From Buxus sempervirens (Eukaryota; Streptophyta; Magnoliopsida; Buxales; Buxaceae): a stretch of 64,000 bases of DNA. The position numbers and the translations under genes were made by a program. The notes under the pieces were generated by a model. It was given only the letters and a program-made list of their open reading frames with translations. It did not search any database and was not told the origin of the DNA. Of this stretch, positions 1-64,000 are shown piece by piece (the first letter of the stretch is position 1; each line of letters begins with the position of its first letter). The stretch covers positions 7,564,001 through 7,628,000 of the forward strand of contig OX387193.1 in the NCBI GenBank assembly GCA_947561395.2. The letters are read 5' to 3'.

Positions 1-362
1 GAGCTGGTAATAGATCCAACTTTTCTCATTTAAACACCTCATTGCTGAGTCATCATTTGATTCTCTCTTTTAGTCGCCCCTCACTTCATGAACTCTTCAA
101 TGTGCTCTATTTCATAACTTCTCACATACAACTTAATTAAAATAACAGAAAGAATTGGGTAACTGTTGAAGTTTTTTGCTTAACTACATTGCTTCTTTGC
201 TGATAAAATCCTACATGTGCTTTTTGATCAGGTGCGATTTAGTTATCGTCACAAATGGGAAGAAGAAAAAAGTAGCATCTGTTTTGCTAAACCATTTTTT
301 ATCTATTGGCATTGTTGCTTTTGTTATTATTATTTGCTATTATTGAAGTTGAGATCTTACAG

Positions 363-811
363 ATTGAAGAAGAAATTGTCATCCAAAGCAATGATAATCT
401 AGGGTTGAGGGCTGTAAGTAATATATTTCCTTTTTCATATCCCATGCGTGTGTCTCATTATCCTTCCCTTACATCTCCTTTTGCTCTGTACAGATGGAAG
501 AATCCAAGGAATTTGCTGTACATAATGCAACATATTCATCTCAGCGGCTACAAGGGGGTTATGTTTCAAAAGCAGATGGCCATGGTACACATACATTCTG
601 CTAATAGTTTTATGTCAGTCATATCAAGTCCTAAATGAATGTCATATTGAGATTTTGACCTGATTCACCTGTGGTTCATATTTCTACAGTTACTTCTACA
701 TCCTCGTGGACTCAGTTGTCTGCAAATGAAGTTCAATCATCTATGATTTCTAGGGGCTTATCTAGCAGCCATTCAATATTTGGCAGTTTGTCAATTTTTT
801 CCTCTATTTAA
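363..811 (+). CDS. 3'-terminal exons of an unidentified protein-coding gene (partial)
   Basis: Three putative exons at 363-413, 494-584 and 690-811 have AG acceptors and GT donors and join in one frame (phase 0, then phase 1) to a TAA at 809-811. They would encode about 87 C-terminal residues beginning IEEEIVIQSNDNLGLRA and ending SIFSSI. The peptide is polar and serine-rich (WTQLSANEVQSSMISRGLSS) with no motif I recognise. An upstream exon may lie near 230-272, but its phase could not be settled. The rest of the gene would lie left of the window. The in-frame splicing of three small pieces is the main support; the product is unknown and a pseudogene is not excluded. Confidence 0.4.
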
Positions 812-939
812 CACCTAAATTTTAATATTTTAATCATTTTAAAGGATTGTATGATTGTCAAACTTGTCTGTGGAAATTACATTGATAGCCTCTACTTGCA
901 TCCTAGCTAGTCAAATAGTGAAGAATGATTCAAATTTTT

Positions 940-2035
940 ACGCTCGAGTCCCATGTATGCTACGTTTGAGTCCCATTTATGCTACGCTTGAGTCAAACTC
1001 AAAGTAGCTAGAATCCCATGTTTGTCGTCCTCGATCCAAATTCCAACGTAAAGTAGCACGAGTCCCATGTATGGTATGCTCGAGTCCTCAATAAAATAGC
1101 TTAAGTCCCATATTGATTCGCTTGAGTCCTACGTAAACTAGCTCGAGTCCCACATATGCTACGCTCGAGTTTTCAATAAAATAGTTCGAGTCCCACGTAT
1201 GATGCGCTCGAGTCTCATGTATGCTACGCTCGAGTCCTCAATAAAATAGCTCGAGTCCCATATTGATGTGCTTGAGTTCTACGTAAACTAGCTCGAGTCC
1301 CACATATGATACGCTCGAGTCCCATGTATGTTACGCTTGAATCCTCAATAAAATAGCTTGAGTCCTATATTGATGCACTCGAGTCTTACGTAAACTAGCT
1401 CGATCCCACGTATGCTATGCTTGAGTCCTCAGTAAAATAGCTCGAGTCCCACATATGATATGCTCGAGTCCCATGTATGCTACGCTCGAGTCCTTAATAA
1501 AATAGCTCGAGTCCCATGTATGCTACGCTTGAGTCCTTAATAAAATAGCTTGAGTCCTATATTGATGCACTCGAGTCTTACGTAAACTAACTCGAGTCCC
1601 ACGTATGCTATGCTCGAGTCCCATATTGATGTGCTTGAGTTTTACGTAAACTAGCTCGAGTCCCATGTATGCTACGCTCGAGTCCTTAATAAAATAGTTC
1701 GATTCCCATGTATGCTACACTCGAGTCCTTAATAAAATAGCTCGAGTCCCACATATGATATGCTCGAGTCCCATGTATGCTAAGCTCGAGTCCTTAATAA
1801 AATAGCTCGAGTCCCACATATGATATGCTCGAGTCCCATGTATGCTAAGCTCGAGTCCTTAATAAAATAGCTCAAGTCCTATGTATGCTACGCTCAAGTC
1901 CTTAATAAAATAGCTCGAGTCCCACATATGATATGCTCGAGTCCCATGTATGCTACGCTCGAGTCCTTAATAAAATAGCTCAAGTCCCATCTTGATGCTC
2001 TTAAGTCCTACATAACCTAACTCGAGTCCCACGTA
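940..2035. repeat. CTCGAG-rich minisatellite array (about 21-22 bp units)
   Basis: Several dozen diverged tandem units of 20-22 bp each begin with TCGAGTCC. At least four variants are interleaved: ones continuing CATGTATGCTACGC, CACATATGATATGC, TTAATAAAATAGC and CATATTGATGTGC. They combine into higher-order blocks of about 43 and 65 bp. Most unit junctions carry the XhoI palindrome CTCGAG. No ORF or known satellite name was recognised. Confidence 0.9.
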
Positions 2036-2060
2036 TGCATACGTGGGACTCGAGTTAGGT
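2015..2060. repeat. Perfect 46-bp palindrome at the array inversion point
   Basis: Left arm 2015-2037 and right arm 2038-2060 are exact reverse complements with no spacer (centre CGTATG/CATACG). The array runs in one orientation up to this point and as its reverse complement afterwards, so this is the head-to-head junction of an inverted duplication. Confidence 0.95.
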
Positions 2061-2255
2061 AGGGCGGCAACTCGATTTATTTTGTATTTCACTCAAGCAT
2101 AGTTTACATAGGGCGGCAACTCGATTTATTTTGTATTTCACTCAAGCGTAGTTTACGTAGGGCGGCAATTCGATCTATTTTGTATTTCACTCAAGCGTAG
2201 TTTACACAAGGCTCAAGCGCATCAATATCGGACTCGAGCGTTGCATACGTGGGAA
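2061..2255. repeat. Inverted continuation of the minisatellite (about 49-bp units)
   Basis: Three tandem units of about 49 bp start GGGCGGCAACTCGATTTA near 2062, 2110 and 2159. Each contains CACTCAAGCGTAGTTTACG, the reverse complement of motifs in the array to the left. A degenerate fourth unit ends near 2255. Between 2256 and 2775 I see no gene, only A/T-rich sequence. Confidence 0.8.
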
Positions 2256-2775
2256 ATACAAAATAATTTTCCTTCAAGAATATCATTCTGAGTTGCAAGC
2301 CATTCTTTTCTTAATGCCATAAATCTAACTTCATTAATCCGTTCAGAGAAAACTAATTGGGAGAAAAAGGAGCACTTTTAGCATGATGGACAGCCTACAT
2401 AAGCAAGTGAAACTATTAAGCATGATGCCATAGCACCAATTTATGAGAGGATCATGCAAAGGCCTGAAAAGACAGACGGAACCAAGAATTGGTACTCTTC
2501 CAAAAATGATCAGTAAGCAAGGACACTACATTTTTTCTTATATTCCAGTACCAAAAACAATTGATACACGCAGAAATATTACTGAGAGCCACAAATTATC
2601 TCCTTAATTCTTGACATTTCCATTTGTAGTTTTCATTTATTTTCATATATGAGTTTTAATGATAATATATACTTTTTGACTTATTGTATCACAGCTCTCT
2701 ACAGAAATGCCACTCTGTTAAGATTTTGCAGCAATACTACTAACACAGAGCGAAAGAATTGATCTTGTTAATCAC

Positions 2776-4395
2776 CTCCATCATAGCCATGACACTGTCC
2801 TTATTTGTTCTAAGGACTTGCATCACATTTTCACAATTTGATCGGAAGTTTCCTTCAATGCCACTAACCTCCATGGCCTTTACCAGCATTCTAGTCAAGC
2901 AAAAGGGAACCTATCTCAAGAATTTTAAGATCAGAATACATGTTAAGGAAATGTACCATAAGTAGGAGCTTGTTATGATAATTAGAAACCACAAACCTTC
3001 TCAGGAAATTTCTCTCGGTTCATTGCAGCTTCAAAGCAATCTCCAAAATCAATGTGCAAAATCTTTCCATTGCAAACTTATAAAATTAACATTCAATATT
3101 TCTGAACCATTGATGCTTCTACACTGTTATTTTCCAGTATGGAATTACCTGTAGTGGTGCAACATAAGATTACTTGGATGGCGATCACCTAATCCAAGAA
3201 GATACCCAGCCTGGAAATATTAAATCTGATCCATAAGCCTCAAATAATAGCAAGTCTTTATAGAAAGAGAAGTCCTGTAATGATAGAGAAATGGAAGAAA
3301 AGTACCATGCTCATGACGGCCAAACTTCTTGTATAATTTGTCCTACAGTCTAGCCAGACTTCAGACGTCCGACTTCTTAACCACAAAACCTACCGAAAAT
3401 TCAAAACTGTAACTACGCAAAGGAAGCATACCAAATATGGAGAAAAATCCTAATACAAAGACTGATTCCAACCATAAGATAAAACAATATTAGGTATGCA
3501 AGAAAATGAAATTAACGCATACCCTCGCCAAGTCATTCCCTTCGGTATTCTGCAGAGCATGTTTGAATTCTTCCACTTTAGCCATGAGTGGTAAGTGATC
3601 ATAATCTGGTGCAAAAGCTAGCATGAGTTTATGCTCTTGATTTAAGGTGATCTGCAAAGCCATTGGTATGTGAAAATAAGATGAAAGCTTCAGAGTTCAA
3701 TGACAAGAAGGAACATCAAACAAACTTGAACATACCTTTCTTGCATCCCTGTACTCTCAAATCAGATGATGCAGTGTGTCACAGTTTGGAACCCATTCTA
3801 TTAGTCCACTGTTTGGAGATAAAGGAATGACAGAGTATCTTTGAATAGAGAGATCCTTCTCTGCAGTTTTTCTTGAATTCTCCAACAGTGTATTCACCAG
3901 ACCAAAAAGCAACATTCAACTAATTATTTTATTGCACTATGAAGCCAATTACAGTATCCCAAGAATCATTATTTAGAAGAAATAAGCAGCATATTTCTCA
4001 TTAATCCTATATCATGAGCTATCTCATCATTCACCAGCACAGAAAATAAGGGGATAATATGTAACAAGGACTAAGGAGTAAATACCTGTATGACACGCTC
4101 ATTTTGGTGTAAGTCTTCATGCCCCTTGAGCAAAAAAGTATGATCTTTCCCATCACTACCATGAATTGTCAACTTTCAGAGCCGCTGCGTAGTTGTTATG
4201 ACAACAAGCTGAAGTGCAAATGAAGCAATTGTCACCACTTCTGATCCTGAAATTAAGGAGACAAAATCAACATCTTAGCACCATGAAACCTGAGATCACC
4301 CAAGTAAATGTCCATTAAACTCTAGGCGCAGTTTCACCTGCACGGTATGTCCCAGGCACAGCAAGCTCCAAATTGTGGCACGCCAACAACTCTGG
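2776..4395 (-). pseudogene. TOR kinase (PIKK) catalytic-domain pseudogene, unprocessed and truncated
   Basis: Reading right to left on the minus strand, separate exon-like blocks match the TOR kinase domain in order: LELAVPGTYRAG (near 4330-4390), VVTIASFA (near 4220), [18 protein letters not shown] (near 4087-4180), [20 protein letters not shown] (3747-3905), HKLMLAFAPDYDHLPLMAKV (near 3520-3655), [11 protein letters not shown] (near 3305-3390), AGYLLGLGDRHPSNLMLHHY (near 3152-3212), [20 protein letters not shown] (from 2997) and [17 protein letters not shown] (2776-2910). Intron-like DNA with splice signals separates them, so the copy arose by DNA duplication rather than retroposition. In-frame stops replace arginine at 3757-3759 and 4176-4178, both consistent with CGA to TGA. 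The N-terminal repeats, FRB region and C-terminal FATC are absent. In plants TOR is a nutrient-sensing Ser/Thr kinase; this fragment cannot encode one. Confidence 0.88.
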
Positions 4396-4399
4396 AGAA

Positions 4400-6875
4400 A
4401 CAGACTAATTTTTTGCAGACAAATGCTAAAGTAAGTACCATAATCAAGTAAGTTTGCCATGGCAATGATGTAGGTCATTACTTGCCTGCAAGTCTAGGGT
4501 AGTAAGACTAGGAAGTTGCTTATCAATCCGTCTGAACACATGATACTAGAGATCCTAGGCTTGGCTAGGAAATAAATAAGAGTTTAACATTATCAAAACA
4601 CCAGGATCATGGACATCTGACCCCACATTATCACAAAAATTCCCAAAATAAAGAATGAAAATCGTGAATACATCTAGATAATAAAATACTGACTAGTTGG
4701 GAAGCATGTAAACTAAATAGGAGGCTCTAAGCTTTATTCCCTGACACCGATTTTCATTGTGTGAGGGGCTATATTTGCATGATATAATTGTTCAACATAG
4801 GATAGAGAGTGAGACAAAGTGTCCTTTCCTGCTACTGGTTGGGCAGGAGCGGATGATTTCAAGAGTTTTGATCCTTCCTTCCAATTAGAAGGGATTTCTA
4901 TGGTTGTGAAAGGGGCAATGCCTCATTTACCATGTCATTTTTTAGGCATTTTATAGCAAATAGGAGAAGAATAAGAGAATGTTGGAGGACAATTGATCTT
5001 CTGTGTGTAGTGATTGATGCAATGATGATTGGTTGCTTCTTGAGTATCTACGGTTCACAAAAAAGAAAGACCTATTTTAAGGATCACTAGAACATGGAAG
5101 AATGTGGCATTGATGTCTAAGATGTTTAGTAGATGATGTGTGGCAGCCTCATCAGGGCCTATCAAGTTGAACAAAACATTCTTTATGATAAATAACTAAA
5201 AAGCCTCAAGGATTAACAAGCTTTCCAAATAGCTAATAAACCATAACAATCACGATTACCAAATGTTAAGTCCCACATCCAAACAATGGACTATCTAACC
5301 TCAAACAATATAATCCACTGATAATAGCTAAAATCAAAGAAAAAAAATACATATACAAACTAACCTAAACATAAACCAGCATCTAATAAAGAAAAATGCA
5401 ATAAGCCTAAAAATAAAAGCAAAATTTTAGTTAAACCCATCACAAGCTTAAAGAGAAGAATAAAACCCTCACCTGCTATCATATTGATTCTTCTAGAGAC
5501 TCTCCCTCTTCTCCTCCTTCATATTTATTCACTTTTTTGCCTAAATCGAACAAAACCCCGAACAATCCACAGCAACAAGTTGTATGGCTAAGAGGTTACA
5601 AAAAGAGACAAAAAAACCTGAACGAGAAAGAAATGTGTGTGAGAGAGAGAATCTGGAGATCGTAAATGAAAGATGATGTTTGAGAGTGTAAGAGGCGAGA
5701 AAGTGAAAGAGGTGCTCGTAGGTGAAGGGGCCGCGTTGGGATTAACGTTTTCTTTAAAAGAAAAAGGGAAAATTTCTAGTACCAATCAAAGGGGAGCAAT
5801 GTTAATGCAACGTTGAGATCGGTGAAGAGCAATGTTGATGAACAGAAGAAGAGCGAAATGGGGGTCGTCTTCGTCGGAGAAATCACCGGAGGAGGTGAGG
5901 AAAAGGAGGTCGTCTTCGTTGGAGAGAAATCACCCTCTGCATTCTTAGGAGATGAGGAGCGAAACGGAGAAGCTTATTTTCCTCCCCCTCTTTTAACCAA
6001 GGGTATTTTGGCCATTCAAGATTGTCCAAATCTTAAGTGACCCTTCATCGCAATTATTTCTCAAAAGTGGCATGTTTTTGAAATTACACATCTTTATGGC
6101 ATGTTTTTCGAATATTGGCTGTAAAGTAGCACTTTTCTGAAATTTTCCCTTTAAAAAAAGAGATCATTACAGTTCAACCCCGTTATGTTTTTGAAATACC
6201 GGTTTATCATCGTCAGACTTACGATATATAACACTTTCTCCCTTTTATAAGTTTAACTGACGAGGTGGCAAGAAAAAAAGTGTTTATTGACAACTTTGTC
6301 CCTAATGTATCACATACAAACCTATAAAAAGGAAAAGAGATTCAACGAATATAAAAAGAAACTAATTTTGTTGGATGTTAGAATAAAAGGGGCAAAATTA
6401 TTAATAATTTTTTCTACTGCCACCACTTTGGTCAAATGTTATACAAAACAAGGCTCAAGTGCTTAAATTTGTATTTCAAAACCTCAAAGGAAAAAGTGGA
6501 TTGTTTAAAACCTCAAAGGGTAAATTGTAATTATCTTAAAAAAAAAAAAAAAGACCCTTCGCCACATTGGGTGACAACTTACAAGTGATGACCGGGCATA
6601 AAGGACCATCGTTGCAACATGTAGTATAGTCAGTGGAATACGTAGAAACAATTATAGTCCAATCACGCTCACCGTGGTCCACCTCACAGTACGTGTGGAC
6701 GATAAGATATCACTTCATCAACATATCTCTACTCGGGGTCATCAGGTCGTTACGGATACTAGCGTGTAAATAAATTTAAAAAAGAGCTTACTCTCGTCAT
6801 GTGCCGTGCGATCCGAGCCAATGCATTTCATGTGATCCCAGAATCCAATGGTACTGATACCACCAGCTGGATGGG
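4400..6875. other. Intergenic sequence without a recognisable gene
   Basis: A/T-rich sequence with only short ORFs on both strands, none showing a conserved motif or coding-like splice structure. A run of A is present near 6540-6552. The GA/GGA-rich stretch 5805-6040 reads open in one frame but has low complexity. No RNA gene was seen. Confidence 0.6.
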
Positions 6876-7021
6876 GTCTGGGGTAGGGGTGCAACTCAGT
6901 CCGGTTAAAACCGAATCCGAATCGATCCAAACCTATTTCAGTTCGGTTTTATAGTGGTTCGGTTCGGTTTCAGTCCAAAAATCCTTAAACCGAACTAGTC
7001 GGTTCGGTTTTGGGTTGTATG

Positions 7022-10000
7022 TGTGAGACATGGAAAATCAATTTAATGACTTCCTAATCATCATACGGGATTCATTAAAACAAGGAGTTGCCACCATTCT
7101 GTTTAGGTGCGAATGGACACCAAAATATCAAATCAAATAAAAAGACAGAAATTAGAGTAAAAATAACTCTATTTTAAAATACAAAACAAAAAAACAACCT
7201 AAGATGGGTAAGGGGATTAGGTTATGAACAGGGGAAGGTGTTAGACACCCCTATTCATCCACACAAGGTGGGTTACCAGGTATTGTTCATGTTAAAAATA
7301 AAGAAAGCTTGCTTAATAAAGAAAAAATCATAAAAGTGACAAAAGTGTATGGTTTTTTAAATGAATAGCCCGATTAATTCAGAACCTTCAATATGAACAC
7401 ACAATTCTAAGGGTTTCATGATTGAAATAAAATTGAGATAAAAATCAAAGAAAACCATCCTAAAATAAAACCTAAAAAACTAATTTTAGGCTAAACCATT
7501 AAAAAGTTGAAAAACCAGATTGAAATCTCTTAATTAAAACATTGAAGAGTAAAGCTCTTTAGGATACAGATCTGATCAAAATCTCTCATTAGTGGAGAGA
7601 TAAAACCCCAATCAACCCATGTTGATTAGAGCTGTAAGTTTGGCCCGGACCGCCCGAAGCCCGCCCAACCCAACCCGAATAACAACCCGATTTAAGAAAT
7701 AAGTTTGGGTTTGGGTTTGGGCCGGGCTCAATCTTGAGCCCGAAGTTGAGTTTAGGTTGGGCTCGGGTTCACAAGGTACAACCCGAAAAAACCCGAATAA
7801 CCCGAACTATATATACCACTAAAACCCCATCCTGCAAACCTCCATACAATTGTCTCCTGCAAACCTAAAAGTTTCTTGTCTTCTCCCATATCTCTACCAC
7901 GGAAGTTGGAATTGCTCGCCCCTCTCACTAACTCACAGTCCCTCTCTTCTATTATCAATACCTTACATCTCAAAGACAACCTAGCTAGAGAGACCCCCAA
8001 CAAAGGAGCTCGATCAACAGGAGCTAACAATACAGTTGCTGTCGGCGTCGCCGTCAATACAGTGGGATACAGTTCCGGCAGCAAGGGATTTGCAATTGCT
8101 CACAAGGGATTTGCAATACAGTTCCATCGCTTACAAGTCACAAGGGATTTGCGATTACTATTTTTGTCAAATCGGGCATCTCATCTTTCCCTATTTGTTC
8201 ACTGCTTTTACCCCTCTTTGACTATTTACCCCTCTTTGACTACAAAGTTAGTTCAGATATTTCAATCCCCGGTCTTTTACTGCTGGATGCAAAATTTCAT
8301 TAAAATTTGATTTCCGATAAGGTAGCAAAACAGAAAATCTTGTTACTTTAGTAGTATTTTATTTTATGTTATTTTTAACATCAATATATATCCCCTAAAA
8401 TCTTGATTTATTGTTCTTGTTTGGTCAAATGCAAATGAGTTATGTGTTTCTTACATAATTTCGTGGTTCTAATATTTGAAACGTAGATTCTAACTTAGCA
8501 AAAAAAAAATGTAGATTCTAAAGTAATTGGAAGAGATAGGAAACATGAATTTTAAGTCTATTTAAAATTACAAAAGTTGATTGATTTTGTAAAAGGTATT
8601 ATTTTTAGATTAAGGTTTGAATACTTAAACAATGTGAAAATGCAATGAAACTAATTCTAGAATTTCAAATGGGGTAGGTCCTATATGCAACATTGTAATT
8701 TTTATGAAACAGTGATTGAGTGGGAAATGTAGGGATGCCTTGCTAATCAAGTAATCATTTTCTATCTATTGTTTCTTTAAGAGTAAAGGATGTCATGTTA
8801 GGATTAATTCTACTACTGTATTTATTGTATTGCTGTTAATTCCATGTGTTATGATGGATGGTTGCAACAGATTGGAAGGCATGTAAAACTCATAAATATC
8901 TTAGTGAATATTTTGTTCTAAGGCTCTTTACATACATCAAAAGTTTGGTGGACCTATAGAGATCATTTTTTAACCTAATACACAAATAAATCAATGTATG
9001 CCAATAAACTTTATTATATATATCGAAATATTGTAGTCTTATATATGTGAATGTATCATTGTATCAAGTAGAAAAAAAAGTTTGGGCTGGCCCGAACCCA
9101 ACCCGAACTCAAGAAATAATTTTAGGGTTGGGTTTGGGCTCAAAGAGTTTGGGTTAGGGTGGGCCAAGGAGAGTTTGGGTTCACCAATTTTAGTTAGGGT
9201 TGAGCCCGAACTCATTGAAACCCAGCCCAGCCCGCCCTACTTACAGGTCTAATGTTGATGAAAGAAACATCAAAAGGGAAAGTTTAGACCATATCATCCT
9301 CTCTCCAAAATAAAAACAACTTCAAAATCTCATCATGAAACCCTACAGGTTACTTTCAGGCTTTTAGTTTCAGATCTACCATATAGATCATGGTAGATCC
9401 AGAATCCTAGTTAAATATCATCAAAATAAAAAAAAACAGTGATATAGGTGCAATATGTGTGAAAAATCTAAACTATAGGAGGAAGTGGGGGTCTCATGCT
9501 ATGAGCAGCATGGATCCATAGGATTCCTCCAGATTCAGAATAAAACATTTAAAACATGAACAGAGTAGTTAAAGAAACCATATATCACATATTACAGCAC
9601 ATAGGGGTCTATCCTACAGATCTACCTGTTCTCTTTTCCCCTAGCTCTCTCTTCACGTTTTACGGCTAGAGAGGAGTCTTGAGTTACTTGGAGATAGGTT
9701 TGGGAATACAAATACAAACGAGAGGCCTTATTCTACAAAAAAGAGAAAAGAATAGATTATGGGGTTCTATTCTAAGGATCCACCTTTTACCCTTTCCCCT
9801 AGCTCTCTCTTCACGTTTTACGGCTAGAGAGGAGTCTTGAGGTACTTGGAGACAGGTTTGGGGATACAAATATAAACTAAGCTTTATTCTACAGAAATGG
9901 AGAAGATTAGACTATCTCTAGAATTAAAAACAGAAAATAAAAGAGAAAAGAGACTTACCTGGATTGAGAAAGCAGAGAGGCAGGGGTTCCCTTCTTCACT

Positions 10001-10925
10001 TAGAGCTCTTCAAGGTTCAGATTCTCAGCCATTTGCTTGAGGAGAGGCCCTCTATTTATAGGCAAACCCAGGGGCATGGTTGGTCCAGGGTTTGCCAAAA
10101 TAGGGTTCCAGAATGTTCCAATTGAGTTTCAAAAAAGGAGTTAATGTAAATCTATTAAACCACAAAGGATAAAAAAGAGGATTCGAATCTCTCAGAGATA
10201 GGTTTGAGTGTAGATAAGGCTCAGAAATTGAAAAATGACGAATTCGCACAAAAAAGCCCGCAACCGCATATATAATGGATCGTACATTGACCGCATTTAA
10301 AATGCGGTCACCACCAGTCCGCATTAAAAATGCGAGACAGGTTTTACCAAATTTTAACAGTTTTTTGACATGTTTCTGCATAGACAATACTTATTTACAT
10401 GTAATATCATTTAAGTAAATGCCATCGTATTTTTTAATCTCGATTTACTTAAGATATTACATGTAAATAAGCAAACACACACCCCCCCCCCTTTGAATCA
10501 ATTAAAAATAGTTCCAGACCCAAATTCCAAGTGAATAAAAAATCAACTTTCCAGTTCAAGGCTAAATTCCGGTTTTTCAAGTCTGGTAAAAAGATTCAAC
10601 ATGTTAATACCAAGGTATTCGTCAAGATTTAAAGGTTCAAAAAATTCATTTATGCAATAACATTGCTAAAAACCTAATTACCGGGAAAAATTATCTTGAA
10701 ATCTCGCCTTAAAAAATATTTCATTTTTTGGGGTCAAAAGTCAACAAAATTCAACCGGAGAAAGTTTGACTTTGCGCAAAAAATTGAATTTGGGCATTTT
10801 CCTTTGTGGTTTTGGATTTAAATGGGTTAAGGATCTCAAGCCCAATGCTAAGAATTGAAAATTCCAGTAAGATATTTCTCTCCTTCATGATTTATCAAAA
10901 ATCGTGCAATTGTGGGGTGTTTACA
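7022..10925 (-). mobile_element. Solo LTR (minus orientation), nested in the hAT-like element
   Basis: The ends are TGTGAGACATGG and GGGGTGTTTACA, the TG/CA termini of an LTR. Flanks GTATG (7017-7021) and GCATG (10926-10930) are a 5-bp TSD with one mismatch. On the minus strand there is a TATAAATAGAGGGCC promoter box at 10045-10060, as in the solo LTR at 23084, and near the 3' end a GGTGTC...GGTGGCAACTCC block shared with the other LTRs here. There is no gag or pol. It contains a 158-bp-period duplication (about 9640 and 9799) and a hairpin with 30-bp arms at 10389-10464. Confidence 0.75.
7627..9251. mobile_element. Nested hAT-like element, 1.6 kb
   Basis: The termini TAGAGCTGTAAGT and, as reverse complement of the right end, TAGACCTGTAAGTAGGGC are flanked by a perfect 8-bp TSD ATGTTGAT at 7619-7626 and 9252-9259. 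Subterminal zones repeat CCCGAACCC/GGGTTGGGC motifs (7640-7800 and 9085-9240). The short ORFs inside have no recognisable transposase sequence, so it is non-autonomous. It is the youngest layer of this three-level stack. Confidence 0.88.
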
Positions 10926-11007
10926 GCATGTTCGGTTAAACTGAACTGAATCGAAACCGAAACGAATTCATGTATTTCCCTAAACCGAACCGAACCGAAC
11001 TGAATTC

Positions 11008-11038
<31 letters not shown>

Positions 11039-11611
11039 TATAATCTATGTTATATATATATAAAATATAATATATGTTAAACTTTCAAAGTTTATCTTTA
11101 AACTTTAAGGATATTACAAAAAAAACCCTTGTTTGAGACAAAAATATATTGGTCTAACCCAAACCGAACCGAACCGAATAGTTTTCATGTAGTTAGGTTC
11201 GGTTCGGTTTGGGTTTCGGTTTTTCTATATATTTTCAGTTTGGTTTTCGGTTTAGTAGTTTCGGTTTTTAATTCGGTTCAGTTCGGTTCGGTTTAACTAT
11301 ATATATTTTCGGTTTGGTCTTGGGTTGACATCAATCCGGACCGAACCGAACCGAGTTGTACCCCTAGTCTAGGGCTCACGAGGTCCCTCTGACATGGGAA
11401 TGCCTCCATCTCCATTTGTCTCGTGGTGGTACTACCAAGTGGCACCATATCAAACGCTCTCATCCCAAACGTAAGATTGTTAAGAAGAAAAAATAATGAA
11501 GGGCAAATACTCGCCTGATGACAAGGAGACTTAGAAAATGTTTAAATGTTTTGACTAGGGACTGTTTGGATGGTAGTGGTATCCTTAAAAGGTGGAGATT
11601 GCTATAGTCTA

Positions 11612-12084
11612 AAGGGCTGTAAACAGGTCGAATACGATACAGATCTGATAAGAAAATCCGATATATGAATTTGAACTGATTATTCGACGGATCTTTCACA
11701 TCTAATATCGAATTCGACCAGTTATCTGATATCTGAATCCGATTACATTATATATAGAAAAAAATTGAGATATTATAAACCTTAAGTTAGTGGATCAAAT
11801 AATGATGTATTAATTTAAATTTGTCTTATATTATGATCTTAAATCAATAAATATTATATGAAACCTTCATTCCTTCTATATTAATATATAAAGATTTAAA
11901 AGACCTAAAAACATAACATATATACAAAATAAATGGTCGGATCTTTATCGGGTCAAATATGTGTAGTACTATATTTGAATCCGAATATAATCGGATCTTA
12001 TTCGGATAATCGGATCTAAAGCTAAAATCCATATTCGATCTTATTCGGATCTTTATCCGAGTTAGTGACACTTTGACAGCCCTA
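11612..12084. mobile_element. hAT-like MITE (GGGCTGT termini)
   Basis: About 473 bp bounded by AAGGGCTGTAAACAGG on the left and an end whose reverse complement is TAGGGCTGTCAAAG. The interior repeats CGGAT/ATCCG motifs (GGATCTTATTCGGAT). The same style recurs in the element at 25449. I could not find a clean TSD, so one end may be eroded. It lies about 210 bp upstream of the CCS start codon. Confidence 0.55.
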
Positions 12085-12294
12085 AATTAAGCTCCAAAGC
12101 ATTTATCACTCCAAAGCCTTTGTTCTGGAATGCTCTTTCGTTTTTGCTCTTCGAGCTCGTATATCGGCGTGGGTGCGTTTTAGCTTGTCTTAGAAAACAA
12201 AGCATAAAACTAGGAATAGTCGGGTAAAGGCTAGAGAGAGAACCGTCTCAATAGAGTCGGGATCAAATCTTAAATTTAAAACTGGGGTGTGGGG

Positions 12295-15200
12295 ATGATG
12301 ACTTTTCTCAGGTCATTAACATCTACAAGCGCGGCAATCTTACCAGCTTCGATTGCAGTCACAGCTCTCTCGTCCTCTTCCTCCTCTTCTCAATCTCAAT
12401 CCTCGAATTCTCAATTCTTCAAACCCCGAAACCTTTCGTTGTCCTCCACGCCGTTATCGATCCCCAGAGCCGGCCGCTTGGGCCTTGTCAGCAACTTCAG
12501 CCCTCCTAATTCGGCTCTTCGCATGGATTCCACCACGTCGGAGCAGAAACAATCTTCTCAGGTTAGAAATCCCACTCAGATCATTATCTCCTTTATGTAT
12601 CCTTCTCTCCATCTCTATATTTCATGTCTTAATATTTTGGTTTTAATTCTGGGATTCTCGAATTTGATTTGCAGAAAGATGGGGTTTTGCCGGACCTGCT
12701 GGTGAGTTTGAAGTATTGCTTATACTATCTTAATTCCGATTCTAGTTTAAAATTCACAGTGTTGAAATCGTGGAACGTTGATGAATATTGCTATCTCTAT
12801 TGATTTTTGAAGTTTTGGTTTTGATTGGATTTCAGACAGAGTTCATGGTCGATATGAAATGCGAAGGTTGTGTTAATGCGGTCAAGAACAAGTTACTTAC
12901 GGTCGATGGTGAGTACATCGAATACCCTGGATGGATTGTTTATGTGAACATAATTCAGTTTGTTGTGTTCTTGGAGTGAAGGAAAGCTTGTATTTTCAGG
13001 AGTGAAAACTATTGAGGCGGATTTGAGTAATCAAGTAGTTAGGGTTCTTGGTTCTTCGCCTGTGAAGTCCATGTCTGATGCTCTGGAACAGACAGGTCGA
13101 AATGCTCGGTTAATTGGCCAAGGTGTTCCTGAAGGTTAGTCATCGAATCTCGTCAATGTTATTTTATAATATTTCTTTGTTTGATTAGCTTGAGATGTGG
13201 CTTCGAAATGCATTGCAAATAGATACTGCTTCGCCTACCTCTTACAGCTACAAGGCACTATTTGAAAGTTAAAAATGGCACATTGCAGTGGATTTGTCAC
13301 TCATATAAGCATTAATTTAATTCTAGAGATTGAATTGAGGGGCTAACTTCTCAAGGCCTTACTTCTCCCATTTTTGTGTCGATTCAATAATTGAAATCAA
13401 ATTGAGGGAGGGGAGATGGTTGTTTTGAGGAGGAGGCGGGTGGGGTGTGTGGAGGGAGGAGGGAGTTGAGGAACAAGCAAGAATTTCCATTAGAACAACA
13501 AATTACATTCTGAAATAAATATAAACAGAGGCATCACTAGCTATGACGCTACTTAACTGAGGTGGGAGGTCTTGGATGCACAATATAATGTCATAAGAAG
13601 GTTGGATGCACCTAGAGACAAGCAGCTGAGTTGCCTTATTTATTTATCTACACAGAATGCAAAAAATAGACAGATGTAACATGATAGACTTTAGAAGTTC
13701 ATGTATCTTTGTCATGACTTGGATGATTTGATTGCATTAGTAGGCTGTAGTCAGATGCAACCACAATGCTATAAATTCTATGGTTCAAAGCAACATGCAA
13801 GCCAATCTCTACGGCTGGCAAGTCATAAAACAAAGCCACCTTAACTCCATAGCAGCATAGAAAGAAAGCAGGGCACCTACTTAGCTATATCTCATTTGAC
13901 CTCCAATAGCTTGTCTGGGATCAGTTGGTTTCGGGCATGAGTTTGAGTATTGCGTAACAAAGAAACAACATATTCATAGGTAAATTGCCTGCTAAGATAA
14001 GGATGTTGAGATGGATAAGAAGAAAGATTGGTAAAGATAAGGAAATAAATAACCGGATTCAACAGTGTTTAGGAGCAGCTCATATGGAAGTTAAAGTCTC
14101 ATAAGATGGTTAGGCCATGTTAAACAAAGATCTATGGAGGTACCTATGGAATCAAACAAGGTAAAGGAGAATAAAAAAGGATGTATGAGCTGGAATTGTA
14201 AATTTCAAGGGTTTGGAGATTGTTTAAAATAAAGGTTTTGTGGCCTCTAAGGCTCCATTTGTTTTGATGTAAGAGATTTTGTGATGTAAATTATTTCATA
14301 TGGATTTTATTTTCTTACAACATGTGATTTTCAATTGTTTGGTTAGTAATATGTAAAATAGATTGAAAACTTGAAATTTTGGACTGAAATGAGGTAGGAA
14401 AAGAGTTCTGGTATTATTGTCACATTATAATGTTGATGGTCATTTGGTGGAGATATTGTTATTATAATTGGTGGTGGTGACAATGATGTTACAAAGGTGG
14501 GAAGTGGTTGTGATGTTGCCACCATAATTGGAAGTGATGATAGTAGCAATAACAATAGAGGTAGCATTGTTCTTCTACCTAATAGTTATGTTTTATGTGG
14601 TAAGTTGCAACTAAAGTAGGGACTTTAGTATTACAACCAGTGATGCAACTAAAGTCGGGACTTTAGTATTACAACCAGTGATACTGTTTGTGATGGTAGT
14701 GCCATTGTTGAAAATGATGATAGCGGATACAATGATAGATATGGAATTGTTATATTAGGTGATATTTATGTTGTAAATGATATCATAACACCTCTGAAGG
14801 TACTGATAGCAATGGTGCAACAACCAAAAGTATTGGTGATAGTATTGGAGGTGGCAAGGATAGTTACATATATTGGTGTTAGCTTTGGTAAGACAAAATG
14901 AGAAGAAAGGAGTTCAATGGTGATGTTTCAATCTATTTTTATTTTCCACAAAATGACATTCAAAATTTTCAAAGGTCTGCCATTTTCCCAAAATGGTTAT
15001 CTTTTTGGAAGATGAAATACGTTTGGATGTAATATTACATTGAAACAAATGCTTAGAAAATACATCTCTGCTGGAATTTTTTTTTTTTTTTGCACATAAT
15101 TTTACATTAAAATGGATGGAGCCTAAATGTCAGACATTTGGTAGACGACAAAGTTAACAACAAAGAGAAATGCTTTCATTCTTATTAGTTGTTTTGGGAT

Positions 15201-18200
15201 CATTTGAACATGATTCATATGAATTTATTATTAATTAGCAATATACTTCTGGTTCCGAAGACAAATCATGGTGCTGTTGCCCTTTAGAAAAGGTGAACCA
15301 CAGCAAGAGGTCTAACATCCACTGTAGATTTGATAGAAAGCCTGCATTAAATTAGTGGAATGAGCCATGAAAGGACCTTTCAAAAGGGTGGGAATCATAT
15401 TATGGTGAGTCCAACCTGATTAACTTGCCAAATGGATTTTACTTTACTAAGTCTAAACTACTAGACCTTATTTATTTGCTTTAATTATGGATGAGTTGAC
15501 AAGTAATATTCAAGATGAGGTGCCTTGGTGTTTGTTATTTGTAGATGATGTAATCTTGGCGAGTCACACTAGAGAAGAAGTAAATGTTAAGTTAGAATTT
15601 TGAAAAGATTCCTTAGAACTAAAGGGTTTTAAAATAAGTCGTTCCAAGACTGATTATATGAAATGCCCTTTTAATACAAATAAAATATAGCTAATGAAAC
15701 TATTAGTATTGACAGTAAAATAAGACAGCACCTTATACGAGGTATATTTCTTGTACCATAGAACATGTTCGGCTAGAAAGAAACATGTTCAAAAGATGAA
15801 TGTTTCTGAGATGAGGAAGCTATGATAAACTTGTGACAAAACTAGAAAAGATAAAGAAAGAAATGAAGATATTTGAATGTGGTTAGGCGTCGCATGCAGT
15901 AGGGAAAAAAATTGAGGAGAGTAGGTTTAAGTGGTTTGAACATATAAAGCAGAGATCTAAAGATGTACCTATAAGACGGTGTGAGAGGATGTATATTAAA
16001 GGGTCTAATGAATCAACAGGAAGACCTAAAAAGACATGGATGGAGTTAATAAAACAAGACTTTCATAAACATAAATTAGTTAAAGATATGATTTTTGATA
16101 GAGCAAGATGAAAAGAAGATTTGTGTCGCCTACCCACTTTGGTGGGAACTGCCTTATGTTGATGATGATGAATCTAGTAGGTGCAATGAGGTTGACCATT
16201 TGGAAAATAGAATCTATTCCATCTTTGTTTATAAGAGTTCATGCAATGCCTTTCTTACAACAGTCCCAACTGTACTGTTTCTCTGCAGATTTCTTAGTTT
16301 CAGCTGCTGTTTCTGAGTTCAAAGGGCCAGCTATTTTTGGTGTGGTTCGCTTTGCCCAAGTGACTATGGAATTGGCGAAAATTGAAGCCAGCTTTAGTGG
16401 TTTGTCACCTGGAAAACATGGTTGGTCTATAAATGAATTTGGCGATCTCACAAAAGGAGCTGCAAGCACGGGGAAAGTGTTCAATCCTTCAATTGAAGTT
16501 GCTTCTGAAGAGGTTTGCATATCATGCTTGTTCTATGGTTTTTGTTTTCTATTGTTCATATGATAATCTTGTTTAAAAGATTGCAGACTTCTAGACATCT
16601 CATGGCAAGTTTCTTACATCAAACACTATTTATGTGAGGAACATATTTGATAGCATGCAGAAACCATAAATAGAAATGCATAAAGGGTAACTTATTATGC
16701 AAGGAAACAAAATGAGGAAAGATTTTTCTTATCCTTCCAGCCTTAATTGTAGATGAATTAACTTTTGTGGAAATCCTTTTTCTTGGAGGGAAAAACTCTA
16801 TGGGTAAGTTAAATATAGAATCTTTTTTGGTAATATTAATTTTTACAGCAAATAATATTAGCAAAACTCCAATAAAAATTTATTGGTGATGCAAGACAGA
16901 AACTTTTAACATGGAGGTAGATGCTGGGAGAATTCTCTCTATAGGCAGTCTGTTTTATTATTGGGCCCCATTATGGGTGCTGCTGGACCTCTTGACTTTA
17001 ATACTTCCCTAGATTTGCATATAATGTTCCTACCTACCTTTTATTTTTATTTTTTTAAGTTAAAATCCTTGGTTAGCAAAGAAGATATGTTTGTGGAAAG
17101 CAAAAACATATGATGAAATGCATCACAGTATACCAAGAGTGTACTCAAAGCTGTCCATAAAGGAAACTAGTAATACAATAACAGGCAGACAGATACAAAC
17201 TTGCCCCAACTATAGATGTTCAAAAGTCAGAAAATTGGACTTCATTTTGGTGCCCAAGATGACTTCAGAGATTCCAAGAGACCAATCCATAATTCAATTC
17301 CTTCTCATAAAAAATTCTGCAGTTCCTAACTTCCTATCAAACCATATGAACATACAACCTTTTAGGTCATAGTAAAAATTACAAAGCATAATGCGATTGC
17401 TAACATTATCAGCTCCAATGGCTAATTTTATTGACCCCATTACATGTGTTTCCCACATGCTGGGGCGGGTCTCCATATGAAGGGTAGTTGCACAGTAGTT
17501 GAGAAACAAGAGCTTGTTACTGTCATATTTGGTTCACATTTAAACATATAACAGCTACCTTGGCATTATTGATCTAAAGAATGCATAGAGAGCTCTGAAC
17601 AGTTCATCTGGCGTGTTCTCTTCAAATGGTTTTATTACGTCTTTAAAGACCAAAAAACTATTAGAAAATGATAAAAAAAATGATGGATTAAACATAGTAG
17701 AACCAGAATATAACAAAATAAGTATGATGAGTTACAGCTACTTTGACTTGCCGAATATGAAGAAAATGTTGTCTTTCATTGTTTACTCTTAATATTACTG
17801 GAAGAGTTGTTATAAAAAAGCAAAAAAGGTGCTCGTCCTGGTTAATGATACAAATTTTCATTGTTGAGAGTACTGGTTACTTGTGATACATGGCATCTAG
17901 CACCATTGAACATCAGGGCTATTATCTGCACTCATGCATGTTTGCATGCATATGTATTATATGATACACATGCATAGCATTAGATTTTGTATGAAGTTCT
18001 TGATTTAACTTAACATATTTCATTACGGTAGTACTTCATTTTGTCTTTTTAATTCAGGTATAACTAGTAACAATTAATTTAAGTTCTTTAACCATTTTTT
18101 GTATGTGCAAAATATGTTAAGGTTTCATTTGATTAAAAGATGAAGGAGTAGGTGCCCAAACAACTCATTAGGCCCTTTCTACACATAACATTATATATCT

Positions 18201-18962
18201 CAATGTGCCTTTTCTTTTTCCTCTTAACCTCGTGCAAGCTGAGCTGAAATTACAAAATTATGATTTATTGGTTTTGATCTGGAGTAGACAAGAGTTGGTC
18301 TGGGTACATCAATCTTATTGAAGGTTTTGTTGGTTGAGTCTTGGCGTTGTGTTTTAGGCTCTCAGTTTGAGAATTGGGTTGCATTAAGCTGACTTAAACA
18401 AATCCTTGCTCCTAGTCCTTGTCATGTGCAGATTGATGCAAAATATTATTTTTATGCAGTATCCATTCTATCTTCATCTGTATCTCAGGATCCTTTAAAT
18501 TCTCGGCTATCATTTCAAATGAATAATAATTTTACTGCACAACCTCGTGCAGCTAGTTTGGAAAAGATAATTGGTTCTCTATTCTATTTGGAAGCCATCT
18601 TTGCATCATTTATTTGGTTTTCAATGTCATTTTGTATGAACTCATTAGTGAGGTATTATGTGAATCGTGCTAATATAGAATTGCTTGTTTTTGCTTAGCC
18701 AATTGGTGACCTGGGAACATTAGACGCTCGTGAAAATGGCGACGCCTTTTTTGATGGAATTAAGGAGAAGCTGAGGATATCTGATCTTATTGGTCGATCT
18801 GTTGTGGTATATGAAACTGAAGATAAATCGGATCCAGGCATTGCAGCTGCAGTAATAGCTAGAAGTGCCGGAGTTGGAGAGAACTATAAAAAGATCTGCA
18901 CATGTGATGGAACCACCATATGGGAATCGAGCAACTCTGATTTTGTTGTTAGCAAAGTCTGA
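12295..18962 (+). CDS. CCS: Copper chaperone for superoxide dismutase (CCS), plastid/cytosol
   Basis: Six exons, all GT-AG: 12295-12561, 12675-12701 (27-nt micro-exon), 12836-12908, 13000-13134, 16289-16512, 18699-18962; predicted 329 aa. CCS binds copper and inserts it, with the disulfide, into Cu/Zn superoxide dismutases. Residues 1-76 are Ser-rich and look like a plastid transit peptide. Met77 (MDSTTSEQ) could start a cytosolic form, as proposed for Arabidopsis. Domain 1 is an Atx1-like metal-binding domain with MKCEGC. Domain 2 is SOD-like (FLVSAAVSEFKGPAIFGVVR...GLSPGKHGW). Domain 3 ends with the CxC motif in ICTCDGT. I chose ATG 12295 as the first in-frame ATG before the leader. Introns 4 (3.15 kb) and 5 (2.2 kb) are long, and intron 4 carries LINE fragments. 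Length and motif order agree with plant CCS; no disabling change was seen. Confidence 0.95.
13985..14235 (+). mobile_element. LINE reverse-transcriptase C-terminal remnant in CCS intron 4
   Basis: The plus-strand frame reads MLRWIRRKIGKDKEINNRIQ and then, after a stop and frameshift, GHVKQRSMEVP. This resembles the region after the RT core in plant RTE-type LINEs (MLRW...RWFGHVKRR). It is short and inactive. Confidence 0.65.
15469..16185 (+). mobile_element. Degenerate LINE (RTE-like) reverse-transcriptase fragment in CCS intron 4
   Basis: Frames read YLFALIMDELT, then LLFVDDVILASHTREEV (the RT active-site box, FVDD), then SRSKTDYMKC. After frameshifts come SRFKWFEHIKQRSKDVPIRR and GRPKKTWMELIKQDF, the order of the RT C-terminal half of plant RTE-type LINEs. 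There are several stops and frameshifts. It lies in the same orientation as CCS and ends about 100 bp before exon 5. Confidence 0.78.
18701..18721 (+). promoter_or_regulatory. Probable miR398 target site in CCS exon 6
   Basis: Positions 18705-18719 read GGTGACCTGGGAACA. Pairing with conserved miR398 is continuous through miRNA nucleotides 3-17, with one G:U wobble at position 8, another wobble at position 2 and mismatches at 1, 18 and 19. CCS mRNA is an established miR398 target in Arabidopsis, linking copper deficiency to lower CCS/SOD. The site begins two bases into exon 6, over the codons for Gly-Asp-Leu-Gly. The miRNA sequence is from memory. Confidence 0.6.
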
Positions 18963-19269
18963 TGAATATATGTAGAGATTATCTCACTATTTTGAATTTG
19001 GATAGAAGATAGAACATGTATTTCCAGTTCAAGTGTCTTGTAATTTTTCTTGAAGTCTTAGCCCTTTTTTTGAGACTACTAAACCAGTGTAAGATATCAA
19101 GAAACAGAATTCCATGCAATGAAAATGACAAAACCTTTGAAGGCTCTTATTGCACATCTTTTTCCGCAGAGTAAACAAGCAACTGAGAAGTTTTAACTAT
19201 TCTTAAGGTCACACTTATTTGCCCGTTGTAGCATCATCTGAATTTCTGTTCAAATGTCTGTGAAGTTGA

Positions 19270-21618
19270 TTATATTGGGGGCAACCAGGTGATCACAATT
19301 GGGCTTCTCACCTTGTGTATTCCATCTTTCCATACCAAGCCTCCATATTCTGGTGCTGATTGCCGAGCTTTTGTGATGAAAGTAATCTTGTAAGATATCT
19401 TCTGCTGTTTTCTTGTGAAAAGCAGGATTTTAGGTTCTACTGTGACAGAAGCACCTTTGAATGCTGATACTCTGACATGGTATGTGGAAATTGAAGGACC
19501 AACATTGGTAACGGTCCTGTGAAGTGTTAAAACAGGTGCAGATGGCTTATCTGGGAAAACAACTGAAATTGCTGGGTAATTAAGGTCTCCTGGGTTGGCA
19601 AGAACATGTCGGCAGGATCGGTTGGAGGACTTGGTGAAGACCTTCAGCTGCATTGGGGTTAGCTTTTGTGTGCAGAGAAATTCAAGGTAGTCTTGAACGC
19701 CCATGTCATAGATCAGACCAGGATTAAGAGCTCTTGGTGGGTTTATGTGCCCTGCACCATGATCAAAGGGGCTTGAAGGTGCACCTGTTGAGGCATCTTT
19801 CAGAGGGTTGCTCATGCTGTCGTGAACATAAGCAGTAGTCATCAGAGCTGATTTTATTGCAGCTGGACTCCAATCCGGGTGTCTGGCTTTGATCCAAGCA
19901 GCAACCCCACTAACATGGGGGCAGGACATGGAGGTCCCCGATAAGATATTGAACCTCACCTTCCGATGATCGGTCGGCAAGCTTGATGGTCCTAGAATCC
20001 CAGTCCAGGCAGCGAGGATGTTCACCCCTGGTGCCACCATGTCTGGCTTCAGAACTTCAAGTGTGAGAAAGTTGGGTCCTCTGGATGAAAATGCTGCCAC
20101 TACCGGTGAAGGTCGAACACCCAATTTGGTTCCAAGAAAACCCAGAGTTGCTGTTGTGTGTGAACCTGTCAAGGCATAACTTTTGATTAATTTACCAACC
20201 ATTTCACCAACTGCGACTGCTGGAAGAAGGTGACAGTCTGCAACCAGCTCCTCTCCACTTTCAGCAGTGTTGACAAGGATCATGCCCACCCCACCTGCAT
20301 CTTTAACCACCTGACCCTTCTGAACTCGTGGGCTGACGCCGCGGTCACAAATCACGATCTTTCCGGCGACAATATGTGGATCTAAAGTTCCCTCCAGGCA
20401 CAAAGAGCTCGGATCAGGGCTGCTTGAGTTACTGCCCATGTAGACCAGAGGGTACTGTTTCTTCATTGACAAGTTCCTCCGGCCTTTGTAGAGTGAAACC
20501 CCAGATAGAGTTTGGCCATTCCCGAGCTTCACAATGGAGGGAAAGTCCCTGTCCATGGTGCTGGCTCCAACTGTTGCGATCCATGGAGATACATTGGTGA
20601 GGCTAATAGGATTGGGTCCTCCATTTCCGGCTGAGCAAGAGACGAATACACCCATTTCCATTGCACCAAAAGCTGCTACCGACAAGCTGTCGTGGTAGTA
20701 GGAAGAGACACCACCACCCAGAGAGATCGACAACACGTTTACACCATCAGACACAGCTTGATCGACGGCGGACAGTATATCTGAACTGAAGCACCCACCA
20801 ACCCAGCAGACCTTGTAAGCTGCCACTCTTGCACCAGGCGCCATTCCTCGAGCTGTCCCGGTAGCATAACCCAGAAGGTTTGCACCTCGAACAGGGGAGC
20901 CAGCAACAGTAGCTGCAGTGTGGGTGCCATGGCCATCTTGATCCCTTGGTGACTTGTACTCATCTTGCTCATTGATCCTGCCAGAAGCAGCTTCATATCC
21001 GCGGAAGAAGATTCGGGCACCAACTATCTTCCTATTACAGTGTTGCATAGTGAAGCCTCTGCCAGTCTCACAGCTCCCTCTCCAGTGAGAAGGAACTGGG
21101 TTCATGCCCGTGTCATCGAAGCTTGGGCTTTCTGGCCAAATTCCAGTGTCCAACACTCCAACTACAACATCATGATTTGAAACATTACCGGACGAAACAG
21201 TAATGTGGTCTTCTGGTTCAAGCCTAAGGAATGCAGGACTCCTTGTTGTGTGTAGTTGGTAAACAGTCTCCGGAAACACAGCCACCACACCATGTTCTCC
21301 CTCGAGTCGCTCAACTTCTTCTTCAGCAAGTCGAGCTGCGAAACCATGAAAAGCAGTTCCATAGCTGTAGATTATTCTCTCTTCCTCATCCCCACCCTCA
21401 GTAGAGTTATCTTCTTCTTCAGTTGTGGCAATTACTGACTTCACAGTCGAGGAGTACCAGTCATTTTGGTCATTGAAGGACTCTGGTATCACATACTTGT
21501 CCATTTGGACAATATATGTTTTCTTGGTTGATGGGGTTCTTGCGGAGACAACAACCGTGACAGACAGATGGAATGTTAGACAAAGAAGCAGCCATTTGAC
21601 TGGAACCCCTGCTGCCAT
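19270..21618 (-). CDS. SBT1.3: Subtilisin-like serine protease, SBT1.3 type (secreted)
   Basis: Intronless 782-aa pre-pro-protease. It is predicted to enter the secretory pathway (hydrophobic signal peptide, residues 1-25) and act in the cell wall/apoplast. The inhibitor I9 prodomain spans about 33-125 (TYIVQMDKYVIPESF to TTRSPAFL). The S8 catalytic residues are Asp157 (VVGVLDTGIWPES), His230 (DGHGTHTAATVAG), oxyanion Asn332 (SAGNGGPNP) and Ser563 (SGTSMSCPHVSG). The protease-associated insertion lies about 385-480 (PLVYMG...KIVICDRG) and the C-terminal Fn3-like domain about 665-782, ending ITWLPPI. Similarity throughout is closest to Arabidopsis SBT1.3 (At5g51750) as I recall it. ATG 21618 precedes the signal peptide directly. 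The natural substrate is unknown. A CT-rich leader lies upstream at 21619-21660. Confidence 0.95.
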   Translation of the reverse strand: MAAGVPVKWLLLCLTFHLSVTVVVSARTPSTKKTYIVQMDKYVIPESFNDQNDWYSSTVKSVIATTEEEDNSTEGGDEEERIIYSYGTAFHGFAARLAEEEVERLEGEHGVVAVFPETVYQLHTTRSPAFLRLEPEDHITVSSGNVSNHDVVVGVLDTGIWPESPSFDDTGMNPVPSHWRGSCETGRGFTMQHCNRKIVGARIFFRGYEAASGRINEQDEYKSPRDQDGHGTHTAATVAGSPVRGANLLGYATGTARGMAPGARVAAYKVCWVGGCFSSDILSAVDQAVSDGVNVLSISLGGGVSSYYHDSLSVAAFGAMEMGVFVSCSAGNGGPNPISLTNVSPWIATVGASTMDRDFPSIVKLGNGQTLSGVSLYKGRRNLSMKKQYPLVYMGSNSSSPDPSSLCLEGTLDPHIVAGKIVICDRGVSPRVQKGQVVKDAGGVGMILVNTAESGEELVADCHLLPAVAVGEMVGKLIKSYALTGSHTTATLGFLGTKLGVRPSPVVAAFSSRGPNFLTLEVLKPDMVAPGVNILAAWTGILGPSSLPTDHRKVRFNILSGTSMSCPHVSGVAAWIKARHPDWSPAAIKSALMTTAYVHDSMSNPLKDASTGAPSSPFDHGAGHINPPRALNPGLIYDMGVQDYLEFLCTQKLTPMQLKVFTKSSNRSCRHVLANPGDLNYPAISVVFPDKPSAPVLTLHRTVTNVGPSISTYHVRVSAFKGASVTVEPKILLFTRKQQKISYKITFITKARQSAPEYGGLVWKDGIHKVRSPIVITWLPPI

Positions 21619-21696
21619 AAGAGGAAGAAGAAGAAGAAGAGGGGGAGGAAGAAGAAATGGTACTGAGGCTTGAAATATCAGAGGGAGGAACCTTTG

Positions 21697-21743
21697 TATG
21701 GCTTCATGGACCTTTTTTTTGATAAGTTGTATGGCTTCATGGA
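21697..21743. repeat. Direct repeat upstream of the subtilase gene
   Basis: TATGGCTTCATGGAC occurs at about 21697 and again about 32 bp later, separated by a T run, 80-125 bp before the subtilase start codon (gene on the minus strand). It may be a local slippage duplication; no regulatory role is shown. From 21750 to 23078 I see no gene, only A/T-rich intergenic DNA. Confidence 0.6.
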
Positions 21744-23639
21744 CAGTTATAATAAAGTGGGTGGTTGTGAATGACTCTAAAGGGTTAATTGTTTACAGAC
21801 ACTCTTCTCATCGACTCACTGAACTTTAGCTCTAATCGATGTATCGGACAGATTAAACGCACATGAAATCATGGACACGAGAACGTTGGCTGTGATGAAA
21901 TGGATGGATTAACCTCCCAGAATCCCCTAAACATAGCTGCAGTGAGAGAATTTTGCCTTTGGTATGAAAGAATCAACCACCGCCTCACCGTCAACATCTC
22001 ATTTCAGTAATAAATTGTTGGGTCCCTCATTACATGCTGCATTGAGTGGGGGCTCCTCGGTTCAAAAATAAAAGCCAGAGCCCTGTCTGTCTCTCATCTT
22101 AATAATTCTCTGCACATCCATTAGTGCTGTTACTAGCCGCTTACCACTTGGTTTCAACGACCCATGTCAGCGATGTCATCATGAGTATTTAAAGCATTCT
22201 TCACTCGGTTTATCACATTTCATTTTCATTCTTAGGATAAATTAGCGAAACCTTCCCATAGGTTTGCAGAAATTATATGTATCTTCTTCCACATCTTTAA
22301 AATAACACTTTCTTCCTTAAAGTTTGTAGAATGGTCATCCAAACTACTCTTCCATTAACTTGCTATTTAAGTTTTTTAATGCCAACAATCTTAAGTACAA
22401 AAGATGAATTTGTCCTTCAAGTTAATATTTTAGGGGATGAAATCATGATAATCATCTGCACTTTTTGATTGAATTGCAACTTGCTGTTTTTTTTTTTGAA
22501 GACCAATTGCAACTTGCTGTTAGGGTAGGATGTTTCTACGTGGAGCATTTAATGGTTAGTATTTTTCATTATTTTTGTATTTGTGTTATATGGGCTCACA
22601 TAGAAAAATACTAACGGTAGGCTGTTATTAACTGGAGCCTCCCACCCCACCAACAGGTTACAATTCAACCAAAAATTGTATATGATATTGTTCTATTTTT
22701 CGAGGAGTTAAAAAAAAGGAATATAAAGAAGAGAAGAGGTAATTTTTTTAAAAGAAAGGGGAAGCTAAAGAAAGAAATGGAGGTAGTTTTCTAATAGAGA
22801 AAATGACAGTTCAGCAAAAACAGAGAAAACTTTAATAACGATAAAGGGAAAATTGTTATTAGGGAAGCGTGAGGCAGTTATTTGTGACTAGCAGGGGTGC
22901 ACGTGAAATACTCCACGTAGAGAGAGGGAATGGGAAGAGGAGAAGTGAGCGGGATCAGTTTGTAATTGCCAGGGTTTTGAACATGGAGAGTTTTTGACTG
23001 GTGAAACCGTGTATTATTGAAACCCAAACAACATAGGATACGGGCATTTTGGAGAAGTCGTGCATAGTTTTAGACACGCTTCCTGTTAGCACTTGATTTT
23101 TGCACCCCCAAAATGGAGAAAAATGAAAAGTCAAACCCTAAGAGGGTCAAAAGTTTGACTTTTTGATTCAAGCAAATTTGACCATCAAACTTCATCTCAT
23201 TAAAAAGAGCATTTCAACACGATTCTAACGCAACTGAATTTGCTGGAATCGGAGTCCGGATGAGGAAGTTATGAGTCGGTCAAACTTTTGGGGAGCAAAA
23301 ATTTGACTTTTTGCTCGACCCCAATTCAGCTGCCCAAATTGATCCCAATGGATAAGTGATTCTGAGTTGATTCTAATAACACTAAGTTTGCTAAAATCGG
23401 ACACTAGGTGAAGAAGTTATGGGCAGTTGAAGTTTCAGAAAAACTGCCCGTGTGGCAAAAAGGCAGCAGAAAGCAGGATAAATCAATAAAATAAATAAAA
23501 TAAATGTATTTTTTAATATATTAAATATTTTAATTAAAAAATCTCGTTTTATAATAAAATAATCAAAGAAAATCGGATAAAAATCTTACAAAAAATCAAA
23601 TTTAATAAAATGTTTGAAATCCAACATTTTAAAAATGTA

Positions 23640-23880
23640 CTCGCTCGTATTTGAAGTGTGGGCAGGGCATGCCCGTACTTCAAATACGGGCAAGCCTTTT
23701 GGAAGGGGACATGCGTCGCTGTACGGCGGGACACGCGTCCTGTACGGGTGATTCGCGCGAGATTTGCACACGAGGGCGGCGCGCCCGTATTTGAAATACG
23801 GGCAAGGCATGCCCGTAGTTCAAGTACGGGCAAGGCATGCCCGTAAATCAAATACGAGCACAAAGTTTTGCCTATAAATA
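23640..23880. repeat. Palindromic GC-rich repeat cluster inside the solo LTR
   Basis: Copies of ACGGGCAAGGCATGCCCGTA and variants recur, including CCCGTATTTGAAATACGGG (9-bp arms, 1-nt loop). Related motifs return at 24675-24785. The cluster sits directly upstream of the LTR TATA box and reads open on both strands only because of its symmetry. Confidence 0.75.
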
Positions 23881-25448
23881 GAGGGGCCAGCCCCCCCATT
23901 TCAAGAAGCCAGCCCCCTTAAGCCCTCTCCCCCTCCTTTGACATTGCCACGTCCAAGCCCTGCCCAAATATTGTTGCTTCCAATACCAAACCATGAAATG
24001 CCCAAAATGCCCTTAGGCTACTCTTAAACCTTGCCCAAACTCTACCTTTTCACCCTTTGAGCATAAAAAACCAACAAACCTCTTTCAAATTCATTTCAAA
24101 GAATCCAACGGAGTGCGGAAGCGTTGTCAAAATTTCCGGAGAACCACAAAGTACAAAAACAAGCAAAGAGGTTATATTGTAAGTATTTCTGTAGACATAA
24201 GTAAAATGTGATTTCTTTCAATATCTCTTTGAATTTCTTTTCTACATCCTATTTTTACCATAACATATCTAACCCGTTTGCTGTTTGTTGTGCGCTACGA
24301 GAGATTTGGTTCAAGGTGGTTTCCCTATAAAGGGAAAAGAACAATCCTAAATAAAAAAGGGGCATTCAAACTAACTTTAAATTACCTTAACTCATTGTTT
24401 TGTTTTGTTTATTATGAGTGATTTATCCTCCATGTAAATTTGCTGTATCCCACATTCTTTCCCTCTCCTTCCCTTCTTGAGAACAACCATGAAAGGTTAA
24501 GGAAAAATGGTGGCTTCAAAGAATGCAAAGAGAAGGGAAAAGAGGCCATTTATGTCAAATGAGGTAAATGAAGCACCCTGAAGGAACTGGGAACTTCAAC
24601 AGAAGTTGCCGGAGCATCTAGGAGGCCAACTAAATTGATCCCAAGCAAATTTGGCATGAAACTGTAAAATCAGGTATGCCCGTATTTGCAGTGCGGTCTG
24701 GGAGTGCCTATATTCACTATACGGGCAAGCCTGAACCGTATTGCATTTACGGGCAAGGCCAGCCCGTATAGCAAATACTGGCAGCTTTAAAAATGACTTA
24801 AAAAATATAATTTTTGGCCCAGTTAGATCCGTTCCGACCCGAACCTGCTCGACTTGACCCAATAAGTTGCTTGGGCTACCTTGAGCCCATTTATGGACCA
24901 TGGGCCTAGACGGACCCACCAAGATACCCTGGGCCCACATTTTGACTGGCCTATACCAGACCCGTTTTCAACAAACGGGCCCGAGGCCACTTGACCCTTG
25001 GCTAATGGGCCAAATCCAAGCCCACTAAGTCCTAACATATGTAAAATAATTTAAATAACTTAGTAAATAACCAAAAAAGGGTTACCCAATAACCCTACTG
25101 TGCCCAAGCCCAAACTTGGCAACCCACAGGCCTTCCAACGGGGCTTGTATTCGACCCAGACGGCTTAAGTAAAAGGATAAAAAAAGGAATAAAAAGGGGC
25201 CCACACCTCCAGAGGGCCCCGCTAGACCCAAAAGAAAGCATGCTGGTCTAGGAAGGGTGAAAATTGACTCAAAACCAGGGAGACCCGAGGGACTTGTCAA
25301 GCCGCCGGGCCGAGCCGGGGTGTCTTCGGACTTCCCCGGATGTAACCGAGGACTTAGCTAGAACTCTAATAAGTCGCAGACCAGACTTAGACCCGGATAG
25401 GCAATCCTCGTGTCTGCCTGCACCTCTCGGGCTGTGGCGATTCTGAAT

Positions 25449-26552
25449 TAAGACTGTAAACGGAGCGAATACGAAGCGGATATGTATGAATCCGATTAAA
25501 ATTTAGGATATCTGTGTTCGTTTAACTATCCGACAGATCTTTCATTTGCCATACCAAGTCCGAATCCGATTGTTATTGTTAAATCCATATTCGTATCCTA
25601 TTTTATTCGAATCCGATTAGAGAAGAAGAAGAGATCCAAGGTTCCGATCCTGCTTTAATGGCGACGTTGAGAATGACAGAAATAGATCGAAACACGAAAC
25701 CGGAGAAGAAAAACTAATCCGCACGAAAATCCTCCCAAACTCTTCACGAGAATAATAAGATCAGGAATTTAAACGGATTCTTCAAAGAAGAAGAAACAAA
25801 TGCCCCGCTTTTATTATTTATTTTAAAAAGGAAAACAAAACAACACTAAAAATGAAAATAGAAAAGAAGCTTTGGTGAGACAAATCGAGTGGCCATGACC
25901 GTGATGGCTGGCGTTACCAGTTGTCGCCGAGCCCAAGATTTAGGCGAAATGGGGGTTTCGACCGAAAACCCCAAACAAGACCAAATGTGTGTACAATGGT
26001 CACGGACTCACGGTGACGGGAGCCAGTGGAAATCGATCTGAAGAGGGTGTTATAGCTGGAGGGAGCTACAGCCGACGATTGCAGTGAGTTACCGGAGACG
26101 ACTCCCAACTTGAGAGGAAGGTTTATACAAGAGAGAGTTTCCACTGACGCCGAGCACAGTCCTTCGTAGTTGCTGGAGACGAGAGAAAGTTGAGAGGAAG
26201 GTGAAGGTTTATACGAAAGAGGGTTTCCGCCGATGACAAGCAGCCACACAGCACAGTCGGTCGCTACTTCGCTTCAAGCCTCCGACAGTTCGACTAGGGC
26301 AAATATTAGATTTATATACGAGGATACAATGACTTAATTATCCTCAATAACTTATAAAATTTACAAACATGTAGATACTAATCGGATTCGGATCTTAATC
26401 GGACGGATATGGCCCTGATCCGAATCCGATTATAAACGGATCTGAAAATTGGATCCGACAGATTATTTAATCGGTTAAAATCTGATTAAATCGGATAATT
26501 TATTCGAAACCGGACGGTAAACGGGTCATGATCCGATCCATTTACAGTCCTA
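25449..26552. mobile_element. hAT-like element nested in the solo LTR
   Basis: 1,104 bp with ends TAAGACTGTAAACGGA and, as reverse complement of the right end, TAGGACTGTAAATGGA. Flanks TTCTGAAT (25441-25448) and CTCCGAAT (26553-26560) match at 6 of 8 bases. Subterminal DNA repeats ATCCGAT/ATCGGAT. No transposase was found; 25914-26249 is open on the minus strand but unrecognised. Confidence 0.72.
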
Positions 26553-26902
26553 CTCCGAATGTCCCGGGGCACGCACAAACTCCACGTGCACCCCACGTGC
26601 AATCTAGGCATTTTTAGGTGCGCACACTTCCCAAAGGGCCTTCTTGCATTAAAAATAATATAGATAGATTAGTGCATGCCTCAAGAAGGTTTCTCTAATT
26701 TACTCTTAATTTTTATTTTGTTTTTCTCTCATGAGGTAATGAAATCATTTTATTAATTAACAAACTTCGGTTGTATCACTAACAAAACAAACCGTATCTT
26801 TACCTATTTAAGTCTACTTTAATTAATATATCATTAATGCATGTGTTAAATTTGTATCTGTGATACATATACAATAGTCGATATAATTGTGATTGTCTTT
26901 TT

Positions 26903-27052
26903 ATGTCTCTTTACTCGTACAATGAGATGTCTCTTTATGCTTTTTTTTTTTTTTTTTTATGTCTCTTTATGCTTTTTGGGATATGTCTCTTCACACTTTT
27001 TAGGATATGTCTCTTCACTCGTACAATGAGATTGACCCTTTATGCTTTTTGG
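26903..27052. repeat. Short minisatellite (ATGTCTCTTYA units)
   Basis: About five imperfect units of roughly 28-30 bp contain ATGTCTCTTTATGC or ATGTCTCTTCACTC, and one is expanded by a run of T. No gene is seen between 26632 and 27119. Confidence 0.65.
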
Positions 27053-27119
27053 GACTTAAAGGATGAGAGGCATACAATGAGGTTTTGACCCAAAAAAAAA
27101 AAAGAAAAAAAAGATAAAA

Positions 27120-27501
27120 GGTAAATTACCCTTAATTTCCTTGAGGTTTTTGAAATAACATTTTCCCCCTTGAGATTTGTATATGGGTCAAAATAACACT
27201 CTTTCATTAAAATTTCCGTCAAAATAGTAGTGATAGTTAGTAAAATAATTTGAATTGGACAAGATTACCCCCATTTAAGTTAAATGATAGTTATGCCTTA
27301 GGCCATTAAAATTTTGGTTCTCATTTTGTCCAGTTCAAATTATTTTACTAACTATCACTACAGTTTTGATGGAAACTTCAATGAAAGAGTGTTATTTTGA
27401 CCCATACACAAATCTCAAGGGGGAAAAGTGTTATTTCAGAAACCTCAAGGGAGGTAAGTGTAATTATAGCATACCTCAAGGGAGGTAAGTGTAATTTACC
27501 C
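27120..27501. mobile_element. Foldback MITE with arms of about 150 bp
   Basis: The left arm (27120 to about 27265) and right arm (about 27325 to 27501) are imperfect reverse complements, with termini GGTAAATTACCC and GTAATTTACCC. Shared phrases include AATAACACTCTTTCATT and ACTAACTATCACTAC. Flanks both contain AAAAGATAAA, compatible with a TSD of about 9 bp, as in Mutator-type MITEs. The flanking GAGAGGCATACA...GACCCAAAA segment is duplicated on either side. Confidence 0.7.
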
Positions 27502-27907
27502 AAAAGATAAAGGGTGAGAGGCATACACTAAGGTTCTGACACAAAAAAAAAAAAAAAAAAATCACTACCAAAAAACGACCAAGAGAACCGTTTGTTAAAA
27601 GTTATTACAATTACCATCCAAATATCATCATAAAACCTAACTAAAATAAAAAATCGAATAACTTTCATTTTGATCCGACTGCTGCTTTTAATTATGACCT
27701 GAAATTTTAAAGCAACAGGGTGAATATAACTCAATAAGTGGAGTTAATATACTCCGCATGCCTAAAGTGTAAAACTTTACTTAGTAAGTATATGTAACTA
27801 CACTCAATACAATACTTATAATATTCCTAGCACTAATCAAACAAGTGTTCTCAAAGCCAAGGTTCAATTCATACATACTACCAGGGTACAGTGCAATATT
27901 GCACTTA

Positions 27908-28097
27908 TCTATACTAATATATAAAGGGAATTGCCAAGGTTTTGACCTGATTTTCCATGCCCAAATTGCCCTTATTTTATAGATTTGTTATGCCATATAA
28001 CCATAACTAATCATGTTGGGGTGTTTTTCTAAGTGGACCCCGCAAAAAATATTTGCAAGTTAGGATTTCGCTACGCGTAGTCCGTGCATTCCCCTAG
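27908..28097 (+). mobile_element. Mini-Helitron, 190 bp
   Basis: The 5' end is TCTATACTAATATATAAAGGG. Near the 3' end is the palindrome CTACGCGTAG, followed by GTGCATTCCCCTAG. The insertion lies between A (27907) and T (28098), as expected for Helitrons, which make no TSD. It has no coding capacity. Confidence 0.75.
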
Positions 28098-31000
28098 TGC
28101 AGATGAAAGAGAAGAAAGTTAGATAACTGGCTGGAGAAGTAGGAATCGTTTGTACATGTTCAGATTTAAGGAAACTTCAAATGTATTTAAAGAGAAAAAG
28201 ATGACTATACCCCATATTAGTAAGCATTATCAATGATTTATAAGGACATTATAAACAAAAGGCTATAGTTTTTGGCATGCTTCCCAAGGAAGCTTCCCTT
28301 TTATATATTACTAGCAGAGTGCATGTGCAATACTGCACGATATAGTTCGGAAGTGGGTCAAATCCATGTACGTGGTTCACCTCTGGGAGAAGTTAGAAGT
28401 TATAATTGATGTTATTGTATATTGTATATAAAAGTGATGCTGTTTTCGTTTAGGGGAAATTTAACTAAAAAGAATAGAGAAAGCAAGAAATAAAATAAGA
28501 TAAGGAAAATAAAACTCCAACATTCTTTAGAAGCAGTCACGCACAATGCCTTGGAAACTATATGCACCAAGGAAGAAACAACAATTTGTTAATATTGTAC
28601 ACCAAACACCAAATTCTTTGACATAATGACAATCTACAGTCCTTGTAGCAACAACCTTTGGATTCGCAATTGAGACTGCCATTAGTCGTCCCATTGTAAA
28701 ATAAGTCATGGTTGAGCCCAAGCACAGAAAAATCACAAACAAATTCCACCCAGTGAAACTTGAGAACTATGATGTCATTTTGAACATCCATGAGAATACG
28801 ACAGAAATAAGTGACTTATATCCAAATAGAACAATTTCTTGCATGATATGGTAAACTTGGGACAATTGACTGGATTAACTCCATTCGTTTAGCTGCAAGC
28901 GGCAAGGGTATGATAGCAATCGGCAACCCTCAAGCTTCATGTCAGTACACTGCAAAAATTGAAAGAACAAATAGGATTTACCAGTAACCCTCTGGAAACT
29001 CAAAAGAAAATGGGTTATAAATTCCTGGCTTAATAGTTACCATCTGCGCACAATTTATTGCATAAGGAACAAACAAATTATCGATGACAACAAAAAAGAA
29101 AAAAAGTGCAGATGGCGAACTCGAACTTGACAACATCGGCTTCATCACAAACTGGTATCTTGATAAGCCTTGTTACACGAACTAATTGAAACAAAGAGTT
29201 GGAAGATCACCCACATGTGAAAATAGCAAGCTGGACCGCAGAAAAATGTGTGAAGTATGCAGAAAAAGAATTAGCTAACATACACAATGCAATATTGCAA
29301 AGTAGACAGTAATTGTTAACGTTGTCCGTTATTCCCAGCTTACTACATATCTATACTTAAATGGCATGGTTATGGAGGTTAACCTGATCCAACTCGCATT
29401 AATTTTAGTAGAGATATGCATTTAGATCTAGCGGAGAGGCACTTGCAATTTGCGTGATTTGCATCTACAATAAGGCAGTTTGCCATAAAAATATGAGAGA
29501 TGGTGAAAATGAAAAAGATGATGTTCAATGGGAAGGGATGCTTTGACTGGAAAAAAAATTCACACCATCATTAGCTTAATGTGTCTCTGCATGCTAAGTA
29601 GCATAAAAGCCTAAAACTTAAAAGAAGTAACGAATCAAAATTTCCAAAAGGACATGTAGTGAAAGGTACATTTTCAATCAAAACTTTCAATGATTCAACA
29701 GCAACTGAAGAGATCTTTTAGCATACTGATTAAACATAAGATAGCCGTGAAGAGGGATCCTTACAACAAAAATCAGAATCTGGTTGAGGGATTAATGTCG
29801 TGCCGATTTAGAGTGCAAGGTAGTTTAGGCATCACAGATTGGGGTGTGATTGGGTCTTCTAGTGCTTCTAAGATTTCTCTGCTACTTCCACTTATAGAAT
29901 AGGCCTTTCCAATAGGTGAAACAGGGTACTCAACCATCATGGTGTGTGAAGAACCAAAAATTTAATAAACACCAATAGTTAGAGCTTCAAGGAGATTTTA
30001 GAGAACAGATGCATTATAACAGGAGTTGATAGTTATTAGCTTTCATGTTGCAGAAAACTTTTGTACCACGGAAGGAAATTTTATATAAAATGCATTAAGA
30101 TGAACATACATTTCGAATGAATAACCCCACCTGTATAAGTAAAAAAAATTTCATTATGCAATTGTTGCAATACTTTTGTATTAAGATCACTCCAAATTCC
30201 CCGAAGCTTGCCGAAATGGAGTAAAACATATAACTAAAACCCACTATTTTTCATTTAAATTCAACACAACCCAAGGGATTAATTCAACCAATAATGATTC
30301 ATATAACATCACTCATTAATTATCCAATATGCTATCAATAATTCAGAAAATGATTCATGCTCTCAAACTTAATATATGTGCAATTGATGTTGGACGTAGC
30401 CAAAACCTGGGGATGAATGTTTAATGTCTAATTATGACTATGCCCATCTAAAACTAGTAAGGAAGAAGAAAAAATAAAGTCAAATTTTCTAATCATAGAC
30501 ATGGAGATCAATTACTATGGCCAACAATAAAATAATAGAAAGTAACAACTTGATATAAAACAAAAGAGAAGAATTTTTATGACTAACTACACATTAGTCA
30601 TCATGGACAACAAACACCGTGGTAGGGTGATTTATGTCTGCCTATCATGAACTCGCATCCTCTCCAACGCCCCCTCTCCTACAAATTTACAGCACCTATG
30701 ATTAAGCGACAAGTGTCCACCAAAAAGTGATGGAAACGTTAAACGTTTAGCTTTTATTTCTCCGTCAAATTCAAAAAAACACGTGGGTGTGCCTCCTCGG
30801 GTTAAAGTTTACTCGACTAACCCTCATCCCCAAAGCCCAAAAAGGTTTCTTGCCCCACTTCTTGTCTTCGTCCTTACCAAACACATTTATTTGAAGTGCA
30901 ACATCTGGGGGCCCAATGACCTGTAGGCCATGATTTAGTGTTTAGTCACTTCAACGTCCCCTGTGCCATGGCTTGTATTCTGCAAACCATCTGAAGAGGC

Positions 31001-32368
31001 CATGGCACAAGCTCTCAAGATTGCCAGCATCAATCCCCAAAAAACAGTAAGATAACCATAAAGCCATCTCCAAAGAAGTTAGCTGATTGAAAGCAAGCTA
31101 AAATGGCAAACAATTAATTAATTAATGAATTACTTGTTACATAAAAATTTTGTTATTATAACAATGAATGGGCATACAAGTATTAACACCATGATGCAGT
31201 GACCTGCTTACGATGAACATTCGGCTTCCACAAATAGATCAAACTCCTTCCCCTTTTAATAAAATATATGAGTGTTGCACTAAAATATATGAAATTTTCA
31301 ACCTAAAAGAAAATCTCTCAAAATAGAAAAATTGGAGAAGACAATTAAATATATTTGAATATCTTTGAACAATGTACATTCCAAATTTGTCACTTAGATA
31401 AATGTCCCTGGTTCTCTTGCCAAAAGGTCCGTTGTGATTGTTGAAGACTCGCTAAAACTTGAAGCCTACAAAACATAAACAAAAGGCAAAATAACAACAG
31501 ACCTGGCCTGGTCCTGATCAGTTAGAATTGTTTTGCCAAAAAGCCATGATTATTTTGCCTTTTGTTTAGTCAATTCAACGTAACTAAACACTAAATCATG
31601 GCCTACAGGTCATTGGGCCCCATGAGATGTTGCTGTGCGCACTTTGGCCGCGCTAAAAAAATGTGTTACATGTTTTATGGAGTCGCCACTACCTAAAATG
31701 GTGCAGGTAGACACCTTGTTTGATTTTTTGGTTTGCATCAATGATTCTGGATAAGTGACCTGATTACAACCCAGGGAAGTCCTTGAGCACCCTGGGTTGC
31801 CCCACCGAAGCGGGTTCCCTTAAATTAGTTGGATAATATTTGGGCTGATTTACTATTATATAATTTTTTTATCTTTTATCTTTTAAATATTTTTTATTTA
31901 TTTATTTTTTTATGATCACATGTGCATAAACATTGGAGGAATGGAGATTGCTATGCTACATCCTATACAAAATATAATACATATACAAAAAATCCAAAAT
32001 AAAGAAATCTAAATCAAATATTTCAAGATGGGGCAATGTACTTGGTTATTTCAAAAAAAAAAATTTTATTTATTTATTTATTATTATTTTTTATTTAACC
32101 AAGTCACATCATTTAATCTTTTATTTTTTTTATTGTTTTCTTATGTTTTTTCCTTTTTTTTCTTATGATAATTTATTTACACAAAGCATGGGTTAAAAAA
32201 ACTCAATCATATCTGGTCATTGAAAATTACACTTTATTTTTCATATTTTTTTTAACTCTTATTTCCAAGGATTTGGAGGCAAGGAGAGGTGTTATAAAAG
32301 TGACAAATGTTTAAGCATATGATCTAAAAAATAATTAAGAAAAATAAATAAATATGTTAGTTTGGCAT

Positions 32369-35300
32369 TGTCAGCACCAAGGTTTATAGTTTCGGATTTT
32401 GTAGCCCCGGCGATGCGTTTCGCCGGGGGTGTTTCCTCGGCGATTTGTTTCGAAATGTCGTCGAAACCCAGCGAAATTTCGCTGGGTTTCAAACGAAATT
32501 TTTTTAAGACCGAATCGCACAGGTGAAGATTCATTTCTCTGCTTCTCTTCTATCTTTGTATTCCTGATCTTGTTTTTCTTCTTCCTACCTTGCTTCGTTC
32601 CTTATTTCCGCATGTTTGCAATCCGAAACGAAGAGCTCGATGTCCTCATCCGACTAGGAGAGATGCAACGAAAGAGAACTTATCCCAAGGAGTAAACGAG
32701 AGAGAGAGATGGACAAAGCCCCAAATAGCGGGAGGAAACCAGCCAAACCTAGAAGAAGGGGAGGAAACCAGCCAAACCCAGAAGAAGAAGCTGGGACGAT
32801 AACCTTTCTCTCACAATCGCCGGCCTCGAGCTTCGCTCCACAATCGCCGAAAATTGCCTCACCTCGAGCTCCGCTCTCCTTCCTCTTTTACATCTCCTCG
32901 CGTGATTGGTCTCCAGAAGATGTCTTGCTTGCTTGAGCAACAAGCAAGGCTAATAGTAAAGTCTTTGGGGGCGTCCTTTTGGCCAAGTCAACTGTAGAGA
33001 GAGAGAGAGAGAGAAAAGATGTCTTGCTGAGCAACAAGTAATTTTTTTATAATCCCGATGTTCTTTGGGGGAAAAATTGCTTTTTTTCTTTATAATCGCC
33101 CTTTTGGCCACGTCAATTGTTCTTTGCTTGCTTGAGCAACAAGCAACAAGCAATTTTTTTGAAAACAGAAAAGTCTTTGGGGGCGTCCTTGTGGCCACGT
33201 CGAGAACTTTTTTTATAATCCCGATGTTATTTTCTTCAATTTCTAAACGTTCCGAATCCGCGGTCGAAATTTCGTTGGCACGCCGATGTGTGCCGAAGAA
33301 ATTTCGGCAAAACATAAAAAAAATCCTTTTTTAACCAAACAACAGTTAAATCGTTTTTCTGCCATTCCGGCGATTTTTCGTTGTCGTGCCGTTTTTTTCA
33401 ATGAACGGCACGCTTGTGGATATTGAAACTGTAATCCTTGGTCAGCACCTCATTTTTGCGCCCGCGAAAAAAATGAAAGAATGAAACCCTAATTGGAAAA
33501 GTCAAACCTAAGGGGTCAAAAATTTGATTTTTTGATTTGGCGTGAATTGACCACCAAACTTTATACCATTGGATAGAGGATTCCGATACGGTTCCAACGG
33601 CACCAAGATTGTCCAAATCGGAGTCCAGATGAAGAAGTTATGAGCTGGTCAAAACTGGGAATAGAAAAAATCGACTTTCTGCTAAAACCCAGATCAGTTG
33701 TCTGATTTGGCCCCAGCAGAAAGAGCATCTCGACACGATCCCGACGCAACTTAGTTTACCGGAATCAGAGTCCCAAATAAGGAGATATGAGCAAAACCGG
33801 CTCTGGGACGCGACTTTGCACTTCTGCTAAAAAATCCGAATTTTCTGCTAAACTCTGGCTCAGTGGATAGAGAATCTTGCACTGATTCTAACGCCACTAA
33901 GTTTGCTAAAATCAGATACCGAATGAAAGAGATACGAGTAGTCAAAGTTTCGGAAAATCTGCACATGTGACAAAAACAGCAAAAAGAAAAGAATCTTCAA
34001 TTAAAATAATAATATTTTCATACAACACCTAATTAAGAGGTTTAAAATAAAGGAAAAAGAAAATAAAAAAATAAAAGCACGCATGTGCTCAAAACCAAAA
34101 AAAATCCAATTAAAATAATATTAAACACATAAATATCAAGCAAACTAAATAAATAAAAATTAAAACCAAAAATAAATTTTGCAAATGGGGATGACGTGTC
34201 CCCATGAGTTGTATATTACCTGGATGACAATAAGAGTTATCATTACCTTTCATTAAAAAAAAACCATGAAACCATAAGATTTTGGGTTTTAGTTATAATA
34301 TAACAAATATTTACATTTTAGTCACATTTCATTATTCACTATAAAAGCATTCGACCCTTATCCATCTCGACAACCTTTCTTCCAAGTCTTTTTCCCCCTT
34401 TTCATCCCCACCACATCTCTGAAAAACAGTGAACGTCCAAACCTTCCTCCCACCTCCAAACTTATTTCTTATTCCCATTTTGCCCTCTAAGCAATCACTT
34501 TCACTCTTTTACTTTCTCTAATCTCTAGAAACCCAACCAAAGACCATTTTTCTGGAATTTTTGAAACATTCCAAGGTGCTGTCCACCATCACATAAGGAT
34601 CATCACCTGTCTAAAAGCAAAGGTAATGTAATAGTAAGTATATTTGTTATCTTGTATTTCATATATGTTGAAATAAAACCATATCTCCTCTTGTATGTCT
34701 TGAAATATATTTCTTGTCGTTTCTTCTAACTACTTTGTCTCTTTTGGCATACTAATGGAGTCCCCATGGTAAGGGGGACTCCCCGTATGAAAGATGGGAG
34801 GAAGAGAGAGTCATCACCCAATATAAAAGACTTATGAAGATCACTTTAGATCATGTCCTACTACTGATTTATTCTTCTTTTAGTTATAAAAGGGGTTTGT
34901 CATCTTAAAAGATCCATTGTACCCTTAATTTTTCTTTTCCCCCTTTCCTTTCACTAGATATGTGGTCATAAACATTAGGTTTTATTCATGATCATGCATA
35001 GTAGGACCAGCTCATGCATCTACACTCACATCACTAGGTTTACTATTTCTTATATACACTTGTCTTTTTTTTTGTTTGTTTCCATACACACACCCACGAC
35101 TAGCATATATATGTTTAAAGTTCGTTTTAATTTACAGTCACCCACTGTAAATATCCATAGAGAAGCTTTATTTTAATTCCTTTTCGGTTGTTGTTTAAAT
35201 CACTGGCATAAATTTGAACTCTTCTCTTTAAGCATGTTAGATCTCTTTATTAGGTTATTTCTTTATGTCTCATTTTCATAGCTCACATGCATATCATTTA

Positions 35301-36503
35301 TTTTAGTGTTACTTGCATATGCCTTCCCTGTCCGTAATTCAATTGCTCAATATTCGTCTAAATGGATGATCGATTGGAGGCCTTTTGGGGCCATCTATCT
35401 TGCTCCTTCAAGAAGAGAAGAAGAAAATTATATTCGGCTTCCAACAGGGATTTCCAAGATCCCTGTTTTGATGTTCATTGATTGAACAAGACCAAGAATA
35501 TCTTTTATTTGAAAAATATCATAAGGAGAGGCCATCGGAACCAAGACTAGATATGGATGCCACTGTGAGTTCACTCTGGAACTCACAGCAGGTCGCGGAC
35601 AACCCTGGAAGAAGGCAGAGCAAGCTCCCATGGCCATTTTGGCTATTCTGTGAAATCGGACCCGAACCGCAATAGGTCTGCAGTCAGACCCAAATTGCAA
35701 ACAAAGTACGGTTAGGCCACTACAAATTATAAAAATTCATTTTTTAGGACCCGGTTGGACCCGATCCGACCCATTGTAATATAAAATGAACCTATTGGGC
35801 TTCTTGGGTCAAACCCAACCCATTTTAAGACTTAGGCCCACCTGGACCCATCAAAGCTTTAGTGGGCCTTCCAACGAAGCCCATTACCAGTCCGGCCCAA
35901 CCAAAGCCCGTTTTGATAAATGGGCTTAAGGCCACTTGCTTAAAAATCTATGGGCCATCCCAAGCCCAATGGACCTTTAAAAATATTTAACCCACTTTGA
36001 TTAAATGCATGTTTAATTAACCCAAAATTAAAATAAGCAAAATCCAATAAGGGTTACCCAATAACCCTCATGGGCCATGGGCTTGACTTAAAGCTCAGCT
36101 TGGCTACCCATGGGTCTTCCAATGAGGCCCATACCCGACCCACTTAATAAAAGGTTAATAAGATAAAAATTAAAACAAAAGGGACTTACACCTGCATGAA
36201 GTCCCACTAGACTTAACTTAATACATGCTGGAATAGGACAAGGGTGAGTATAGTTGATTCAAACTAGGGTGACCTGAGAGACCTGCTGAACCGGCGGGGC
36301 GGACCGGGGTGTCTTCGAACTTCCCCAGATCGTAACCGAGCACTTAGCCAGAATCTCAAGCCGCAGACCAAAATAGACCCGGTTAGGTTACCTTGTGTCA
36401 GCCTGCACCTCATCAGGCGGTGGCGACTTCAGAATTCAGTTTTTTAGGAGGCACGCACGACCCCACGTGCGTCTCGTTGTGCGATTGATTTCAGGTGCGC
36501 ATA
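32369..36503 (+). mobile_element. Solo LTR (plus), nested in the minus solo LTR
   Basis: Starts TGTCAGCAC at 32369; the sequence resumes after an hAT-like insertion with CTCATTTTTGCGCCC. It ends GGTGCGCATA at 36503. A perfect TSD GGCAT flanks it (32364-32368 and 36504-36508). A TATA box TATAAAA lies at 34340-34346. The late CCTGCACCTCATCAGG...GTGGCGACTTC block matches the solo LTR at 23084. Net length about 3.06 kb. No gag or pol. Confidence 0.85.
32378..33440. mobile_element. hAT-like element at the innermost level of the nest
   Basis: The termini CAAGGTTTATAG and, as reverse complement of the right end, CAAGGATTACAG are flanked by a perfect 8-bp TSD GTCAGCAC (32370-32377 and 33441-33448). 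The insertion lies one base inside the LTR start. It contains a 28-bp perfect palindrome at 32463-32490 and a GA run near 32998-33014. No transposase was recognised. Confidence 0.85.
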
Positions 36504-39500
36504 GGCATATTATCTAAAAAAGTAAGAAAAGAATAAAAATCTGATTATTATAATTAAGTATGTTAATTAAGCATATTATCTAAAAATAATTAATAAATTA
36601 AGAAAAATTAAGCATGTTAGTTAATCATATTATCTAAAAGGAAATTAAGAAAAAAAATTAAAGAAATAACATGAAAGAAATAAAAGAAATAACAAATGAA
36701 AGCTAGAGTTATTAAAAAGGTTTTAAAGAAAAACTAAAACATGAAATAAAATAAGTTCTTTTTAAATCCTTTAACTTTTCAGAATAACAAATTAAGCACC
36801 CTAGTTTATCAAATGCTCAAAATTCAACCCACATATCCATTCATTCAACAGATTCGGCCGGATAAGAGACATGCTTTGTATACTTTCATTTGTCAATTTA
36901 ACAACACTGAAAAATTCAAATTCGGCCATAACAGTGACATGATTTGTATTATTTTCATTTGACAATCTAACAACATAAAAAAAATATTTGATTAAAGAAT
37001 CAATAAACAAAATAATGAAAAAACCTGGTATGGAGTCGATTTTCCGGAAACTGATGTGCTCAACTCTAGATGTTCCCTTATTTCTCTTGCACAACCTCCT
37101 TCTACCTTTCTTCTTTTGATCATCTCCCCCCCTTTGCTCCCAATTTCAAGCCTTTTTATAGAGAATTCCCACCCCTTCAACTTCTTAGCTTCTCTTCTTA
37201 AACACCTAAACTCCTAACTCCTCTTCTTCCTCTCTTGAACCTCTCCTTTCCTTAACTTCTCCTCTTAAACACCTAAACTCCTAACTCCTCATCTTCCTCT
37301 CTTAAACCTCTCATTTCCTTAACTTCTCCCTTTTCTCTCTTAAACACCTAAACTCCTAACTCCTCTCTTAACCACCATCATTCATTTAGGTTTGGTCAAA
37401 GTCTATTTTGTCCCATATTTTTTAGACTTATATTTTTTTTAAACTTGGTCTCAATATTTCAATGGAATATGAGTTGGACCAATTCGTCTAACTCATTTCT
37501 CTTTGTTTATATTTTTTTATTTTCTTTTAATCTCAAAACTTTTATTAATTTTGTTATTAAATTTTTTATTTATTTGCATAACAAACGTCATTAGGAAACT
37601 TATTTATTTACTAAAAGAACCCCAAAAATTTTAATTTATCATTGGCTACATGGCACCTATCATGACGTACACGTGGCTGCCATTTGGCATCTAATTTCGG
37701 TTTTATAAAAACCCCCAAACTACCCTTTATTTCTTTTATTCATAACTTAGTCGTTTGAGATCCGATTTGAGCACGGTTTGGTGCATCGGAATCGGCTCAG
37801 AATTCTTTTTATTATAGGCGTGTTATTTCAAAAAGACGGGTCCACTATAAAACCTTAATTTACGTGCCCACATATATGCCGGTTTAAGATATGCTTCTTA
37901 GGCAATTCTATGATGCAAAAATGGGATGCTGACAATTGCATTTCAAATAAATGTGTTCCATGAGGAAGAAGACAAGAAGGGGGCGGGAAAACTTTTTAGG
38001 TTTTGGGGATGAGGGTTAGTTGAGTAAACTTTAACTTGAGGAGGTACACCCACGTGTTTGTTTGAATTTGACGAGAAACAAAAGCTAAACGTTTAACATT
38101 TCCATCACTTTTTGGGTGAACATTTGTTGCTTAATCATAGGTGATGTAAGTTTATAGGAGACGAGGCGTTGGAGAGGATGCGGGTTCGCCTATCATAGAT
38201 ACCCAGCACATCAAATACAGAAGAGACATTATAACAAACCAAGTTCTTCTATTTTGTTTCCCAGAAACCCACAGGATGATGAGGTCTATGGTGTCTGTAA
38301 AGTAAGAGAAATCCGGGATAGGCATGCTTTTAGTACACTTCATATAAAATTTCCTTCCTAATTATTTCTCTTGCTTTATGTAGAGATTTCGCTTAAAAAC
38401 CAAATTGATCTACTGATCTTTGTGGTAGAAAAAGGTTTGCCAACTCACTTGTGCAAACAATGCAATCTTTCGTTTGAACAAAAGCCTAGATCTCTTTCTC
38501 TCTCTCTCCCCCCTCTCTCTACTTTAACAAATGAATAAATACCTTTCTTTCATTTTTTTCTTAAGTCTTAATAGCTTGTTACATCCCATACCCCATTCTG
38601 CTAGACCGTTGAGCCCTTGCTCTGATAGTGGGTTTATTTCCATAAATAGATGAAGAGGAAAGCCGCACCTGTCGGGAGTCTGATCTCCTCAATGGGCCAC
38701 CGAATGGTTGACGACGGATGTCGATTGCTTTGTCTGTGAGTGTGCAGTCGATATAGTGGTGATGGTTGTTTGGAAGTTTGAGGCAGAGATCAGATATTAG
38801 TAGAGGAGGGGAAATCAACCCCAAAACCTTATTTAGGATGATCGGTGGAAATATTGGATGTTTGTTGTGTAGGGATTGTCATCTCCTGCAAACGGATACC
38901 GCGCGAGACAGCAAAAGCATAGTAAGAGATAAGGTCGATTAGGGTGTATGTGAGTAAAAGAATTGAAATTAAATTACCAGTTATAGGTGAGTTGAAATGG
39001 GAAGCATGACTGGTACCTTGCGCATGGAGAGTAGACAATGTAAGCATTGTTTGTAGATGTAAGGCTTTTGTGCAGGGCTCGAACGATGAAGAGTAGGATG
39101 TTGCGCGAGATAGGCGATTCTTAGGAAAGTATTGTTTACAATGTGCGTAATCATCGGAAAAGGCAGCATCGCAAGGTTAACGGAGGGTAGAAGACAATGT
39201 GGGAGGGGAACAGTTGAAGAAATTGATTGTTAGGTTTTAGAAGAGTTGACGATGTGGGACTGGGAGGGAACAGGGAGGAGTCGAGAAAACTAATTGTTTG
39301 GCTTTAGAAGAGCAGTATTGACCTTTTTATCCTTTTAATCAAAATTTTAATTAGTGAGATTTGGCAATGGTGCCAAGGGCTATTTTGTAAAGTTGAACAT
39401 GTTGCTTGACACGATTCCCAAGGGAACAATTCCCGTTATATATAGTATATAGTATAGATATAGATAGATTTACATATATAACCTGTCCACTGTCATCCGT

Positions 39501-39779
39501 AAATATAACTTTGTGCAAATTCAAAATTATAAATGTATAAAAATATATAATATTTCTGTTTCAGGCGTCCACTTATCTTGGAAAAGCCAAGCCTAAAATT
39601 TGTTTGGACAGCGCACAAGGGCCGTCATAAAATATTTGTGGCCTGAAATCTTGTCCAGACCCACTCAAGTATCGGGCTACCCCGGCCCACTTCAACCCTC
39701 ACGAGCCCAACAATGTTCCGTCCAAGCTCAGCCTTCTCGTGTTTCTTCATCTCCTTCTAGTGTCCACAGACGAGAAGTA

Positions 39780-42700
39780 ATGGCGGCATTGACACCGCTT
39801 CTTCATGCTTCCACCAGGCTCGCCTACCCTTCTCTGCGAACATTTCCTCATAAAGTTTCCTTCTCAATTCCCTCTCTGCAGTTCTTCAGCGTAAAAAGCA
39901 GAAGAATCTCTTCAAAAATGTCTGCATCACAAGTATCCTCGCTGCTTACTCACACTATCAACTTGCCCGCACAAAGCCAGCCTATCGAGATCGTCGCAGC
40001 TCCTGGGGTCTCCGATTCTGATTTCAGGCATACCACTTTTTTCCTATGTTTCAAATTCATATGCAGCTATTCGATCCGTAATACTAATTGCTTGATGAGA
40101 AACCCTTCAATACTTTCTTCATTTAAAACCCTAGTTGAATTCGGAAATATCTGTTTGTTGGAAATGGTTTTGTAGGAATGCTATTGATTCTTCGTTATTC
40201 AAGCAGTGGTTGAAGAATCTGCAGAGCGAAAAAGGGCTTTTAACTCGTGGAGATACGTCTCTGAGACGAGTACTTGTTCAGGTAGCTTTCTGACTTCCGA
40301 TTCGTACTATTATTGTTATTGTTTGATTAATCGAGTCACGATAATAGCTGATCTTAAAATTGGTTTTCATGGAATTCTAATCATTGAATAGAAATAGTTT
40401 TATGATCTTTACGAGTTTGAATTGTCTTTTGGTTGGTAACAGGGAGTAGATATGTTCGGTAGTCGTGTTGGTTTTCTGAAGTTCAAAGCTGATGTTCTTG
40501 ATAACAAAACGGGTCAGAAGGTATTTTATCAGTATTACCTTTATCCTGGATTTCAGATTCATTGCCCGAGTGATCTAAATGATTGTTATAACATGAAGAA
40601 ACTCATACTCCAATGGAATGGGAATTTCAGGCCGAATACAACTTCATTATCAACCCTTACATTATGAATAACGATCAGTATGTTTTAAGAGGCTTGAATG
40701 CACGACTGGAGTTGGTTGAAATTTATTTTGATGACAAGAACTTATCTGCAGACTAATATGCATGAATTTTGAAGAATACATCAAAGGAAAGAGACACAGA
40801 GTTAGAAACATGTCAAGTGTGTATGCATACATATTGTACTGAAAATTACATAAAGATAATACAGTGTTTCTAAATGTAATGACAATGGTGTTGTCAGTGT
40901 GTGCCTCATGTCAATGCCTTGTGTCCTTAATTTCAATGTCTGAATTTAGCTTCAGTAGGTTGTGTAGCACATTTCTTCTAATGCTTTTATGTATGGTTTC
41001 TGTGCATGCTTGCTTTACAGTTCTGTTATGAATTAATATATGTATAGGTTCCAGGTATTGTATTCGCACGAGGACCAGCTGTTGCTGTGCTTATCCTTTT
41101 AAACTCAGGAGGAGAAACATATGTTGTGCTTACTGACCAGGTAATATTTTTTTCGGTTGTTACTGCTGTTTGTGAATTGCTTGATGCAGTCTTTGTTTAT
41201 GTGACAAGATTTTAAGTTGAGAAGGTTTATCTCCATCCTTTGGATCTCTGATAAAATGTACTATATGTATGTAAGGTTAGGGTCCCTGTTGGTAGGAGTA
41301 TGTTAGAATTGCCGGCTGGAATGTTGGATGATGACAAGGGTGATTTTCTTGGCACAGCAGTTCGTGAGGTCTGTCTCTATCCCTCCCTCTGTGTGTGTGG
41401 GTGTCTATATGCAAGGGTGGTTTTCTCTGCAAGGATGTGTATATGTGGTCTGCTATATTCACATTCATAGAAAAGTAAAAGAATGGCATATAGGAATTTT
41501 TATCTTATGAAGCATTTAGTTGTGACACTATTATTTTATTGTTCTAGAACTTGCTCCTACTTGCTATACTGGTTTTTTATTTTACTTCAACACCAACATG
41601 TAAGTGGAGCACTGCTTAACGAATCTTATGGAGCATAACCGGTCCTAACGATTTCATCATTCTTGTTATTACTATTACTACTACTGCTGCTGCTGCTGCT
41701 ACTACAACTATTATTATTATTATAATGAATGAACATTTGATATAGGCTCTTGAGGCCCTCATTTTCACCGAGGAGGCCCTACTTTTCACCACTCTCATAA
41801 ATTCCATAATCAACCTGGTAGCTATGACTTGAATTTGTTATCAACTTATTGTGAATGAACATTTGATATAGGCTCTTGTACTCTAGTTAGGTACATCTAA
41901 TGGGAGTGAGACTTCAGCACTCATCATAAGGATTCACAAGCTGAAAGAAGTCATCGTGCATACTGGGGATTTCATTAATTAAGGGCATGAATTTAAATTT
42001 TTATTCTGAACTCTCACATCAGTACTAACATAGTGTATACTATATATATATATATATTTTAAGTTACTGTCTTAATATCTAGATTTTTTCTCACATCAAA
42101 TTCCAACTACAAATTAAAAGCCATTTCACTTTTTCTCTCTTATTAAATTCAGAGAGAATTTAGAGAGAGAGACTTATATGCCATTTATGTCCAATTGAAA
42201 TTCAACATCTTGATGTGCCTGTTCTTATCTCATTGTCTTACAGTCAATTTTGTTATCTTTGGTCAATTATTTACAACGAGCGAGATACCAGTGAGGATGT
42301 TGTACATAGAATTAGAACTGATGGCGTAAGTTGAGTGGTAAATCTTGAGCATTATGTGATCATGTCCCAAACAAATTTAAAAAGAAAATATTATGAGATA
42401 ATTTTTAGGCCTATTATGATGTATGTCTTTGAATGTTGAACTGAAAGAAAGAAACATATGTGTAGGATGAGTGTCACTCAGATGTGGATGTTGAGCTGGA
42501 AATTATGGAATATTAAGAAAGATAAATCATAGGCATATTCCTAGAGTGGTTAGGTGCTGAACAGATAGATGATAAGATAATGAAAGTATGTTAAGATGGT
42601 GCGTGTGAAGAGAAGACCTTGTGAGGCAGCTGGGAGTTGTGAAAGGTTACACATTGAAAGACTCAAGAGGTCAAGGGGAAGACAAAAATGAACATAGATG

Positions 42701-44063
42701 GAGTCAGTTGGAAAGGATTTGAATGCCCTTAAGCTGACTATAGATATTTCATTTAACAGCTTGGGATGGGGAGGTAAGATGTGTGTTGTTGGCATGAACT
42801 AGTTGGGTGTGGTATTTGGTTATTGGTTGATTGATTGCGTGTTATTCATTGTTATCATCCTCAACATCATTATCATCATTACTTCTATTATCATTTTTAT
42901 TTCGTTCACACAGTTATGGAGCCATGTGTGGTCCTGTGGACTGATGCTCTATAGTTGCTCTCACTTTAATAAAATCTTAAGATTTAATGCTCACACTTTT
43001 GCTCTTTTACATAAGCCTCTTTTACTGGCATTGGAACATTAGTTGGATAAATTTGAAGTTTTATTTTTGCTTTATTACTAGAGTTACATCATATTTCAGG
43101 ACTTATACATACAGTTACGTTCTAGATTAATGTTGGAATGTTCTGAATTATTTGACTGCTCTGGGTGTGGGGTTCTTATATATATTTTAAATTAACTGAG
43201 GTCCGCAGATTTAACTCTGCCCTAAACTATCACAGACAAATTTATTTGGTAGTTTCTTGTAGTCTGATACCGTTTATTAAATCTTGTAGATTGGATATAC
43301 TCTCCTGCTTGGCTGAGAAATTTGGATCCCCTTATATATATCAGATCTTAAGTTTAATCCCATGTAGTTCTTCGGTTTTGATGAAGCTGAGCAGATGATT
43401 TTGACAGGTTGAAGAGGAGACTGGCATTAAATTGAAACTGAAAGACATGGTTGACCTCACAGGATTCCTGGATCCATCAACTGGGGGCAGAATTGTTCCT
43501 TCGCCAGTATGTTAGCTGTAGTTTTATTCTCAAGTATAGGTTAAATTTCCTCCATTAAGGGTTTAAACATACCAAGTCTATATCTAGAATATAGAAAGTC
43601 CACCTTATGATTTTACCAATTATGCAGCCAGTTCTTCCTGGCCTTTGTTGTTAGGATTCAGCATCAAATGCATTTTGTTTTTTCTTGGCTTTTCTTTTTA
43701 TGATTTACTGAAACAATCGTTGCACCTAAAAGCTTAAGTTAATAGGTGAAGGTGTAACTATGTACTTAAGGGGGGCTCGAAGACAATATCTCAATGTTTA
43801 ATGTTCTCTTGCCTATTTATTATTAGGGTGGCTGTGATGAGGAAATCAGCCTCTTTCTGTACAGAGGAAATGTAAGTCATGAAGTTATTACACAGCTTCA
43901 GGGAAAAGAGACGGGTCTCCGTGATCATGGTGAGATAATCAAGGTGCATGTGGTTCCCTATAAAAAGCTCTGGCGTGCCACATCTGATGCAAAAGCTCTC
44001 ACTGCCATCGCACTGTATGAGATGGCCAGCAGAGAAGGGCTACTGCCTCCTCTGTTAAACTGA
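39780..44063 (+). CDS. NUDX14: Nudix hydrolase 14-type ADP-sugar diphosphatase, plastid
   Basis: Seven exons: 39780-40027, 40176-40281, 40443-40520, 41048-41140, 41276-41368, 43408-43506, 43827-44063; predicted 317 aa. NUDX14-type enzymes hydrolyse ADP-glucose and related ADP-sugars to AMP and sugar-1-phosphate in plastids. Residues 1-46 (Ser/Arg-rich, up to MSASQ) look like a transit peptide; Met47 is an alternative start. The Nudix box is split between exons 5 and 6: GMLDDDKGDFLGTA, then REVEEETGI, with the REV-x-EE-x-G core intact and Lys where the consensus has its first Glu. FLKFKADVLD, VPGIVFARGPAVAV and GGCDEEISLFLYRG match plant NUDX14 order and spacing. The frame across intron 1 requires a GC donor (AG|GCATAC). 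Introns 2-6 have GT-AG. Intron 5 holds a LINE remnant and a trinucleotide repeat. Confidence 0.93.
41660..41722. repeat. Trinucleotide microsatellite in NUDX14 intron 5
   Basis: An imperfect run of ATT/ACT, CTG and ATT triplets (ACTACTGCTGCTGCTGCTGC then TATTATTATTATT). It is intronic and likely polymorphic. Confidence 0.85.
42430..42830 (+). mobile_element. LINE remnant in NUDX14 intron 5
   Basis: Broken plus-strand frames read KTQEVKGKTKMNIDGVSWKG and other pieces resembling the post-RT C terminus of plant RTE-type LINEs (RPKMTWMES...DLNALKLT style). It is heavily mutated and has the same orientation as the host gene. Confidence 0.5.
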
Positions 44064-45538
44064 CACGGTAACTGTTCTACTCTCTAAAACACTTCCATTA
44101 GTGAAATATTGGTACATTATATTTGCATGGAGATTTCATTTAGAAGGTTCATACATCATAGGGACTGCATCACTTGTTTTAGTTCGCTTCAGTTTATGAA
44201 TTATTGGACTTTTCTGCTTTATGGGGTAGCCTTGTATGAGTTGGTTAATTGGCTATTTTATTTTAAAACTTGTTTGTAATTACTTGTGTAACATTACGAA
44301 ATTAAATGTTTTAGCTCGGAAACTGAGTGCAATGGTGTAGGTCTCATGCTTTCAACTGCTTTATATTTCATCAAATCCTCTTTAGATTTGAAATCAACGG
44401 GCATGACCTTATGTGGCCCAGTTAACATGATTGCAACCAATTAAGAAGTCTACATGGTGGCTCCATCTTGTTGGATTCATTCCAGTTGGAATTTTCCAAC
44501 TAAAATGAAGCATTGGAACTACTAACTTTAGGTTCACTGGTACCATAAAAGTGACAGCCAAGCTCCAACATGTTCGATTGCTTGTACCAGACGGGGTACG
44601 AGAGCTTGCAACCTTGGAAATGCACTGCACTTGAGACTCCAAGAAGCTCTCTGGGTTAAAACATAAATAAGGTGTGTAAAGTCAATTGCAGGTGGGGTTT
44701 CCGTCCTGTCTTTGATCATGATGTTGGGTGACAAATATAGTGTAGACAATGCTAAAGTTGAGATGGGACGACAAAGGATGAGAAAGGGGTGCATGATTTC
44801 TGATTGAGTGCCACCCGAACCCTGTTGGACCACCTCATTATTCGACAGCACCATTCTAGGTTTGATATCCTCTGTAATTTTTTCTGTATTTGTATATGGA
44901 GTTTGAAGAGATGCTACCATGTGTAGCATCTAACGGTTGCAGAGTTTTTTCTTTGGTGCATTTTTTTTTCTCTGATCTTTTTTTTTTTCTGATGAAAGTT
45001 TTCTCTGATCTTCTTCCTAAGATTATGGCAGTGAGACTATGTTAGTGGTGGGTTGGACTCAGACAAACGTTCATCAACCTTTATGAGTCCACGGACTCCA
45101 CACGCTATAAACCCCACTACTTTTAAGCGTTGAAATGGAAAATTTTCTCTACTAAAACCATAACAAGCTATAGCTACGTTTACAAATTTTATCTTCGAGC
45201 TGCTTTGATTTCTCGTCATCTTACCCGAGAAATCAGAGTCTGATTTCGAGGGCTCTCTCCCTTTATGGTGAAGAGTACTTGTTCAAAATGAAAAAGAAAA
45301 ACCAAAATAAAAGGAAATCAGATGCTGACCCATATTTTTTTTTCAAACATGGTCGTCCCCAAACAAAATAGTTCTCCATTATTTCAAACATATTATAATT
45401 ACCTCGGGCTATTTACCTAAGTGGGCAACCTTTTCTATGCTAGTATACGGTACATAGACATTAACATACACTTAAAGCAAATTAACATACGGCAGTTGAA
45501 GACACGTTAACGTGATAGTCGCATCTGATAGTACTTGC
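44064..45538. other. Intergenic region between NUDX14 and KCS 3' ends
   Basis: This contains the NUDX14 3' UTR (perhaps to about 44330) and the KCS 3' flank; the two genes converge. Short ORFs at 44409-44929 (minus) have no recognisable motif. T runs occur at 44960-44990. Confidence 0.5.
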
Positions 45539-46957
45539 TTACGAACCGGTCAAAAAACGTTTTTCCGGCGAACGCATCTCTTCATCTCCGGCGACGATCG
45601 GATACTGGTAGATGCAGTCGCACCATGGCCCGTTCTTGGCTTCATCAGCAATAGATCTCAAACACTCCCAAACCACGCTATTGCACTTCGGGCCACTCCC
45701 CATCCCAAGCTGCAACACCTTGTCACCTTTCTTCATCATCTCCTTAGCCTCCATGTAAGCCAACTCGTACCACATCGACGCCGATGACTGGTTCCCAAAC
45801 CGGTGCAACGTCATCATCGCTGCTTCCGTCTCTCTCTCACTCAGCTTCAACCCCTTAGCTATCTCTCTTATCACCGACTTCCCCGACGTCGGTATACAGA
45901 AGTGCTGTATCACTGATTTGAAATCAGGGACGTAGGTCTCCATTGATGGGTTAATGAATATCTTGCTTAGTACAGAAAGACTGTGATGAATTTTTTCCAA
46001 CAAAGGCAGGATCGATGCACCCAGAATGGTGATGTTCGACCGGAGAGTCTCGACGGCAACTTGCAGTAAGTCCCGGTTTAGGGTAACCCCAGTTATGCCT
46101 TGGGAGTCCTCTTCACGTATTGCCGAAAAGTAAGCTTTGTCGTCGAAGGTTCTCTGGGTTCTCACTGTGTGGAAAAGTCTGTATTTGGATTTCTGCTTTG
46201 CTTCTTTTCTGTTTGTAAGCAGAACTGCCGCGCTGCCCATTCGGAAGAGACAGTTGAGGAGCAACATGGGTCGCTCGTTACCTGGGTACCAACCAGTGGA
46301 GAGGATCTCAGTGCTGAGAATGACTGCGTAGGAGTTCTTGTGAATCTTTAGGAGATTTCTAGCAACGTCGACTGCAAGTGCACTGGCACTGCAACCCATT
46401 CCCGAGAGATTAAAGCTCTTGATATCAGCTCTCATGGAGTATTTGTTGACGATAATGGAGGAGAGAGAAGGGGAAGGACAGAAACCGCTACAGTTGACTA
46501 TGAGGATGTCGACGTCCAAAGGTGAGATCTTAGTTTTGGAGAGAAGGTCGTCCATGATAGGGAAGAGGTTCATGTGGGATTCTTCGATGGATTCTTGTTG
46601 ATGGGTTCTTGGTGGAATGTAGTGCAAGAAAGGAGGGAGGTAGGTCATTTCTCCTTGTCCTGAAGAGTAGAGAACTTTGGCCATGAAAGCGATGCTTTCT
46701 TTGTCGAAGCATTTAATCATGGTAGCGTGTTCGATGAAGGTTGAGAAGGGCACTCTGCAGTAATTTGGTGGCTTCAGACATGAGAAATCGACCAGATAGA
46801 CAGCAGAAGGCTTTGAGAGGAAGTGATTGAAGGCGAAGAAGAGGAGAGAACATGCCAGTGGAATGAGATGGAAGATGAGTCTGCATTTGTAGAAGACAAA
46901 ACAAGCTTCAATAAAAACGTACAGAAGCACTATAGCAGAAAGTCCTGGAAAGTCCAT
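45539..46957 (-). CDS. 3-ketoacyl-CoA synthase (VLCFA condensing enzyme), altered active site
   Basis: Intronless, 472 aa from ATG 46957; an upstream GTG-started reading is ignored. KCS enzymes condense malonyl-CoA with long-chain acyl-CoA in the ER, the first step of very-long-chain fatty acid elongation for waxes, suberin and sphingolipids. Two N-terminal hydrophobic segments (about 5-24 and 27-47) fit the usual ER anchors. The FAE1/CUT1-type core begins YLVDFSCLKPP. Cys189 lies in SGMGCSASALAVD. His385 and Asn389 are in TLHRFGNQSS. At the position of the FAE1 catalytic His (second His of HFCIH) the sequence is HFCIP, Pro356 (His352 to Asn389 keeps the family spacing of 37). RTH is also RTQ (Gln272). 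The C terminus has the usual GSGPKCNSVVWE. The frame is intact, so it may be expressed; whether it is catalytic is open. Confidence 0.9.
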   Translation of the reverse strand: MDFPGLSAIVLLYVFIEACFVFYKCRLIFHLIPLACSLLFFAFNHFLSKPSAVYLVDFSCLKPPNYCRVPFSTFIEHATMIKCFDKESIAFMAKVLYSSGQGEMTYLPPFLHYIPPRTHQQESIEESHMNLFPIMDDLLSKTKISPLDVDILIVNCSGFCPSPSLSSIIVNKYSMRADIKSFNLSGMGCSASALAVDVARNLLKIHKNSYAVILSTEILSTGWYPGNERPMLLLNCLFRMGSAAVLLTNRKEAKQKSKYRLFHTVRTQRTFDDKAYFSAIREEDSQGITGVTLNRDLLQVAVETLRSNITILGASILPLLEKIHHSLSVLSKIFINPSMETYVPDFKSVIQHFCIPTSGKSVIREIAKGLKLSERETEAAMMTLHRFGNQSSASMWYELAYMEAKEMMKKGDKVLQLGMGSGPKCNSVVWECLRSIADEAKNGPWCDCIYQYPIVAGDEEMRSPEKRFLTGS

Positions 46958-48428
46958 CTGGTGTGAAGAACTCTGGTTTATGTGGAACAAGATGATGAGG
47001 TTGGAGGTCGTCGTTGAGATTTGTACGAGCTTCCGTGAGAAACACACACAGTGATTGAGAGGCACGTTTTACTGGAAACTTCTCTGCTGGCTTGAAATCC
47101 AGTTTCAAAGGGCAACAGGATCGTACTTTGTTTGACATTCTAGCCCGACACGTTTGTAGTTTTCATTAATTATATCTTTTTTTTAAAGCATTGATTTTTT
47201 TTGGGTAGTCTTTTTAAGGCATTGATGAAGGCTGACCTAGTTTTAATTTTCATTAATTACCATCCTTCCGTCCAGCCATCCTTTCTTCACTAAAAAGAAA
47301 AAATTAATTACCATCCTCTTTTTCTGGAATCTTCCTAACACACGTTCAGCCTTTTATGGTACCGATGGAGATAATTAATATCCAATTAAACTTTATTTTT
47401 TTTATTAAGAGCGTCCACGAAAATAGGGGACTTCACCTAAAATCACTGGAGAGAAGGGAAGAGATACATGGAGGGGGAGACAAAATCCAAAAGCAGAGGA
47501 ATCTGTTCAAGGCGAAGTTTGCCAAGCAATCTGCGACTTGGTTACCCTCCCGAAAAATATGCACAAAGCTAACAGAGGAAAAATTACAAAAGAAAACACT
47601 CCTTTCTTCACCAAAAGAAAAAAAAAGAAAACACTCCTTTATTGTTATCCTTCTCGTCCAAGGGGTTTCGAGAGCAACATGAGCTAGGGTTTCGAGAGAA
47701 AGGTTTTTTGGTGCGAGTGTCCTTTTGTAGCGTTTCCGACCGTAGAAAATTGGCTGACCACGACGGATCCGATGGCCGTGAGCGTGTAAAGAGAAAGGCC
47801 TCGTTCTGTGCACAATTCGTATAGAGGAAGTAGCTAATGGGGAAGATAAGGATGATGTGCCTGACGAGGCTCTGATGAAGATGATTGGCGTCTGGTTAGT
47901 CCTGGAGGGATCACTCAGTATCGTCAACCAATCGTTCGTTCACCTCCTTGGTTGATAGTGTCGTTTGATCGACACCCTTTTTTGTGCGTCTTTTTTCAGG
48001 TGACCGCTGTGTATAGAAACATGGTCGACTTGTGTTTGTTCATGTTCATAGGTTGGTTCATGGCTATCTTGTCGAAGTCCGGTGGTTTCATTTTGTTGTC
48101 TTTGAAGGTGCTTGACATCAGTTTTCATGGTGCTTTACTCAAAAGTTTTGGTCCAATCGGATTGGCTTTTCAAAAGTCCTATTACATGTGTAAACCCCTA
48201 TATTGGATTCAAATCCTTTGTGTTCAGGCCTGTAAAAAGTAGTCGTACTCGGCTATCATACTCAACAATTGGGCAGAAATCAGTAACTAGTTATCTCTCT
48301 TCTTAATTTCTCTCTCTCCATTCAAAACGGTTTTTTTTGTTCATTATGGCAGGTTTCTAATGGAGAAGATCGAGGAAATTCAATGATTTCGACTGAACTG
48401 AACTGTTTAGATGTTATAATTAAATCTA
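46958..48428. other. KCS upstream region and unassigned sequence with an RNase H-like fragment
   Basis: At 47430-47610 the minus strand reads SFVHIFREGNQVADCLANFA, a motif of the RNase H-like domain attached to plant LINE-type reverse transcriptases, in a broken context. The rest (46958-47400 and 47620-48428) has short unrecognised ORFs and the presumed KCS promoter. No clear TATA box was assigned. Confidence 0.5.
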
Positions 48429-48972
48429 GGGAAAATTACTATACACCTTGTCTTTTAAAACTTTATTCCAAACTGCACTACCTTTACAACTAATTGCCAA
48501 GTTTACACTAGTTTTATAAACAAAATGACGGAATGCCCTCCTGCATGTGTTAAGAGACAAAAATTGCCCATTTTACCCCCGGTTTACAACTCATAAACCA
48601 GTTTTTATACTTGTGGTTCAGCATGTCAGGTAAGAAGTAGACACAACAAAAACACCAATCGCAGTAGTAGCACCAATCCATGTTATGTTAATCTTTTAGC
48701 CATAGAAGAAGGTAGACGAAAGGTTTTGATTGAATTTTTTTTTTTGGGTTTGGAACAACCAAAATAAAGGAGTAAGGTTCAACAATTTTATTGTTTAGAC
48801 CGGTTTGTGAGTTGTAAACCGAGGGTAAAAGGGGTATTTTTTGTCTTCTGATATATGCAGTAGGGCATTCTATCATATTGTTTATAAAATAAGTGTAAAC
48901 TTGGCATTTAATTATGAAGGTAGTGTATTTTGGAATAATATTTTAAAAGATAGTGTGTACAGTAATTTTCCC
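48429..48972. mobile_element. Foldback MITE with arms of about 170 bp
   Basis: The left arm (48429 to about 48605) and right arm (about 48795 to 48972) are imperfect reverse complements with termini GGGAAAATTACT. Shared phrases include AAGTTTACACT, AGAATGCCC and GGTTTACAACTCA. Flanks TTAAATCTA and TTAAATTCT suggest an eroded 9-bp TSD, pointing to a Mutator-type origin. No coding sequence. Confidence 0.72.
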
Positions 48973-49230
48973 TTAAATTCTATTGGTTTGACTTGTAAAT
49001 TAACCACTTTTGTTCCATTGAACCGGATAAGTTCGATACTTACAAACATCAAGGTCTAAAACCTTGGTACAACTAGTATGGTTACAGGTATTTAATGGTA
49101 CTTATACAGGTTGGTACCAACTGGGCTGCATTTGGACGTTGAGAGACTTTGGCATGAGTAATGCATATTTCTCACAACTTAGTTTCATACATTTGCCGAC
49201 CTTGATGACACAACTTGATTTTAACTATTA

Positions 49231-49432
49231 CTAGCGGTAGCACGTGCATACTGCACGTCTTCACCTTTAATTGTAACATACAAGTAGGGGTTGAAATTCG
49301 AATGTGAAAAGAGTAGTGGGTGGTTATGGTTTTGGATTATTTTATTTGGGAAGGGCAATAATTGAAAAAAAAGAAGGGAGGCCAGAACCTGGGGAGAATA
49401 TTCCCCCTTCTTCCCTTTATTAATAGTTTAGA
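49231..49432 (-). mobile_element. Mini-Helitron, 202 bp
   Basis: The minus-strand 5' end is TCTAAACTATTAATAAAGGG (49432 leftwards), preceded by A. The 3' end has the hairpin GTGCAGTATGCAC, then GTGCTACCG and CTAG (49231-49234), followed by T. The hairpin and CTAG closely resemble the 3' end at 28311, indicating the same Helitron family. Confidence 0.78.
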
Positions 49433-49840
49433 TTTTTGCCACAAAAATATTGCTTGGCTTTACACAATTTTTGGTGATCCAAAATGATTGCAGGATGCAA
49501 GAAATATACAATTTTCTTACATTTTTCCATAATTTCTCATTATCCTAATGTGCCTTAATAAGGCTTACCTAGTCGAATCTTCGGTATAACAAACACAAAA
49601 AAAAAAAAAGAAAAAGGATGGAATTAACCTATTTAGAAAGCTTATTGGATTAGTTTTCTTACTTGGACCGAAATCAAAGTGAATAGAGCCACGCAATTTA
49701 CGTGGTTCTGCAAATATGCCTACATTCACAAGTTCCTTCGCTAAATTGGGTTAGTAATGGGGCGGTTTGGGATTGACCCGAAAGGCTTTTTAAACCCAAT
49801 CCCAATGATTATCATCTGTGGCAGAACAGTAGGTATGGCA

Positions 49841-50077
49841 TGTTAGAACTCATAGAGTTTCTTAATGAAAAACCCTTTCTCTCTTGATTAAATTGTATTA
49901 CAATGACCAGTATTTTATACTACAAGTTGTAACAGAAAAGAGCATCTGTTTGTTACATCACAGAGTTTGTTGCATCACAGAGTAACTGATTATTATTCCC
50001 TTTCTGGAATCTTCTCCTGGTTAGCTGATGTGGCAGATTTGCTCTTTATTTGAGATGTGTCTTTCTTTAGTTCAATA
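49841..50077 (-). repeat. 3' LTR of the copia element
   Basis: 237 bp from TGTTAGAACT to TTCAATA in plus-strand reading. A minus-strand TATA box (TATAAAATA) lies at 49911-49919. Confidence 0.92.
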
Positions 50078-50643
50078 CGCCCCTGCGAGTCCAGTGGGGT
50101 GTCAAGCACAGTGAGACTCGTTCGAAGAAGAGCAAAGCGATTAGAAACTAAGGGCTTAGTGAATGGATCAGCAAGTTGGTCTTTGGCACTGCAGAAAGAG
50201 ATACGAAGAGAGTTGGCAGCGACTCTATCACGAACAAAGTGATAGTCTATGTCCATATGTTTGGTGCGGCTGTGATAAACTGGATTTGCAGTGAGATATG
50301 TGGCACCTAAATTATCACACCAGAGAATGGGGGAGTTGTGGAGAGGTTGATCAAGTTCACGCAGAAGTGTTTGTAGCCAAATCAACTCAGCAGCAGTGGT
50401 GGCTAAGGCCTTATATTTTGCCTCTGTGCTCGATCTAGCAACAGTTCGTTGCTTTCTGGAGCTCCATGAGATTAGGTGACGACCATAGAAGATACAAAAG
50501 CCACCAGTGGAGCGACGATCATCCGGGCAGCCAGCCCAATTGGCATCAGAATAGGCATGTAGAGAAGGGCTAGACTTGTATGCAAGAAAGAGACCATGAT
50601 TCAATGAGGATTTGAGGTACCTGAGTATACGCTTCACAGCAGT
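49993..50643 (-). pseudogene. Copia RNase H region, downstream of a nonsense codon
   Basis: Continues the pol frame after the TAG at 50644-50646. It carries the copia RNase H signature: [19 protein letters not shown], then [20 protein letters not shown]. The reading frame runs past the polypurine region into the 3' LTR. Without readthrough of the stop it would not be joined to RT. Confidence 0.88.
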
Positions 50644-53465
50644 CTAGTGAGACAATTTGGGAGAGTGCATGAACTGACATGCTTTATTAACGGCAAAGGA
50701 TATATTAGGCCTCGTGAGAGAGAGATATTGAAGACCTCCAACAATGCTCCGAAATAAGGATGGATCATCAAAATTAGGAGAGTCAAACTTTGATAACTTC
50801 AATGAGGCAGACATAGGACTAGAGATAGGATTAGCATGTAACATATTGGAACGCTGAAGAAGATCCTTTATATATTTCCGCTGAGACAAAAGAATGCCAT
50901 CCTTAGTATAATCAACTTCAATGCCAAGGAAAAAGTTTAACTTGCCCAAATCAGAAACTGGAAAAACAGAGCCCAAGTCATGAATGAGAGAGTCCACTGC
51001 AGCAGGATCAGATGATGTGATAACCATGTCGTCGACATATACCAAAACATATAAACGCAGAGATCCTTGACTGAGAATGAATAGAGAAGGATCAGTTTTT
51101 GATGCATTAAAACCATAACTGATGAGCCAGGTACTTAGCTGAGAGAACCATGCTCTTGGGGCCTGTTTTAGGCCATATATTGCTTTGTGGAGCTTGCATA
51201 CATAATCAGGATGAGCAGAATCAATGAATCCCTGTGGCTGCTGCATGTATACAGTATCATTGAGGAAGCCATGGAGGAAGGCATTTTGAATGTCAATCTG
51301 TCTAAGAGGCCAATGATTTGCAACAGCAATTGAAAGCACAAGACGTATGGTAGATGGTTTAACAACAGGGCTAAAAGTCTCATTATAATCAACACCTGAT
51401 TGTTGATGAAAGCCTTTCGCAACAAGACGTGCCTTGCGCCTGTCAATAGAACCATCAGCCTTGAATTTGGTCCTGAAAATCCACCTACAGCCAACAATAT
51501 TAGAGGATGGAGGTGCAGGAACAAGAGACCAGGTATTGGTATCAATCAAGGCTGAGTACTCGCGAGACATTGCAGCACACCACTCTGGAAAACGTGACGC
51601 AGTAGTAAAACTTGAAGGTTCATCAGGAACAGTAATGGTGGAAGTGAGACAATGGGGGTAAGGAATGGTTCCATCAGTGAAGATTTTGGGACGAGAGGAA
51701 TTGGTTTGAGCACGGGTGATGATTGGAGATCTAGGAGGAATCAAATGATGAGAAGTAGAAGATGGGACTGTGGAAGAAATAGGTGAAGGCAAGGAGGAAG
51801 AAGAGGAAGTGGGGTCAGAAGAAGATTGGCCAAGAGAGGATTGAGTCGTTGGGGAGATACTGGAAGGAGGGATAGAAGAAGATGGATTGGGGTTAGAAGG
51901 TAATGGACTATGAGTGGAGGCTGGACCAGGCCCAAGGATGGATGTGGGAAAGATTGGAAGAGAGGCTATGTCTGGAGTGAGCTTAGAAGAAGAGGATTTG
52001 GGCTTGGCAGTAACAAATGGGAAGGATAACTCATTGAAAATTGCATTACGAGAAATATAGAATCTGTTATTTTGAAGATCTAAGCATTTGTAACCTTTGT
52101 GACTATTACTATAACCAAGAAAAAGACAGGAAGTGGACCGAAAATCAATCTTATGATTATTATATGGACGCAGATTGGGCCAACATTCACAGCCAAAGAC
52201 TTTTAAAAGGGAATAATCAGGAGGTTGATGATACACAAGGGAATAGGGTGATTGATTTTTAAGAACAGGGGTGGGTAAACGATTAATAAGAAAAACTGCA
52301 GTTTCAAAGGCATCAGTCCAAAATTTAAAAGGAAGTGATGCATGTGCAAGGAGAGCTAGACCAGTCTCAACAATATGTTTGTGTTTACGTTCTATAAGGC
52401 CATTTTGCTGATGAGTGTGTGGACAAGAGAGACGGTGAGTAATCCCAAGTTTAGTGCAAATGTTAGAGATGGGTTGAAATTCACCACCACCATCTGTTTG
52501 TAAGTTAATAAGTTTGGAATTAAACAACCGTTCCACAAGGGGAAGAAAAATGTTAAAAGCATTAACAGCATCAGACTTGAGCCTTAAAGGGAAGAGCCAA
52601 GTGAATCTGGTATAATAATCCATAAAAGAAATATAATACCGGAATCCATTTCTAGAAACATAAGGGGATGGTCCCCAGACATCAGTACAAACTAAATGTA
52701 AAGGCCCAGTAGGCTTAGTTGAGCTGTTAGGAAATGGAAGTTGTTGACTCTTTGCAAGAGGGCAAGACGAGCAGAAAAATGGAGGATCATTTGCAGAAAC
52801 CAGCAAGCGGTTGGCACGTAACACACGAGAGACAAGCTGTAGAGAAGGATGCCCAAGTCTGTAATGCCACTGAGCGGAAGTAGTTCTTTCACCAAGATGA
52901 GCTGAAGGCAAGGATGAGAACAGAGTAGATGGAAAAACATATAAACCATCACTAGTTGGACCAGTGAGGAGGAGTTTCTCCGTCGTTGAATCCTTCACAG
53001 AAAAATGAGTTGCATGAAATTCAAAGAAACAATGATTATCTATACAAAATTGAAGGACAGAAACTAAGTTTTTAGTAATTGTAGGAACATGAAGAAGATT
53101 ACGAAGACGAAATGAAGTAGAGTGTGATGGAAGAGAAGATTCACCAATGTTTTGTATGGGTAGCCCAGAACCATTACCAACCCGAATACTTTCATCTCCA
53201 TGATATTGTTCTGATGAAATGTTCAAGTTGCTGAGATCATTTGTAACATGATGTGTAGCTGCTGAGTCAGGGTACCAAGTAGAATCTGAGTGGGAGCTGG
53301 GTGCTGTGTAATTGGCAGAGAAAGACCTTGGAGCTTCAGATTGATATGAGTGATCAAAACGATGACGACATTGCAAGGCAACATGACCTGTTTTGCCACA
53401 GACTTGACAGGTGGGACGATAAGCATTGTATTGCTGCTGAGAAGAACCAGATTGAGAAAAACGTC
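50644..53465 (-). pseudogene. Copia gag C-terminus/protease/integrase/reverse transcriptase
   Basis: One open frame of about 940 codons, reading from the nested-LTR junction. In order it has a zinc knuckle (CQVCGKTGHVALQC), a protease active-site region (WYPDSAATHHV), integrase with HHCC residues (HYRLGHP...CSSCPLA) and catalytic DDE sites (CTDVWG, QTDGGGEF, GLIERKH), and RT (RWIFRTKFKADGS, QIDIQNAFLHG, and YVDD in LVYVDDMVITSS). It ends KLSH-stop, where the family has Trp, so TGG has become TAG. Otherwise it appears intact, which fits a recent insertion. Confidence 0.92.
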
Positions 53466-54417
53466 TGTAATAACCTAGAATTTTCATAAGGATAGTTTTG
53501 TCCTTTTCTAATTATTTTGAGTAATTATTATTAATTAAATAATTTACTAGTTCTAAAAATTTAATGGAAGACAATTTAGCTTTAATTTGGATTTAAATAA
53601 CATTTTTGTAGCTTATTAAATAGAAAAAGAGTTATCTATTTATTATGCTTAATTAAGAGGGCTTAATCTATGAATACTATGGGAAATAAGGTGAGTAAGT
53701 GTAATTTAAAAATGAGGAATAAATATAATACGAAAATTAGAATAATTATCATTTTATATGTTTTTAGAAAAAAAAAGGGGGGTATTATTTTAAAGTGGGA
53801 TTAGTTAACCCTATTGGCTATGTATAAATAGGATGTGAAATTAGAAGGATGTCAAAAACCCTAGGAGAAGGCTTTGACGGCTAGGAGGGTAATGTTTGGA
53901 TTTTTGAAGTTGAAGGAGAAGGCTTTGGAGATTTGAAAAGATGGATTCGCAATGCAACGGTTCAGGTAGGTGGATTTAGAGTCCTTTTTCCAACGAAAAT
54001 TTCAGGTTATAGAATAGAGTATTCACAACATGCATCCTTCACATCTTTACTTGTGTGGATACCTAGATGATGATTCACCAATTTCAGGTTTAAATATATA
54101 TATATTACTGGTTTCTATTTGTTTGTGTCACTTATAGAGATGCTTGATGCAGAAATAAATTCATGGATTAAATGGTCACTGTTAATTGATACTTCGTGGA
54201 CGATAAAACCCTGTTCTCTTTCTATTGGATTGATTTCCAGAAGAGAGAGAATCAGAATAAGAAATATGAGTTCTCAGATTTGACTATTATAGAAGAAGGA
54301 GAAGATAGGTATTTTCGTATGAGTCATATAACCATCACTGTAGATGAGGTTAGCCTTGCTGTTTGAATCGGTTACTAGAATGCAGAAAAAAAAAGTAAGA
54401 AGGAAGAGGACGAAAAC

Positions 54418-54502
<85 letters not shown>

Positions 54503-56359
54503 AAATAAAGAGGAGTTGTTGCTGTAGAGGGACAAGGTAGGAAGATGGGGGATTGAGTTGCTTTCCACGGAAGAGAGAGAGAGTTGGGTCGTTGATGCAG
54601 GGGTTATTTTGTAAATTAGAAATTGGTTTAGGTTGCTTTGTTGTTTCAAAATCTTAAAGTCAAAAGGAGATCTTTAACTCCACATTCACCCTTGTTACTC
54701 TTGGAAATTACGATTGCTGATTTGAAGTTAAGAGAGAACTTACACCTATGTACGCCACCTCCATGATAATTGTGTAAATAACTTTACAGATTGTTGAACT
54801 TATTACAAATTATGTGGAAAAGGTTTATTGCAATGGAACTATTTGCTTTTTGGTCATATGGCTTTACTGCAATGCATATTTTTAATGAACAATTGAATCA
54901 CCATAGATGTGAGATCCGTGAGTATTAAAAAGGTATTGTTATTGGAATATTTGTATACTATATTAATAATAATTAAGAATGTGTATCTGTTACAGCGAAC
55001 CATATTGATATCCAATTGCAATATAATAGCACTTTAAATTTATATATTATCTATATGTGTGGTGCGTGGGTTACTTGGGAAAGTGATGGTTTCGGCTTGC
55101 ATAGGCTTTTCATGATGGTTTTCTCACCCGTGTATCTCGGGATAAATTAGGATCCTCTCCATATACTTGGATTGAGGATTTGGTTTCCCCATGTATCTTG
55201 GGATGAACTCTTGATTTCCTCAATGTATCTTGGAGTTAGGTATTATGCAATGATTTGACAATATTTGAATGATTGGTCATATATCTTGATTTTGGCTTTA
55301 GTATCTAGCAGGCATAGCTATGTATGGATCCATGCGTCAGCTAGGTAATGAAATGAACTGGTCTTTGTTAGGTTAATCCCGTGGTCCATATATGCCGTAC
55401 CACCATGTATCTTGGTGAGGCCTTCCTGTATTTGGTTGAGGCTGCAGCAATCCGTACCACCGTGTATCTCGGTGAGGTCTTTATTTGTGTTTATTGTTGC
55501 AGTCTGACTGGGTTGTACTTGCCAACCCAATTCTGTATCTGATTGGGTTCTCCCCTATGTGATAGTTCGTGTATCTCGGCTCTCCATACGACGGGAGGTG
55601 GCAATTGGAACGGGTAATGGACCTCTTAAAGAAGTCTAGTTTCATGAGTCCTGTTATGTCACATTGAATTGGTACTGGTTGTAAACTTCTTTGGAAACAC
55701 TATTGGTATCGTATTGGAAATTTGTGAATATGTTTTCCTTTATACGGACATTTTCCTGTTTATCGTTTATGAAATTAGTGTTTGCGACTAATGAAAATCA
55801 TATGAAAAATTATATGTGGAATATGTAACTGACAGATTGAAATGCATTAAGAAACTTATATTATTGCGGGTGGTTTACTTATTAATGTTGCCTATTTATG
55901 AAAATATTGCATTACTGTTATTATTATTTTTGTGAGGGTGTTATTCTATAGTCTGATGTTCTTTTTTTGGGACTCGGACTGTAAGATGAAACCTACTGGG
56001 CATTGCTCATCCTACCATTTTACAGGGATTGAGGTTTGTGTGGATTAGAAGCAGGATACGAAGAAGTGGACTTGTACCTTGATCGGCGCACCTTGACGTT
56101 GGTTTGGCCTACTAGCATAGGAAAGAAAATAGCTTTTATTGCTGAAATGTGATAATAGATGGTGTAATTTGCAATTAATGTGTAGGGATTCTTTAAGTTT
56201 ATTGTATTGAATTTCCGGTCTCATTCAGTAAGATCTGGGTTATATTCAATTGCTTTATTCACTTTCACTCACGTCCTTATATTTCCTTAAGAGTTCAGCC
56301 ATATAGTTTCATTATATATATTAAAAAAAAAAAATCGCCTTGAATTTTGGGGTGTTACA
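53466..56359 (+). mobile_element. LTR-type insertion (probable solo LTR) inside copia gag
   Basis: 2,894 bp with TG/CA ends (TGTAATAACC and GGTGTTACA, imperfect inverted repeats extending about 20 bp) and a perfect TSD ACGTC (53461-53465 and 56360-56364). Excising it with one TSD copy rejoins the copia gag frame just before the zinc knuckle. A TATA box TATAAATA lies at 53823-53830 and suggests plus orientation. There is no coding region, PBS or PPT, so a solo LTR is the simplest reading. It contains a long GA microsatellite and, at 55130-55580, several GTGTATCTCGG-like phrases. Confidence 0.82.
54421..54500. repeat. (GA)n microsatellite
   Basis: About 40 near-perfect GA dinucleotides inside the nested LTR. 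The Leu-Ser ORF on the minus strand across it is an artefact of the repeat. Confidence 0.95.
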
Positions 56360-56364
56360 ACGTC

Positions 56365-57194
56365 CACCACCTCGACCACTGTTGAATTGAATAGATCGGC
56401 CTCTACCTCGCCCTTGGCGACCACCACGATAGTAACCACGACCCCGTTGATCATGAGAACCTCTAGAAGTAAGATTAGCAGAAGGTTCATATACAACTGT
56501 AGAGTTGCGTGAGGTATGAGAGATTCTACTCTCATGAAGAAGGAGCAAGCGGTACAACTCATGGGAAGAGATGGGTTCTGTTTCTAGTGGTAATTGATGT
56601 AACAAAGGATTCATAAGAGGAACCCAATCCATTGAGAATGTAGGTCACAAGTTCCTTATCAGGCAATGGATTTCCTGTGGCAGCCAAGGTTGTCTGCTAG
56701 AGCTCTGACCTTACCAAAAAAATCTGATATAGACTGCTCACCTTTTGATAAGTTGGTTAGTTGAAAACGAATCTGAAATTCCTTAGCTTGAGAATGTGAT
56801 GTGAACATAGCTTCAAGAGAGATCCATAGAGAGTGAGAAGATGTGGCCGAGAGAACATGACCAATGATGGATTCTGAGAGTGATGAGAACAATATGCTCA
56901 GAACTAATTGATCTGTTCTTCTCCATGTATGGTATTCTGGATTGGGTATAGGAGGGACCATTGGAGGTGGAAGGGATGAACTGAGATTGGAGCTGGAAGA
57001 CTACCATCAACGTAAGTGTACAAATCCTGGCCACGGAGATATGTGGAGATCTGAACTCGCCATAACAGATAGTTGTCTGAGTTTAGTTTAATGGTCACAA
57101 TATGTGAGAAAGCAGAAGTTACGGAAGAGATGGGTGGTGACGAAGAGGTTGAGACAGTGTTTGTCATGGTGGGGTTTGAGACTGTGTCTGTCAT
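56365..57194 (-). pseudogene. Copia gag (UBN2-type), frameshifted
   Basis: The start is MTDTVSNPTMTNTVST at 57194, about 45 bp after the PBS. The frame continues FSHIVTIKLNSDNYLLWRVQ, a typical copia gag N-terminus. It then shifts to another frame (YHTWRRTDQLVLSILFSSLS, MFTSHSQAKEFQIRFQLTNL) and shifts again to the Arg/Gly-rich RGRGYYRGGRQGRGRGR before the nested insertion. At least two frameshifts prevent a full gag protein. Confidence 0.88.
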
Positions 57195-57238
57195 GGTGAA
57201 GGATCAAGGTGACGATGAGTCTGATGGCTCTGATACCA

Positions 57239-57476
57239 TGTTAGAACTCATAGAGTTTCTTAATGAAAAACCCTTTCTCTCTTGATTAAACTGTATTACA
57301 ATGACCAGTATTTTATACTACAAGTTGTAACAGAAAAGAGCATCTGTTTGTTACATCACAGGAGTTTGTTGCATCACAGAGTAACTGATTATTATTCCCT
57401 TTCTGAATCTTCTCCTGGTTAGCTGATGTGGCAGATTTGCTCTTTATTCTGAGATGTGTCTTTCTTTAGTTCAATA
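57239..57476 (-). repeat. 5' LTR of the copia element
   Basis: 238 bp, about 98% identical to the left LTR. The minus-strand TATA box is at about 57309-57317. The PBS follows immediately at 57238-57226. Confidence 0.92.
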
Positions 57477-57619
57477 TGGCGAGTTGGGCAATGTCTTGAT
57501 GACTTCAGGCTTAGCCCGATTTAAAATCCTGGCCCGTTTTAAAACCCGAACTCACTGTGCCTGAACCCAACTGCAATACTGCTTTCTGAGTTTGGGCTGG
57601 GTTCGGGCCACTCTAAATT

Positions 57620-58671
57620 AAATACTTCCTTTTCATCTGGATGTCAACAACCTTACCCCCCCAAAAAAAAATGTGTTACCAAAAAAAAAAAAAAAAAATC
57701 TGGATGTCAACAAAATTAGGATAGAAGGAAAATATTTAGTTGGGTTAATCGATCAACGAAGAAAGCAAAATAGAATCAAAGAAGAAAAAAAAAAGGGGAG
57801 AAAAGAAAAACCCTTCCAATTCACATTCACTCATGTCCTACTTCAACAACAGTCTGAATTACAGAATTTTTTTTTCAAAGGAATCATGACAACTAAAGCC
57901 AAAGAAAGTAAATAAACTTGAAGCTAACACCAAGAGGAAAGGATGAGTAAAATCCTTGAATTTAAACTAAAACAAAAGATTATGGTTATACTTTGAACTT
58001 CTAATTATAATATAGGAGAATTGGTCTCAATTAACGATCAATACTTCATAAAAACAATTCAGATTTAGTGTTCTTGAGAGAACCCTCTCTCTCTCAGCAT
58101 TCATTTTCCATCTTGTTAGCTTCATCTGATATTGTTTTGATGGAATGAATGGTTCTATTCAATTGAATACCTTGTACAGTAAATGGGATATACATATTTA
58201 CATCAGTAACTACTAGAACATTCCTAACCAATTCTGTTACATCAGTAACTACCAGAATATTCCTAACTACTTCGATCAGTTACATAAACCAATTCTGTTA
58301 ATAGATTGTTCTAGAGTGATGTAGATATCTCTGGACAAGTCTCTGAGTTGTTTTGGCCTTGACATAGCTTGCTGACTAGATTGTGAAGCCTGTGATGTGG
58401 CTTCCTTTGATGATACACTAACAAGTTTGGAGAAAAGGGAAAAAAGTCGTTTGGGAAACATGAAGACGTACCCCCTCCAAATGGATAGAAATATGTATGA
58501 CCTGAACGACTGTGATCGATCAGCCATTAAAAATACATGCAGGAGGAACTTTTTTTAACTTTCAAATTGCAGCAACCCATGCACGCACATTTTTCTTAAT
58601 TATAAATAATATTCATATAAAAGTGATGATCATGGCAGGCTTATTAATTAATAATGGATTATACAACTCAT
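57620..58671. other. Intergenic sequence without a recognisable gene
   Basis: A-rich runs near 57660-57700 and 57785. A 31-bp direct repeat TTACATCAGTAACTAC... occurs near 58199 and 58239. The minus ORF at 58276-58527 is unrecognised. Confidence 0.5.
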
Positions 58672-59283
58672 TCATTCAATCCCAGTGCACATGGGGACGG
58701 CAAGAAGTGGGGTCGCCATTTGCAGTGTTACTCCAAACTTTATCTTTCATGTCCATCTTCTCTGCGTTCATCCCATCCGGGAGCTTCCAGTCAAAATGAT
58801 GCAGTAGCGACGCCAACATTAGGTGCATCATTCTGACTGCAAGAGCAACCCCGGCAGATCCGGCGACCCGCTCCGAACGGCATCAGAGAGAGGTCTCCAC
58901 CCCTGAAGTCAACTACTTTCTCCAAGAACCTCTCCGGCTTAAAACATGTCGGATTTGTCCCAGAGATCAGAGTCTCTACTAACAGCCCAGACGTTAATCA
59001 GTACTTGGGTGTTCTTGGGTATGAAATATCCAGAGACTTCTACGTCAGTCTGGGTTCTGTGGGCAAGAGAAGAGGTGCAACCGGATGCAGCCTCATAGTC
59101 TCCTTAACCACTGCTTGTAAGTATGGGAGTCTTGAGATGTCTGATTCTTCACATTACGTCCGGCACCAATTGTTTCATTGAGCTCTTCTTTTGCCTTTGA
59201 CATTACATTTGGATGCCGGAGCAGCTCGGCCATCGCCCACTCGATTGTCGTCGATCCCGTGTCCGTTCCCCCAAAAATAAATC
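58672..59283 (-). pseudogene. Cytochrome P450 pseudogene (CYP71 clan, CYP76/CYP80-like), last exon
   Basis: On the minus strand, from a splice-acceptor-like site at 59284: the I-helix FIFGGTDTGSTTIEWAMAEL; then, in shifted frames, ETMRLHP (ExxR region), [20 protein letters not shown], the PERF region (KPERFLEK), and the heme-binding loop [12 protein letters not shown] with its cysteine; then [20 protein letters not shown] and a stop at 58672-58674. At least three frameshifts are visible: after the I-helix near 59145, directly after the heme cysteine, and near 58733. The first exon is not found; the acceptor lies about 250 bp from an assembly gap. Clan 71 P450s oxidise specialised metabolites; this copy is dead unless the shifts are assembly errors. 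Confidence 0.82.
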
Positions 59284-59534
59284 CTGGTAAATTTTGGTTC
59301 AAGAGGGGTTTAAACACATAAAAAGAGATACATTATATATTATGTGACTTGCTTTTGTTTTAAATTTTAATGCAGAGAGATTGTATAGTTTTGAGCTTGG
59401 GAAAGGTTTGTTGGATAACAAATTTATTTTATAGCAAAAATACAGTAAGATACACTGATGTGGGGTTCATGGATTATTCACCTTGCTGAGCCCGACATCA
59501 ATCATGCTAGATGAACATAGGTATCTCTCATTAC

Positions 59535-59734
59535 NNNNNNNNNNNNNNNNNNNNNNNNNNNNNNNNNNNNNNNNNNNNNNNNNNNNNNNNNNNNNNNNNN
59601 NNNNNNNNNNNNNNNNNNNNNNNNNNNNNNNNNNNNNNNNNNNNNNNNNNNNNNNNNNNNNNNNNNNNNNNNNNNNNNNNNNNNNNNNNNNNNNNNNNNN
59701 NNNNNNNNNNNNNNNNNNNNNNNNNNNNNNNNNN
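59535..59734. other. Assembly gap (200 N)
   Basis: A run of exactly 200 N, a conventional gap of unknown size. It may hide the first exon of the P450 copy. Confidence 0.98.
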
Positions 59735-59989
59735 ACGCATAGTCCAGGAGGACCTGGATGCAGATCACGAGACATGAAGAAATGAGAAGTAAACAAAAGA
59801 ACTCCATTAATTTGAAGATTCTCAGTTTCTTTTGTTGCTTGCTGGCTATCAATCAATCTTTATATATAACAAGAGTGAATCCTCCAGCCTCCTATTAACG
59901 TGAGCCAGCAGAGCTCGCGTTCGGGATTGTAGAATGTAGACTATACAGCCTTATATGCAGTTTTATTTACGGACTTATCCTCTAAGGTC

Positions 59990-60110
59990 GGACTCGTAAC
60001 GGATTTTAACCCGTAACCAATCATTGGTCAGCACGTCAGCATGTCATCGGACTTTGTAACGGGACTTTAACCCGTAACCAATCATTGGTCAGCACGTCAG
60101 CATGTCAGCA
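59990..60110. repeat. Tandem duplication of about 66 bp
   Basis: TTTAACCCGTAACCAATCAT followed by TGGTCAGCACGTCAGCATG occurs twice in a row. Confidence 0.85.
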
Positions 60111-60169
60111 AACGAAATCAGAAACGGGACTGTGTTTAGCGTTTAACGCGAATATTCATTTTTTATTAG

Positions 60170-60395
60170 TACGCAACGCAACTGTGGATGGCTGCACATT
60201 GGATGGCTGCACATCGACTGCCGCACCCTCCCTCGATTGTGAATTTTTTATTAACGCAACACAACTGTCGATGGCTGCACATCGACTGCCGCACCCTCTG
60301 CTCGATTACTGCCGCACCCTCTCCTCGATTGTGAATTTTTTATTAGGACGCAACGCAACTGTCGATGGCTGCACATCGACTGCCGCACCCTCTCT
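60170..60395. repeat. Tandem repeat with units of about 40-110 bp
   Basis: Phrases GATGGCTGCACATCGACTGC, CGCACCCTC and TCGATTGTGAATTTTTTATT recur three to four times with internal deletions. It lies directly outside the left arm of the large inverted repeat. Confidence 0.8.
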
Positions 60396-60399
60396 TCGC

Positions 60400-62987
60400 A
60401 AATGGGATCCTGTACAACACCGACTGCCGCACCTCTATCTGCAGACCAATATGCAGCCCTCATATGATGCGAACGCGTGTCCTCTTTTCTTCAACCCGAC
60501 TAACGGAATCCAAAACCGAAGTCGACGTTAACGTCAACATTGCAATGCCGTCCGCGAGATTCAAATTTTGAATCTCGCGTTTCGAGGCGTCAGAGCAGCA
60601 GTTGCAGTTGCAGACTGTCATTGTTACCTCCTCCAAAGCTTCCTCTCCCTTCATTTCCTTCTTCCTCTTCGTTTTTCCTGCACACAGCATCCAAACCCCC
60701 ATTCAAGAACTTACTTCGGAGCTCGTCAATGGAGGTCTAGAATATCAAATACAGGCTTCCAGGGATACAAGTTCATCACGGAAGCAAAGAGAATGCTCAA
60801 GAACTTGCTTTGGTTTTTGGGGCATGGAACTTTTCCCAGGCTTACCTCCCTAAGAATCTGCAGAAAGAGAAAGACGTGGCCATGATGGTTGCGGGCAAAT
60901 AGAAGGTGGGCAAACAGAAAGAGGCTTTTCCTTCTTCCTGCGCACAACCCATTTCTCTCTTTCCTCCATTTTTCTGCGCACAATCCATACATTGTAAAGA
61001 TCTTTCAATGGTAACTTTTTTTTATACTGAGCAGATGTAAAGATCAGGTTGGAATGCAAAGACAATGCTGGTGTGAACCTGTTATACAGCGTTGAGGGGA
61101 GACAGATTCAACAGGAACATTCTAGATCGGACTTGCAGATGACCATGAAGACCAAATCTGTGAGGTTGTGCTTGTTAGCAGCCCCCAAGGTGACTGCGCA
61201 TCAGTTGATTCAAGTTGTGACCGTGCTTGTATGATCCTTAACAATTACAATGGCATCATCTCCAACATTCTGTTTTGCCAACAACTTGAGTTTGTTCAAG
61301 AACCAGCTCTTTGTCGATCTATTGGACCTATTATTAAGTGGGATTGTTTTAATTCTTTATTTATCTGGTCAATTCTTCTGTAATTCATTTTTGATGTAGG
61401 AACAACAAAGTGGGTTTTCTTTCTTCTTCTATTCAATAGACGAAGGCGCCGACTGAGATTTTTTGTTCTAAAACCCACCTATGTAGGTCGGGATTGAGTA
61501 AAGTTGGATTTATGTAATATGGGGTATCCCTTTGTTGATATATTGGACCTATTATTAAGTGGAATTTCTTTTTTTACTCTCTATTTATCTGGTCAATTCT
61601 TTCTTTAATTCATTTTTGATGTGGGAACAACAAAGTGGGCTTTCTTTCTTCTATTACAATAGACGAAAGTAACACCTCCAACTTGGTTGAGAGCTTCGGT
61701 GAGATGGATGTCTTACTCGAAGACTCTGAGACGGGACAAACGAGTCCCTTATGAAATGAAGGGACCTAGAATCCAAATTAGCGCATGGGATTCCACCTCA
61801 AATGAAGGGATCGAAGAGATTATGGCGGATTATGTTCACCAAGAAATGTCCCGATATGTTATTTGGGTCTATTTGAGATTGTTTCTTTTACTCATTCCAG
61901 GTTTAATGATCGATAAGACGAACAAAATGAAAGACAAAAATTAAAAAGGGAAAACAAATAAGAAATTACAAGATTTTTATTGTAATTTTTCTTGCTTTTT
62001 AAACAATGATCCAAACAATCTCTCTTCGAACATAGTCCTTGATTTATCTCTTCTCTTCTCAGCCTAGCATTTTTTCAAGCAAGCATAGTGTTCTTGCAGG
62101 CGACGTCCACACGATGTCCTTCATCGCGGGTCTAAGCTTCTTACTGCAAAACTAGTTATACTACAACGTATCACCACCATCCTTTTTCACTTCCACCACC
62201 ATGAAATTCAGCATTACAGCGAAAATCTCAACAACTGGCAAAAATCAACACCACGATTGGCAGAAATCAATGGAGGAGATAAGTTGTTGGAACTAAGCTC
62301 GAGCATTGTCTTCTTGCAAACATCTTCTAACGACCTTAAAGGAAAGCTTGCCGCTTCGAACGAGCTCCATGGTAAAGTAAATCTTGGACTAGCTATCCAT
62401 GACTTCGTGGAGCTCTACAATGTTGGGATGCTGCACCATCTTCATCACATCAATTTCTCGCTTCACTTGCTCCATCATTCCTACATCAATCTCCTTCTAT
62501 TTGCCCGCAACCATCATGGCCACATCTTTCTCTTTCTGCAGATTCTTAGGGAGGTAAGCCTGGGAAAAGTTCCATGCCCCAAAAACCAAAGCAAGTTCTT
62601 GAGCATTCTCTTTGCTTCTGTGATGAACTTGTATCCCTGGAAGCCTGTATTTGATATTCTAGACCTCCGTTGACGAGCGCCGAAGTAAGTTCTTGAATGG
62701 GGGTTTGGATGCTGTGCGCAGGAAAAACGAAGAGGAAGAAGGAAATGATGTGAGAGGAAGCTTTGGAGGAGGGTAACAACGACAGTCTGCAACTACAACT
62801 GCTGCTCTGACGCCTCGAAACGCGAGATTCAAAATTTGAATCTCGCGGACGGCATTGCAACGTTGACGTTAACGTCGACTTCGGTTTTGGATTCCGTTAG
62901 TCAGGTTGAAAAAAAAAGGACATGCGTTCGCATCATATGAGGGCTGCATATTGGTCTGCAGATAGAGGTTGTACAGGATCCCATTTT
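60400..62987. mobile_element. Large inverted-repeat element with captured gene fragments
   Basis: The left arm 60400-60906 and right arm 62493-62987 are reverse complements with scattered differences (about 500 bp each); the left has an extra ACCGACTGCCGC near 60420. Each arm contains a palindrome of about 27 bp (GCGAGATTCAAA centre, near 60555 and 62834). The loop of about 1.6 kb holds a CIPK fragment, a coding-like segment at 61030-61234 (VKIRLECKDNAGVNLLYSVE, SDLQMTMKTKSVRLCLLAAP), a direct repeat of about 135 bp (near 61320 and 61543) and an unrecognised ORF at 61687-61944. Long arms with host gene pieces suggest a Pack-MULE-like or foldback element, but I found no TSD. An inverted duplication is the alternative. 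Confidence 0.55.
62235..62490 (-). pseudogene. CIPK (CBL-interacting protein kinase) N-lobe fragment
   Basis: Minus-strand frame: [20 protein letters not shown], then VELHEVM, a stop at 62389-62391, then SKIYFTMELVRSGKLSFKV. A few bases later DNARA, a second stop at 62294-62296, and FQQLISS. This follows the plant CIPK/SnRK3 kinase from the C-helix (QVKREI) through the hinge (FTMELV) toward the HRD loop, which is not reached. Nonsense codons and truncation make it a non-functional capture. Intact CIPKs transduce calcium signals with CBL partners. Confidence 0.82.
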
Positions 62988-63204
62988 GCTCTCTTCGATT
63001 GTGAGGAACACATTTTCATCCCTTCCAATACGCGCGCGGATCCTCTGTGAAGCGCATCGCCTGTGAAGCAAAGGCATCCTCTGTGAAGCGCAATCCAACG
63101 GACCAGAATAAGCGAAGGTTATAATAGTAATTTTGATCCAAACGCTTAAAAAACTATTAAAACTCTCCTCGGCTCTCTCCTCGGCAATCTCCTCGTCTCG
63201 ATGA

Positions 63205-63300
63205 AAACGTGCGAAACATAGTATTTAATTTTGGATCCTCTCCACGTCCGCAACGTGCGAAACATATTATTTATTTTTGGATCCTCTCCACGTCCGCGCT
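63205..63300. repeat. 46-bp tandem duplication
   Basis: CGTGCGAAACATA followed by a T/A-rich stretch and GGATCCTCTCCACGTCCGC occurs twice. An adjacent minus ORF (63146-63397) has an acidic DEDDEDEDEE stretch encoded by GTCTTCGTCTTC repeats and is not recognised. Confidence 0.75.
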
Positions 63301-63589
63301 TTACCCGACATTGCGCCATTTCTGGACCTTCTTCGTCTTCGTCTTCGTCATCCTCATCGCATACGAAAGGGACAGGATCATACTCCATTTGCTTCACAGA
63401 GGTTTCCCTTTCTTACAAACGCGCGCGCCCACTTGACGAAAGAAAGGGACCACCACCATCACAAGAACTTTGTAATTGAGGGACCACCACGACAGCCACC
63501 AGCCTCATTGAAAGACGACTGTAAGTCGTTATTTAATTTTATAATATAATGAGTCAATGACCAAATGTATCATAAGGAGCCATGGGTAC

Positions 63590-63910
63590 CAGGCGAAATA
63601 AGCCAAAGGTACTGCTCCAAATAACGATGGGTACCTTCCGAGTTAAGCTTTAGGTACGCCCGAAGAGCTCCCCAAAAAACATTTTCGTAGTCAACAAATA
63701 AACCTAAGGTACCCCACAAATCAGATTAAGGTACCCCACTCTTAGCCCAAGGTACCACATATAAGCCTAAGGTAGCTCCCATATAAACCTAAGGTACCCC
63801 ATGGTAAGCCAAACCCACTCACGAAAATTAGCCTAAGGTACCCCCTAAACCTACAGTACCCACAATATAAGCCCAAGGTATCCCCAATATAGGTCTAAGG
63901 TACTTCCTGA
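63590..63910. repeat. GGTACC-centred minisatellite (about 20-bp units)
   Basis: Around 13-15 degenerate units of the type TAAGCCTAAGGTACCCCA, with 18-25 bp spacing and many carrying the KpnI palindrome GGTACC. They are more diverged at the left (CATGGGTACC, near 63583). No ORF. Confidence 0.85.
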
Positions 63911-64000
63911 AATCGTGATTCGGTGATTTGTCCTGAGACCTAATCGCTACGAAACAGAGACAATGTTTCACTGCTTACAGTTAATCGCAAATCTGCGATT

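What the first reader, a model, noticed from the sequence alone, without database searches (positions are those of the whole stretch)
27881..39464. Six-level transposon nest with recognisable boundaries at every level
Order from outside in: old Helitron, younger Helitron (28311-39458), MULE (9-bp TSD GCCTATCAT), minus solo LTR (GTTGC/ATTGC), plus solo LTR (GGCAT), hAT-like element (8-bp TSD GTCAGCAC). Each insertion can be removed in turn and the host termini rejoin, giving a relative chronology. Removing the LTR restores the MULE inverted arm, and removing the hAT-like element restores the LTR start.
Basis: partly seen in the sequence, partly recalled or inferred. Interest (0 to 1): 0.75.

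Follow-up and report, generated by a model that had tools for sequence, protein, structure and literature searches.

The report
Seven-element plant transposon nest
Seven mobile DNA elements have landed inside one another just upstream of what looks like a plant gene, and other copies of these elements in the same genome support where they start and end; the nest is unusually clean, but nesting of this kind is well known.

Summary
Places lacking the inner element were found for MULE-in-Helitron (2 places), minus LTR-in-MULE (4 of 4 full MULE copies), plus LTR-in-minus LTR (40 of 41 rows) and hAT-like-in-plus LTR (18 of 19 loci, two of them identical).

Three corrections. (1) There are seven elements: a 190-bp plus-strand Helitron (27908-28097) sits inside the outer Helitron. 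(2) Both large Helitrons run on the minus strand, and the younger entered 6 bp inside the older one's 5' terminus. (3) Containment does not date arrival here: an element can move with its cargo, the solo-LTR conversions are unordered, and similarity to other copies does not track depth.

The nest ends 315 bp upstream of the ATG of a NUDIX-domain gene. It is an ordinary product of recurrent insertion; wheat chromosome 3B nests reach 8 layers (PMC4290129). One mildly interesting point: 3 of 29 outer-Helitron relatives also carry another Helitron-like 3' end at their 5' terminus (0.09 expected), in line with a published preference of Helitrons for sites near other Helitrons.

The parts
27881..39464 (-). 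Outer Helitron. 3' end CTGG at 27881 (reverse complement), 5' end TCTATA at 39464-39459; own length 246 bp without inserts. Host site A^T.
   Evidence: 29 related loci, 76-82% identical, of a roughly 245-bp family with starts such as TCTATACTATATATAAAGGGAAG (L024) and ends in a hairpin plus CTRR|T in many copies; 3' hairpin in the window copy; flanking A and T. The 5' hexamer is separated from the rest by the young Helitron.
27908..28097 (+). Mini Helitron, 190 bp: TCTATACTAATATATAAAGGG ... CTACGCGTAG ... CCCCTAG, at A^T in the outer Helitron.
   Evidence: 23 of 42 non-self rows reach within 7 bases of both ends (the query ran 18 bp past each end). 21 of 29 outer-Helitron relatives align across the site in one piece without it; 3 more alignments end 2-3 bases past it and 5 stop before it.
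28311..39458 (-). Young Helitron. 3' end hairpin GTGCAgtatTGCAC plus CTAG at 28311 (reverse complement), 5' end TCTATACTATATAC at 39458; own length 3,600 bp without the MULE. At A^T, 6 bp inside the 5' end of the outer Helitron.
   Evidence: In 7 of 7 held relatives the flank is unrelated and ends in A (T after the 3' end in element orientation); 6 of 7 keep CTAG, L004 does not. 31 of 42 non-self rows begin at 28311, the first base of the query. Left end and right arm occur together in order and orientation within 12 kb in 5 row pairs, about 0.016 expected; 3 row pairs lie otherwise.
30640..30648 (.). Target-site duplication GCCTATCAT, left copy (MULE)
30649..38187 (.). Non-autonomous MULE with long inverted arms; own length 1,233 bp; arms of about 300 bp (30649-30949 against 37940-38187 plus 31580-31633)
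   Evidence: Four other full copies. Site without MULE at C4:51821059-51821662 (91% over the whole 602-nt flank join) and C11:42589373-42589677 (88%, positions 265-564).
38188..38196 (.). Target-site duplication GCCTATCAT, right copy (MULE)
31629..31633 (.). Target-site duplication GTTGC, left copy (minus LTR). The other MULE arm also reads GTTGC (as GCAAC).
31634..37934 (-). Minus-strand solo LTR; own length 2,161 bp
   Evidence: 29 of 41 non-self rows end exactly at 37934, the other 12 from 2 bp before to 13 bp after it. The right arm runs through the site uninterrupted in 4 of 4 full MULE copies. The end at 31634 was not tested against other copies of this LTR; it rests on the duplication, the MULE arm and the uninterrupted MULE copies.
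37935..37939 (.). Target-site duplication ATTGC, right copy (one base differs from the left copy)
32364..32368 (.). Target-site duplication GGCAT, left copy (plus LTR)
32369..36503 (+). Plus-strand solo LTR; own length 3,064 bp; begins TG, ends TA where relatives end CA
   Evidence: 18 of 19 related loci begin at the same TG (L079 and L080 identical). 3' end GTGCGCACA in L078, L088 and L029. 40 of 41 rows of the minus-LTR family run through the site without it at 91-97%.
36504..36508 (.). Target-site duplication GGCAT, right copy (plus LTR)
32370..32377 (.). Target-site duplication GTCAGCAC, left copy (hAT-like); bases 2-9 of the plus LTR
32378..33440 (.). Non-autonomous hAT-like element, 1,063 bp, ends CAAGG ... 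CCTTG
   Evidence: Related places share the termini; L066 has a perfect 8-bp duplication, GTTTGGAC; L040, the other held copy with both ends, has none that is clean.
33441..33448 (.). Target-site duplication GTCAGCAC, right copy (hAT-like)

Best explanation
The stretch 27881-39464 is a nest of seven transposable elements built by independent insertions. It began with a 246-bp Helitron in host DNA 315 bp upstream of a gene's ATG. That Helitron received a 190-bp Helitron (27908-28097) and, 6 bp from its own 5' end, a 3.6-kb non-autonomous Helitron. The 3.6-kb Helitron received a 1.2-kb MULE (9-bp duplication). The MULE received an LTR element, now a solo LTR on the minus strand. Inside that lies a second LTR element, now a solo LTR on the plus strand, and its first ten bases received a hAT-like element (8-bp duplication). 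Shown: boundaries, duplications, A^T sites, and relatives lacking the insert for five of the six insertions into other elements; for the sixth, the young Helitron, the rejoined outer 5' end fits its family. Inferred: that the solo LTRs arose by recombination within one element, and that each insertion happened at this locus.
For: Boundaries and duplications. Outer family, 29 relatives. Mini family. Young 3' end, unrelated flank ending in A in 7 of 7; both ends together in 5 row pairs. MULE: four full copies, two sites without MULE. Minus LTR: absent from 4 of 4 full MULE copies; end at 37934 exact in 29 of 41 non-self rows. Plus LTR: start in 18 of 19 loci (two identical), 3' end in three loci, site without it in 40 of 41 rows. 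hAT-like: termini and an independent 8-bp duplication. MULE arms rejoin at 270 of 299 positions.
Against: The host flanks have no second copy in this genome, so the empty site of the whole nest was not seen: the flank join matched only the window itself plus two weak partial places. The outer 5' end rests on 6 bp in a TCTA-rich stretch, and relatives have C where the rejoined site has T or nothing. The young Helitron's 5' end has no near copy: best non-self match 75% over part of the query. Three row pairs of its two ends lie in other arrangements. One minus-LTR duplication base differs. L040 has no clean 8-bp duplication. The retroelements' internal regions were not examined, so 'solo' rests on length, duplications and continuity with related LTRs.
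Confidence: 0.94

Rival explanations
1. Part of the nest was assembled elsewhere and moved here as a unit, for example the MULE with its LTRs inside, or the young Helitron with the MULE inside. Containment order would stay right but arrival order here would not.
For: Containment alone cannot exclude it. Helitrons and MULEs can carry foreign DNA (general knowledge; Pack-MULEs in passages of PMC3903597).
Against: No second copy of a composite was seen in these calls: 4 of 4 full MULE copies lack the LTR, two places resembling the young Helitron around the MULE site lack the MULE, and 40 of 41 minus-LTR rows lack the plus LTR. Only the best candidates are scored, so a rare second copy could be missed.
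Confidence: 0.06
2. There is no outer 5' hexamer: 39459-39464 is host TCTA-repeat sequence, and the outer Helitron is a 5'-truncated piece to which the young Helitron is joined head to tail. This concerns one boundary only.
For: The hexamer lies in ATAGATAGAT. In four relatives (L010, L012, L028, L034) another Helitron-like 3' end abuts the 5' terminus by eye; in L012 the join is directly onto TCTATAC. Head-to-tail Helitrons are known in maize (PMC2267711 passages).
Against: Rejoining gives TCTATA|TAATATATAAAAGGGAAG, which resembles TCTATACTATATATAAAGGGAAG of L024, and the host then rejoins as ...TACTA|TAGATT..., again A^T.
Confidence: 0.12
3. The arrangement is an assembly artefact.
For: Repeats are prone to misassembly; reads were not available.
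Against: Every junction carries a duplication or A^T signature of the right kind, which chimeric joins would not be expected to produce.
Confidence: 0.01

Closest known systems
Nested transposon clusters of wheat chromosome 3B (PMC4290129)
   Same: Successive insertions into older elements, resolved by rejoining interrupted copies; up to 8 layers reported (passages seen).
   Different: Here the layers come from four kinds of element (Helitrons, MULE, LTR elements, hAT-like) within 11.6 kb; that paper highlights 320 clusters larger than 100 kb.
Nest-resolving programs REANNOTATE and TE-nester (PMC2672092, PMC6911290)
   Same: Order of insertion inferred from containment (passages seen).
   Different: Those studies work on annotated repeats at genome scale; here single boundaries were checked against other copies.
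Adjacent and self-inserted Helitrons in maize and fungi (PMC2267711, PMC5148889)
   Same: A Helitron placed at or near the 5' end of another (passages seen).
   Different: Here the insertion lies 6 bp inside the 5' terminus rather than immediately adjacent (maize) or 2 bp upstream (FoHeli4).

Membership tests
Helitron (three elements) | 5' TC and 3' CTRR termini | tested here: met
   Outer TC/CTGG, mini TC/CTAG, young TC/CTAG; ends shared by relatives, though L004 has lost the CTRR end
Helitron (three elements) | Insertion between A and T without target duplication | tested here: met
   A and T flank all three; the flank ends in A in 7 of 7 young relatives, window + strand view
Helitron (outer and young) | Hairpin a few bases before the 3' end | tested here: met
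   Outer z = -2.67, 3 of 200 shuffles fold as well; young z = -1.92, 11 of 200
Helitron (mini) | Hairpin a few bases before the 3' end | tested here: inconclusive
   z = -0.92, 31 of 200 shuffles fold as well
Helitron (three elements) | RepHel protein | tested here: not met
   21 of 21 open stretches of 50 aa or more in the young Helitron gave no Pfam match above a family's cut-off; two weak ones below it, DUF7088 E 0.033 and DisA E 0.038. The other two elements are under 250 bp. Non-autonomous copies lack it, so this excludes autonomy, not membership.
MULE (TIR type) | 9-bp target duplication | tested here: met
   GCCTATCAT on both sides
MULE (TIR type) | Long terminal inverted repeats (100-500 bp in PMC3903597 passages) | tested here: met
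   About 300 bp, 270 of 299 ungapped positions identical
MULE (TIR type) | MURA-type transposase | tested here: not met
   4 of 4 open stretches of 50 aa or more in 30649-31633 gave no Pfam match; at 1,233 bp this is a non-autonomous copy, and no autonomous partner was sought
hAT | 8-bp target duplication | tested here: met
   GTCAGCAC; GTTTGGAC in L066, but not clean in L040
hAT | Short terminal inverted repeats | tested here: met
   CAAGGTTTATAGTTTC against CAAGGATTACAGTTTC
hAT | hAT transposase in the element or an autonomous partner | tested here: inconclusive
   11 of 16 open stretches of 50 aa or more gave no Pfam match; no partner was sought. Hence 'hAT-like'.
Solo LTR | TG...CA ends with 5-bp duplication and no internal region | tested here: met
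   Ends and duplications. The plus LTR ends TA in place of CA and the minus duplication has 1 of 5 bases changed. Window 33709-36102 aligns in consecutive blocks to L071 1501-3877.
Solo LTR | Parent element with two LTRs exists | tested here: inconclusive
   Same-strand LTR places about 10-11 kb apart on C1 (14938821/14948962) and C11 (10244442/10255140); the DNA between was not read
Ty3/gypsy | Internal coding order | not testable with these tools
   No internal region here; open stretches near related LTRs were listed, not classified

The most novel reading that the evidence does not exclude
The AT-rich 5' terminus of this small Helitron family is a landing pad for other Helitrons. In the window and in 3 of 29 relatives (4 by eye) another Helitron's hairpin-CTAG end is fused there, against about 0.09 expected. 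In the window both elements point the same way, so read-through from the inner 5' end to the outer 3' end could move the whole composite.
Probability: 0.35. Interest if true: 0.4.

Novelty: new member of a known kind. Interest (0 to 1): 0.25.

Why it matters
It is a compact, well-bounded test case for nest-resolving software, since four kinds of element each leave a different signature. It also places an 11.6-kb repeat block 315 bp upstream of a gene, which is testable for effects on expression. Mechanistically nothing new is needed. The recurrent Helitron join at Helitron 5' ends could be counted genome-wide to measure target preference.

Tried and rejected
Gene capture by the young Helitron: 21 of 21 open stretches of 50 aa or more gave no Pfam match above cut-off, so not supported by protein domains; captured non-coding or broken sequence is not excluded. 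The C4 copy was considered as a donor locus: it is collinear with part of the young interior, but unrelated sequence begins about 82 bp from where the 3' end should be. Donor and interrupted copy cannot be told apart.

Dating by divergence: rejected as a clock. Nearest-copy identities over long rows are outer 82%, mini 78%, young 88% at the 3' end and 91% inside, MULE 93%, minus LTR 93-97%, plus LTR 92-96%, hAT-like 84-85% (short rows reach 94%). They rise inward at first, then fall at the hAT-like element, and they measure family history, not insertion time.

Whole-nest empty site by a paralogous host segment: none. tRNA and Rfam scans of the window: nothing. Classifying the LTRs to superfamily from open stretches in related loci: uninformative. 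A PDB sequence search with one exon piece of the neighbouring gene gave one weak hit, E 0.02, to a SEC20 protein. Three single exon pieces of that gene gave no Pfam match; four pieces that I trimmed and set end to end matched NUDIX. Off by one: searches used 27909-28098 for the mini Helitron; one search corrected this to 27908-28097. Rows given: 33 of 42 non-self rows, all 52 non-self rows, and 4 of 42 non-self rows.
Full report
SETTING. The window is bases 7,564,001-7,628,000 of contig C19 of an unnamed 676.5 Mb genome in 247 contigs. I take it for a plant from its genes and repeats; the species was not established.

CHECK OF THE OBSERVATION. GCCTATCAT and GTCAGCAC each occur only at these two places between about 27,000 and 40,000. 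Leaving out inserts and one duplication copy gives own lengths of 1,063 (hAT-like), 3,064 (plus LTR), 2,161 (minus LTR), 1,233 (MULE), 3,600 (young Helitron), 190 (mini Helitron) and 246 bp (outer Helitron).

HELITRONS. Both large Helitrons lie on the minus strand: their CTRR ends with hairpins are on the left and their TC ends on the right. The outer one belongs to a family of about 245 bp; 29 related loci at 76-82% identity were held. 23 of 42 non-self rows reach within 7 bases of both of its ends, although the query ran 18 bp further each way. 21 of 29 outer relatives align straight across its site; 3 more end 2-3 bases past it and 5 stop before it. The young Helitron's 3' end is shared by 7 held relatives whose flanks are unrelated and end in A in 7 of 7; 6 of 7 keep CTAG. 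31 of 42 non-self rows begin at its first base, which is also the first base of the query. Its 5' end is less well supported: the best non-self match to the right end is 75% over part of the query. The left end and right arm occur together in the right order and orientation within 12 kb in 5 row pairs from four left-end places, against 0.016 expected; 3 further row pairs lie in other arrangements.

HELITRON INTO HELITRON. Rejoining the outer element across the young one gives TCTATA|TAATATATAAAAGGGAAG, close to TCTATACTATATATAAAGGGAAG of L024, and removing the outer element leaves host ...TACTA|TAGATT.... All three sites obey the A^T rule described in PMC4778049 (passages). A mechanical scan found a hairpin-CTAG|T end near the 5' terminus in 3 of 29 relatives (L010, L012, L034), against 0.086 expected from 47 such sites in 727,504 bases of both strands. 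L028 looks the same by eye but failed the scan's perfect-stem rule. The query ended at the 5' terminus and the 29 are the best-scoring of a capped list, so the excess is suggestive only. A 2025 paper states, citing Yang and Bennetzen 2009, that Helitrons insert preferentially near other Helitrons (PMC12477314 passage); PMC2267711 and PMC5148889 describe adjacent or self-inserted cases (passages).

MULE. Four other full copies exist. A query made of the two flanks without the MULE matches C4:51821059-51821662 over all 602 positions at 91% and C11:42589373-42589677 across the junction at 88%. In these places the surrounding sequence is present and the MULE is not.

MINUS LTR. In 4 of 4 full MULE copies the right arm runs through the LTR site as one block. 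Joining the flanks gives an arm matching the other arm at 270 of 299 ungapped positions, and the other arm reads GTTGC (as GCAAC), so the ATTGC copy probably carries the change. The LTR boundary at 37934 is exact in 29 of 41 non-self rows; the other 12 end from 2 bp before to 13 bp after it. The boundary at 31634 was not tested against other LTR copies.

PLUS LTR. 18 of 19 related loci start at the same TG; L079 and L080 are identical throughout and count once, and L071 is uninformative. Related LTRs end GTGCGCACA (L078, L088, L029), while the window copy ends GTGCGCATA, followed by GGCAT. In the minus-LTR family 40 of 41 rows run through the insertion site at 91-97% identity; the remaining row covers only query positions 2-51. 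Some rows may be the two LTRs of one element, so 40 rows are not 40 independent insertions.

hAT-LIKE ELEMENT. Relatives share CAAGG ... CCTTG ends, and the copy in L066 has its own perfect 8-bp duplication. L040, the other held copy with both ends, has none that is clean. 11 of 16 open stretches gave no Pfam match, so the name is 'hAT-like'. The insertion falls on bases 2-9 of the LTR, which the 18 informative loci hold without a break.

WHAT THE ORDER MEANS. Outer, then young, then MULE, then minus LTR, then plus LTR, then hAT-like element is a strict containment order; the mini Helitron is only known to be later than the outer one. It is not a full history. An element may move with an insert inside it; no composite copy was seen, but searches score only the best candidates. 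Each LTR element could have become solo before or after receiving its insert. Nearest-copy identities do not follow depth (see Tried and rejected).

SURROUNDINGS. The nest ends 315 bp before an ATG at 39780. Exon-like pieces downstream, trimmed and set end to end by me, match the Pfam NUDIX domain at E 2.2e-15. Whether the nest affects that gene is unknown.

PLACE IN WHAT IS KNOWN. Nested transposons are standard in plant genomes. PMC4290129 reports 30,199 nested insertions with up to 8 layers on one wheat chromosome (passage). PMC2672092 and PMC6911290 describe programs that resolve such order (passages). [quoted passage not shown] Papers were searched by topic; since the species is unknown, no search for a prior description of this locus was made.

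VERDICT. A correct and careful reading, with one element missed and the chronology stated too firmly. An ordinary product of repeated insertion with unusually clean boundaries.

Noticed in passing
25449-26552: Another probable nested DNA transposon (1,104 bp, inverted ends TAAGACTGTAAA/TAGGACTGTAAA, possible 8-bp duplication TTCTGAAT/CTCCGAAT with 2 mismatches), apparently inside an LTR related to the plus LTR (25065-25452 is 71% identical to 36031-36439).
   Followed up: partly
39780-44060: Host gene with exon-like pieces matching the Pfam NUDIX domain when set end to end; its ATG is 315 bp from the end of the nest.
   Followed up: partly
19270-21792 minus: Uninterrupted subtilase reading frame (Peptidase_S8, I9, PA and fn3_6 domains).
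   Followed up: no
45539-47068 minus: Reading frame matching FAE1_CUT1_RppA.
   Followed up: no
49993-53511 minus: Two abutting reading frames separated by a stop that look like a copia-type retroelement (by eye only, no family search).
   Followed up: no
L010, L012, L028, L034: Another Helitron-like 3' end lies directly at the 5' terminus of outer-Helitron relatives; in L012 and L028 a TCTATA-type start also follows the 3' end, suggesting longer arrays.
   Followed up: partly
G000:C4:51821059-51850460: Three copies of part of the young Helitron's interior on one strand within about 30 kb; in the one read (L089) unrelated sequence begins about 82 bp from where the 3' end should be.
   Followed up: partly
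L079, L080 (G000:C1:60576739 and C1:59700407): Two LTR loci about 0.9 Mb apart are identical over all 3,911 bases held, a recent duplication or an assembly duplicate.
   Followed up: no
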